From positions 1 to 40,968 of IMG/VR virus record IMGVR_UViG_3300045440_000090: a stretch of DNA of 40,968 nt; one strand, 5' to 3'. The translations under genes and the position numbers were made by a program. Below, in pieces: positions 1 to 40,968 of the stretch (positions within the stretch are counted from its first letter, which is position 1; every line of letters starts with the position of its first letter). Under the pieces are notes generated by a model. It ran no database searches. It was not told the origin of the DNA and worked only from the letters and a program-made list of their open reading frames with translations. The DNA is from a virus.

Positions 1-23
1 TGGCGTCGCCCACCGGGTCGCAT

Positions 24-61
<38 letters not shown>

Positions 62-66
62 CGGCC

Positions 67-403
67 GTGGGTCATGTGGGTCACGCCCACCAGACCGCAT
101 GCCTGAACGACCGTGGGTCATGTGGGTCATGCGCCCGCACGTGCATGTGTGGGTCATGTGGGTCACGCCCACACGAGTCCAGATCAGTCCATCTAGCTGC
201 AGCCCTCCGGCGCCGGGGTTTGGGCGTGGGCGATTGTGTGGGCAGTGGCGTGGGTAGTGGCGTGGGTCATGTTTTGCAGTGCTGACGCCCCGTGTGGGCG
301 TTGTGGGTCACGCCCACGCGCCACACCCCATATACAGTACTAACATTTGCATATACAACCATTTTTTCCTAGGTTTAGACAATTGATGACCCACATGACC
401 CAC
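67..403. repeat. Iteron-like array of GTGGGTCA octamers
   Basis: The octamer GTGGGTCA occurs at 67, 76, 113, 122, 149, 158, 262 and 303 on the plus strand and as TGACCCAC at 387 and 396. Four pairs are spaced exactly 9 bases apart (67/76, 113/122, 149/158 and the inverted 387/396). Three copies extend into GTGGGTCACGCCCAC (76-90, 158-172, 303-317), a 5-bp stem with a 5-nt loop. Another octamer lies just outside the repeat at 38292. Regular direct repeats beside an AT-rich patch resemble iterons of a replication origin or a multi-site operator; the function is inferred. Confidence 0.8.
318..384. other. AT-rich patch inside the iteron region (candidate unwinding element)
   Basis: Between the forward octamers and the inverted pair lies an AT-rich patch (ATATACAG, CATATACAACC, a T6 run, TTTAGACAATTGA) in otherwise very GC-rich DNA. 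Iterons beside an easily melted segment is the usual layout of theta-type origins. No initiator gene is adjacent, so this stays a hypothesis. It could also be a promoter region for the plus-strand small genes. Confidence 0.35.
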
Positions 404-498
404 CCATAGGGCGCAAGGCCTACCCACGACACGCCCACACGATCGCCCACGCCATCGCCCACGCGCCCAGGGCGCAGACCCTGTCAGCAATAGGGTCA

Positions 499-528
499 TA
501 GACAACACACTACATAGCGCGTTACACT
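499..528 (+). promoter_or_regulatory. Putative sigma70-like promoter for the left accessory operon
   Basis: TAGACA (499-504, one mismatch to the consensus -35) is 18 bases upstream of TACACT (523-528, four of six to the -10). Initiation near 535 would give a leader of about 40 nt before the ATG at 577. It is the best promoter-like pair upstream of the plus-strand block and is duplicated at 38800-38829. Confidence 0.45.
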
Positions 529-576
529 ACCTACATGTCGCCGCGAACCCGCAGCGACGCAACCGGAGCACGCAAC

Positions 577-744
577 ATGACAACAATCAACAATCCCGAC
601 GATGGTGTCACTGTCACCATCACGCTAGTCGCACGCGGCTGGCTAGTGCGCATGACCGACGACGACAGCGGCGGTATCGTCGGCGACCGTATCTTCCCCG
701 ACGAAACCGCCGCGCTGGCTTACGCTCGCAAGATTGTCGGCTGA
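577..744 (+). CDS. Small hypothetical protein, paralogue of the 2214-2414 product
   Basis: This encodes 55 residues. The start at 577 is preferred over an in-frame ATG at 535 because GGAG lies 8 bases upstream of it. The product aligns over nearly its full length with the protein at 2214-2414: both have an NPDDG motif near the N terminus, an R-M-x-DDDSG segment in the middle, and end in ALAYA-(R/H)-KI-(V/A)-G. That marks a gene duplication within the same operon. No signal peptide or membrane segment is visible and I do not recognise the family. It is first in the operon and followed by a stem-loop. Confidence 0.75.
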   Translation: MTTINNPDDGVTVTITLVARGWLVRMTDDDSGGIVGDRIFPDETAALAYARKIVG

Positions 745-753
745 CATCAACCC

Positions 754-770
754 GAGGCGCCTAGCGCCTC
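754..770 (+). other. Intergenic stem-loop
   Basis: GAGGCGC and GCGCCTC form a perfect 7-bp stem around the loop CTA between the first gene and the GP88 gene. No T run follows, so it is more likely an RNA-processing, stabilising or translation-modulating hairpin than a terminator. Confidence 0.5.
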
Positions 771-789
771 ATTAGTAGAGTACACAAAA

Positions 790-1449
790 ATGCACACAAT
801 GATCTTTGCGGCGCCGCGCCGCTTTATGACCCTCAAGCTTGCGAAGAGCATCGCCGGCAGTCTAGGCAAGCCCAGCAAAATGCCGGGGCGCAGCTATGGC
901 ATCAGCGCTGATCTGTGCAATGTCGGCGCGAAGCTCGCGCAGATCATTGGTTCAGTCTGTCATGGCTGCTACGCCATGAAAGCGAACTACAAATACCCGT
1001 CAGTCAAAACCGCGCATGCGAACCGCGTCGCCGGGCTGTCGTCCGTGTCATGGGTTGACGCGATGATCAAACAGATCGGGCACAGTCAAACCGATTACTT
1101 TAGGTGGCATGACGCTGGAGACATCCAGAGCTTCCAACACCTGTTGGACATTGTCAGGGTCGCGGAAGCTTTGCCGGCGGTTGCATTCTGGATACCGACA
1201 CGGGAAAGCGGCCTCATAAAACGGTTCGCCGATTGTTTCGGTGCTTTCCCGTCGAACCTATGCGTTCGTGTCAGCGCAGCAATGATTGACGGCAAACCGC
1301 CGGCAGGCTTTGAGAACACCAGTACTGTGCATGCCCTCAAGCCGGTGCAAGGCTTCGCATGCCCAGCGCCGACTCAGGGCAACAAATGCGAAGACTGCCG
1401 CGCATGCTGGGATAAGGGCAACACTAACACCAGCTATCACAAGCATTGA
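790..1449 (+). CDS. GP88-family cysteine-rich protein
   Basis: This encodes 219 residues resembling the phage GP88 family, whose activity is not established as far as I know. Conserved-looking blocks are C43, then CHGCYA (57-62), FRWHDAGD (104-111), FWIPTRES (133-140), VRVSAA (159-164) and a C-terminal cysteine cluster C191, C200, C203 and C206 before a histidine-rich tail (YHKH). The paired cysteines suggest a metal or iron-sulfur site. The start at 790 has only a weak purine-rich leader. It is the largest gene in the left block, flanked by stem-loops on both sides, which may set its dose apart from its neighbours. The family call rests on motif recognition. Confidence 0.75.
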   Translation: MHTMIFAAPRRFMTLKLAKSIAGSLGKPSKMPGRSYGISADLCNVGAKLAQIIGSVCHGCYAMKANYKYPSVKTAHANRVAGLSSVSWVDAMIKQIGHSQTDYFRWHDAGDIQSFQHLLDIVRVAEALPAVAFWIPTRESGLIKRFADCFGAFPSNLCVRVSAAMIDGKPPAGFENTSTVHALKPVQGFACPAPTQGNKCEDCRACWDKGNTNTSYHKH

Positions 1450-1455
1450 TTTTCA

Positions 1456-1494
1456 GGGCATGCGCTAGCGGCGCATGCCCGGACAATCCAGTCC
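1456..1494 (+). other. Double stem-loop downstream of the GP88 gene
   Basis: GGGCATGCGC (1456-1465) and GCGCATGCCC (1471-1480) form a perfect 10-bp stem with a 5-nt loop. It is followed directly by GGAC (1481-1484) and GTCC (1491-1494). There is no U tract. The next gene's ribosome-binding site (AGGGG) starts just after, so the element may protect RNA ends or tune expression of the gene at 1509. Confidence 0.5.
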
Positions 1495-1508
1495 GATAGG
1501 GGTCGACA

Positions 1509-1727
1509 ATGATTCATCTTACTGAAACAGGGTTTCACGCCGGCCGCCGGCTTTGCCTGACGTCACGCGACGACGGCGCGCAGAATGCGCACGCGTCATA
1601 TGCGCCGCTGAAAAACCCGGCGTATCGGGCAACATGCTGCGGCGTATGCCTGAAAACATGGGCCGATGAGGCCTATGACGACGGCGACGACATGCCCGAC
1701 TACATCACAGCGTTGCGCGCAGCATGA
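1509..1727 (+). CDS. Small hypothetical protein with CCxxC motif
   Basis: This encodes 72 residues starting at an ATG preceded by AGGGG at a suitable distance. The central segment has two adjacent cysteines and a third three residues later (CCGVC), which could bind a metal ion. The C terminus is acidic (DDGDDMPDYI). No membrane segment is visible. The stop overlaps the start of the micro-gene at 1724 in an ATGA junction, so the two are probably translationally coupled. I do not recognise the family. Confidence 0.65.
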   Translation: MIHLTETGFHAGRRLCLTSRDDGAQNAHASYAPLKNPAYRATCCGVCLKTWADEAYDDGDDMPDYITALRAA

Positions 1728-1795
1728 TCCGCGACGCATTGTTCGCCATCGCGCTCGGCCTGGCCGGCGCGCTGTTTTTGTTCTATTCACTCTAA
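1724..1795 (+). CDS. 23-residue single-helix membrane peptide
   Basis: ATGA overlap with the previous stop starts a 23-codon reading frame. After MIRDA it is an almost continuous hydrophobic stretch (LFAIALGLAGALFLFYSL), enough for one membrane-spanning helix. The overlap gives a coupled start, and the next gene begins 9 bases after its stop, so it fills an otherwise empty gap exactly. It is too short for family assignment. A role in membrane modification, superinfection exclusion or lysis is possible but unproven. Confidence 0.55.
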   Translation: MIRDALFAIALGLAGALFLFYSL

Positions 1796-1804
1796 GGGTT
1801 CATC

Positions 1805-2014
1805 ATGTTTAATTTGACATATAAAACTGTCGCTAATATTGATTTTAGCGGGCTAGGGTTTTACGTCGAGGAGGGTCAATTGTTCGACGCGGACGATTAT
1901 GCGGAAGCATACCGCATTAATCGCGACGATATCGACTATCAGTCGATTCACGCCGTTCAAGATGCCGCTGGCCACCTGAGCCCGGGCGAATGGCTGCAGG
2001 TAGAGCACGCATGA
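1805..2014 (+). CDS. Small acidic hypothetical protein
   Basis: This encodes 69 residues, with AAGGG about 7 bases before the ATG. The protein is acidic (VEEGQLFDADDY, RDDIDY), without cysteines or a membrane segment. The stop overlaps the start of the next gene at 2011 (ATGA). I do not recognise it. The compact acidic composition resembles DNA-mimic or inhibitor-type phage proteins, but nothing specific supports that. Confidence 0.65.
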   Translation: MFNLTYKTVANIDFSGLGFYVEEGQLFDADDYAEAYRINRDDIDYQSIHAVQDAAGHLSPGEWLQVEHA

Positions 2015-2217
2015 TCGCCCGCTATCCCGGCGTGTGCGCACGCACTGGGCGCGCCATCAAGCCGGGTGACGTGATCACGTTCACCAGCGGCCGCAAGGTC
2101 GTGCTAGTCGAACACCAGCGCGTCAGCGACACGGTCCAGTTCGGCGACCGCACGTTTTATCGTAATCGCAACGGTCGTTGCGAGGACGCGCCTTGCTGCG
2201 GGTGCTGCACGATATGA
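2011..2217 (+). CDS. Small hypothetical protein with cysteine-rich C terminus
   Basis: This encodes 68 residues from the ATG at 2011, which overlaps the preceding stop. An upstream in-frame start at 1990 would run further into the previous gene. The N terminus has a basic segment (CARTGRAIKPGD) reminiscent of small zinc or beta-barrel proteins. The C terminus packs five cysteines into about eleven residues (CEDAPCCGCC). Metal binding is plausible. The stop overlaps the start of the gene at 2214. Confidence 0.6.
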   Translation: MIARYPGVCARTGRAIKPGDVITFTSGRKVVLVEHQRVSDTVQFGDRTFYRNRNGRCEDAPCCGCCTI

Positions 2218-2414
2218 GCTACCATCGCACAATCATTAAGATGATCAGCAACCCCGACGACGGGACAACCGTCGAAGTCTCGCACGCCTCAGCGCGCTAT
2301 TGTGTCCGCATGCGGGACGACGATAGCGGAAACTGGCTGCCCGTCGCGCGCGTCTATTCGACCGAAGATGACGCGCTGGCCTATGCTCACAAAATTGCAG
2401 GAGTTGACCAATGA
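2214..2414 (+). CDS. Small hypothetical protein, paralogue of the 577-744 product
   Basis: This encodes 66 residues from the ATG at 2214, which overlaps the stop of the previous gene; an internal ATG at 2241 is an alternative. It shares NPDDG, then R-M-x-DDDSG, and the ending ALAYA-(H)-KI-A-G with the first gene of the operon, so the pair arose by duplication. No function is known to me. Its own stop overlaps the next start at 2411. Confidence 0.7.
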   Translation: MSYHRTIIKMISNPDDGTTVEVSHASARYCVRMRDDDSGNWLPVARVYSTEDDALAYAHKIAGVDQ

Positions 2415-2602
2415 AAACCGACAACAGCGGGCGCCAATGGCGCCTTATCGACCGGCGCCCCGGCGTCGAATTGTGGCGCGCCGATGATGACGACGCGCAT
2501 GGGTTCGCCGTTTGCTTACCCGGTGATGAGCCGGATCACGCGACATGGGCGACAACGACCATGGAGGCCATCGCCCGCCAGTGGTTCGCCCAGGCGTGCT
2601 GA
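2411..2602 (+). CDS. Small hypothetical acidic protein, possibly a distant relative of the two paralogues
   Basis: This encodes 63 residues with an ATGA overlap to the preceding gene. The layout (an aromatic strand, R-A-DDDD, then a short beta segment and a C-terminal helix with EAIARQW) loosely parallels the paralogues at 577 and 2214, but identity is too low to claim homology. Its last codons overlap the micro-gene starting at 2596. Confidence 0.6.
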   Translation: MKTDNSGRQWRLIDRRPGVELWRADDDDAHGFAVCLPGDEPDHATWATTTMEAIARQWFAQAC

Positions 2603-2658
2603 CCGCGCTCGTTGTCGGCCTGCTAGCCTTACTGCTAGCCGCCCTGCTAGACCTCTAA
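2596..2658 (+). CDS. Putative 20-residue hydrophobic peptide (GTG start)
   Basis: A GTG overlapping the end of the previous gene opens 20 codons encoding an almost entirely hydrophobic helix (LTALVVGLLALLLAALL) ending just before the terminator. In the right copy the three substituted bases change Leu to Leu (CTC to TTG) and Val to Leu (GTT to CTT), so the hydrophobic peptide is kept. The start is non-standard and the frame very short, so coding status is uncertain. Confidence 0.4.
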   Translation: MLTALVVGLLALLLAALLDL

Positions 2659-2680
2659 CCCGCCACTGGCGGGTTTTTTT
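2659..2680 (+). terminator. Intrinsic terminator of the left operon
   Basis: CCCGCC (2659-2664) and GGCGGG (2668-2673) make a perfect 6-bp GC stem with loop ACT, followed by seven T. It starts directly after the stop of the last small gene and ends the plus-strand operon facing the convergent primase-helicase gene. The right copy of the repeat is cut in this loop. Confidence 0.9.
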
Positions 2681-2681
2681 A

Positions 2682-2720
2682 CGCCTGCAGGCGCCTGCAT
2701 GTTGACTGCAAGCGCCTGCA
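2682..2720. repeat. Three short CGCCTGCA repeats
   Basis: CGCCTGCA occurs at 2682, 2692 and 2713, between the terminator and the stop of the minus-strand gene. The last two are the longer GCGCCTGCATGT repeated at a 21-base interval. They lie just outside the terminal repeat. Confidence 0.5.
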
Positions 2721-2724
2721 TGTG

Positions 2725-4944
2725 CTAGACCGCCCGCAGCACCGTAGGCGCAGCCGGCGCCTCTACCATGTCGCGTAGCTGGCTCTTGCTGTACTTTGCG
2801 GACATGTCAGCGGCGACAAATATCTGTCGCTTTGTCGCATGCTCTCGCGAGTGGACGCGGCCCATATCCTGCCATCCGGCCTCATTGAGCGCATGCATAA
2901 GCGCGCTGGGGTGAATCCGATGCTGGCCTGGCTGCGTCAACGCGTCGCAGATCGAGTGCCACGGGCCTGCCAGCACGCCCAGCGCAAACACATCCTGACG
3001 CGCCTCGATGAGCAATTGCAGGTACTCTTCATGCGCCGACCGACCGCGCTCGACCATAATCGCCTTCGCCTCGGTCATCGGTGGCGACGCGCCTGGCAAA
3101 AACGCCGACACGTCTCGCGCCGCCAGATACCCGGCGACGATCGCGTTGCCGCCGGCCTCATACCATGCCCACATGGCGGCGCCTTCCGCGTCAGTCATGC
3201 GGGGCGCGTCGGACCACACGCAAAACCAGCGCCTATCGTTGCTGGGGATCGAGATAGCTGCGCGTTCGTTCGAAAAACACAAGACCCAAATTCTGTTCAA
3301 AGCGTTGTAGGGGTGCAGGCCTTTGCGGTTGACGGGCAGGTATTCCGGCGGCGCTGCAATGATGGGCTTGAGGACGTTTTCCATCGCCCTACGGTCTCGC
3401 GCCTCCGCCTGGCGAAGCTCGTTGATCACCATGACCTCGGCCTCGAGGGCGTACCCCCACGACGACGATAGCTCTTCGTTTTTGACGATGGACACGTTAG
3501 ACCGACCGATAGCCCACAGGAAGGGCGCGTACAAAGTGTCTTTCCCGCTGCCGGGTAGACCGCCGTGCAGCACGGCGTGGTTGATCTTGCGGTCAGCATG
3601 CTGCAGCTTGTACGCCAGCACATCAAGCACGTGCTCGCGCTCGAACTGTTCGGGTATCAGGCGCTCGACATGCTCAAGCCACCGCGACGCATCGCCCTCG
3701 GCCGTCGGTGGCCTGGCGTCGCGCCAGCGGTTGCCATAGACCGCGCCGTCCATTGTTGCGAGGACCGACGCGCCAGCGGCGTAGGTGACGCCTTGCAGCG
3801 TCCGGGCGCCCTTCGCCTGGCGGTTTTCGTCATAACAGACACTGGCGGGCACCTTAGCCTTGCCCTCGCCGTGGATCGATTTGCACGGTATATGGGCAAA
3901 CACCGCGTTGAACGACTTGCGCATGATCTCGCGGCGTTCCATCATGTCGAAATATGCGTCGTCCGAAATAATATAAGCGAACCGTTCGTACCATTCGGCC
4001 TTCTCCAACCGGCCCATCTCTTTGCGGTTGACCTCGCGGATAATCTCGACGGTCTCATCGGGAAAGGCGGTCGTCGGCGATATCTTGCCCAGTGCGCCGG
4101 CCATCACCGTCGCCAGCAGTTCGTCGCGCAGGCCGTGCTGGTGATCAGGCCCGCCTTGTTCAGCCACCCATGTCAGGTAGCGGGCCGAGTTCCAGTCGTC
4201 GACGCAGTGACCGTGGAAGCAGGTATAAGCCCGCGAAACGGGCCTGTAACGGCCCATCGGATTGCCGTCGGTATGCTCGGCTGCGTTCGGGCAAACGACG
4301 CCGCACCAGCCCTCGCCGTTGCTGTTCTCCAGCAAGTCGCCACGCTCGGCGATCCACGCCAGCACGTCATCATCGCCGTCATCCGCGAGGCCGACCGGGC
4401 GCATCACGGCGGTGTCGGCAACACCCGGCGTGACGCCCAGCGCGGCGCATATCTCAGCTACGCTGTACTCGCGGCCGGGGGTGAACTCAGTCAGCACCGA
4501 GATAAACCCGTTTTTCTGGTTGATCGAGCCTGGCAGTCTAAAATTCCGCACCGGGTTGCAGGCGCCGGGGTCGGTGTAGCCGGCGGCAGCGATGGCCTTG
4601 ATGGCTGCGCTGAACTCGCCGACCGTGGGCTGTTCGTTGAACGCATACCCATACTGGAAGTTACCCGGTGACGTTTCCATGATCCATGTCGGCGGCAGCG
4701 GCGGCAGCTTGCTCTTGGTGCCAATATCGTCCAGCATCATCGCAAGACAATGAGTGCAGTTAGACGCAGATGCCGACACTCGACCGTCGACGAATCGGGA
4801 CACGATAAAACTACCCGTATTGCAGTACCAAGACGCCTCACCGCGCCATTTTTCCGGCAGATATGCCGGCCATGTGTTGTCTTTTTGTTTCACCACCAGC
4901 GCAGTTTCACCCTCAACTGCCAACGATGCGATATAGTTCAGCAC
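2725..4944 (-). CDS. Primase-helicase (RepB-like primase plus DUF5906-type ATPase)
   Basis: This encodes 739 residues. I place the start at the GTG at 4944 because a perfect AAGGAG sits 8 bases upstream; an in-frame ATG at 4974 lies inside a hairpin. The N-terminal third resembles archaeo-eukaryotic-type primases (ETSPGNFQYG near 90-99, then NFRLPGSINQK near 134-144). A cysteine/histidine segment follows (CPNAAEH near 218-224, CFHGHC near 242-247). The C-terminal half has a Walker A GLPGSGKDT near 462-470 and a Walker B-like VMVINEL near 504-510, as in phage helicases of the DUF5906 group. It would prime and unwind DNA at the fork with the adjacent PolA polymerase. Confidence 0.85.
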   Translation of the reverse strand: MLNYIASLAVEGETALVVKQKDNTWPAYLPEKWRGEASWYCNTGSFIVSRFVDGRVSASASNCTHCLAMMLDDIGTKSKLPPLPPTWIMETSPGNFQYGYAFNEQPTVGEFSAAIKAIAAAGYTDPGACNPVRNFRLPGSINQKNGFISVLTEFTPGREYSVAEICAALGVTPGVADTAVMRPVGLADDGDDDVLAWIAERGDLLENSNGEGWCGVVCPNAAEHTDGNPMGRYRPVSRAYTCFHGHCVDDWNSARYLTWVAEQGGPDHQHGLRDELLATVMAGALGKISPTTAFPDETVEIIREVNRKEMGRLEKAEWYERFAYIISDDAYFDMMERREIMRKSFNAVFAHIPCKSIHGEGKAKVPASVCYDENRQAKGARTLQGVTYAAGASVLATMDGAVYGNRWRDARPPTAEGDASRWLEHVERLIPEQFEREHVLDVLAYKLQHADRKINHAVLHGGLPGSGKDTLYAPFLWAIGRSNVSIVKNEELSSSWGYALEAEVMVINELRQAEARDRRAMENVLKPIIAAPPEYLPVNRKGLHPYNALNRIWVLCFSNERAAISIPSNDRRWFCVWSDAPRMTDAEGAAMWAWYEAGGNAIVAGYLAARDVSAFLPGASPPMTEAKAIMVERGRSAHEEYLQLLIEARQDVFALGVLAGPWHSICDALTQPGQHRIHPSALMHALNEAGWQDMGRVHSREHATKRQIFVAADMSAKYSKSQLRDMVEAPAAPTVLRAV

Positions 4945-4952
4945 GTAGAAAA

Positions 4953-4981
4953 CTCCTTTTAGGGCGCCTTGCACGGCGCCC
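4953..4981 (-). promoter_or_regulatory. Hairpin and strong RBS in front of the primase-helicase
   Basis: GGGCGCC (4962-4968) and GGCGCCC (4975-4981) form a 7-bp stem between the polymerase stop and the primase gene. Read on the minus strand it is followed by AAGGAG (4953-4958) and the GTG start, so it probably protects or separates the two messages. Read on the plus strand it is followed by TTTCTTTT and could terminate antisense transcription. Confidence 0.6.
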
Positions 4982-4987
4982 TTTCTT

Positions 4988-6862
4988 TTAGGGCTTGCCG
5001 TAACGCGACATCACCTTGATGTCAACCGCAAGTGGCAGGCCGGATGCCCAAGCGGGCGGGGTACACATCACCTGGCGCAGCGCATCTACGTCAGGCGAAG
5101 CGGTCTCGATGACCAACTCATCATGCACTGTCAACACAACGTCATCGACCTGGCGCAGCGAGTACCGCAGCAAATCGTTGGCCACGGCCTGGCAGATGTT
5201 CTCTGCTGCCAGGCCGCTCCAGAGACGCGCTCGGGGCCACTCGGTAGCGCCCTGGGCGGGTTTCCACGCGCACTTGGCGTAGCTGACACCATCCGGTTCG
5301 AAGCGCGCATAGGGGTAGCATAGTACTCTGCCCGACGGCAGCGCGTACCATAGATGGACGCCGTCAAACAGGTAAAAGACGCGGCCAGCGGCGAACTCCT
5401 GACCGGGGTTGCGCATGGCGCGCATGTAGGCCGACTCCAGCGCCTGCCAGTACTTCACGGCCCACTGGTTGGCGCGCCGCCAAGCGTCTACGGTGCGCCT
5501 GGCAGCGGCCTCGGGCAGGTGGACACCGTAGTTGCGGCCCATCGCGGCGAACGCGCCCACGCTGCCGCCGTAGCCGCAACTCAGGATCGCGACCTTGCCG
5601 ATCTGGCGCATGTCGGGCGTCACTTCGTCGGTCTTAAAAATCAACGACGCCTCGCGAACGTAGATGTCTTGGCCAGAGCGGAACACATTAAGCACATCCT
5701 CGCCGTTGCCGGAGAGCCACGGGTTGCACCGGGCCTCGATGCCCGACCAGTCGGCCACGACGAAATGCTTACCCGCTGCCGGGATCAGCGCAGGCCGGAG
5801 CATGCCCTTCAAGACATCCGTGACGCGCTTGCCGTAGGCCGGCACGATGGGTGCGTCTGCCACCATCGAGTCGCGCACCTGCTGCGGCGAGGAGGCACAC
5901 TTGCGCGTGAAGTTGTGGACTTGCAGGCCGTACGACGAAAGCCTGCCCGTCGCAGCGCCGCCATTGAAGACGAACGCACCGCGCACGCGGTGGTCCTCCT
6001 CATCGGCCAGCGCCGCCATGCGGGCGAACTTGGCCACCGACGACGCCCAGAGATCGTCAGCGGACTGGACGACCTCGCGCACATCCGGATCGAGATCGTC
6101 GCAGGCTAGCAGGTTGGCGCGAACGGCCTTGTCGATGCTGATCTTGTCCTCGACCGTCATCAACTTCAGTTGCTCGGGCGAGACGCGGTCTTGCACCCAC
6201 TGGCGCATCTTGGGCGAACGAACGGATGTCACGGCACCCTGCGTCACCTTGGCGACAGTGTCCTGTATCTCAATCAGTTCGGCGCTGGCGTAGCGCACGG
6301 CAGAACGTGCTAGCTCAACATCGACTAGCACACCGCGATCATTGATGCGCTCGTTGACATGGTAGTCGAGCAGTTCATCGTCGGACAGAGAGCGCATGCC
6401 TTTGCTGATCGCTCTCGTGGCGCGGACGTCCTGCGCGCAGTACTCAAACAGCTCGGGGAGCAGCGCCGTGTTATACGGCGGGATGCAGCACTGGCGCACC
6501 AGATGGCCACCTCGGTGGTCCTTGCGCATCGACGCGCCGGCGAAGCGGCCAGCGTCTTCCAGACTGCCAGGCGCACAGTTGGCGCGGGCCTGCGCGGCGG
6601 TGCAGTAGAACTGCTCTAGCGGGTAGTCCTGTTGGAGGACGTACCAAAAGATGAGCCGCTCGAAAGCGGCGTTGTGGGCGCGTATTTGGTGGCCTGTGAA
6701 ATCAGGCAACGCGCCACCGGTCCACATCTGGACCTCGCCGTCATCATACGCATAAGCCATGCACAGTACTTCTGTGGACAAGCTCTGCGCATAATTATAT
6801 AGCCCTTGCGTACGCAAATCACAATTACTTTTTGTTTCAAAATCAATCCAACACGTAGGCAT
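4988..6862 (-). CDS. DNA polymerase I-type (PolA) replicative DNA polymerase
   Basis: This encodes 624 residues, smaller than bacterial Pol I and lacking a 5' nuclease domain, as in phage replicases. Exonuclease motifs: WIDFETK with D7 and E9, AHNAAFER (62-69), and YCAQD (141-145). Polymerase motifs: A, VVADWSGIEAR with D371; B, RQIGKVAILSCGYGG with R419, K423 and Y431; C, VHDE (579-582). Both active sites look intact. The ATG at 6862 has AGGA a few bases upstream, inside the 3' end of the HNH gene, which it overlaps by 20 bases. It is followed by the primase-helicase gene and probably copies the phage genome with it. Confidence 0.93.
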   Translation of the reverse strand: MPTCWIDFETKSNCDLRTQGLYNYAQSLSTEVLCMAYAYDDGEVQMWTGGALPDFTGHQIRAHNAAFERLIFWYVLQQDYPLEQFYCTAAQARANCAPGSLEDAGRFAGASMRKDHRGGHLVRQCCIPPYNTALLPELFEYCAQDVRATRAISKGMRSLSDDELLDYHVNERINDRGVLVDVELARSAVRYASAELIEIQDTVAKVTQGAVTSVRSPKMRQWVQDRVSPEQLKLMTVEDKISIDKAVRANLLACDDLDPDVREVVQSADDLWASSVAKFARMAALADEEDHRVRGAFVFNGGAATGRLSSYGLQVHNFTRKCASSPQQVRDSMVADAPIVPAYGKRVTDVLKGMLRPALIPAAGKHFVVADWSGIEARCNPWLSGNGEDVLNVFRSGQDIYVREASLIFKTDEVTPDMRQIGKVAILSCGYGGSVGAFAAMGRNYGVHLPEAAARRTVDAWRRANQWAVKYWQALESAYMRAMRNPGQEFAAGRVFYLFDGVHLWYALPSGRVLCYPYARFEPDGVSYAKCAWKPAQGATEWPRARLWSGLAAENICQAVANDLLRYSLRQVDDVVLTVHDELVIETASPDVDALRQVMCTPPAWASGLPLAVDIKVMSRYGKP

Positions 6863-7313
6863 ATGTTTTTCCTGCTTTTATGTTGGATATAGTATGCCTA
6901 TCTACGCCATACTTTGAAGCTATTGTTTTTATACTCGTGCCAAGCAAAATATCGTTTCGTATGCGCCGTACATCCAACGCCGAAAACGCACCCACTTCAA
7001 ACAAAGTTCGACGATCAGCACGATTTTCTTTTACTGTGCCCCAGCGTAAATTGCTTACCAAATTATTTGCGGGATTTCCATCTAAATGCCTGCACTCAAC
7101 ACGTTCGCCGATAACAGGCTTGCAGGCTACAAAAGCCAAAAGCACTAAGTGATGCACATACACCGTTTGTCTGGCTAGCTTAACGCTTATGTGCCCGCTT
7201 GCAAGCACTGCCATGCTCAAAACTCTACGATGCAATAGCGATCTGACGCGGCCCAAGTCGCTCACCTCGTAGCGCCCTTCATGCCCCGGTACGGCTTTCC
7301 AATTTTCAGTCAT
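6843..7313 (-). CDS. NUMOD4-type HNH homing endonuclease
   Basis: This encodes 156 residues from the ATG at 7313. The N terminus is a NUMOD4 module (WKAVPGHEGRYEVSDLGRVRS), followed by an HNH core with the HH pair at 54-55 and a HLDGNPANNLVSNLRWGT block (76-93). A C-terminal helix-turn-helix (about 125-149, TSIKTIASKYGVDRHTISNI) would position it on DNA. Such enzymes cut phage DNA at a specific site and spread their own gene. It sits between the replication genes, directly ahead of the polymerase and overlapping its first codons, as free-standing homing genes often do. The upstream 72-nt structured element probably controls or accompanies it. Confidence 0.88.
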   Translation of the reverse strand: MTENWKAVPGHEGRYEVSDLGRVRSLLHRRVLSMAVLASGHISVKLARQTVYVHHLVLLAFVACKPVIGERVECRHLDGNPANNLVSNLRWGTVKENRADRRTLFEVGAFSALDVRRIRNDILLGTSIKTIASKYGVDRHTISNIKAGKTYAYVLD

Positions 7314-7321
7314 ACACCCGC

Positions 7322-7403
7322 CAAAGAAAAAAGCCCTAGTCTGAACTCTCACCGTGAGGTGTTGGCGGACTCGCAAGATACGAGCAGAGTTCAGGCTAGG
7401 GCT
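7322..7403 (-). terminator. Long structured hairpin with U-rich tail ahead of the HNH gene
   Basis: On the minus strand, the 18 bases at 7403-7386 pair with those at 7349-7332 with a single C-A mismatch. The 36-nt interior can form a second hairpin (CTCG, 7-nt loop, CGAG) and holds a CTCA/TGAG pair. A TTTTTTCTTT run (7331-7322) follows the closing stem, 9 bases before the HNH start codon at 7313. The size and branched interior exceed an ordinary terminator. It could terminate or attenuate readthrough from the upstream nuclease genes into the HNH gene, or be an RNA that belongs to the mobile HNH element. Confidence 0.6.
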
Positions 7404-7449
7404 TACCTTGAGCGCGCCGCCAAGCGCGCATGCATCTTACCGTATAAAG

Positions 7450-8067
7450 TTATGCCCGACGGCGGCGGGTCGGCTCGGTGGATGGCTCTGTAGGTTCATC
7501 GCCCTCCATGCCGATCCACGACTGCACATCGAACAGCGGCGTGTAAATCTTGCCGAACGACTTGTGCTGGTAGAACTCCTTGTTGAGCAGGATCACCGGC
7601 ACTGGCTTGCTCGGGTCGGCCTCGACCTGCGCCGCAATGGCCACGGCGATGGTCTGAACGCCGCGCTTGCCGCCCACTGACGTAGATGAGTAGCGCACTT
7701 CCAGACCCTTGTCCTCGCCGGTCAGGCACTTCAAGCTCATGCCGACCTGCTGCTCCCAGCCCTTCTTGGCGCCAGCAGGCACCGGGCCGTGCTCTGGCAA
7801 CGGCTCGGACACCGACGCCATCATTTCGCCGAGAACTTCACCATCGCCCCACGCGATCCAGCCGTGGACGAACGCAAACGGGTTGACCGCCCAGGTCGAG
7901 CCGGCCTCGGCCTCATCCTGATCGCTGCCAAAGACCCAATGCCCGGTGCGGTCCATCTTGAGGATGGCCACACCAGGCGCCTCACGCGGCGCGATGGAGC
8001 GCAACGATTGGGCGAGGGATGCGACTGCCGGCAAGCCGGCTGATTTGAATGCTACGAGATTGGACAT
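7450..8067 (-). CDS. Hypothetical protein of the replication/recombination cluster
   Basis: This encodes 205 residues. The ATG at 8067 overlaps the DUF2800 stop (TAATG) and has AAAGGT upstream. The protein ends in a proline/threonine-rich, then arginine-rich tail (TRRRRA). There are no catalytic motifs I recognise. The position beside a Cas4-like nuclease and ahead of PolA suggests a DNA-binding partner, for example a single-strand binding protein, but this rests on context alone. It is followed by the structured terminator at 7322-7403. Confidence 0.6.
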   Translation of the reverse strand: MSNLVAFKSAGLPAVASLAQSLRSIAPREAPGVAILKMDRTGHWVFGSDQDEAEAGSTWAVNPFAFVHGWIAWGDGEVLGEMMASVSEPLPEHGPVPAGAKKGWEQQVGMSLKCLTGEDKGLEVRYSSTSVGGKRGVQTIAVAIAAQVEADPSKPVPVILLNKEFYQHKSFGKIYTPLFDVQSWIGMEGDEPTEPSTEPTRRRRA

Positions 8068-9128
8068 TACAGTACCTTTTTCAAAAGTTGACCCAATTGC
8101 AAGATGGCTGGCCGGGGGTCGGAATCCGGTGCCATTGTGTTGCCCGACGACACGCTGACAGTAAGGCCGTCGGGGAGCTTTTTGAGCTTCTTTTCGGCCA
8201 CTGCTGGCGAGACCAACGTCACAACGTCGGGGTCTTTCAGGCCGGCTTCGACCAAGGCAACCCGCGCCTTGTCCTCATCCAACCATTTCCTTGTGCCGCG
8301 CTTGGCGACCAGTTTGAAGCCGGGGATGACCTGGCCGTTGTCCAGAGCGCGCTGCGCCAACTCGCGCAGGCCGGCGATCCAACTGTCGAGCAGGTCGGCC
8401 TGTTGCAAGTAGATGCTGATCTGCTGCTTGTCCAGCGCGTCGAACTGCACCTTGACGGCGCGGTCGACTGCGCCGGTCAGGATGGGGCAGACTGGCTTTG
8501 CGGTACACCACCGGCAGTGGTCACCGCTCTTCAGCGCCGCGTCAGGCTTGACCGCCTGCTGCACCGCGTCAAAGAGTTGGTCTTCAAACCGCGATATCCG
8601 AGCGCGGGTGGTGACCCAACGCTTGATCATCGGCGGCTGGATGATGACCAGCTCGACCTCGGTCACGCCTTCAAAGGCCCAAGGCTGGGACCGACGGGCC
8701 GCAGCAGCATAAAACATGAGCTGCATGTTTTCCTCGGCCTCGACAATGACACCGTCGCCGAACTTCCAGTCGAGGATGATGGCGCGGTTGCCGATCTTGC
8801 CCAGCACATCGACGCTGCCAAAGACGCCGGGGATGAAGTCGCCGAAGTCGACGCGCACCTCGACGGCCAGTTCCATGTCCTTGTCGGGATCGACCTGATC
8901 CAGCAGCGCCAGTGCCGGCACGATCTTGGTGTCGTGCAGCTCTTCGCTGATGCGCTGGGGCGTCTTGCCGTCGATGATGGCCGCGATGACATCGTGCAGC
9001 AACGTACCCTCGGCGGCGTACTTGCTTTCGACCTGGGGCGGCATCTTGGCCGTCAGGGCGACGGAACCGGGGCAGTTGATGACCCGGCTGGCGGTGCTAC
9101 CACCGACGATCTTACTGTGCTGAGTCAT
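8067..9128 (-). CDS. DUF2800 Cas4/RecB-like PD-(D/E)XK nuclease
   Basis: This encodes 353 residues from the ATG at 9128; a longer frame from 9158 adds only lysine-rich codons overlapping the upstream gene. Nuclease residues are in order: E40 and H45 (AEGTLLHD), D107 (GSVD), D120-W-K122 (ILDWKFG) and Q136. Four cysteines, C19 and C205, C208 and C214 (CRWCTAKPVC), have the spacing of the iron-sulfur site of Cas4/AddB-type nucleases. It probably resects or processes DNA ends during phage replication or recombination. Its start overlaps the preceding small gene and its stop overlaps the next start, so the three are coupled. Confidence 0.85.
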   Translation of the reverse strand: MTQHSKIVGGSTASRVINCPGSVALTAKMPPQVESKYAAEGTLLHDVIAAIIDGKTPQRISEELHDTKIVPALALLDQVDPDKDMELAVEVRVDFGDFIPGVFGSVDVLGKIGNRAIILDWKFGDGVIVEAEENMQLMFYAAAARRSQPWAFEGVTEVELVIIQPPMIKRWVTTRARISRFEDQLFDAVQQAVKPDAALKSGDHCRWCTAKPVCPILTGAVDRAVKVQFDALDKQQISIYLQQADLLDSWIAGLRELAQRALDNGQVIPGFKLVAKRGTRKWLDEDKARVALVEAGLKDPDVVTLVSPAVAEKKLKKLPDGLTVSVSSGNTMAPDSDPRPAILQLGQLLKKVL

Positions 9129-9282
9129 CTTGCGCTTCTTCTTCTTTAGCCTCGACAAACGTTGCTGTCGTGGTGTAGCTGTAGCCCCTCAGTTCGTCCA
9201 AATCGAACTGCTCGCCGAACGCGGCGCGAACATGGTCTAGCAAGATGGCCTTGATGTCTGTGTCGTCTAGGATGATCTTCAC
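9112..9282 (-). CDS. Small hypothetical protein, first gene of the replication operon (GTG start)
   Basis: This encodes 56 residues. The GTG at 9282 is chosen because AAGGAG lies 9 bases upstream (9292-9297); longer in-frame starts would overlap the promoter. The C terminus is very acidic (EAKEEEAQDD). No family is recognised. It is the first product made from the minus-strand promoter at 9314-9342 and overlaps the DUF2800 gene by 17 bases. Confidence 0.65.
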   Translation of the reverse strand: MKIILDDTDIKAILLDHVRAAFGEQFDLDELRGYSYTTTATFVEAKEEEAQDDSAQ

Positions 9283-9313
9283 TTTACTGTACTCCTTGGT
9301 TGATGGAACCTGA

Positions 9314-9342
9314 ACTGTAGCGGACCAAAAAAGACTTGTCAA
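9314..9342 (-). promoter_or_regulatory. Strong sigma70-like promoter for the replication operon
   Basis: On the minus strand, a perfect TTGACA (9342-9337) is followed after exactly 17 bases by TACAGT (9319-9314). It drives the operon starting at 9282. Its -35 overlaps the -35 of the opposing promoter, so the two may compete. An ACTGT half-site lies in its -10. Confidence 0.7.
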
Positions 9343-9365
9343 GAACTTTTTTACTGTGTTACAGT
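9336..9365 (+). promoter_or_regulatory. Divergent promoter and ACTGT palindrome
   Basis: TTGTCA (9336-9341) and TACAGT (9360-9365), 18 bases apart, face the plus-strand operon. The -10 is part of the palindrome ACTGT-GTT-ACAGT (9353-9365). Further ACTGT boxes lie at 9286, 9314 and 9423. A regulator binding these boxes could switch both divergent operons; no such regulator is identified. Confidence 0.5.
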
Positions 9366-9386
9366 TGTGCCTCAACAGGAGCAGAC

Positions 9387-9689
9387 ATGATCACTTTCCA
9401 GACCGCCCCTCGAGGGACCGCCACTGTAACAGAGGCCCACGCGCAGTCAATGCGCGATGTCTTTGCCGGCCTCAAGCCGCTGCGCCCGACCAAGATCAAG
9501 GCCCACAAACGCAGTTTTCCAAAATTTTTTAGCTCGACCGCAGACTACATCAGACAGTACTTTGAGTTGAACAGTCACTGGGCGCTTGCGGCTTACGACA
9601 AGCACACTGATCACAACGCGTTGTACCACCCGCTGCCCTACCGCGTTGCGCGTCTCAACCCGTCAGAGCCTGAAGTTGAGGGAAGCTGA
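9387..9689 (+). CDS. Hypothetical protein, first gene of the plus-strand early operon
   Basis: This encodes 100 residues. The ATG at 9387 is preceded by AGGAG at 5 bases, a clear site; a longer frame from 9336 would start inside the promoter. The product is rich in basic and aromatic residues (KAHKRSFPKFF) and has no recognised domain. Its end overlaps the start of the VRR-NUC gene. Confidence 0.7.
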   Translation: MITFQTAPRGTATVTEAHAQSMRDVFAGLKPLRPTKIKAHKRSFPKFFSSTADYIRQYFELNSHWALAAYDKHTDHNALYHPLPYRVARLNPSEPEVEGS

Positions 9690-9954
9690 TGTCGAGCGGC
9701 ACCTTGTCCGTCTGGTCGAGAAGGCCGGCGGCAAGGCGTACAAGTTTGTTAGCCCGGGCCGGGCCGGCGTGGCCGACCGCCTGGTCGTGCTACCTGGCGG
9801 GCGCGTCTGGTTTGTTGAACTCAAGGTTAAGGGCGGTCGCTTGTCGGCGTTGCAGCAGGTCTTCGCGGCCGACATGGCCGCGCTAGGTCAGAACTACATC
9901 GTGTTGTGGAACAAGGAGGACGTAAATGACTGGACTGGAAAAAATTGCGGGTGA
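9676..9954 (+). CDS. VRR-NUC domain nuclease
   Basis: This encodes 92 residues if started at the TTG at 9676; no ATG precedes the domain in this frame, so the start is uncertain. The domain is a compact VRR-NUC PD-(D/E)XK fold: an N-terminal helix with E (READVERHL), GRAGVADRLVVLPGG with the metal-binding D, and WFVELKVKGG with the E-x-K pair, followed by S-x-LQQ. Stand-alone phage VRR-NUC enzymes are thought to resolve branched DNA and often neighbour SNF2-type helicases, as here. Confidence 0.85.
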   Translation: MREADVERHLVRLVEKAGGKAYKFVSPGRAGVADRLVVLPGGRVWFVELKVKGGRLSALQQVFAADMAALGQNYIVLWNKEDVNDWTGKNCG

Positions 9955-10117
9955 GGCATTGGTGGCGCTAGAGACGTACAACCGGTACGACATAAAGACA
10001 GACCGGTTTTTGCACAGCACAGACTTGATCTACGAGCTACGCAAGGTTCTAAACCACAAGCGCAGCCCCCTACGCGAACCGATAGTACGAACGCTTTTCA
10101 AGAGCCATGATTCTTAG
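9926..10117 (+). CDS. Small hypothetical protein
   Basis: This encodes 63 residues with a strong AAGGAGG 6 bases before the ATG. It overlaps the end of the VRR-NUC gene and the beginning of the helicase gene. It is helical and charged, without cysteines or a membrane segment. Its place between nuclease and helicase suggests a part in DNA processing, but no family is recognised. Confidence 0.65.
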   Translation: MTGLEKIAGEALVALETYNRYDIKTDRFLHSTDLIYELRKVLNHKRSPLREPIVRTLFKSHDS

Positions 10118-11369
10118 ACCGTATCAGTCCATTGCGGCTAGCTTTTTGTATGAGCATGACCGGGCGATGATTCTCGCGCCGGTCGGCGCGGGCAAGACAG
10201 CCATCACTCTAACCGCCATGCGCGAGATGCTGCGCGACGGCCACGCCAGTCGGTTCCTCGTGCTGGCGCCAAAGCGTGTAGCCGAGCATGTCTGGGAAGA
10301 AGAACGCCAGAAGTGGGCGCCTGAGATTACGATGGCGGTCGCCGTGGGCACGGCCAAGCAACGCGCTGCTGCGCTGCGGGCTGACGTGCAGGTCGTGGTG
10401 ACCAACTACGAGAACCTACCCACGGGCGGGTTCGACGGCGTGGTGTTTGATGAGTTGACCAGGCTGAAGAACCCGAGCGGCCAGCGGTTCAAGCTGCTGG
10501 AGAAGTTTTTGCGCGAGGTCAACATCCGATGGGGCCTGACCGGCAGCTTCACCAGCAACGGCCTAGAAGATGTCTTTGGCCAGTGCAAGATCATCGACAC
10601 GGCGCTGCTGGGCCGCACCAAGGGCGCCTTCCAGCAGCAGTACTTCATTCAGATCAACAAGGAGTTCAACCAGTGGGAGCCACGCGCCGGGGCGCTGGAG
10701 CAGGTGATGGAGCGCATCAAGCCGTCCACGTTCTTACTTGAGTCGTACACGCTGCCAGACTTGAACGTGGTCGAGGTGCGCTGCCGGATGGACTTGGCCA
10801 AGTACAAGCAGATGAAGAAGGACATGGTGCTGGAGTTCCCCGACGCCCGCGCCATCGCGGTCAACGCTGGCGTGGTGACGGGCAAGCTCCAGCAGATGGC
10901 CTCGGGGTTCGTCTACGCCGACGGCGCGCCGCAGTGGATGTCACCCCACAAGTTCGACGCGCTGGATGATTTGCTGGCCGAGAATCAACGCGCCAACACG
11001 CTGATTGCGTACAGCTTTAAGGCCGAACTGGCTGAACTGAAGCGGCGCTACCCGCACGCGCAGACGCTGGACGATGACAACGTCATTGAGCGGTGGAACA
11101 AGGGTGAGGTCGAGCTGCTACTGGTTCACCCCAAGAGCGCCGGCCACGGGTTGAACCTACAGTACGGCGGCTGCAAGGTAGTGTTCCTGTCGCTGCCCTG
11201 GTCGCTGGAGTTGTACGAGCAGACCATAGGCCGGCTGCACCGCAGCGGCCAGGCGCATCCGGTTTGGGTTTACCTGATGATCACCGACAAGACGGTCGAT
11301 GAGAAGATTTGGCGCGCACTGCGCGACAAGCGAACGATTTCTGACATAGCAATAGAGGAGCTGAAATGA
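10107..11369 (+). CDS. SNF2-family DNA helicase/translocase
   Basis: This encodes 420 residues. The first RecA lobe has motif I LAPVGAGKT (23-31), motif II DELT (115-118) in place of DEAH, and motif III-like GLTGS (143-147). The second lobe ends with GHGLNLQ and motif VI GRLHRSGQ (375-382), typical of compact phage SNF2 proteins. It would use ATP to move on double-stranded DNA, probably together with the VRR-NUC nuclease two genes upstream, in replication-fork or recombination processing. All ATPase residues appear present. It overlaps its neighbours by 11 and 4 bases. Confidence 0.92.
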   Translation: MILRPYQSIAASFLYEHDRAMILAPVGAGKTAITLTAMREMLRDGHASRFLVLAPKRVAEHVWEEERQKWAPEITMAVAVGTAKQRAAALRADVQVVVTNYENLPTGGFDGVVFDELTRLKNPSGQRFKLLEKFLREVNIRWGLTGSFTSNGLEDVFGQCKIIDTALLGRTKGAFQQQYFIQINKEFNQWEPRAGALEQVMERIKPSTFLLESYTLPDLNVVEVRCRMDLAKYKQMKKDMVLEFPDARAIAVNAGVVTGKLQQMASGFVYADGAPQWMSPHKFDALDDLLAENQRANTLIAYSFKAELAELKRRYPHAQTLDDDNVIERWNKGEVELLLVHPKSAGHGLNLQYGGCKVVFLSLPWSLELYEQTIGRLHRSGQAHPVWVYLMITDKTVDEKIWRALRDKRTISDIAIEELK

Positions 11370-11557
11370 AACTTACTTGGCGAAGCATGCACGAGGTGCT
11401 GACGAAACTGTCTGAAGAAGAAGTGCTGAAGCTGTTGCAAGAGGAGCAGGCCGGGGCCAACCGCATCACCATCCTGTTGCGCCTGCACCAACGGTACTGC
11501 GTCCTGCGCCTTGAGCGCGAGCGCATCCTGATCCTGCGCGGGGCGATGGCGGCATGA
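11366..11557 (+). CDS. Small helical hypothetical protein
   Basis: This encodes 63 residues with GAGGAG 5 bases before an ATG that overlaps the helicase stop. The sequence is predicted almost all helical with leucine and glutamate repeats (LSEEEVLKLLQEEQ), then a basic second helix (LRLHQRYCVLRLERERILILRG). The pattern suits a small coiled-coil or adaptor protein. No family is recognised. Confidence 0.65.
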   Translation: MKLTWRSMHEVLTKLSEEEVLKLLQEEQAGANRITILLRLHQRYCVLRLERERILILRGAMAA

Positions 11558-11757
11558 GGAAGCCACCAAGCATTGGGTGGTGGCCATGCGGCCCGCACTG
11601 GCTGCGCTGGTGGGACGGTGAGCACTGGTCTTGGCCGTGCTTTGACTCTGACGGCATTAGCGCCGTGAAAGTGTACGGCAACCGGATTGACAAGAACGCA
11701 AAAGACGTTAGGTGGTATCCACGGCCAGACAGCTGGCCTGAGAGGAGCAAGACATGA
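11554..11757 (+). CDS. Small tryptophan-rich hypothetical protein
   Basis: This encodes 67 residues with an ATGA overlap to the previous gene. Eight tryptophans, most of them in the first half (WWPCGPHWLRWWDGEHWSW), mark it clearly, but I cannot assign a function. No membrane helix is predicted because charged residues are interspersed. Confidence 0.65.
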   Translation: MRKPPSIGWWPCGPHWLRWWDGEHWSWPCFDSDGISAVKVYGNRIDKNAKDVRWYPRPDSWPERSKT

Positions 11758-11858
11758 AAGACAGGGAAGAGTACTTCTGTAAGGCTGCGGCTCGCCAGAG
11801 CCTGTTCTGCGCCGTCTGGATCGTCGCCTTGGTGGCGCTGGTCGCGTGGTTGGTATGA
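11754..11858 (+). CDS. 34-residue single-TM peptide
   Basis: An ATGA overlap with the previous stop and a GAGGAG in front give a 34-codon frame: a charged N terminus (MKDREEYFCKAAARQ) and then one membrane helix (SLFCAVWIVALVALVAWLV). It is likely cytoplasm-in, membrane-anchored. It sits a few genes upstream of the lysis cassette, so a role as accessory holin is possible but unproven. Confidence 0.6.
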   Translation: MKDREEYFCKAAARQSLFCAVWIVALVALVAWLV

Positions 11859-11989
11859 CACACATCGGATGGATGGTCACCACCGAGTTTGGCGTCTGCA
11901 TCCTGCTCACTAGGCGCCGGGAAGAGATGCAGTACTGGGTGGACCTCGGATGCGATGCGGTGCCGCTGTATGCAATGCCCTCGCTGTAA
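11855..11989 (+). CDS. 44-residue hypothetical protein
   Basis: This encodes 44 residues, coupled by ATGA to the previous gene. It begins MTHIGWMVTTEFGVCILL, a weakly hydrophobic stretch, followed by a basic RRREE patch. It overlaps the zinc-ribbon gene by 20 bases. The compact gene packing supports translation; the function is unknown. Confidence 0.5.
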   Translation: MTHIGWMVTTEFGVCILLTRRREEMQYWVDLGCDAVPLYAMPSL

Positions 11990-12227
11990 CGCGCCAGCCG
12001 GCGTGCTTGAGACCCGGCAGCGTCCCAATAACCTGACTTGGAGAAGGTACAAATGCTACAACAACCACCGGTTTTCCACAACGGAACAACTAAGCGATTT
12101 GCCCGTTCGCTCGACGAAGCCTTCGGGGGAGACGGGTACGCTATACACCACTACAGAAACCGGTGGAGTTGGGTCAACCGCGTTGCCGTCTGCGTTCTTT
12201 GCGCTTTGGCACTGGTGTGGGGAGTGA
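11970..12227 (+). CDS. Zinc-ribbon protein with NrdR-like N terminus
   Basis: This encodes 85 residues from the ATG at 11970. The first 40 residues resemble the zinc ribbon of NrdR and related phage proteins: CPRC, then a basic segment (TWRRYKC) and CYNNHRFSTTE. The remaining 45 residues are threonine/serine-rich and share their DNA with the gene at 12053 in another frame, so that part may be under little constraint. It probably binds nucleic acid, perhaps as a small regulator; the target is unknown. Confidence 0.65.
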   Translation: MQCPRCNAPAGVLETRQRPNNLTWRRYKCYNNHRFSTTEQLSDLPVRSTKPSGETGTLYTTTETGGVGSTALPSAFFALWHWCGE

Positions 12228-12241
12228 CGCTGTGGACTTGA
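12053..12241 (+). CDS. Small membrane protein ahead of the lysozyme
   Basis: This encodes 62 residues; GAGAAGG sits just upstream of the ATG at 12053. The N-terminal half is soluble with an RSLDEAFG segment, and the C terminus is one membrane helix (VNRVAVCVLCALALVWGVTL). It overlaps the zinc-ribbon gene for 175 bases in a different frame and the lysozyme start by 10 bases. The position suggests a lysis-associated membrane protein, but the protein with three-TM holin features is encoded downstream at 12642. Confidence 0.6.
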   Translation: MLQQPPVFHNGTTKRFARSLDEAFGGDGYAIHHYRNRWSWVNRVAVCVLCALALVWGVTLWT

Positions 12242-12651
12242 AGAGCCAACTACTGCGCGAAGAGGGCGCCGAGTCCTGCGCCTACCAAGACAGCCTCGGC
12301 TACTGGACCATCGGCGTAGGCCGCTTGATCGACTCGCGCAAGGGCGGCGGGTTGTCGAACGATGAGATTGACTTTCTGCTTGAAAACGACATCAAGCGCA
12401 ACTACGAGGCGGTGCTGGCTGCGCTGCCGTGGATGGAAAAACTCAACGATGCCCGCCAGGCGGTGCTTATCGGCATGGCGTTTCAGATGGGCTTGAAGGG
12501 ACTGCTCCAGTTCAAACGGACGCTGGGCAGCGTCGAGGATGGGCAGTTTGCCGAGGCCGCAGAAGAGATGTTGGACAGCGCCTGGGCCAAACAAACCTTT
12601 GGACGGGCAACCCGCATGGCCAAGCAGATGGAGACTGGCGAATGGCACTAG
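12232..12651 (+). CDS. T4-type lysozyme (glycoside hydrolase 24 endolysin)
   Basis: This encodes 139 residues from a GTG at 12232 with GGGAG 7 bases upstream. E11, D20 and T26 (REEGAES, YQDSLG, YWTIGVG) reproduce the catalytic triad and even the numbering of T4 lysozyme. It cleaves the glycan strand of peptidoglycan at the end of infection. No signal peptide or anchor is visible, so it depends on a holin, which is encoded right after it. Confidence 0.9.
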   Translation: MDLKSQLLREEGAESCAYQDSLGYWTIGVGRLIDSRKGGGLSNDEIDFLLENDIKRNYEAVLAALPWMEKLNDARQAVLIGMAFQMGLKGLLQFKRTLGSVEDGQFAEAAEEMLDSAWAKQTFGRATRMAKQMETGEWH

Positions 12652-13010
12652 ACCCTCTGACTGCCGCGCTAGACGCAGGCAAGACGATCATCGACAAGAT
12701 ATGGCCCGATGCGGGCGAGACCGAGCGCCAGAAGGTGCAGATGGCATTGGCCATTTACGCCGGCCAGGTTGAGATCGTCAAAGCAGAAGCGCAGTCCGAG
12801 CATTGGATTGTTGCCGCCTGGCGACCTGTCCTGATGCTGACCTTTGGCGGGCTGATCGTTGCCCGCTGGCTTGGCTGGTCTGCGCCCAACATCACAGAGG
12901 CAGAGATTCTGAAACTCTGGAGCATCGTGGAGTTTGGCCTTGGCGGCTACGTCGTTGGGCGCAGCGTCGAAAAGATTGCGCCAACCATAGCTGGAGCGTT
13001 GAAGAAATGA
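12642..13010 (+). CDS. Holin, 3-TM gene-transfer-agent family
   Basis: This encodes 122 residues. The ATG at 12642 overlaps the lysozyme stop and has GGAG 9 bases upstream. The sequence matches the pattern of the holin family known from gene transfer agents: an amphipathic N terminus (DPLTAALDAGKTIIDKIWPD), a charged helix, then HWIVAAWRPVLMLTFGGLIV (about 54-73) and a second hydrophobic segment near 91-107. It would permeabilise the inner membrane to release the lysozyme. Confidence 0.8.
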   Translation: MALDPLTAALDAGKTIIDKIWPDAGETERQKVQMALAIYAGQVEIVKAEAQSEHWIVAAWRPVLMLTFGGLIVARWLGWSAPNITEAEILKLWSIVEFGLGGYVVGRSVEKIAPTIAGALKK

Positions 13011-13201
13011 ACGAACGTGTTGCGTTTGAAGCGTGGGCTGATAAACACTGGGGCAATTCTGCGCATCTGCACAAGAGCGCCACCTGCGGCGAATGGGATG
13101 CATGGCAAGCTGCGGTGAGGGAGCTACACGAGGAAGTGCGCAATGCGCTGGACAGCGCGGACTTCAAGCAACGGATGGGTCAATGGCCGAGGGAACTATG
13201 A
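13007..13201 (+). CDS. Small hypothetical protein
   Basis: This encodes 64 residues starting at the ATG that overlaps the holin stop. Tryptophan-rich segments (FEAWADKHWGN, EWDAWQAAV) resemble short phage proteins of unknown role that accompany host-takeover genes. No membrane segment is seen. It is coupled to the next gene by ATGA. Confidence 0.65.
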   Translation: MNERVAFEAWADKHWGNSAHLHKSATCGEWDAWQAAVRELHEEVRNALDSADFKQRMGQWPREL

Positions 13202-13413
13202 ACACGAATGAACAGATACTCTCACAACTTCGGTACGACGTAGACAATCGCTACGTTAGCATGAAAATAAGGGATGGTTTTGGCGGGGGGTTTGTGTTAG
13301 CAATAAGCGACACATCCAATAACAAAGACCTTAATGAGGAAATAGACATGTTTCTGACAAAGGACGATCTGAAAACAATTATTGATTGTTTGTCCAAGAG
13401 GCTTAAACCATGA
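13198..13413 (+). CDS. Small hypothetical protein
   Basis: This encodes 71 residues with an ATGA overlap. The central segment has strand-like glycine-rich sequence (RDGFGGGFVLAISD) followed by a helical C terminus (TKDDLKTIIDCLSKRL). The base composition here is noticeably more AT-rich than the neighbours, suggesting a recent insertion. The family is unknown. Confidence 0.6.
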   Translation: MNTNEQILSQLRYDVDNRYVSMKIRDGFGGGFVLAISDTSNNKDLNEEIDMFLTKDDLKTIIDCLSKRLKP

Positions 13414-13610
13414 ACGAACGAGTAAGAATATTTATGGAAGGCTGCTTCGACGTTACGGTAGACCACCGGGGGCGGGAGGAATGCACTGCCGACTACATCA
13501 ACGTGCAGCGGTTTGCAGACTTGATTATCCGGGAATGCGCAGAATTGAGCACCGGCTATACCGGCAACGTGAAGCTGTTAATAATGAACCATTTTGGGAT
13601 GGAGCCATGA
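13410..13610 (+). CDS. Small hypothetical protein
   Basis: This encodes 66 residues coupled by ATGA to the previous gene. The pattern FADLIIRECAEL is seen in short phage proteins of unknown role that occur in runs downstream of lysis or replication genes. There is no membrane segment. Confidence 0.6.
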   Translation: MNERVRIFMEGCFDVTVDHRGREECTADYINVQRFADLIIRECAELSTGYTGNVKLLIMNHFGMEP

Positions 13611-13867
13611 ACGTAAACCCAAACCCCTGGATCATTGAGCAACGCATCCAGTACTGCAAAGACAGGGCCGCGCACAATGGGTTCCGGCTTGAGCCTGGAG
13701 ATGGCAATAACACCATCAATATAGTTGCGGACACAGTACCCTACGGCAAAGATGTTGTCATTGCCCGGTTATATGACTGGTCACTCGTAGAGATGTACCT
13801 TATCGGGTATGAGCAGGGCAAGATGGAGACGCACATTGTTGCTACGTTGGCAAAGGGCAAGAAATGA
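13607..13867 (+). CDS. Small hypothetical protein
   Basis: This encodes 86 residues. The ATG at 13607 has GGAG 2 bases upstream and overlaps the previous stop. It looks alpha/beta with an acidic middle and a lysine-rich tail (LAKGKK). No family is recognised. Confidence 0.6.
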   Translation: MNVNPNPWIIEQRIQYCKDRAAHNGFRLEPGDGNNTINIVADTVPYGKDVVIARLYDWSLVEMYLIGYEQGKMETHIVATLAKGKK

Positions 13868-14076
13868 CTAAAGTTTACGCCTGGGTAGACATTGATTCGC
13901 AACTCCGGTCAAGACAGACTAACCTAAAGGACATACCGCATCCTGCAAAGCCTGAATGGCAGGGGTTGACGGATGATGATGTGCATGAGCTTACAAAAGA
14001 TGTGATTGCTTTCAGGAGTGATGTTGTGAAGTTTATTAGAGAAGCAGAAGCAAAACTCAAGGAGCGGAACACATGA
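13864..14076 (+). CDS. Small hypothetical protein
   Basis: This encodes 70 residues with an ATGA overlap. It has a short N-terminal strand (KVYAWVDID) and a long C-terminal helix (DVVKFIREAEAKLKER). It is likely soluble and I do not recognise it. Confidence 0.6.
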   Translation: MTKVYAWVDIDSQLRSRQTNLKDIPHPAKPEWQGLTDDDVHELTKDVIAFRSDVVKFIREAEAKLKERNT

Positions 14077-14273
14077 CTGAAACCGAGAGAAACCTAGACC
14101 TACTGCTAGGCGATGCCCTAGCAGAGAACGAGCGCCTCAAGCGCGAACTCAAGTACCAAGACGCCAGAGACGGCCACATCGGCACGCACGGCCCCGACTG
14201 CTGGAGCTACGGCCCCAAGCACTACGAGTGCGCGTTGCAACACATCAACTCAATAACGGATGACGGAAAATGA
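14073..14273 (+). CDS. Small coiled-coil hypothetical protein
   Basis: This encodes 66 residues with an ATGA overlap. The N terminus is a leucine-rich helix (ERNLDLLLGDALAENERLKREL) typical of a short coiled coil. The C terminus has histidine and cysteine (HGPDCWSYGPKHYEC) that could bind a metal. The function is unknown. Confidence 0.6.
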   Translation: MTETERNLDLLLGDALAENERLKRELKYQDARDGHIGTHGPDCWSYGPKHYECALQHINSITDDGK

Positions 14274-14527
14274 CATACAAACAAGTTGCACAACCTTGGC
14301 CGGACGCACCGGACACACCGTTGGAGAGCGTATACAACCCACCGCACTACAAGCAAGGCAAAATTGAGTGCATTGAGGCGATCCAGTCGGCGTTGACTGA
14401 AGAAGAGTTTCGGGGCTACTGCAAGGGCAACGCCATGAAATACATCTGGCGCGAGCGGCACAAGGGTGGCACCGAGTCCATTGAAAAAGCGGCGTGGTAT
14501 TTAGACTATATGATGCAGTGTGTATGA
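14270..14527 (+). CDS. DUF3310 protein
   Basis: This encodes 85 residues with the hallmark core of the DUF3310 family: NPPHYKQGKIECIEAI, then GYCKGNAMKYIWR and a C-terminal ESIEKAAWYLDYM helix. The family is common in phages beside nucleotide-metabolism genes and is sometimes called a nucleotide kinase-like protein, but its activity is not established. It is coupled by ATGA on both sides. Confidence 0.85.
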   Translation: MTYKQVAQPWPDAPDTPLESVYNPPHYKQGKIECIEAIQSALTEEEFRGYCKGNAMKYIWRERHKGGTESIEKAAWYLDYMMQCV

Positions 14528-14934
14528 TGCATCCTGACACCGAGCTGCTGATGCACCTAGCATTCAATCTGGTGCGCGAGTACCCCAACGGCGTGAGCAC
14601 GGTCGACATGCACCTGCGCATGGCGATCTCGCTTGACAAGACCCGCAAGATTTTGTGCTTTGCCCGCAAAGCGCGGCTGCTGGGCGTCGCCGGCTCCGGC
14701 GTCACCGCTCGGTGGGCGACACCTGAGCGAGCGGCAGAGCTAGACGCCGGTCGATGGACGAAGCGCAAGCTGCAGCACAAGGCCTGCCGGGACCGCAGGA
14801 CCGCGAGGCTCGCTGCCCGCCAGGCCGCGTCTGAACTGGCGCCAAAGCGGATTGCCAAGCCCTTCAGAATCAACGCACCGAATTCAGTATGGCAACTAGC
14901 GGAGTTCCAATGCGACCCACAAAAGCGGCGATAG
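14524..14934 (+). CDS. Hypothetical protein, possibly winged-helix DNA-binding
   Basis: This encodes 136 residues from the ATG at 14524 (a second ATG follows immediately). The first 65 residues read like a winged helix: a helix, GVSTVDMHLRMAISLDKTRKIL as helix-turn-helix, and GVTARWATP as wing. The rest is arginine- and alanine-rich (RDRRTARLAARQAA), consistent with nucleic-acid binding. It could be a late regulator placed next to the convergent morphogenesis operon. The family is not certain. Confidence 0.55.
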   Translation: MMHPDTELLMHLAFNLVREYPNGVSTVDMHLRMAISLDKTRKILCFARKARLLGVAGSGVTARWATPERAAELDAGRWTKRKLQHKACRDRRTARLAARQAASELAPKRIAKPFRINAPNSVWQLAEFQCDPQKRR

Positions 14935-15131
14935 ATGCGATACGGGAAGCCTACATGGCCGACGTCCTGACAATCAGAGCGCACATCCTAGCGCTCAATG
15001 ATCCGCATTTGGAGGATGCCTGGGCCGGTATCGAGACGTTCGCGGCGGTGGCGCTTCGGGTGATGGCGAAGACCAACCCGTCGAAGCTCAAGAGCGAGAT
15101 GGTGACTGTGGGGATTTCGGCCTTGCTATGA
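14910..15131 (+). CDS. Small hypothetical protein at the end of the plus-strand operon
   Basis: This encodes 73 residues from the ATG at 14910, which has GGAG 5 bases upstream; an in-frame ATG at 14889 lacks such a site. It overlaps the previous gene by 25 bases. It is helical and alanine-rich. Its stop overlaps the end of the convergent minus-strand gene at 15126 by six bases, leaving no room for a separate terminator. Confidence 0.6.
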   Translation: MRPTKAAIDAIREAYMADVLTIRAHILALNDPHLEDAWAGIETFAAVALRVMAKTNPSKLKSEMVTVGISALL

Positions 15132-15362
15132 CTTGTCGGCCTTGCCGTCAAGCCGGTCAAAGATTTTGCCAAGCATGTCTTTGATATCGCGCATGTCAGC
15201 CCGGTAATCGTCGCGGGCAACGTAGGTGCGCGGGAGGTCTTCCCGCAGCTTGGCTAGGTCGGACTTCAACTCTTTGACCGCTGCCCACAACTCCCTCGCA
15301 AACCACCCGGTGACGGCACAAGCGGTAGCCAGGCCAATGTCGATCAGGTGTTGCGAATCCAT
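15126..15362 (-). CDS. Small membrane/coiled-coil protein, end of the morphogenesis operon
   Basis: This encodes 78 residues with a hydrophobic N-terminal segment (IDIGLATACAVTGWFARELW) and a coiled-coil-like C terminus (VKELKSDLAKLREDL, then RDIKDMLGKIFDRLD). The layout resembles small anchor-plus-coil proteins such as XhlA-type lysis or tail proteins; homology is not claimed. It is the last gene of the minus-strand operon, beside another membrane protein, so an accessory lysis role is possible. Confidence 0.6.
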   Translation of the reverse strand: MDSQHLIDIGLATACAVTGWFARELWAAVKELKSDLAKLREDLPRTYVARDDYRADMRDIKDMLGKIFDRLDGKADKS

Positions 15363-15610
15363 CAGATCATCCTTGCAAAGAGTGGCACCGCCCCACCGGC
15401 GCAGGTTGCCAGGGCATCAAACCATTCTACGCCATGCGTGGGCCTCTCCGACCGTTGGTTGGAGAGCCAGTCGAGCACCTCCTTGCCCACTGCGGCAAGC
15501 ACCACGAGGCCGTAGGCGGCGTCAGGCCGGCGTAGGATGGCCAGCGCCAGCAGGAAGATGAGGGCGCCGTAGATGGCGTGGTTGGCCTTATCTTGCGGGA
15601 GCGAGGGCAT
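15362..15610 (-). CDS. Small multi-TM protein, VanZ-like pattern
   Basis: This encodes 82 residues from the ATG at 15610, which has GGAG 7 bases upstream. DKANHAIYGALIFLLALAI starts like VanZ-type membrane proteins; a second hydrophobic segment (YGLVVLAAVGKEVLDWL) and a third (DALATCAGGAVPLFA) follow. Such short proteins occur next to phage ejection genes and are sometimes called holin-like. Its start overlaps the large ejection protein gene by 23 bases. Confidence 0.6.
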   Translation of the reverse strand: MPSLPQDKANHAIYGALIFLLALAILRRPDAAYGLVVLAAVGKEVLDWLSNQRSERPTHGVEWFDALATCAGGAVPLFARMI

Positions 15611-18080
15611 TGTTGTTCTCCGTGTTGGCAAGAATGCCGCCTGCGGTTGCAGGCCGAGCGGCGCGGCGCAGCAACGCGTTGGTCATGTCTTGATTTGCGC
15701 GGTTGGCCATTGCCGACTCTATTTGCGCCGCAGCAAGCGCGGGGCTGGACATCTCACGCGCCAGTTCCAGCGCCATCTTTTCGTCCATAGAACCCGACAA
15801 TTGTTTGAAAACACCGTTAAAAATGGTGATAGTGCGGTTCAAAAACGAAGGTAGCGGAAGGCCTGCTTGTTTGCCAACTTCAGTCGCAATACGCTCGCCA
15901 GTTGGACCGGCAGGCCGGCCGGCTTTTGCTAGGCTTTCGTATTCGGCTTCCCGTGCTAAGTCAGCCCGCACCAAGTTCACTTTGGCCAACTGCTGCGGCG
16001 TCATGTTCTTGGTAAGGTCAGCGATGCGCTGCTCAACTGCAAGCGCATTGGCGCCTGGCGGCAACGGGGGGCGCAACTTGTTGCCGCTGTCTTTTGCCAT
16101 CTGGTTGATGCGAGCCAGCCGCGCCGCGTCCTTGTTGATGACATCAAGGCGTTGCGTCAAGTTCATGCCGGCATCGTCAAGGATGCCCAACGGGCGAGCG
16201 TAGTCCTTCATAAACTGCGCTTGCTTCGACGGGATGACGTTGCCAACTTCGTCCGTCACTTTGCGCCGGTACAAATCTTCAATGCCCGACCGCGCCACCT
16301 TCATGGCGTCTGGGTTCTTGCCAAAAAGGTCTACGAACTGGCCGGCTTCGCGCTCGCCGTCTTTGCTGAAGAACTTGGTGATGACATCGTCCGCATTGAC
16401 CTTTGGCTCGTTCAGCGCAGTCTGTTTGAACAGATTTGCGTTGACGCCAGTTTTGAAGCGCGGGACGTATTCGGTACGGTACAGGTTGACTGCTTTTGCG
16501 TACGCCTCTTTGGCAACGTCAGGAAGCGTGGTGCTTTTGCCGACCGCGTCATCGATTGCGCCGTGGATGTCGTACAGGTTTTTCAACGCAGTAGGCGACA
16601 TAGGTTGAGTGCCCAACTTGGCCGCAGCAATGTCCGCGTTCACTGCTTTGCGAAGATCGTCCAACTGTTGAAGCGTTGCCGTAGGCGGGCCGGCTTCTGG
16701 CGCTGCAATCTTGATGTTCTTGCTCACCTCGCCTTTGCCAAGTGCTTGCGCAGGCGGTTGAGCCGGTTTGAATGACAGCAACTTGCGAACAGTGTCAGGC
16801 GCCGATTCAGGCGCAAAACTGGAAAGTTTGCGCTCTAAGATCGACTCGGCTTTGGCCACAACATTCGACACATCGATGGCAGCGTCGCCGGCTTCTTTGA
16901 ACGCGGCGGTGTAGGCTGGTTGGATCACGCCTTTTTTGACCGTTTCCTGTTCTGCTTTGGCGGCGCCCAACAAACTGTCACCCACTTCGCGAGGGCTGAC
17001 ATTAGTCAACCCACGGTCAATCTTTGCCTTGGTGCGGTCCATAGCAGCGCCAAAGCGCGCTTGCGCCTGCGCTTCTTGTGCAAGCCTAGCGGCGTTGCTT
17101 TGCGCAGCTTGGCCGGCAAATTCAGTTGCCATCCCAGGCACTTCAGTAGACGCCTGCCCAAGCGCAGAGAATCGGGCGCTGCCTACAGGCGCGGCTACTT
17201 GCGCCGCTGTAGGGGCGCTGCCCGGTACAATGACCGCGTCGGGGCTTCGTAGCGCGTTGAGGATGTCTTGGCCTTTGCCCTCAATTGCCTGTATGTAAGT
17301 CGCCTCTTTTGGCGCAAACACCTTTCGGCGAAACTCAAGGCCAATTTTGGCAACCGGCGCAACTACTGCCGGGACTACTGCGCCAATGGCGCCGCCCATA
17401 GCGGTGTCGTCTGCATCGCCTCCAATAAGCGCAGTCGAAATGGCGCTGGGAACAGCGCCGCCCACAGCGCGAGTGGCGACGTTCCTTACGCCGGTCAATC
17501 CGGTCTGACCAAACCCAGAGGTCTCTATTGCCCCAGCAATTGGCGTTAGGAACTTGGCGAGTGACGGCGCCATTGTTGCGGCTGCTTTGAGCGGAGCGGC
17601 AACCAGACCACCGACAGGCGCAGTTGCAACCATCTGGGCGCCCAGTCGGGCGCTGCTGGCGAGAGGCGATTGGCCGTACCGTTGCTCGTACTCGGCCTTT
17701 GCTTTTGCCTCCGCCGCTTCTGCTGGAGCGCCACCGACCGCGGACAACACTGTGCCGGTGATGTCGCGGGCGCCTCGGTATCCACCGGCCAGTATTTGCG
17801 CCGGGATGGACTGCTTCACACCTTCAACAAACTGATCCATCCGCGACGGAGGCGTTGCCATAGGCGCTTGCGGCGCGCCAGCGGTCGGAATCTCGCTTAT
17901 TGCAGTGCCGCGAGTGGCGGGAGCTACACCAAGCAATTTTGACTTGACCAAACCTTGCGCTTCTGCGGATAGCTTCCCATAGCCGGCGTCTTGCTCCGCT
18001 ATCTTGTCGAAGACAAGCGTTCTTGCTTCAGGACTCAAGTTCTGAAACTCTGGGCGTTGCAGGTCCGCAAGGCTAGTCAT
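15588..18080 (-). CDS. Large ejection/internal virion protein
   Basis: This encodes 830 residues, among the largest products of the genome. Its alanine/glycine-rich hydrophobic stretches near 140-260 (for example VATAPVGGLVAAPLKAAATM and GGAIGAVVPAVVAPVA) could insert in a membrane, and the remainder is helical. Position after the DNA-transfer protein and a glutamine-rich protein parallels the P22 ejection gene order (gp7, gp20, gp16), where such proteins enter the cell to help DNA cross the envelope. Its ATG overlaps the previous stop. I see no lysozyme motif. Confidence 0.7.
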   Translation of the reverse strand: MTSLADLQRPEFQNLSPEARTLVFDKIAEQDAGYGKLSAEAQGLVKSKLLGVAPATRGTAISEIPTAGAPQAPMATPPSRMDQFVEGVKQSIPAQILAGGYRGARDITGTVLSAVGGAPAEAAEAKAKAEYEQRYGQSPLASSARLGAQMVATAPVGGLVAAPLKAAATMAPSLAKFLTPIAGAIETSGFGQTGLTGVRNVATRAVGGAVPSAISTALIGGDADDTAMGGAIGAVVPAVVAPVAKIGLEFRRKVFAPKEATYIQAIEGKGQDILNALRSPDAVIVPGSAPTAAQVAAPVGSARFSALGQASTEVPGMATEFAGQAAQSNAARLAQEAQAQARFGAAMDRTKAKIDRGLTNVSPREVGDSLLGAAKAEQETVKKGVIQPAYTAAFKEAGDAAIDVSNVVAKAESILERKLSSFAPESAPDTVRKLLSFKPAQPPAQALGKGEVSKNIKIAAPEAGPPTATLQQLDDLRKAVNADIAAAKLGTQPMSPTALKNLYDIHGAIDDAVGKSTTLPDVAKEAYAKAVNLYRTEYVPRFKTGVNANLFKQTALNEPKVNADDVITKFFSKDGEREAGQFVDLFGKNPDAMKVARSGIEDLYRRKVTDEVGNVIPSKQAQFMKDYARPLGILDDAGMNLTQRLDVINKDAARLARINQMAKDSGNKLRPPLPPGANALAVEQRIADLTKNMTPQQLAKVNLVRADLAREAEYESLAKAGRPAGPTGERIATEVGKQAGLPLPSFLNRTITIFNGVFKQLSGSMDEKMALELAREMSSPALAAAQIESAMANRANQDMTNALLRRAARPATAGGILANTENNNALAPAR

Positions 18081-19459
18081 TGCGTAACCCCCATAGATTT
18101 TAGGAAAGCAGCCGCTTCGGCTTTAGGGTCTGCCTTAGCAGCGTTTTCAACCGTAGGAGCCATGTCCTTGGTTGCAAATTGGCCTTGCCGTTCTGTCATC
18201 AATCGAACTATGGTAGCGCCTGCTGCTTTGCGAATGGCTCTTGGAAGCGTTGGGTCGGCTAGTTGGGCCGACGCTTGCTGGTAAGTTTTCAAATCTGCAT
18301 TTGATTGCGGGCCTTCAAAGCGCGGGACAAGTTTAAGCGGAAGGTCCGCAATAGGTTGCAATTTGCCAATGGCAATTGCGCCTGGCGTAGCTTTCCCAAC
18401 AAACCCCATGCTAATATCCGCCAGACGGCCAGCACCGCTACCCGTAGACTGGTCAATAAGACCGCCTTCTTTGATTGCGTCGCCTATCTCTGTGATGGCA
18501 AACGTAAGGTCTTTCTGAAGCTGCACTTTTGCGGCGGCTTGTTTCTCAGCAAAGGCCGTGGGTTTGCCTTTAACTGCCGCGCCGCCTAAAGTTGCCGGCG
18601 TAACCGCGCCGGTATCCATGTTCATAATACCCAACGTACCGTCGTTCATTGTCACTTGTTGCGTGCGCAACGCTGGCTCAGCGCGAGGCTGCGCCGGGGC
18701 GCGGGCAGCATTTGCAAGTTCTTTCTTGTATTCAAGGAACGTGCCTTTGTACCCTTGAGCTTTGGATACATCGTAGCCTTGCTGATCGGGAGAAGGCGCA
18801 TACGTCGGCGCTTCTTTTGGTGCAGTGCCAACAACCGTGGAGCCGCTCATTAGTGATGCACCCGGAGCAACCACTTGGGGCCGCAATTCGCCAGCAGTTG
18901 CGCCTTGCTGCGACAGCATCGCCATGCGGTCAGCCATTGGCATCGCCAGCAAGCGTTCTGCCTTAGTACGCACTGCTGTTTTTTCTTCGGGCGTGTACAT
19001 CGGCGATGCTTCCACATCCTCCGCGTGCGCAGTAATGTTGGCGTCAGATGGGCGACTGCTAATGTCGCGGTACATCTGCCCCAAATGCTTTTGCTTTTCT
19101 AAGGCCAGCTTTGCTTGCGTTTCTTGGCCTGTGAATCCAAGATTTCTAACTTCAGCGCCAGTTTTCAAATTGCCGTAATACCCCTTGAGGATACTTTCAG
19201 CCTGCGTCGGCGCTACTTCGTAGACTTTTCGTTGCGACGCTGGCGTAGAGAGGTCAAAGTCGGGACTCGACATGAGGCCGCGCAGCGCGTTCATCTCTTG
19301 CTGCCCGCGCTGCTTCTCCTGCATCGTCATCTGGTTCAGTTGGTTCTGCTGCTGCATTGATTGCATCTGCATCAACTGCGGCATGTTCCCCATCGGGTCT
19401 ACCGGTGGCGGGACGCGGAACTGGGCGCCTTGGGCAATGAGAGCGTTTAGATCAGCCAT
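18077..19459 (-). CDS. Ejection/internal virion protein, glutamine-rich
   Basis: This encodes 460 residues. The N-terminal 60 residues are rich in Q and M (LMQMQSMQQQNQLNQMTMQ), suggesting a helical, coiled region. It is followed by helical and low-complexity segments with PAQPRAEP. It lies between the DNA-transfer protein and the 830-residue protein and is probably the second of three ejected proteins by analogy with P22 gp20. Its stop overlaps the next gene's ATG. Confidence 0.65.
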   Translation of the reverse strand: MADLNALIAQGAQFRVPPPVDPMGNMPQLMQMQSMQQQNQLNQMTMQEKQRGQQEMNALRGLMSSPDFDLSTPASQRKVYEVAPTQAESILKGYYGNLKTGAEVRNLGFTGQETQAKLALEKQKHLGQMYRDISSRPSDANITAHAEDVEASPMYTPEEKTAVRTKAERLLAMPMADRMAMLSQQGATAGELRPQVVAPGASLMSGSTVVGTAPKEAPTYAPSPDQQGYDVSKAQGYKGTFLEYKKELANAARAPAQPRAEPALRTQQVTMNDGTLGIMNMDTGAVTPATLGGAAVKGKPTAFAEKQAAAKVQLQKDLTFAITEIGDAIKEGGLIDQSTGSGAGRLADISMGFVGKATPGAIAIGKLQPIADLPLKLVPRFEGPQSNADLKTYQQASAQLADPTLPRAIRKAAGATIVRLMTERQGQFATKDMAPTVENAAKADPKAEAAAFLKSMGVTQ

Positions 19460-19461
19460 GA

Positions 19462-20268
19462 TTAACTAAATCCCGGGTAGTTTGCGTTCATGCTAGTCTC
19501 GTACGAAGGAAACACCGTCACATCCCCACCAACGCCGCCGCCCACCCGACTGCCAAACAACGAGTTGAAGTTGGCTTGGTTCTGGTTCTGCTGTTGCTGC
19601 TGCTGGTACATGCTGCCCATCGAGGCTAGCGCGTTGCCCATCGTGTTGGCAGAACCCATTTGCCCAGCGGCAATCGACTGGCCTGCCTGGCCCATCAGGT
19701 TGCCCGCGTTGACGCCGTACTGGCCTGCTTGCGCGGCTTGCCCCGCTGCTGCTGCCTGACCCGACGACATCAAACTGCCAAGCGGCTGAAGCTGGTTGGC
19801 GCGGTTGGTCTGGTAGCGGTTGAAGGCGTTGCCGTACTCTTGCGAGGCAAGACCTTGCCGGTAGTCTTCCATGCCCTTCATGGTCTGACCGGAGATCAGC
19901 CCGCCCCTAGCGCCAGCGCGGTGGCCCATTGCTTTGAGACCTTCGCCTAGCCTAAAAGCGTAGCCGGGGTCTTGCTGGAAGTCCTGCATACCGAAGTCAC
20001 GGGAGTACTGACCGTACCCCGCTGCGCCAGTGTTGCCGCCTAGTCCAAGCAATTCCATCAGCCGGTTCTGACCAGTCAGGCCAGCTTGACGATACGGTTC
20101 TGAAAGACGTTTCTGTTCGTCAAACATCTCCTTCTGAAGCGCGGCGGCGCGATCAGCGGCAGCGGCCTGAGTGCCCGCAGCACTCTGAGCGCCACTGCTT
20201 GAGATTAGACCGCCCAAGAGGGCGCTGCCACCTATGAATGCTTGTCCAGCAGTGATGCCGAAAGTCAT
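19462..20268 (-). CDS. DNA-transfer (ejection) protein
   Basis: This encodes 268 residues, with a glycine-rich hydrophobic N terminus (GQAFIGGSALLGGLISSSGAQ) and a conserved-looking core QQDPGYAFRLGEGLKAMGHR, GGLISGQT, ASQEYGNAFNRYQTNRANQL. These are features of DNA-transfer proteins found beside P22-like tail genes, the counterpart of P22 gp7. A glutamine/asparagine run and a glycine-rich tail follow. It is coupled by ATGA to the cupin-like gene upstream. Confidence 0.75.
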   Translation of the reverse strand: MTFGITAGQAFIGGSALLGGLISSSGAQSAAGTQAAAADRAAALQKEMFDEQKRLSEPYRQAGLTGQNRLMELLGLGGNTGAAGYGQYSRDFGMQDFQQDPGYAFRLGEGLKAMGHRAGARGGLISGQTMKGMEDYRQGLASQEYGNAFNRYQTNRANQLQPLGSLMSSGQAAAAGQAAQAGQYGVNAGNLMGQAGQSIAAGQMGSANTMGNALASMGSMYQQQQQQNQNQANFNSLFGSRVGGGVGGDVTVFPSYETSMNANYPGFS

Positions 20269-20777
20269 GCCGTCACCTTTTCCGTTATGTCGCCCAGAAG
20301 GCCCATCTCATCGTACGTTGGCGAGATGAGTTCTGATTCTATCGCGTCTAGCTCTGAGTGCTTGGTCATATGCACCGTCACCCAGATCGTGTCTTCTTCC
20401 GCGTACACCGCTCGCTTGAGTCCCTCTTCAGAGACAAAGGTGCAGGGCGCTTCAAAGTATTTTTTGCCAAACTCGGTGCTGACCGACACCTTGCCCTGCA
20501 AGATGAAGTTCAGGTGCTGGTGCCGGTGAATCTTCCCGATGATCAGCGTCCCCTGCGGGATGAACATCTGCCTAGCGTAGGTGCGGCACCCGTACTCTTC
20601 GTGCATGGGCGAGAAGGTGTGCGTCAGAGTGCAGTCAGGCAACCGATCCGGCATATCGCCGTCAGCGATCAGCTTCTGCATCCCTTCCTGTACGGTCAAG
20701 ATGTTCTGTCGAAACTTGACTTTCGACGGAGTGTTCTTTGCAATTGCAAAGAACTCTGGACCGTAGGTCACCTTCAT
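20265..20777 (-). CDS. Cupin-like virion-cluster protein
   Basis: This encodes 170 residues. The C-terminal half has the cupin pattern: GTLIIGKIHRHQHLNFILQGKVSV with the H-x-H pair, and a later EAPCTFVSEEGLKRAVYAEEDT strand. The cupin barrel would hold a metal or sugar, although phage members may be purely structural. GGAAG precedes the ATG. It lies in the tail/ejection gene block between DUF6321 and the DNA-transfer protein. Confidence 0.65.
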   Translation of the reverse strand: MKVTYGPEFFAIAKNTPSKVKFRQNILTVQEGMQKLIADGDMPDRLPDCTLTHTFSPMHEEYGCRTYARQMFIPQGTLIIGKIHRHQHLNFILQGKVSVSTEFGKKYFEAPCTFVSEEGLKRAVYAEEDTIWVTVHMTKHSELDAIESELISPTYDEMGLLGDITEKVTA

Positions 20778-20778
20778 G

Positions 20779-21021
20779 TCAGCACTTCCACTTCTTCAGC
20801 GCCAGTGCCTTGCGAGTCGGCTCGCCCTTGGCGTCCTTCATCGGCCCCGGCACGCCGCCCATCCTGGCGCAAAACGAGTCCTTGCGCGGCCCGCCCTCGG
20901 GCTGCGGTGGCTTCAACCCAGGCTTGCCAGGGTTCGCTGCGTTGTACGAGGCGCGGCCCTTGGCGTTCAAGCCGCCGCTCTCGGACTTGCCTTCCTTGCG
21001 CTGCCAGGCTGGAGTTTTCAT
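20779..21021 (-). CDS. DUF6321 small basic protein
   Basis: This encodes 80 residues matching the pattern of DUF6321: starts MKTPAWQRKEGK, then GGLNAKGRASYN, LKPPQPEGG, DSFCARMGG, and ends TRKALALKKWKC. The protein is lysine- and proline-rich and largely unstructured. It recurs in tail or head gene blocks of many phages; its role is unknown. Its ATG overlaps the stop of the tail-fibre gene. Confidence 0.8.
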   Translation of the reverse strand: MKTPAWQRKEGKSESGGLNAKGRASYNAANPGKPGLKPPQPEGGPRKDSFCARMGGVPGPMKDAKGEPTRKALALKKWKC

Positions 21022-22325
21022 GCTGCTGCAATCGTGGTGACGGTGCCAGATGAGCCCCGGTATTTGAGAGCGCCGGCCTCGACGTAGAGTTGGCCTAAGC
21101 CCGCTGGGGAGGTTGCTGGCGCGGCGGCCACATTGAAAATGGCAATGGCACCATTTGGAAGAATTTGCATTCTTATAAGCCCAGCTACAGAGCCAGTGGG
21201 CGTAGTGACAAATCCTATAAGCGATGGAATGCTAGTCGCGGATGTAGCGCCATAAGTAGCAGAATCGCCAACAGCAGAATAAATTGAGGTAACGCTACTA
21301 TTGGTGGTTCCATTTGACCCAAGAAAATTTATTTTCCCAAGACCGTCATCATTTGCAACTAAATTAAACGAAGTAGCAGTTGTTCCGCGAGTCTTTATAA
21401 GAAAAATAGACGGATCACCTGCGGTATTTGAAAACCCTCGTATTGTCGTGGCAGGCGCAAACGTAGTGGCGTCCCCATAAATCTGAACACCAAACGCGCC
21501 TGTGGCTGATGTGGGGCCGCCAACAAGGATTTTAGTGGGAACAGACACCGCCCCCAAGTTATCAATCCGCATCCGCTCAGCACTACCCGCAGCAATGATC
21601 ACAGTATCGCTAAGGCCAGCAGTCCCGGCAACTGATCCTATGATCGTGTTGTTGTTGCCTGTGGTTAGTGCGGAGCCTGCGCCTTGGCCTAAAGCAAGAT
21701 TTTGACCGCCAGTATTAGAGGATAAAGCCGATTGCCCAAGGGCCGTGTTATTGTATCCGCTAGCTCCAGTATTGGCGGCTAGAGCTTGCATACCAACAGC
21801 AGTATTATTATTACCAGAAGTGCTGGCCGTTAATGCCCCCTGACCAACCCCAGTATTATTTGCGCCACTCAAGCTACCGTTACTCAGCGCACTAACACCA
21901 ACCGCAGTATTGTTGGCAACAGCATTAGCCCCCAGTCCAACGGTCAGGCCTTGGATCACTGCGCCGCCAGTCAGTGTCGAGACGCCTGTTACGCCAAGGG
22001 TTGTGCTGGCTGTGATTGCTGCGGCAGCTAGGGTGCCGGTGAAGGCGGGGGATGCACTTCTAACCGTGCTGCCCGTGCCGGTGCTTGTGGTGACTCCTGT
22101 GCCGCCATTGGCGACCGCTAGGGTGCCAGCTAGGGTAACTGCGCCAGCCGTTGCAGAAGCCGGTGTAAGGCCCGTGGTGCCTCCAGCAAAAGAGGTGACC
22201 CCGGAGGTTGCAGCAACCGCCGCAGCGGTCGTCTGACTAGTAATGCCGCCCTTGACTACCGCAACAAGCTCGGTGCCCGTAAGAGCACCAGCAGCAGGAA
22301 GGTTTGATATTTTGACGCCGGCCAT
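21018..22325 (-). CDS. Tail fibre / adhesin-like protein with YadA-type repeats
   Basis: This encodes 435 residues from the ATG at 22325, with AAGGAG 6 bases upstream; a longer frame back to 22460 lies inside the tailspike gene. Residues after about 175 contain a run of N-N-T-A-V-G or N-N-T-x-x-G repeats (NNTAVGVSAL, NNTGVGQGAL, NNTAVGMQAL, NNTALGQSAL, NNTIIG), which fold as trimeric left-handed rolls in YadA-like adhesin heads. The segment 21140-21420 has lower GC than its surroundings, suggesting acquired host-range DNA. It probably contacts the host surface together with the tailspike. Confidence 0.7.
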   Translation of the reverse strand: MAGVKISNLPAAGALTGTELVAVVKGGITSQTTAAAVAATSGVTSFAGGTTGLTPASATAGAVTLAGTLAVANGGTGVTTSTGTGSTVRSASPAFTGTLAAAAITASTTLGVTGVSTLTGGAVIQGLTVGLGANAVANNTAVGVSALSNGSLSGANNTGVGQGALTASTSGNNNTAVGMQALAANTGASGYNNTALGQSALSSNTGGQNLALGQGAGSALTTGNNNTIIGSVAGTAGLSDTVIIAAGSAERMRIDNLGAVSVPTKILVGGPTSATGAFGVQIYGDATTFAPATTIRGFSNTAGDPSIFLIKTRGTTATSFNLVANDDGLGKINFLGSNGTTNSSVTSIYSAVGDSATYGATSATSIPSLIGFVTTPTGSVAGLIRMQILPNGAIAIFNVAAAPATSPAGLGQLYVEAGALKYRGSSGTVTTIAAA

Positions 22326-22335
22326 GATGGGCTCC

Positions 22336-24048
22336 TTATGCTGCGAAGTATTGACCAGTGATGATAACGTCGGCGCTTGCCGCCCAGGTCGGCACATAAA
22401 TGACGTTGCTGTTGACCAGGCCGGTTCCAAACCCGAGCGCCGTGACGTTCGATGCGGCAACGCAAGTGCCAGCCACTACGGTCGAGGTTGGCGTGCTGAA
22501 GCTAGTGGTGCCTGCCGTGGCCGCTGTGGTGGTGGTGCTGGTCACGCGGATCGTAAAGCTGACGAAGTCGCCAATGCGCTCGAACGTGCCGACGTAGGTT
22601 GGTGTGCCAACAATCGTCAGACTGGTTGCAACTGGCGTCCAAGTGCTCTTGGTGACGTAGGAGTCAGGCAGCGTGGTCGCGCCGGTGATGTTGAAAAGCT
22701 GGATGTGGCGGGTATCGGTGCCGTTGTTGGTGATGGCGCCGTTGTAGCCTAGGCCATAGGTAACCGTGTTCTTGACGCCTGCGTCAATCTGTAAATTGTA
22801 AATTTCCCCGCCATGAAACGCCGCGCTGTTGCCGCCGTACATCCACACAAGCCCGCTCAAAGTGTTGTCGGCTAGGACGTTAATGAAAGAAGTTCTTAGG
22901 CCAGAATTCTTGATGTGGAACGTTGTTGCGTCCCCAAGAATACCGTTGGCCTCCAAGTCCATCCCAATAAAAGTATTTTCAGTGTTATTAGGACCAATGA
23001 GGATGCCGCCGTACCCGGAAGTGTAACCATTGCCCTCAACCGTTCCGCCGACAAAAGTGTTCATGGCGGTTTCGTCCAGCACCAGTCCGTTACCGCTTGC
23101 GCCTTCAACGATAAGGTTGATAAAAGTGCAGTCGGAGCACTGTTCGCCAGCGTTGCGCAAGCCAAGGCCAACGCCAATCACAGATGGCGTAACAAGGCCA
23201 GGCTCGTTCCCCGAATGGCAGAAGTCGTAGAACGAGTTGGACACCATGAAGTTGCACAGCATGGCGTAAGCGGGGAAATTGATAGGCCGCAGGCGGTTGA
23301 ACTGGCTATGTGTGATGCCCCGAATGAAGACGCCGATGGTTGCTGCGCCGGTGCAGTTGATCGTCAGATTGTCGATGACGATGTCTTGCACAACCGTGGT
23401 GGATGGCGGCGCTCCAGCATCAACAACCAACCCCGGCCCAGCGCCGGTGATGTTCAGCACAACCCGCCCGATGCCCTGGATGCGAGCGCCGAGGATTGCA
23501 AAGTTGGGCAACGCGCCGACGTTGTAGGTTCCTGCCGGAATGGTCAATTGGCGAGAGATGTTCCAAGCGTTGGCAAACGCGGTGGTGTTGGCGGCTGCGC
23601 TGGCGCTGGGCAAAAACCCGAAGTCGGCCACGCTGTAGGAGTCGCTCAGTTTGCTCTGAACCGTGCGCGTGGTGCCTGGGCCGGTCTGGGTGAAGCCGAC
23701 CAAGGTCGAGCCTGTGCTGCCGGCCAGCAGTGCCTCAAACGCAAGGAGGTCGTTGATGGCTTCTTGCGCTTCGATGTTGTCGACAGTCCAGATAGGAACC
23801 GCAGGCGCGTCAGCAGACGCCAGCACGAACTTGTACGATGCGCCGTTCAGCCACACGCCGTTGGGCGCCTCGCCCCTAGCGTCCAGCACGATGTCCACCG
23901 GGTTCTGCGTGGTGCCACTAGCGTCGGTGTAGGACGCCAAGGGGGTGGTGGTGCCTGCCGCGTAGGTGTACAGGTGCCCACCGACCAGCGGGATGCCGCC
24001 AGCGGTGAAGAACTGCAACTTTGGAGGGGGAGAAAGAGTTGCGCTCAT
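22336..24048 (-). CDS. Tailspike with right-handed beta-helix
   Basis: This encodes 570 residues. The first 110 residues form a head-binding type domain common to podovirus spikes (KLQFFTAGGIPLVGGHLYTY, NPVDIVLDARGEA, IWTVDNI). A beta-helix follows from about 125 to 430, with the entry pattern SVADFGFLPSAS and repeated short strands (TINCTGAATIGVFIRG, NGLVLDETAMNTFVGG). A C-terminal beta domain ends in TGQYFAA. Such spikes bind and often cleave surface polysaccharide; active-site residues cannot be assigned by eye. Confidence 0.8.
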   Translation of the reverse strand: MSATLSPPPKLQFFTAGGIPLVGGHLYTYAAGTTTPLASYTDASGTTQNPVDIVLDARGEAPNGVWLNGASYKFVLASADAPAVPIWTVDNIEAQEAINDLLAFEALLAGSTGSTLVGFTQTGPGTTRTVQSKLSDSYSVADFGFLPSASAAANTTAFANAWNISRQLTIPAGTYNVGALPNFAILGARIQGIGRVVLNITGAGPGLVVDAGAPPSTTVVQDIVIDNLTINCTGAATIGVFIRGITHSQFNRLRPINFPAYAMLCNFMVSNSFYDFCHSGNEPGLVTPSVIGVGLGLRNAGEQCSDCTFINLIVEGASGNGLVLDETAMNTFVGGTVEGNGYTSGYGGILIGPNNTENTFIGMDLEANGILGDATTFHIKNSGLRTSFINVLADNTLSGLVWMYGGNSAAFHGGEIYNLQIDAGVKNTVTYGLGYNGAITNNGTDTRHIQLFNITGATTLPDSYVTKSTWTPVATSLTIVGTPTYVGTFERIGDFVSFTIRVTSTTTTAATAGTTSFSTPTSTVVAGTCVAASNVTALGFGTGLVNSNVIYVPTWAASADVIITGQYFAA

Positions 24049-24057
24049 TGTGCGGCC

Positions 24058-24768
24058 TTAGACGGAGGTGATAGTTTGCCAGGCCGCGCCAGAGTAAACG
24101 CAGAGCTTGGCAAGCGTGGTGTCAAAGATGACCAAACCGGCGGCAGGAGTGCCAATGGCGTTCTTCTGCGCTGTGGTCATATTGGGGAAGCGCACGCCCT
24201 GAGTGGTTGATTGTGCGTCCAACACGGCGGATGCGGTTGGCGTTGTGCCAATACCAACGCTGCCAGAAAATACCGGAGACGCGGAAAAAACTAGGTTTGT
24301 GCTGGTTGTCCCAGTGGCGCCAACGGCACTGTAACCGGTGATATTGTTAAACGAAACAATGCTGGCCGTGGATGCGCTGGTGCCGCCGCTTGCGACGTTG
24401 AGCACGCCGGCCAAGGTAACCGCACCAGTTGCCGCCCCTGCTGGGGTCAAGCCGGTAATGCCACCAGACCAAGACAAGACGCCCGTGTTGGCGAGGGTGA
24501 TGCTGCCAGCGGCGTTGGTCACCCCGATGCCAGCGCCTGGCGTCAGCGTGTTGAGCGTGTACCCGGCAGCGTTGCCGATGAGCAGTTGGCCATTGGTCGG
24601 TATGGCCGACACGCCCGTGCCGCCGTTGACCGGCTGGATGGTGTTCTGGTTTTCCCCTACGATTGCGTACAGCCCGTTGAAGTACCGGAACCACTCCGTT
24701 GACACCAGCCCGGTGCGCCCATCAACGAGGGGCACACGCGGCGCCGGGACTTGGGTGAGATTAAGCAT
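24058..24768 (-). CDS. Tail appendage/fibre-like protein
   Basis: This encodes 236 residues from the ATG at 24768, which overlaps the end of the gp10-like gene; a longer frame from 24807 adds residues inside that gene. Sequences such as NGGTGVSAIPTNGQLLIGN and GAGIGVTNAAGSITLAN recur in phage fibre stalks, and GVRFPNMTTAQKNAIGTPAAG near the C terminus resembles fibre tip segments. The tail assembles as a beta-rich trimer by analogy. The start is not backed by a strong ribosome-binding site, so translation may depend on coupling. Confidence 0.65.
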   Translation of the reverse strand: MLNLTQVPAPRVPLVDGRTGLVSTEWFRYFNGLYAIVGENQNTIQPVNGGTGVSAIPTNGQLLIGNAAGYTLNTLTPGAGIGVTNAAGSITLANTGVLSWSGGITGLTPAGAATGAVTLAGVLNVASGGTSASTASIVSFNNITGYSAVGATGTTSTNLVFSASPVFSGSVGIGTTPTASAVLDAQSTTQGVRFPNMTTAQKNAIGTPAAGLVIFDTTLAKLCVYSGAAWQTITSV

Positions 24769-26320
24769 TGGTCGGGGTGATGAACAGTTCAGCGCCCATG
24801 ATGGCAATCTTCACCGGGTCAGTGCCCGACACCTCGTAGACCCGGTCGCGGAGTTTCTCGGTCATGCCCAGCCTGCGCCAAATGGTGCGGTAGCCGTACT
24901 GGCCGATAGCGCCCATCGAGCGCCAGTGCTCGTTTGACCAAGTGTGCCCGCCATCGTCCGACCAGCGCAGCATGGCTTGCGGGTTGACGCCTTGGACCGT
25001 AGCTACAGACACTAAGATGTCTTCGCCAGACTCGGTCAGCAGTTCGCTGCTGCTCTCGGTCAGCAGGGCTTCCAGCGGCGTAGAGGGGTCGATCCCGTTC
25101 AGCCCGACGCCAGACTCAGCGTCAAGTTGCAACGAGTGGTGGGCCGTTCGCTTCAGATTGTTCTGGCCGGTAGGCAGCGCCCGCCATGATCGCAGCCACT
25201 TTTGCACTTGACCGTTGTCGGCGTAGACATCTAGGTCAAAAGCGTAGATGTTGCCGTTCTCAAAGTCGCCGACGATGATCGTGCCGCCGAAGTTGCACTG
25301 GCAGTTCGACCTGTGCCGAAACTGGTTCTCATCGCCACTGGCGCGTTCGTGCCAGGCTTGCACCGACACATCGTAGACCCAAGTCTTGCTAGCAGACGGG
25401 AAGTTCAGGACGTAGAAGGCGTGGCCCTCTTGCTGGTAGGTGTAGGCCACCGCGTCTGAGATGTTGCCGTACTGGGCGATGGCGTACTCGATGGCATGGG
25501 TCGAAACCCTGATGCCGCTGTAGCCGTTGTTCTTGTAGACAATGCCTTGGCCGCGAGCGTCGGTGCCCAGCCAGAACAGCGCGTTGTCGAGCTTGGCGAC
25601 TGAGAATGCGGCCACACAGCCGATCTCGTTGAACGCGCCTTGGACAGGCGTCAGAGGGAAATTTGCCAGACCGGCGTTGTACCAGACTTCGACCGAGTCA
25701 GTACCAAACACCCACATTTGCCGGTGGTCTACGTTGATTGCCACCACACCGTCAGGCGAGCCATCGGCGCTGGAAACATCCGTTGCGTTGAAGACCAGCG
25801 GGTAGATGTACGTCGCTGTTGCCGGGTCAACCGTGTCAACGCTGTATATACGCTGGCTGTTTGGCTCGTTGAAGACAAACAAGTTGTCGATGTACGCGAC
25901 AGTGACAGCGCCGGGGAAATTGGGGTCCGTGATCTGGTTGAACTCACCCGTTGGCTCAAAGTAGGTGTAGCTCGGACCGTTGCAGGCAAAAAATATGGTG
26001 GCGCCGTTGTCCGCAATGGACACTGGGCCTGTACCTGACACATAGCCGATCAGTTCAGGCGTTGCCGTGGTGCTGGTGAGCTTGAAGACCTGGATGCCTG
26101 AGACGACATAGAAGTCCGACCCGTTGGTCTGGTGCGCCCACAAGCCCCGGATGGGGCCAGTGCCGACCGTCTGGAGGAACTGCAATCCTGGGGCGCGGTT
26201 CAGGAACCCAGCTTCCTTGCCGCCATCGGGGATGGCTTCGGGGAACAGGTTGACAAGCCTGTTGTCCGCAGCGTTGATGCTGCGGGCAACGTATGACTGG
26301 CCCAGGATGGGGGTCTTCAC
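24761..26320 (-). CDS. P22 gp10-like packaged-DNA stabilisation protein
   Basis: This encodes 519 residues with the pattern of the P22 gp10 family: MKTPILGQSYVARSINAADN, RLVNLFPEAIPDGGK, then beta-propeller-like repeats (VDHRQMWVFGTDSVEVWYNAG, NALFWLGTDARGQG, YVLNFPSASKTWVYDV). In P22 the protein plugs the portal channel after packaging with gp4 and gp26. It sits directly after the gp4-like gene, as in P22, and overlaps the next fibre gene. Confidence 0.85.
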   Translation of the reverse strand: MKTPILGQSYVARSINAADNRLVNLFPEAIPDGGKEAGFLNRAPGLQFLQTVGTGPIRGLWAHQTNGSDFYVVSGIQVFKLTSTTATPELIGYVSGTGPVSIADNGATIFFACNGPSYTYFEPTGEFNQITDPNFPGAVTVAYIDNLFVFNEPNSQRIYSVDTVDPATATYIYPLVFNATDVSSADGSPDGVVAINVDHRQMWVFGTDSVEVWYNAGLANFPLTPVQGAFNEIGCVAAFSVAKLDNALFWLGTDARGQGIVYKNNGYSGIRVSTHAIEYAIAQYGNISDAVAYTYQQEGHAFYVLNFPSASKTWVYDVSVQAWHERASGDENQFRHRSNCQCNFGGTIIVGDFENGNIYAFDLDVYADNGQVQKWLRSWRALPTGQNNLKRTAHHSLQLDAESGVGLNGIDPSTPLEALLTESSSELLTESGEDILVSVATVQGVNPQAMLRWSDDGGHTWSNEHWRSMGAIGQYGYRTIWRRLGMTEKLRDRVYEVSGTDPVKIAIMGAELFITPTNA

Positions 26321-27034
26321 CTAGTAGTTTCCAGCGAAAATATTGTAGCGTTGACGAGTACCCACGATGCTGTACGGCAGCGACATGATGTCATCCGGAT
26401 TGTTGATCCGCTTCAAGTTGCGCTTGGATGTCATGGCGATCCGCGAGACCTGCGGTGACGGCTCAACACCAAACTCAGCAGCGATCTCACACGCGAGACA
26501 GTACCGGAACGCCCGCAGGTAGCCTGGCGGGAAGGTGAGCACAGTTGCCAGCGTGGCCGGCTGAGTCAACTCAGACACCGACACGAAGTGCCACTCCAGC
26601 ACCTTGGTGGGCACCGGGTAGACGTACATCTCGATGTCGGGGTACGTCATGTTGATCCAGATCACCTGTGGGTAGGTGCTGGTCACAGTCTTTACCGCGA
26701 TGCCGTTGTACTGCTGCTGGTTGAGAATCTTGATGCCAAACGAGATGTTGTTCGCGGGATCGCGAAAATACGTCGAGTCATCCAGCAGGACTGGCCGGTT
26801 GCCAACAAAGTCGCCAGTCGGGCCAAGCGTGCGGCTGATAAAACCAGGAAGCCAACTGAACACCTGATCTTGGGTGCTGAACACCGCCAGACGCTCGATG
26901 CTCCACGAATCAATCATCTGATTCATGGCGGTGAGCGCGTCCTGGGACGTAGCAGCGGAAGGCGTCTCACCCTCGGCAAGTTGGCCGATTAGGCGCAGCG
27001 CCCCGTTGATCTGGTCCCCGGCAGTGGTGCTCAT
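26321..27034 (-). CDS. P22 gp4-like tail accessory/head completion protein
   Basis: This encodes 237 residues in the style of the P22 gp4 family: AGDQINGALRLIGQLAEGE, then ALTAMNQMIDSWSIERL, a central beta-rich region and PPGYLRAFRYCLACEIAAEFG. In P22 this protein binds beneath the portal and closes the head before tailspike attachment. It is coupled to the 51-residue gene upstream by an ATGA overlap and is followed one base later by the gp10-like gene. Confidence 0.85.
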   Translation of the reverse strand: MSTTAGDQINGALRLIGQLAEGETPSAATSQDALTAMNQMIDSWSIERLAVFSTQDQVFSWLPGFISRTLGPTGDFVGNRPVLLDDSTYFRDPANNISFGIKILNQQQYNGIAVKTVTSTYPQVIWINMTYPDIEMYVYPVPTKVLEWHFVSVSELTQPATLATVLTFPPGYLRAFRYCLACEIAAEFGVEPSPQVSRIAMTSKRNLKRINNPDDIMSLPYSIVGTRQRYNIFAGNY

Positions 27035-27186
27035 TCAGACTCCTTGCGGCGGCGTCTCAGTTCGTTCACTGGTGCCTGCTCGCCCGGAGTATACCTTACC
27101 CAGCCGTTCTTCTCGTCTTGCTCGGCCTCAAGTTCTGCCATAGCAACCTTGGTGCCGTGTACAGGGTGCTTCAGATAGATTACCAC
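27031..27186 (-). CDS. Small hypothetical morphogenesis-cluster protein (GTG start)
   Basis: A GTG at 27186 opens 51 codons ending in the ATGA overlap with the gp4-like gene. The product starts with VIYLKHPVHGTKVA, followed by an acidic helix, NGWVRYTP and an arginine-rich tail (NELRRRRKE). This pattern is familiar from short proteins placed at the same position in P22-like phages, so I judge it real despite its size. The function is unknown; the tail suggests nucleic-acid or capsid contact. Confidence 0.7.
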   Translation of the reverse strand: MVIYLKHPVHGTKVAMAELEAEQDEKNGWVRYTPGEQAPVNELRRRRKESE

Positions 27187-27207
27187 AGATCGCCCCTAGA
27201 ATTTGTG

Positions 27208-27234
27208 CCCCCTACGCCTTGTGAGCGTAGAGGG
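27208..27234 (-). other. Intergenic stem-loop before the tail-accessory genes
   Basis: CTACGC (27212-27217) and GCGTAG (27225-27230) pair around a 7-nt loop and extend with CCC/GGG after one bulged base. No U run follows on the minus strand, so it may be an RNA-processing or partial attenuation site. Confidence 0.4.
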
Positions 27235-27242
27235 CGGGCCTA

Positions 27243-27671
27243 TTAGCCGATGCGGTACAGAGACCAAGTAGCATCGCCCGTTTTGCGAGCGCGGAAGCTT
27301 ATCGAGGTGCCTGCGGTAGCAGCCACAGTCATAAGACCTTGCGACCCAGAAGTGCCAATTGTCCAACCCGTAGCGGTGGTCATCGTGATGACGCCGGAGC
27401 TTGAGCCGTCAACGTTGATCACGGTGAAGTCAAAAGACGAGTTGTTAGGCATACTGGGAAACGCAGCGTCCGTCAAAGCAGCAGTCGGCAGCGTGTATGC
27501 CGCCGCGCTGGAGCCTGGCGAACCAAGGATGATCCTTGTTGCCAATTGAGCCGCAGTCAACGTAGCATTGCCGGCAGCAATTGAAGTTGGCGTGGGTTGC
27601 GCAACAAACAGAATTTCGCCAGTGTTGCCGTCACCAACTTGGTAACCGCCAGAACCATTAGGGAGAGCCAT
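27243..27671 (-). CDS. Small beta-rich structural protein (head decoration candidate)
   Basis: This encodes 142 residues with AAGGAAA 6 bases before the ATG. The sequence is rich in glycine, threonine, serine and alanine with regular beta strands (SFDFTVINVDGSSSGVITMTTATGWTI), as in phage decoration or fibre proteins, and ends in RARKTGDATWSLYRIG. It follows the coat gene directly, so a capsid-surface role is likely but inferred. Confidence 0.6.
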   Translation of the reverse strand: MALPNGSGGYQVGDGNTGEILFVAQPTPTSIAAGNATLTAAQLATRIILGSPGSSAAAYTLPTAALTDAAFPSMPNNSSFDFTVINVDGSSSGVITMTTATGWTIGTSGSQGLMTVAATAGTSISFRARKTGDATWSLYRIG

Positions 27672-27696
27672 AATAATTTCCTTTTAAGAAGATGGT

Positions 27697-27716
27697 CAAA
27701 ACAGGGCCGAAGCCCC
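27697..27716 (-). terminator. Weak intrinsic terminator after the coat gene
   Basis: On the minus strand, GGGGC and GCCCT pair around a UUCG tetraloop closed by C-G, an exceptionally stable type, and are followed by GUUUUG. It lies just downstream of the coat stop. The short U tract suggests partial termination or message protection, which would raise coat relative to tail transcripts. Confidence 0.55.
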
Positions 27717-27724
27717 ATTTCAAG

Positions 27725-29695
27725 TTAGCCCCAGAGACGCACGGCCATTTGCGGACGGATCACGCTAAACCCGTACAGAACGTCGATACGACAAGGCATG
27801 CGGTCATTGTTGATGTCGTACTGACGAACAATACGCATCGAGATGCCGTTGTGAACCTGGCGCGAAGCCATGTCGACACCCTGCGGCAGCAAGAGGTCAG
27901 CCGTAGCGAAGGTGATCGCATTCTTCTGGTAGATCAGATTCTGCGGGTAGCCCGTGGAGGCCGCGCCGACAAAAGTGACCGCCGCATTGTTTGCAGGGAA
28001 GGCGTCAATGGTCGCCAGAGCATTGCTGGATGTGTACATTGCGGGAGAAATTGCAATGTTAGTCCAAGCGCCGCTTGATGCCGTGCTAGCCGCCGTCACA
28101 ACAAATTGCTGCAAGCTGCCGGTGGACTGACGAGTCTGCGGGTTGACGCTGTACACACCAGCAACAGTGAACACATCGCCGACAGTGACTGTGGCCGAGC
28201 CAGTACCACCGTCAATGCTGATTGTAGCCTGACCTTGGGTGGTGATAGTGTCATTGACAAGGATAGTGTCCGACGTAGAACGCGATCCAGTGGTGTGGTT
28301 GCCAATCGACTGCGACATGTTGACTTCGTCGTAGCCCAGAACGCCAGTGCCCATCATGCCTGCCGTGAACTGGCGAGCGATGGTGCTGGTTGGGTTGAAG
28401 AAGCCCTTCATGCCTTCGACCAAGTTCGCATTGGCGGCAGGGTTCACCGTTGCGTAGCGATCGTTCATCGGCGAAGCGTACTCGTTCAGCTTCTGGTTGC
28501 CTTGCAGCAGGACCAGCGAGGTGGACGGCGTGGTGCCAGGCGTACCAACAGTCGAGAAGATCGACTTGTAGGCGGTGGCGACATCGGCATCGATGCTGGA
28601 GGCCAACTGCGAAATACGGGGTTTGAGAACCCGTTCCGCGAAGTCGTCCAACTGCATAGTCAGTTCAGCAGAGGTGAAGTTGACACCGATGTGCTTCTGG
28701 CTTGCGACCGTCAGCGTGGTGAACTGCTCGTTGTCGTCCTGGACTTGCAGGGCGGCGCCATCGGTCACCAGAGCACGGTCGGGCAGACGGATGCGCAGGG
28801 TGGAGCCGATCTTCGCGCCTTCAACGGCGAACGAGTCGTCGTATTGGCGGTTGACGTTGCGGGTGAGCACCAGGTTGTTCTCTAGGCCATGTGTTCGCTC
28901 AAGGTCGTTAGGCTTGAACCGCCCTTTCGGGCTGCTGCATGTCACCATGCAGAGCAGACTATCTCTTCACCCTATTGCTAGGGGTTGTGCGCTTCCAGCC
29001 ACTTGGCTGTACTCCCTTTCGGGATAGTCGTTACACCTTCCGCTGATGAGGGCAAACGCCGCCGTTTTTGTGCTTGCCAATTTGACAGTTCATGCACAGA
29101 ACTTGGAACCCGTCTGGGAACTTGTTCTTGACGAGCCACAGATAAAAGCCTGTTCCGCTACCGGAGTACAACTTGGCTTTTCTCATGTCGGCCCCGTCAT
29201 TGTGCACGTGGTCTATTGACAAGAACATCTTCTCAGCTTCACCGCAACAGTTGCATTTGTAGCCGCCGTAGGCGCCATACACTGCTTCTCGCTGCTTGTC
29301 CTGATTGCGCTTGGTCTTTTCAGCTTCAGCAAGCCGCATGGCGGCTACTTCTTCTGGCGTTCCATTCGCAATCTTTCGGTTGCGCCATTCGCGAGAGTGT
29401 TCCCGAGACTTCTCTCGGTTGTTGGCTCGCCAATCGCGCATTCGCTGATTGAAGACTTCCCGGTTACGTTCACGGTACCTAGCAGCCGCTTCACGGTTCT
29501 TAGTCCGCGTTGCTTCGTCAGGTTCCGTATTACCTTCTTCTTTGGCTTGGCTCGGTATTTTCATGTAATCATTCTACATGACGTCCACCGAATTCACACA
29601 ATTTTTTTCTTGACGTTGCCGTCAGGGGAGACCGATTAGTTAATCTCCAGAGCTTTCCGGGTGATCATGTCGATGGTAAGGATCGAATTGGACAT
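27725..29695 (-). CDS. Major coat protein, P22-like, gene split by a group I intron
   Basis: The gene is in two exons: 29695-29643 (17 codons plus AT) and 28886-27725. Joined, they read through the junction in frame (ALEI | LENNLVLTRNV) to give 404 residues. The exon 1 product MSNSILTIDMITRKALEI is the normal start of P22-type coat proteins, and exon 2 carries the family core NVNRQYDDSFAVEGAKIG and LRIRLPDRALV. Unspliced, the frame stops after 19 codons, so functional coat protein depends on splicing. It follows the scaffold gene, as in P22. A terminator-like hairpin with a UUCG loop follows the stop. Confidence 0.85.
28887..29642 (-). ncRNA. Group IA2 self-splicing intron (td-like) in the coat gene
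   Basis: The intron is 756 nt. P1: exon end GGAGAT pairs with guide GTCTCC (29632-29627), giving the U-G pair at the 5' splice site. P2 is a GCAA-loop hairpin (29611-29624). P3 pairs TTGTGTG (29601-29595) with CGCACAA (28991-28985); P4 pairs TTCGGT (29592-29587) with ACCGAG (29556-29551); P5 pairs CATGTA with TACATG (29580-29575, 29567-29562). P7 is an exact complement, GACTATC (29029-29023) and GATAGTC (28963-28957). P9 is CTGCATG-GTGA-CATGCAG. The 3' segment closely resembles the T4 td intron as I know it. The last base is G (28887). The HNH gene runs from P5 to P7. Confidence 0.88.
29031..29564 (-). CDS. Intron-encoded HNH homing endonuclease
   Basis: This encodes 177 residues inside the coat-gene intron. 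The N-terminal 90 residues form a highly basic helix with repeated RE/RN motifs (AAARYRERNREVFNQ). The HNH core has C104-N-C106-C107, SIDHVHNDG with H119 and H121, and LCMNC with C157 and C160 followed by KHKNGG, a zinc-bound HNH type. Its ATG lies within P5 and its stop abuts P7, so translation and RNA folding must compete. The enzyme would cut intron-less coat genes and so spread the intron. It differs from the NUMOD4-type HNH at 6843. Confidence 0.9.
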   Translation of the reverse strand: MKIPSQAKEEGNTEPDEATRTKNREAAARYRERNREVFNQRMRDWRANNREKSREHSREWRNRKIANGTPEEVAAMRLAEAEKTKRNQDKQREAVYGAYGGYKCNCCGEAEKMFLSIDHVHNDGADMRKAKLYSGSGTGFYLWLVKNKFPDGFQVLCMNCQIGKHKNGGVCPHQRKV

Positions 29696-29723
29696 GACCT
29701 AACATTCCTTTCAGGGTTAAAAA

Positions 29724-30455
29724 CTAGCGGAGGCGGGCTTCCATCTTTTTGACTTGTCGAGCGCGGTCGGCTGCGATCCATTCTGAAGTGCTCATCGACT
29801 TGATGGAGCGTGGATCAGTTGTATCGTAGGTCGACGCGCCCTTGCTGCTAGGCGTGACAGGCGTAAAAGGTGGTGGAGCACTAGAAGTCTTTTTGACCAT
29901 CGGTTCCGAGGCCAGTTTGGCCTCGATACGTCCGATCTCTTTGGCTTGCACATAAGGCGCCAAGCGGGAAATACGATCTGCTTCTTTCGGGTTGGCACCA
30001 AGGTAGTAGGCTACATCAGGGCCAATATCCGACGATTGGATCGTCTGTGCCATCACGGTCGTGATCTTGAGGCTTGGATTGTACGCGACCTGTTCAAAGT
30101 CATCGTACTTGTTCCGCGCCTCTTCTTCCCTGTCGTGATAAGCACCGAGAACTTCTGTCTGCTGGCGCTGCACATCCCGTTCGTAGAGTAGCTGCTCGGC
30201 CTTCTTCATCGCCAATGCATCGGCGTAGGATTCAGTCGAGTCAAACTGCTCTGGTCTGGGATCAGCAGCGACGACAGGGGCTGTAACAACCCGCTCTCGT
30301 TCCCACTTTCGTTGCTCGCGTGCGAGCCTCTTTCCTATCGCGGCATCCAACTCTTCTTGAGTGAACGCCTTTACCGGCTGTGCTTCTACAGGTTCAGGTG
30401 CCGCCGTGGCTTCCTGTTCCGGCGCGGGTGCTTCCGCTAGTACTTCTTCAGACAT
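29724..30455 (-). CDS. Scaffolding protein, P22 gp8-like
   Basis: This encodes 243 residues, acidic and proline-rich at the N terminus (EVLAEAPAPEQEATAAPEP), highly charged and helical in the middle (AIGKRLAREQRKWERER), and basic at the C terminus (DRARQVKKMEARLR). This is the typical layout of P22-type scaffolds, whose C-terminal helix-turn-helix binds coat protein. AAGGA precedes the ATG. It lies directly upstream of the coat gene, as expected. Confidence 0.8.
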   Translation of the reverse strand: MSEEVLAEAPAPEQEATAAPEPVEAQPVKAFTQEELDAAIGKRLAREQRKWERERVVTAPVVAADPRPEQFDSTESYADALAMKKAEQLLYERDVQRQQTEVLGAYHDREEEARNKYDDFEQVAYNPSLKITTVMAQTIQSSDIGPDVAYYLGANPKEADRISRLAPYVQAKEIGRIEAKLASEPMVKKTSSAPPPFTPVTPSSKGASTYDTTDPRSIKSMSTSEWIAADRARQVKKMEARLR

Positions 30456-30500
30456 TGTGTGAATCCTTCGATTCCCTGGTGAGCCGCACCAGTACGGGTG

Positions 30501-32198
30501 TTACGGGTTACCTTGAGCGTCTTCGTACTTAAACACAGCCCCGACAGTCGTGGCAACGTAGGTATTGCTGCCAGATGCGTTGTAGCTCGCTGAACTGCTG
30601 CGCACCTTGAAGCCGTTTGCCAGCTTGTCGGCATGGGTTCCGAAGGTTACTGCGTTGCCGTTGATGGTCATCGCCGTGGGCGTGCCGTTGAGGAACACAA
30701 AAGGCCCATCGGTACTGAGGTTGCCGGTGAACGTGCCGCTGGTGGTGACTGTGCCTGCTGCAATATTGAAAGTGTTGAGGGGGAGGAAACCGCTGGGCGG
30801 GGTGTAGGTGAAGGGTTGCTGGCCGAAGTTGACTGAACCTGTGCAGGTATTTGCCCCTGCCATAGTACCAACACAGGCAAAATAATTTCCAGACAATCCG
30901 GTAAATGCCGGGTTTGTTCCAACAGCAGGATCACCCGAATTAAACCATGCCCCATTCTTAGACCAATATATTTTTCCGTTTACAAGGTCTACAGCACACC
31001 CTATTACATCGCCAGCAGTAAGGCCTGTTCCATAAGCGGTAGATACATTATTAGAAACTTTATTACCATTAGTAGTTACTGCATATTCTGTAGCAGCGTA
31101 CCCAAGATATTGGTTAGATGTCGCTATTGTGCCAACCGCTCTAATACCTGAACCCAAAGGATAAAGAGAAGTTGTAGAAACAAGCTCAAAGTATACTTTT
31201 GTCCCTGATGATATTGCTATGGTTGATATTGCCGGGGCACTGTTTGAGCCGCCAGTAGATGGGTAATCATAAGTCAAGTTGCCGTTAGAAATTACTGCTG
31301 CTCTATAAAGAGTTTCCAACGGATTCAACACAGCGTAGTTCGCCACCGTAGTCGAGGTCAGTGTCGGCACATCAGTCAGTGAGTCGTATGTAGACCCTGC
31401 TGTGAGGCTGATGTTGTTGGGTGTCCAGTTGTTGGCGTTGCCGCTGGAGTCTGCTACCAGGGTTGATGTGCTGGTGACGTTGGTGAACGGCAAATAGAAC
31501 CCATTGGTCCCGTATGGCCCGGCGTATGCTATGGGGAGCCACTGGTTGTATGTGCTGGATGCACCGAAGGATGCAGGAAGCAAGGCTTGACCGTCTACGA
31601 AGTTGATTTCTGCTAATTCGCCATCAAAGTAATTACTTCCGCTTGGCCTAGCAATACCAAAACCTAAAGGGTACAAGTTGGAATTTATATAGCTGTTAAG
31701 GCTTGCGGCTGGAAGTGTATTATTTGCCCAAGAAGTAATGCGATTTCCATTTACGTATACTCTTGCGCCGTCTTCTGCGATTGCGTTAGTTGAATCAAAA
31801 ACACAAACTATGTGATACCAAGCACTAGGGTCTCGAAATACTTGCGCTGTGTTTTTGCGTAACGTGTAGCCACCAAGAAGAGTATTAAACTGCAAAAATT
31901 CAAATGTATTGTCAGCGTTAAAAACAATGCGGTTTTGAAAATTACTAACTGTAAGATCAAAATACCCAAATATATCTTGTGCAACACTTAATGTTCCGCG
32001 TTTAATCCAAGCACTCCATGTCCAAGTGGTTAAATTACCCGCAACCGCAGGAGTCCTGCTCAAATACGCACTCGCACTAAACCGGAAGCGCAGGGATTTG
32101 GCTAGCAGGTAGTCCGCACTGCCAACAACACCTGTGTCAATATGGATCAGCCCCTGGACGCCCAAGGCGATGCTGTTCTGGGCGCCAAGGAAGCTCAT
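30501..32198 (-). CDS. LamG/SPRY lectin-like fibre or head appendage
   Basis: This encodes 565 residues. Residues from about 55 to 210 look like a concanavalin-type LamG domain (WTWSAWIKRG, WYHIVCVFDST, RVYVNGNRI, ELAEINFVDGQAL). A second part near 340-470 looks like a SPRY domain (VYFELVS, GCAVDLVNGKIYWSKNGAWF, NYFACVG). Both fold as sugar- or ligand-binding beta sandwiches. The DNA around 31000-31330 and 31610-31990 is clearly more AT-rich than the flanks. Its place between portal and scaffold genes is unusual for an adhesin, pointing to a head-attached appendage. It is coupled by ATGA to the upstream gene. Confidence 0.7.
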   Translation of the reverse strand: MSFLGAQNSIALGVQGLIHIDTGVVGSADYLLAKSLRFRFSASAYLSRTPAVAGNLTTWTWSAWIKRGTLSVAQDIFGYFDLTVSNFQNRIVFNADNTFEFLQFNTLLGGYTLRKNTAQVFRDPSAWYHIVCVFDSTNAIAEDGARVYVNGNRITSWANNTLPAASLNSYINSNLYPLGFGIARPSGSNYFDGELAEINFVDGQALLPASFGASSTYNQWLPIAYAGPYGTNGFYLPFTNVTSTSTLVADSSGNANNWTPNNISLTAGSTYDSLTDVPTLTSTTVANYAVLNPLETLYRAAVISNGNLTYDYPSTGGSNSAPAISTIAISSGTKVYFELVSTTSLYPLGSGIRAVGTIATSNQYLGYAATEYAVTTNGNKVSNNVSTAYGTGLTAGDVIGCAVDLVNGKIYWSKNGAWFNSGDPAVGTNPAFTGLSGNYFACVGTMAGANTCTGSVNFGQQPFTYTPPSGFLPLNTFNIAAGTVTTSGTFTGNLSTDGPFVFLNGTPTAMTINGNAVTFGTHADKLANGFKVRSSSASYNASGSNTYVATTVGAVFKYEDAQGNP

Positions 32199-32500
32199 TG
32201 CTTGTTCACCGGCTTCGTGTAGAGGTCACCAGCAGCAGCAACTTGGATCGCACTGACACGCCACGGAGCGCCAGTGCCAGTCGGGATCTTGAACGGAATG
32301 GCCACGTTCGCAGGCACATACGTCCCGTCAGTAGCCGAGGCAGTCACGCCCTCACCCACCAGCACATACGCCGCCGAGGTGACCGTCACCACCACGCCTT
32401 GAGGCCCAGCAGGCCAGGTGCCTGTGGAGCCGGCAGTGCCGGTGTAGGCGACCGTCTTGGGGCCGAGTTGCGTGCCAATGCACGGATTGAGCATTTCCAT
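32195..32500 (-). CDS. Small beta-rich structural protein
   Basis: This encodes 101 residues with GGGG upstream of the ATG. The sequence is small-residue rich (TGTAGSTGTWPAGPQGVVVTVTS) with the look of an Ig-like or decoration domain. It ends coupled to the lectin gene, so the two probably form one appendage. No family is recognised. Confidence 0.55.
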   Translation of the reverse strand: MEMLNPCIGTQLGPKTVAYTGTAGSTGTWPAGPQGVVVTVTSAAYVLVGEGVTASATDGTYVPANVAIPFKIPTGTGAPWRVSAIQVAAAGDLYTKPVNKQ

Positions 32501-32503
32501 CAG

Positions 32504-32866
32504 TTACCCCAAGAATTTCAATTTGTAGAGCGTTGTCAAATACAGTTCGACGATGTTGTCGATCAACTGCTGCAACGAAGAATCAGTCTTGTCGCATACG
32601 TCATACCGCACAGACTCGATCTCATCCAACTGCGCCTGCAAGAACTCGACAATATTAGTCGTTTTCTTGGAAGACTGCAAAGTGATCCCGCCGATCAACC
32701 CATGCCGACCCTGGTAGGCTTCGGCAAAGGCGTCCGCAAGGTCGATGATGCTGTCGTAGAACGTGTTTAGCGCCGTGTGCTTGCTGAAGCTGCGCGTGTT
32801 GAGGTGGACGCTATGCGCCACATCCCGGCCCAAGAAGAGCAGGCCCATGAAATCATTGCATTTCAT
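32504..32866 (-). CDS. DUF5856 protein
   Basis: This encodes 120 residues with features of DUF5856: MGLLFLGRDVAHSVHLNTRSFSKHTALNTFYDSIIDLADAFAEAYQG, then LQAQLDEIESVRYD and a final helix. The helical HxxH-like content (VAHSVHLNTRSFSKHTAL) gives a four-helix, ferritin-like impression. It overlaps the portal gene by 14 bases. The family occurs near phage head genes; its function is unknown. Confidence 0.75.
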   Translation of the reverse strand: MKCNDFMGLLFLGRDVAHSVHLNTRSFSKHTALNTFYDSIIDLADAFAEAYQGRHGLIGGITLQSSKKTTNIVEFLQAQLDEIESVRYDVCDKTDSSLQQLIDNIVELYLTTLYKLKFLG

Positions 32867-35015
32867 TTGGCATCTCCTGCATAGGTTGTTGCTCCATGCT
32901 GTCCTGCGGCATCATGTCCACATCCCGGCCAGGCATCTCACCTATGAGGTCACCGCTGGTGATCATGCCGTGGACCGTGCCCAAGACTATTTCCTGAATC
33001 TGGTCAGGCGTCATGCCGGCCATTGTGGCGCTAATCCGCTTGGTCTCGGCATCGTAAGCCTTGACCTGGCTATCGAACTGCTTGACCTGCAAGTCCTGCG
33101 CTTCCATCGACTTCGACACGTTCTGGAGCATCTGGTGCATCTGCTCCATCTCTTGGCCCATCGCCTGCATCTGCTGCTGCGCGGCCTGGAGTGCCGGATC
33201 GTCATCATCGGCCAGCAGTTTCGGGTCGATGGTCTTGGCAAACCGCTTGCTCATTTCCTGAGCACCCGGCCAGTCCATGTTCTTGATAAACAGGTCACCC
33301 GCCACGCCCCACAGTTGCGGGTTGCCCTGCAACAGTTGGCTCATGGCGTCCAGCGACTCTTGACGCTTGGTCATGTAGCTCGGGCCAGTCGTCACGCACA
33401 CATCGTACTGGCCAACGCCAAGGTTGTAGATTTTCTTGATCACAACGCCCGCCTGGTCGACGATCTTGCGCACCGGCTGCGGCTGATTCGGGTCGATCAT
33501 TGCCGAATCCGTCTCCCCATCGATGCCGATGATGCGGGCAATGCGCTGGGTGTCGTAGATTTTCGGGATCAGATCCACAATCTGCCGAGTGGTGTACCGA
33601 ATCGCCCGCGCCAGATTGTCGACGTAGTGGTAGGTGCCTGTGTCGCCCTGTTTTTCACGCGCCAGGATCGCTCGGCCAGAGCGTTCGTTGCTCGTAGCGC
33701 CCAAACTGGAGTCATATTGGCCGGTAGTGCTCTTGATGTCATCAGAAGCGCCCGCCTTGGCCTGTAGGAGCCCGCTGGAGGCCATTGGAGGCTGTGACCG
33801 TGCCGGTAGGGGCAGTACGCCGCCTGCGCCGTCTGTAACGTCAGGGTTGACCTCCAAATACGGCCAATTTGTCGTGTTTGCGGTCTTCCACTGCTGCTCG
33901 TAGCCCTCAAACTGCCCGCCGTACCCGATAAACGGGGCTTTTGGCGCCAGTGCAAGCATCTCAGCCTCTTGGCTGACCCAGTAGTTGTACATCCGCTGGG
34001 CGTCTTTGGCGTTGCGGATCAGCCCAGAGACGTACAGGCGACCGTCAACCTCAAATTCGTTGCCAACCACGCGGATAACGGGTATGGACTTGCCTGCCCA
34101 CTCGTGTTCTTCGATGAACTCAAACCCGTTTGTCTTGCACCGCTTGATCTTCTTCTGATCCACGATGCGCGTCTTGATGGGTTTCATGCCCATCATCCGC
34201 ATTTGACGGTCTTCCGGCGAGTTCTCCATCGCCGACACGTTGCCGTGGTACAGATGCAGCGTTGCCGGCGTGTGCTCGGTGTAGAAGTACTCTGCAATGC
34301 GTACCGTCTTCTCGCTGATCCACGGGCTCAGGCTCTGGTCGCCTACGCCGCGCTGCATCATGGTCGATACAGGCGATGCGTCGGGGAACTGGCGCTCGTA
34401 TTCGTCAGCCGTCAGGTCTTCAGTGATGAAGCACCACTCCGCATCCGACCCACAGGGGTCTTGGATCGTCGGGTCCATGTACACGCTGAACGAGTTGCGC
34501 ACCCGAGCGATCCGGATGTCCTGCTCAAAGCTGTCGTCGTTGCAGTACTCGGTCAGGAGCCGGATGTAGCCCTCGCCGTAGGTCACCTGGTTCTCGCAGG
34601 CGGTGTCGTAGGCGACATCAGCGTCCGAAATGTACTCAATGTGCCGCACGATGCCGTCGAATATCTCAGCGACCTCTACGTCGGCCTTGTCGTCCACCGG
34701 GATGACTTTGCCGCTGGGCCGGTTCTGCCGTTGGTCGTTGGTGACCTGCTTGACGTGCTGGGGCAGCTTGTTGATCGTCAGGCATGGCCTGGCGTTGATT
34801 GTCTGCCCTTGGACGCTGCCTCGCGTTGCCAGCACATCTGCCGGCCACTGCCACTGGTTGTCGGGACTGCCTGCGGCAAAGCGCAAGTCGTCTAGCTCAT
34901 CCTCGCGGGACTCGCTGTAGGCCGACACAGCCATCGTAAAGCGGCTACGCATGGTGTTCAGATCGTCGGCGTTGCCGCCGGCGACTGACTTAGCCGCTTT
35001 GATGTCAGAGTTCAT
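32853..35015 (-). CDS. Portal protein, P22-like
   Basis: This encodes 720 residues, the usual length of P22-type portals. The N-terminal region has DDLRFAAGSPDNQW, PCLTINKLPQHVKQVTNDQRQ, and IRHIEYISDADVAYD-like segments; the central part has YWVSQEAEMLALAPKAPFIG. The C terminus has a long coiled-coil barrel-type helix (MEQMHQMLQNVSKSMEAQDLQVKQ) and a methionine/glutamine-rich tail. It forms the dodecameric ring for DNA packaging. The gene is downstream of terminase and overlaps the 47-residue gene. Confidence 0.92.
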   Translation of the reverse strand: MNSDIKAAKSVAGGNADDLNTMRSRFTMAVSAYSESREDELDDLRFAAGSPDNQWQWPADVLATRGSVQGQTINARPCLTINKLPQHVKQVTNDQRQNRPSGKVIPVDDKADVEVAEIFDGIVRHIEYISDADVAYDTACENQVTYGEGYIRLLTEYCNDDSFEQDIRIARVRNSFSVYMDPTIQDPCGSDAEWCFITEDLTADEYERQFPDASPVSTMMQRGVGDQSLSPWISEKTVRIAEYFYTEHTPATLHLYHGNVSAMENSPEDRQMRMMGMKPIKTRIVDQKKIKRCKTNGFEFIEEHEWAGKSIPVIRVVGNEFEVDGRLYVSGLIRNAKDAQRMYNYWVSQEAEMLALAPKAPFIGYGGQFEGYEQQWKTANTTNWPYLEVNPDVTDGAGGVLPLPARSQPPMASSGLLQAKAGASDDIKSTTGQYDSSLGATSNERSGRAILAREKQGDTGTYHYVDNLARAIRYTTRQIVDLIPKIYDTQRIARIIGIDGETDSAMIDPNQPQPVRKIVDQAGVVIKKIYNLGVGQYDVCVTTGPSYMTKRQESLDAMSQLLQGNPQLWGVAGDLFIKNMDWPGAQEMSKRFAKTIDPKLLADDDDPALQAAQQQMQAMGQEMEQMHQMLQNVSKSMEAQDLQVKQFDSQVKAYDAETKRISATMAGMTPDQIQEIVLGTVHGMITSGDLIGEMPGRDVDMMPQDSMEQQPMQEMPNEMQ

Positions 35016-35155
35016 TTCTTCTTTGCAGACTGCACGAACGCTTTGGCTGTCGGCGCTCCCGGCGTACCGGGCTTGCGCATCTTCTCTTTGCTACCCGCCG
35101 CAATGCGATCTTGCTTGGCGTTGATATTCGCGTACAAGCCAGGTTTGGTTGCCAT
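35012..35155 (-). CDS. Small basic hypothetical protein
   Basis: This encodes 47 residues from the ATG at 35155; longer frames lie in the neighbouring gene. The sequence GLYANINAKQDRIAAGSKEKMRKPGTPGAPTAKAF is a pattern seen in short phage proteins beside portal genes. It is lysine-rich and probably disordered, perhaps binding DNA. Its stop overlaps the portal ATG. Confidence 0.7.
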   Translation of the reverse strand: MATKPGLYANINAKQDRIAAGSKEKMRKPGTPGAPTAKAFVQSAKKK

Positions 35156-35156
35156 A

Positions 35157-35561
35157 TCAAGCCGCGTGAACAATTGCAAAGTTGATGACCACAGCCTCGG
35201 ACAGCGAGCCCGCAGTGATGTTGCGCAGCGTGATCGTCGCCGAGCCAGCCAACATGCTGGAGACCCAGCAGTTGTAGGCACCAGCCGTAGCGTTGGCGCT
35301 GGCCACGTTGACGATGATTACGTCCTTGGCCGACAGCAGGCTATTGGTCAACGTAAAAGTCACGTTGGTGGTGGCAGCAAGCGATGCGGCGTTCATGGTG
35401 ATCTGCCCAGCGCTGGTGTTGACCGTCACGCCAGTGGACTTGCTCGTGAGCTGGGTCACCGCAGTCTGCGCCGCTGCGCTGTACCCAATTTCTTGGGTAG
35501 CGTAACAAGTGGTGAATTCCGGGTCCGCGTAAGCAATGCCGGTAGATTGTGAATTTGACAT
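35157..35561 (-). CDS. Beta-rich structural protein
   Basis: This encodes 134 residues; GAAG is close to the ATG. Serine/threonine/alanine-rich strands (VTFTLTNSLLSAKDVIIVNVAS) suggest a beta-sandwich such as a head decoration or spike base protein. It lies between large terminase and portal. It ends just one base before the start of the 47-residue gene. No family is recognised with certainty. Confidence 0.55.
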   Translation of the reverse strand: MSNSQSTGIAYADPEFTTCYATQEIGYSAAAQTAVTQLTSKSTGVTVNTSAGQITMNAASLAATTNVTFTLTNSLLSAKDVIIVNVASANATAGAYNCWVSSMLAGSATITLRNITAGSLSEAVVINFAIVHAA

Positions 35562-37085
35562 TTAACTTCCCATCCAGCTAGTTAGGACGCCTTGCGGCGC
35601 ATAGGTTTTACGAGGAGACCTGTCTGTGTACTCCCGATGCGCCACCGGGAACGCGAACGTCACCGCCAGTGCGTCGGCAGCGTCAGGACTGGCAAGACCT
35701 CTTGAGCGCATTTCCTTCTTGCCTTCTAAGAAGATTGTACCGCTAGAGTTAGGCTTCTTGGTTGGCCCCACCAGGTCCGCTTTGAGTTGCCGATCTTCAG
35801 GTATGGATGCGCTTCGCAGCCAGTCCTTCATCGTGCCCCACATCTCAGCCCGCTTGTTGCCCCACATCACCGAGTTCTTGGCCTTCCAGCCAAAGTTCAC
35901 TCCGCGTACCTTATACCGTTGTTCGTTCAGTCTGTCAAGTATACCGTACCCTAGCCCGCCTTCGTCAATCACCGTCAGCACCGGCTTGAACTCCTCGATG
36001 GCGTCGATCACCCGACCGACGATGGTCATCGTGTCTTCGCCCGAGTACCGCTTGATGCTCACGATGTCCCGCCCTTGGCGCACCAGTATGACCGTCGAGT
36101 CAGCGCCTCCTCGCGCCGGGTCGATACCTATGACCACTGGCGCCGAGCTGTCCTTGTACCGTGGCCGCTTCATCGCCTCATCCACCACCGTCGGGCTGAT
36201 GAACTGGTCCTCGCCTGCGCTGGGAAACTCCCCGTACACCTCGACCTTGGCCTGCGGCGAGTCCTCGCCATACTCCGCAATGATCTGGTCGTAGACCGCT
36301 TTGTCCGTATCCTCAACCGTCCTAGCGTCTACGCTCCGGGCGTTCCAAAACGCTCTCTTGGCGTTGAAGCACTCAAAGAAGTACCCCTCGTTCCGGCGCG
36401 GGTTGCTGAAGGCGAACCAGTACCTGTCGGGCGTGTTCTCAGTGAAGAAGCCCGCGCCCACTTCCCAGATCGGGTTTGGTATGCCGCTGCTCTCATCGAA
36501 GATCAGCATCATCCCGTCTTGGTTGTGGACGCCCGCGTAGCTGTCAGGGTTCTCGGCTGACCACAGCTTGCCCTCTGCGGCCCAGTAGCGTGTGCCTTTC
36601 TTCAGGTCACGCTCGACCAGTTCGGTGATCCATTTCGCTGGCACCAGCTTAGTTGCGCTCACCTCCCACCAGTGCGAGTGCATCGCCATCGCCGCCCACT
36701 TGGTCAGCTCTGCCCAGGTCACCGACCGCAACTGATTCTCAGAGTTGGCGCTGACCACTACGCTGCCGCCGATGCGCGTGGTGAGCATCCACAGCACCAG
36801 CCAAGATACTAGCGCGCTCTTGCCAATCCCCCGGCCTGATGAGACCGCTTCCCGTAGGGTGTCCATCTGGACCTTCCCTTTGTTCCGCTGGATGTGCGCC
36901 TTGATGTCGTTGAGCACCTCGCGTTGCCATTTGCGTGGGCCTTTGAAATTAGCTAGGGGGGTGTTCTTCTGCCCCCAGGGAAACACGAAGCGCACGAACG
37001 CCTCGGGGTCATCCGCAAGCGCGGGTGACCACAACTCAACCATGAGCCGTTGTTCACCCTCTGAGCTGTATATTGGGAGTTGCAT
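35562..37085 (-). CDS. Terminase large subunit
   Basis: This encodes 507 residues. The ATPase domain has Walker A SGRGIGKSA (83-91) and Walker B LIFDESS with D197 and E198. The nuclease domain has GIDPARGGADS with D322, then TVIDEGGLGYG with D374, and a third acidic cluster ASPDAADAL near the C terminus. All expected catalytic residues are present. It pumps and cuts DNA into the prohead. Its ATG overlaps the stop of the metallopeptidase-like gene (TGATG). Confidence 0.93.
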   Translation of the reverse strand: MQLPIYSSEGEQRLMVELWSPALADDPEAFVRFVFPWGQKNTPLANFKGPRKWQREVLNDIKAHIQRNKGKVQMDTLREAVSSGRGIGKSALVSWLVLWMLTTRIGGSVVVSANSENQLRSVTWAELTKWAAMAMHSHWWEVSATKLVPAKWITELVERDLKKGTRYWAAEGKLWSAENPDSYAGVHNQDGMMLIFDESSGIPNPIWEVGAGFFTENTPDRYWFAFSNPRRNEGYFFECFNAKRAFWNARSVDARTVEDTDKAVYDQIIAEYGEDSPQAKVEVYGEFPSAGEDQFISPTVVDEAMKRPRYKDSSAPVVIGIDPARGGADSTVILVRQGRDIVSIKRYSGEDTMTIVGRVIDAIEEFKPVLTVIDEGGLGYGILDRLNEQRYKVRGVNFGWKAKNSVMWGNKRAEMWGTMKDWLRSASIPEDRQLKADLVGPTKKPNSSGTIFLEGKKEMRSRGLASPDAADALAVTFAFPVAHREYTDRSPRKTYAPQGVLTSWMGS

Positions 37086-37753
37086 CAGCGGGTAGTCTTG
37101 TACGGGTTGGCTTGCGCGTCGCGCAGCGCCATGTCAAGCAGCACCCTGAACTCTGTCGACAACGTCGGGTCTACATGCGCCGGCGCTCCTCTAGCGCCTT
37201 GGTTACCCATAGCAAAAGCAGGTAGCTCTGTCACCGATGCGCGGTAGCGACTGTTTTGTTTTACCCAGTCAGGTGCCAAACGGCTTGCCATAGCCTCTGT
37301 CTGAAACACCGTAGGCGCGGCAAACATCCCGCGACCTTGTTCGTTTGTTCTTAGTAACCTGTCGTAGGCGTCTTTGAACCGCTGTTTGGCTTCTACGTCT
37401 TTTGCGCCTTCTTGACGGTACTGCCGCCCCATCTGGTAGTGCGCAGCATGCGTCAATTCGTGAATAAGACTGTTGGGGTCGTTGGCGTTGTAGTTTATTG
37501 TGACTTCACCTGTAACCGGAAGTTCGCGGCCAAACACGGTGTTTCGGTTGTACTCCGCGTTTGTGCCTTCCGGCAAGTACCCTTGCTTGACTGGCGGCAT
37601 GGCACTGCGCGCCATCAAGTAGTCCGCAAGCTCTTGGTACTGAGGCTGTTCGCTGGCGATCTGCCGCATCAGTCGAATCTTGTCGTCGCCGCGCAAACTT
37701 TGCAGCTTTTCAAGCGCGTTGTCCGACTTGGGCATCAGCTTGTTAGTCGCCAT
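37085..37753 (-). CDS. Putative zinc metallopeptidase (HExxH) between the terminase genes
   Basis: This encodes 222 residues from the ATG at 37753, with GAGGAA a few bases upstream. LIHELTHAAHYQ (96-107) holds the HExxH zinc motif of gluzincin/metzincin-type peptidases, preceded by an edge strand (VTINYNAND). An acidic residue near 153 (FQTEAMASR) could be a third ligand. Upstream of the motif is a helical region. A protease wedged between small and large terminase genes is unusual; it could process capsid or host proteins, or bind zinc structurally. Confidence 0.65.
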   Translation of the reverse strand: MATNKLMPKSDNALEKLQSLRGDDKIRLMRQIASEQPQYQELADYLMARSAMPPVKQGYLPEGTNAEYNRNTVFGRELPVTGEVTINYNANDPNSLIHELTHAAHYQMGRQYRQEGAKDVEAKQRFKDAYDRLLRTNEQGRGMFAAPTVFQTEAMASRLAPDWVKQNSRYRASVTELPAFAMGNQGARGAPAHVDPTLSTEFRVLLDMALRDAQANPYKTTR

Positions 37754-38144
37754 CTTTGACTTCCTCAACGTACGTTAAGCGAGCACGGGCCTCTTCAAGC
37801 GCGGTGATGACGCTGATCTTCTGATAGACATCAACGCTGATCTCTTGCTTGGCAGTCCAACCGTGGATGTGCTGAAGGATCGCCAGGCTGGCCTTGGCGT
37901 CTCCGTTCATCGACGCTTCGGACAGTTTGCCTGCATGCGCCATCTCAGCGTCGGCTTTGCCTTTTTGCGCCGCCATCTCGGCGATGGGGTCTAGCTGACA
38001 CAGCCGCCTGTATTCAACTGGCAGCATGCCGGAGGCCAGGGCCAAACTGTCGCCTTTTAGGCCCAAGCGCGCTGCATCGTAAATCTGTTGCAGTCGCGCC
38101 TCAGTCGCCCTGATCTCCCTAATCTCAAGCGGTAGGGATTTCAT
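37743..38144 (-). CDS. Terminase small subunit (putative)
   Basis: This encodes 133 residues at the head of the morphogenesis operon, two genes upstream of the large terminase. The first 60 residues fit a DNA-binding helix-turn-helix (RLQQIYDAARLGLKGDSLALASGMLPVEYRRLC). A helical oligomerisation region follows (EMAAQKGKADAEMAHAGKLSEA) with KASLAILQHIHGW. This matches the layout of small terminases, which recognise the packaging site. No clear Shine-Dalgarno sequence lies before the ATG at 38144. Confidence 0.7.
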   Translation of the reverse strand: MKSLPLEIREIRATEARLQQIYDAARLGLKGDSLALASGMLPVEYRRLCQLDPIAEMAAQKGKADAEMAHAGKLSEASMNGDAKASLAILQHIHGWTAKQEISVDVYQKISVITALEEARARLTYVEEVKDGD

Positions 38145-38877
<733 letters not shown>

Positions 38878-39045
38878 ATGACAACAATCAACAATCCCGA
38901 CGATGGTGTCACTGTCACCATCACGCTAGTCGCACGCGGCTGGCTAGTGCGCATGACCGACGACGACAGCGGCGGTATCGTCGGCGACCGTATCTTCCCC
39001 GACGAAACCGCCGCGCTGGCTTACGCTCGCAAGATTGTCGGCTGA
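38878..39045 (+). CDS. Small NPDDG-motif protein (second copy)
   Basis: This 55-residue product is identical to the one at 577-744, with GGAG before the ATG. It is a paralogue of the 66-residue product at 40515-40715. Confidence 0.75.
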   Translation: MTTINNPDDGVTVTITLVARGWLVRMTDDDSGGIVGDRIFPDETAALAYARKIVG

Positions 39046-39090
39046 CATCAACCCGAGGCGCCTAGCGCCTCATTAGTAGAGTACACAAAA

Positions 39091-39750
39091 ATGCACACAA
39101 TGATCTTTGCGGCGCCGCGCCGCTTTATGACCCTCAAGCTTGCGAAGAGCATCGCCGGCAGTCTAGGCAAGCCCAGCAAAATGCCGGGGCGCAGCTATGG
39201 CATCAGCGCTGATCTGTGCAATGTCGGCGCGAAGCTCGCGCAGATCATTGGTTCAGTCTGTCATGGCTGCTACGCCATGAAAGCGAACTACAAATACCCG
39301 TCAGTCAAAACCGCGCATGCGAACCGCGTCGCCGGGCTGTCGTCCGTGTCATGGGTTGACGCGATGATCAAACAGATCGGGCACAGTCAAACCGATTACT
39401 TTAGGTGGCATGACGCTGGAGACATCCAGAGCTTCCAACACCTGTTGGACATTGTCAGGGTCGCGGAAGCTTTGCCGGCGGTTGCATTCTGGATACCGAC
39501 ACGGGAAAGCGGCCTCATAAAACGGTTCGCCGATTGTTTCGGTGCTTTCCCGTCGAACCTATGCGTTCGTGTCAGCGCAGCAATGATTGACGGCAAACCG
39601 CCGGCAGGCTTTGAGAACACCAGTACTGTGCATGCCCTCAAGCCGGTGCAAGGCTTCGCATGCCCAGCGCCGACTCAGGGCAACAAATGCGAAGACTGCC
39701 GCGCATGCTGGGATAAGGGCAACACTAACACCAGCTATCACAAGCATTGA
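39091..39750 (+). CDS. GP88-family cysteine-rich protein (second copy)
   Basis: This is identical in translation to the 219-residue product at 790-1449, with the same FRWHDAGD and FWIPTRES blocks, C-terminal cysteine cluster and flanking stem-loops (39055-39071 and 39757-39795). Confidence 0.75.
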   Translation: MHTMIFAAPRRFMTLKLAKSIAGSLGKPSKMPGRSYGISADLCNVGAKLAQIIGSVCHGCYAMKANYKYPSVKTAHANRVAGLSSVSWVDAMIKQIGHSQTDYFRWHDAGDIQSFQHLLDIVRVAEALPAVAFWIPTRESGLIKRFADCFGAFPSNLCVRVSAAMIDGKPPAGFENTSTVHALKPVQGFACPAPTQGNKCEDCRACWDKGNTNTSYHKH

Positions 39751-39809
39751 TTTTCAGGGCATGCGCTAGCGGCGCATGCCCGGACAATCCAGTCCGATAG
39801 GGGTCGACA

Positions 39810-40028
39810 ATGATTCATCTTACTGAAACAGGGTTTCACGCCGGCCGCCGGCTTTGCCTGACGTCACGCGACGACGGCGCGCAGAATGCGCACGCGTCAT
39901 ATGCGCCGCTGAAAAACCCGGCGTATCGGGCAACATGCTGCGGCGTATGCCTGAAAACATGGGCCGATGAGGCCTATGACGACGGCGACGACATGCCCGA
40001 CTACATCACAGCGTTGCGCGCAGCATGA
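39810..40028 (+). CDS. Small CCxxC-motif protein (second copy)
   Basis: This is identical to the 72-residue product at 1509-1727, with AGGGG before the ATG and an ATGA overlap to the next gene. Confidence 0.65.
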   Translation: MIHLTETGFHAGRRLCLTSRDDGAQNAHASYAPLKNPAYRATCCGVCLKTWADEAYDDGDDMPDYITALRAA

Positions 40029-40096
40029 TCCGCGACGCATTGTTCGCCATCGCGCTCGGCCTGGCCGGCGCGCTGTTTTTGTTCTATTCACTCTAA
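40025..40096 (+). CDS. 23-residue single-helix membrane peptide (second copy)
   Basis: This is identical to the micro-gene at 1724-1795: one hydrophobic helix after MIRDA, coupled by ATGA. Confidence 0.55.
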   Translation: MIRDALFAIALGLAGALFLFYSL

Positions 40097-40105
40097 GGGT
40101 TCATC

Positions 40106-40315
40106 ATGTTTAATTTGACATATAAAACTGTCGCTAATATTGATTTTAGCGGGCTAGGGTTTTACGTCGAGGAGGGTCAATTGTTCGACGCGGACGATTA
40201 TGCGGAAGCATACCGCATTAATCGCGACGATATCGACTATCAGTCGATTCACGCCGTTCAAGATGCCGCTGGCCACCTGAGCCCGGGCGAATGGCTGCAG
40301 GTAGAGCACGCATGA
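40106..40315 (+). CDS. Small acidic protein (second copy)
   Basis: This is identical to the 69-residue product at 1805-2014, with AAGGG before the ATG. Confidence 0.65.
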   Translation: MFNLTYKTVANIDFSGLGFYVEEGQLFDADDYAEAYRINRDDIDYQSIHAVQDAAGHLSPGEWLQVEHA

Positions 40316-40518
40316 TCGCCCGCTATCCCGGCGTGTGCGCACGCACTGGGCGCGCCATCAAGCCGGGTGACGTGATCACGTTCACCAGCGGCCGCAAGGT
40401 CGTGCTAGTCGAACACCAGCGCGTCAGCGACACGGTCCAGTTCGGCGACCGCACGTTTTATCGTAATCGCAACGGTCGTTGCGAGGACGCGCCTTGCTGC
40501 GGGTGCTGCACGATATGA
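40312..40518 (+). CDS. Small protein with cysteine-rich C terminus (second copy)
   Basis: This is identical to the 68-residue product at 2011-2217, ending in the same five-cysteine cluster. Confidence 0.6.
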   Translation: MIARYPGVCARTGRAIKPGDVITFTSGRKVVLVEHQRVSDTVQFGDRTFYRNRNGRCEDAPCCGCCTI

Positions 40519-40715
40519 GCTACCATCGCACAATCATTAAGATGATCAGCAACCCCGACGACGGGACAACCGTCGAAGTCTCGCACGCCTCAGCGCGCTA
40601 TTGTGTCCGCATGCGGGACGACGATAGCGGAAACTGGCTGCCCGTCGCGCGCGTCTATTCGACCGAAGATGACGCGCTGGCCTATGCTCACAAAATTGCA
40701 GGAGTTGACCAATGA
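40515..40715 (+). CDS. Small NPDDG-motif paralogue (second copy)
   Basis: This is identical to the 66-residue product at 2214-2414 and a paralogue of the product at 38878-39045. Confidence 0.7.
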   Translation: MSYHRTIIKMISNPDDGTTVEVSHASARYCVRMRDDDSGNWLPVARVYSTEDDALAYAHKIAGVDQ

Positions 40716-40903
40716 AAACCGACAACAGCGGGCGCCAATGGCGCCTTATCGACCGGCGCCCCGGCGTCGAATTGTGGCGCGCCGATGATGACGACGCGCA
40801 TGGGTTCGCCGTTTGCTTACCCGGTGATGAGCCGGATCACGCGACATGGGCGACAACGACCATGGAGGCCATCGCCCGCCAGTGGTTCGCCCAGGCGTGC
40901 TGA
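40712..40903 (+). CDS. Small acidic protein of the paralogue cluster (second copy)
   Basis: This is identical to the 63-residue product at 2411-2602. The ATGA overlap with the previous gene is kept. Confidence 0.6.
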   Translation: MKTDNSGRQWRLIDRRPGVELWRADDDDAHGFAVCLPGDEPDHATWATTTMEAIARQWFAQAC

Positions 40904-40959
40904 CCGCGTTGCTTGTCGGCCTGCTAGCCTTACTGCTAGCCGCCCTGCTAGACCTCTAA
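40897..40959 (+). CDS. Putative 20-residue hydrophobic peptide (second copy, variant)
   Basis: This is the counterpart of 2596-2658 with three base changes that give Leu to Leu and Val to Leu. It ends nine bases before the right end of the window, where the terminator is truncated. Confidence 0.4.
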   Translation: MLTALLVGLLALLLAALLDL

Positions 40960-40968
40960 CCCGCCACT

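Follow-up and report, generated by a model that had tools for sequence, protein, structure and literature searches.

The repeats described here very probably mark the place where a freshwater phage begins to copy its DNA. Our reading, held with high confidence, is that an array of short iterons serves as a replication origin recognised by the wing of the phage's own SF3 primase-helicase. The array, its layout and its covariation with that wing are read from sequence, and the protein fold from a predicted model; binding, melting, the loading of two rings and firing are steps that we infer from them.

The window, i.e., the whole 40,968-base stretch analysed, is a virus record whose first 2,667 bases (1-2667) recur at its end (38302-40968) with three mismatches at 2608-2611. 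This terminal repeat is most likely the assembly overlap of a circularly permuted 38,301-bp genome, which would carry mismatches of this kind, and features within the two stretches are thus likely not truly duplicated. The original prediction had the array present twice; this is most likely an effect of assembly, and we take the array to be single-copy in the 38,301-bp circle.

The genes are those of a P22-like short-tailed phage. Genes for portal, TerL, scaffold, major head protein, head closure and DNA ejection lie on the minus strand, as does a replication block of primase-helicase, family-A polymerase and PD-(D/E)XK exonuclease, and a SNF2-type helicase is encoded on the plus strand. An HNH/NUMOD4 endonuclease (6843-7376) overlaps the start of the polymerase gene and is probably a homing insertion, since the relative G003 has no match to it. 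Window positions 1-20000 found no match when searched at nucleotide level against GenBank phages; the nearest named relatives, DSL-LC05 and MW202483 (Manatee Spring), share 69-72% identity in TerL and 70-74% in portal.

Ten GTGGGTCA/TGACCCAC octamers were confirmed between positions 67 and 403, starting at 67, 76, 113, 122, 149, 158, 262 and 303 on the plus strand and at 387 and 396 on the minus strand, with four pairs (67/76, 113/122, 149/158 and 387/396) spaced exactly 9 bp apart, as had been claimed. The full window holds 21 such octamers against 1.32 expected and a maximum of 4 among 100 shuffles. All 21 fall within the array or its duplicate, so that the window genome has exact octamers in this single region and none elsewhere. 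An 11th GTGGGTCA octamer at 38292 stands just ahead of the start of the overlap, where the contig end cuts the array, and the true array would therefore run from 38292 across the junction to approximately 462. The looser core GTGGG occurs 23 times in that interval of the circle and 82 times genome-wide. The AT-rich patch described in the original prediction also held up, with a GC content of 0.37 at 318-384 compared with 0.71 at 1-317 and 0.63 at 385-560. Direct sites occupy one side of this patch and inverted sites the other, giving two facing arms; the short direct repeats at fixed spacing and the adjoining AT-rich element are those expected of an iteron origin. The three extended octamers (to GTGGGTCACGCCCAC, at 76, 158 and 303) were found as described, but a reading of them as convergent half-sites, in which GTGGGTCA faces GTGGGCG, is preferred to the proposed hairpin structures. 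The array lies between divergent genes, approximately 2.3 kb beyond the 3' end of the primase gene; the small genes that separate the two have the opposite orientation (Table 1). A GGC/CGG trinucleotide tract (22-62) lies beside it, and a conserved dyad-like CATGTTGCAGTGCAGCAT (window ~38270-38287), seen also upstream of TerS in relatives, sits between the array and TerS and could be a promoter, regulator or packaging element.

Table 1. Positions in the window of the iteron array, the proposed initiator and the neighbouring gene.
Feature	Position	Strand	Remarks
Virus record IMGVR_UViG_3300045440_000090	1-40,968		40,968 bases
Complete iteron array (copy uncut by contig end)	38292..38763	.	11 exact GTGGGTCA, 23 GTGGG cores
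First array copy (38292 site absent), probable assembly duplicate	9..462	.	
Left arm	67..310	+	Eight GTGGGTCA sites; variants GTGGGCG/CA/TA at 226, 238, 250, 294
AT-rich patch, candidate unwinding element	318..384	.	GC 0.37
Right arm, inverted sites	387..462	-	TGACCCAC exact at 387, 396; then GTGGGTA/GTGGGCG variants
TerS-like gene bordering the array	37743..38144	-	No covariation with the repeat
Primase-helicase, 749 aa; proposed origin-binding initiator	2725..4974	-	AEP-like N-terminus, DUF5906 (SF3/D5-type) helicase, C-terminal winged helix
C-terminal winged-helix domain, residues ~660-737	2764..2997	-	Predicted structure
Wing tip, residues 708-715 (HSREHATK)	2830..2853	-	708, 710 and 713 covary with the repeat

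Several hundred loci were gathered from IMG/VR by TerL and primase queries, and in these relatives the repeat changes while the layout stays. In the same place, GTGGGTCA may be replaced by GTAGTCAT, GTGGACAA, GTGGGCAA, ATTGTCAT, TTGGGTCA or ATAGTCAT, even among phages with 97-99% identity to the window in TerL and TerS: L120, L121 and L126 carry GTGGGTCA, and L122 and L127 carry GTAGTCAT in the same interval. Across 81 relatives with clear arrays, an AT-rich peak separating plus from minus sites is conserved, with 316 plus and 51 minus sites to its left and 117 plus and 538 minus sites to its right. Sites on the same strand are spaced by the length of the unit: GTGGAC and TTGGGT recur at 9 bp (148 and 48 times, respectively), and GTAGTC, ATTGTC and ATAGTC recur mostly at 8 bp. 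The refuting condition set in the original prediction, relatives that lack the repeats with gene order unchanged, needed refinement: GTGGGTCA is indeed absent in close relatives, but a different octamer takes its place in the same layout, and the initiator is altered to match. Some arrays are weak or degenerate, as in L210 and L221, which have few sites, and in L211 and L219. Scoring TerL relatives by whether they carry repeats separated the groups only in part (means of 6.7 and 4.7), and this was not relied on.

Other repeats were seen in this material. L127, L122 and L124 have a second repeat system between the array and TerS, made of ~15-bp tandem repeats that resemble TTGCCTAGGCAATGG; it lies ~500-600 bases upstream of TerL in the first two and ~1,300 in the last. 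Unrelated contigs (L010, L027, L030, L064 and L077) hold 17 same-strand GTGGGTCA copies, two pairs of them 2,835 bp apart, among the matches listed.

The primase-helicase is the proposed initiator. Its helicase domain scored over the cut-off for DUF5906 and retains the Walker A motif GSGKD, in keeping with the D5/NrS-1 class; its N-terminus reached 21.5 bits for RepB_primase, under the 24.3 cut-off, and its fold matches the AEP of the S-2L PrimPol. In the AlphaFold2 model (mean pLDDT 79) the C-terminus is a predicted winged helix, with helices at 672-678 and 689-698 and strands at 702-707 and 716-720, in which residues 708-715 form the turn at the wing tip. The predicted fold matches the NrS-1 helicase, poxvirus D5/E5, ASFV PrimPol and SaPI5 Rep (7ola), and a sequence profile also matched NrS-1 (E 2e-11).

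Primases that are otherwise near-identical (93-96%) diverge in a short C-terminal segment, and this segment tracks the repeat. The wing segment QDMGRVHSREHATKRQIF pairs with GTGGGTCA, and QDAGRIMSKTNTTKKQVF or its close variant SDAGRLMSKANTTKKQVF pairs with GTAGTCAT; L218 has a GTAGTC-type background, yet it carries a window-type wing together with a TGACCCAC array. Over 95 deduplicated loci, all 560 variable columns of the protein were scanned against hexamer class; residues 708, 713 and 710 came first, second and fifth, and a scan against the first base put 710, 708 and 713 in the top three places. Such a ranking controls for relatedness because all columns share one phylogeny. The best TerS and TerL columns reached 0.70 and 0.71, compared with 1.1-1.2 for 713 and 708. 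Iteron calls were automatic and noisy, which should weaken the association rather than create it. They were made from counts of words with independent flanks, these having replaced an initial 12-wide EM motif finder that in several loci had settled on tandem repeats or coding sequence.

The association was also assessed on a tree built from residues 20-695, with the wing left out, on which iteron class switches at least 17 times with merged classes, or 20 times. A first base of G and Arg/Lys at residue 710 agreed in 10 of 10 independent pairs (sign test p 0.002; 71 loci with a well-defined iteron), and of the control columns sampled, the best ordinary one reached 3.1 in the same pair test. With all 95 loci, noisy calls included, 7.8 pairs agreed, none opposed and 4.2 showed no difference (median p 0.008). 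Where the cores of two primases are at least 85% identical, wing identity is 0.88 for pairs sharing an iteron versus 0.55 for pairs with different iterons. For primases whose cores share less than 70% identity, 53% of same-iteron pairs have residue 708 in common, versus 8% of different-iteron pairs, which points to convergence. One exception is the pair L312 and L313, which have the same wing and different top repeats.

In a reverse, protein-blind test, the pair GTGGGTCANGTGGGTCA was searched across all viral contigs. Among the matches listed, all 36 loci that also hold a primase C-terminus have Arg710, and 29 of these 36 have His, Lys or Arg at residue 708; the test is partly out of sample, as the set already included the contigs of a few of these loci (e.g., L007 and L037). 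Taken from sequence comparison, the wing covariation points to a cognate initiator of matching specificity encoded in the same replicon. Together with the layout in the 81 relatives, it supports the original prediction of origin iterons flanking an unwinding element. The GC skew of the circularised genome, proposed earlier as a check, gave no such support, its extremes lying at 9,661 and 31,726 rather than at the array. The separation of ~2.3 kb between the primase gene and the array also counts against this reading.

The same evidence bears on the other functions that the array could have. The original prediction offered a multi-operator control region as its alternative, in which a regulator, possibly the primase-helicase itself, would control the divergent TerS-side and early operons without a replication start. 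The position between divergent genes would suit this, as would a promoter-like match just right of the array (38800-38829, equal to 499-528), of which shuffles give 0.4 by chance. However, the covarying binder is a replication enzyme and no repressor, the AT-rich centre with its facing arms is conserved, and the adjoining gene for a GP88-domain protein (790-1449) is absent from the relative G003, in which the array is retained. A Pfam scan of the small genes neighbouring the array for a regulator found nothing. We therefore consider this alternative weakened and unlikely, though the array may have a regulatory side-role.

A pac site bound by the small terminase is very unlikely: a TerS-like gene does border the array, but TerS, like TerL, is 97-98% identical between GTGGGTCA and GTAGTCAT phages, the best TerS column tracks the repeat far more weakly than do those of the primase wing, and TerS does not follow the site as a packaging protein would. 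The switches of specificity among close relatives also resemble those between immunity groups, for which the repeats would be repressor operators or stoperators. This is less probable again, given that the exact octamers are confined to one region rather than dispersed, that no repressor was found among the scanned proteins and that the protein covarying with the repeat is the primase-helicase. Diverged host DnaA boxes at a DnaA-dependent origin are scarcely credible, since the repeats switch sequence in a way that a conserved host DnaA could not follow, and no TTATCCACA box occurs in the array within one mismatch, although TGACCCACA matches TTATCCACA at 7 of 9 positions and several repeated DnaA-box-like TATCCACA words stand upstream of TerL in L158, L160 and L170, relatives for which we found no SF3 primase. 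Those three may use a different, DnaA-linked origin.

Under the favoured reading of a wing-bound origin, the 8-9-bp iterons would be read by the SF3 primase-helicase via the wing of its C-terminal winged helix. Copies of the protein would gather on the direct sites on one side of the AT-rich patch and on the inverted sites on the other, whereupon the patch would melt and helicase rings could be loaded, one facing each way. The fused primase domain may then prime synthesis for the phage's family-A polymerase. Iteron and wing switch jointly and would form an interchangeable specificity pair. Our high confidence in a wing-bound origin follows from the fit of the facing arms across the AT-rich patch, and of an initiator with a putative primase fused to its helicase, to SaPI-like action.

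More tentatively, selection by satellites, co-infecting relatives or origin-aimed nucleases may drive continued joint change of a few wing-tip residues and the entire iteron set, giving a readable code and replication-compatibility groups among near-identical phages. In such a code, Arg or Lys at 710 might go with G at the first base; at the third base, Lys or His at 708 might go with G, Met or Tyr with A, and Ala often with T, Ala708 occurring with G as well. Few origins of lytic phages are known; in this case the candidate origin, its putative binder and the residues that may set specificity can be read by sequence in more than 100 uncultured phages. The repeated matched switches amount to natural experiments on the joint change of an initiator and 10-20 binding sites, and raise the testable question of what selects for a change of origin 'password'.

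The literature within our reach, which leaves out most subscription journals, held no report of a wing/iteron code or of an origin in this phage group. MW202483 itself (L445) has a 48%-identical primase-helicase with the wing MGMCFAPELSTKRHIYV and a dense TGTAAAC/GTTTACA array at the matching place (3225-3569). DSL-LC05 (L446, OR003940) has 27 TGGGTCA repeats, clustered beside TerS (33597-33958) but also dispersed; these similar repeats were set aside, the primase being unrelated, and the text of the DSL-LC05 paper does not mention iterons (PMC10611076).

The satellite phage P4 combines primase, helicase and origin recognition in its alpha protein, which acts with ori/crr and short iterons. 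Among the closest known systems are also the SaPI Rep/ori and SCCmec Cch2 of staphylococcal islands (Ubeda 2007, as cited in PMC7581432). By analogy, the candidate origin in the window may work like those of SaPI and P4. SaPI5 Rep (7ola) is a structural match of the phage primase-helicase; however, the SaPI origin lies directly downstream of the rep gene, an arrangement not seen here with the array ~2.3 kb off, and SaPI is a staphylococcal island whereas this is a phage with a putative primase and a helicase fused in one protein. In the present family, moreover, specificity maps to three residues of the wing tip, with 17 or more switches. The closest solved relative by profile and fold is the NrS-1 primase-polymerase (6k9c), at a low identity of ~17%; NrS-1 recognises one 8-nt sequence that its genome holds in two copies (PMC7102993), in contrast to the iteron array of the window. 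The PLE satellite of V. cholerae has an iteron origin, recognised by RepA, whose repeats and replication module diversify, and the ICP1 nuclease Odn targets its iterons (PMC7145576, PMC8263062); its initiator is of the RepA_N family rather than SF3, and it lacks a residue-level code. A change of iteron in PLE escapes the origin-directed Odn (PMC8263062), and by analogy this case shows one possible cause of iteron switching.
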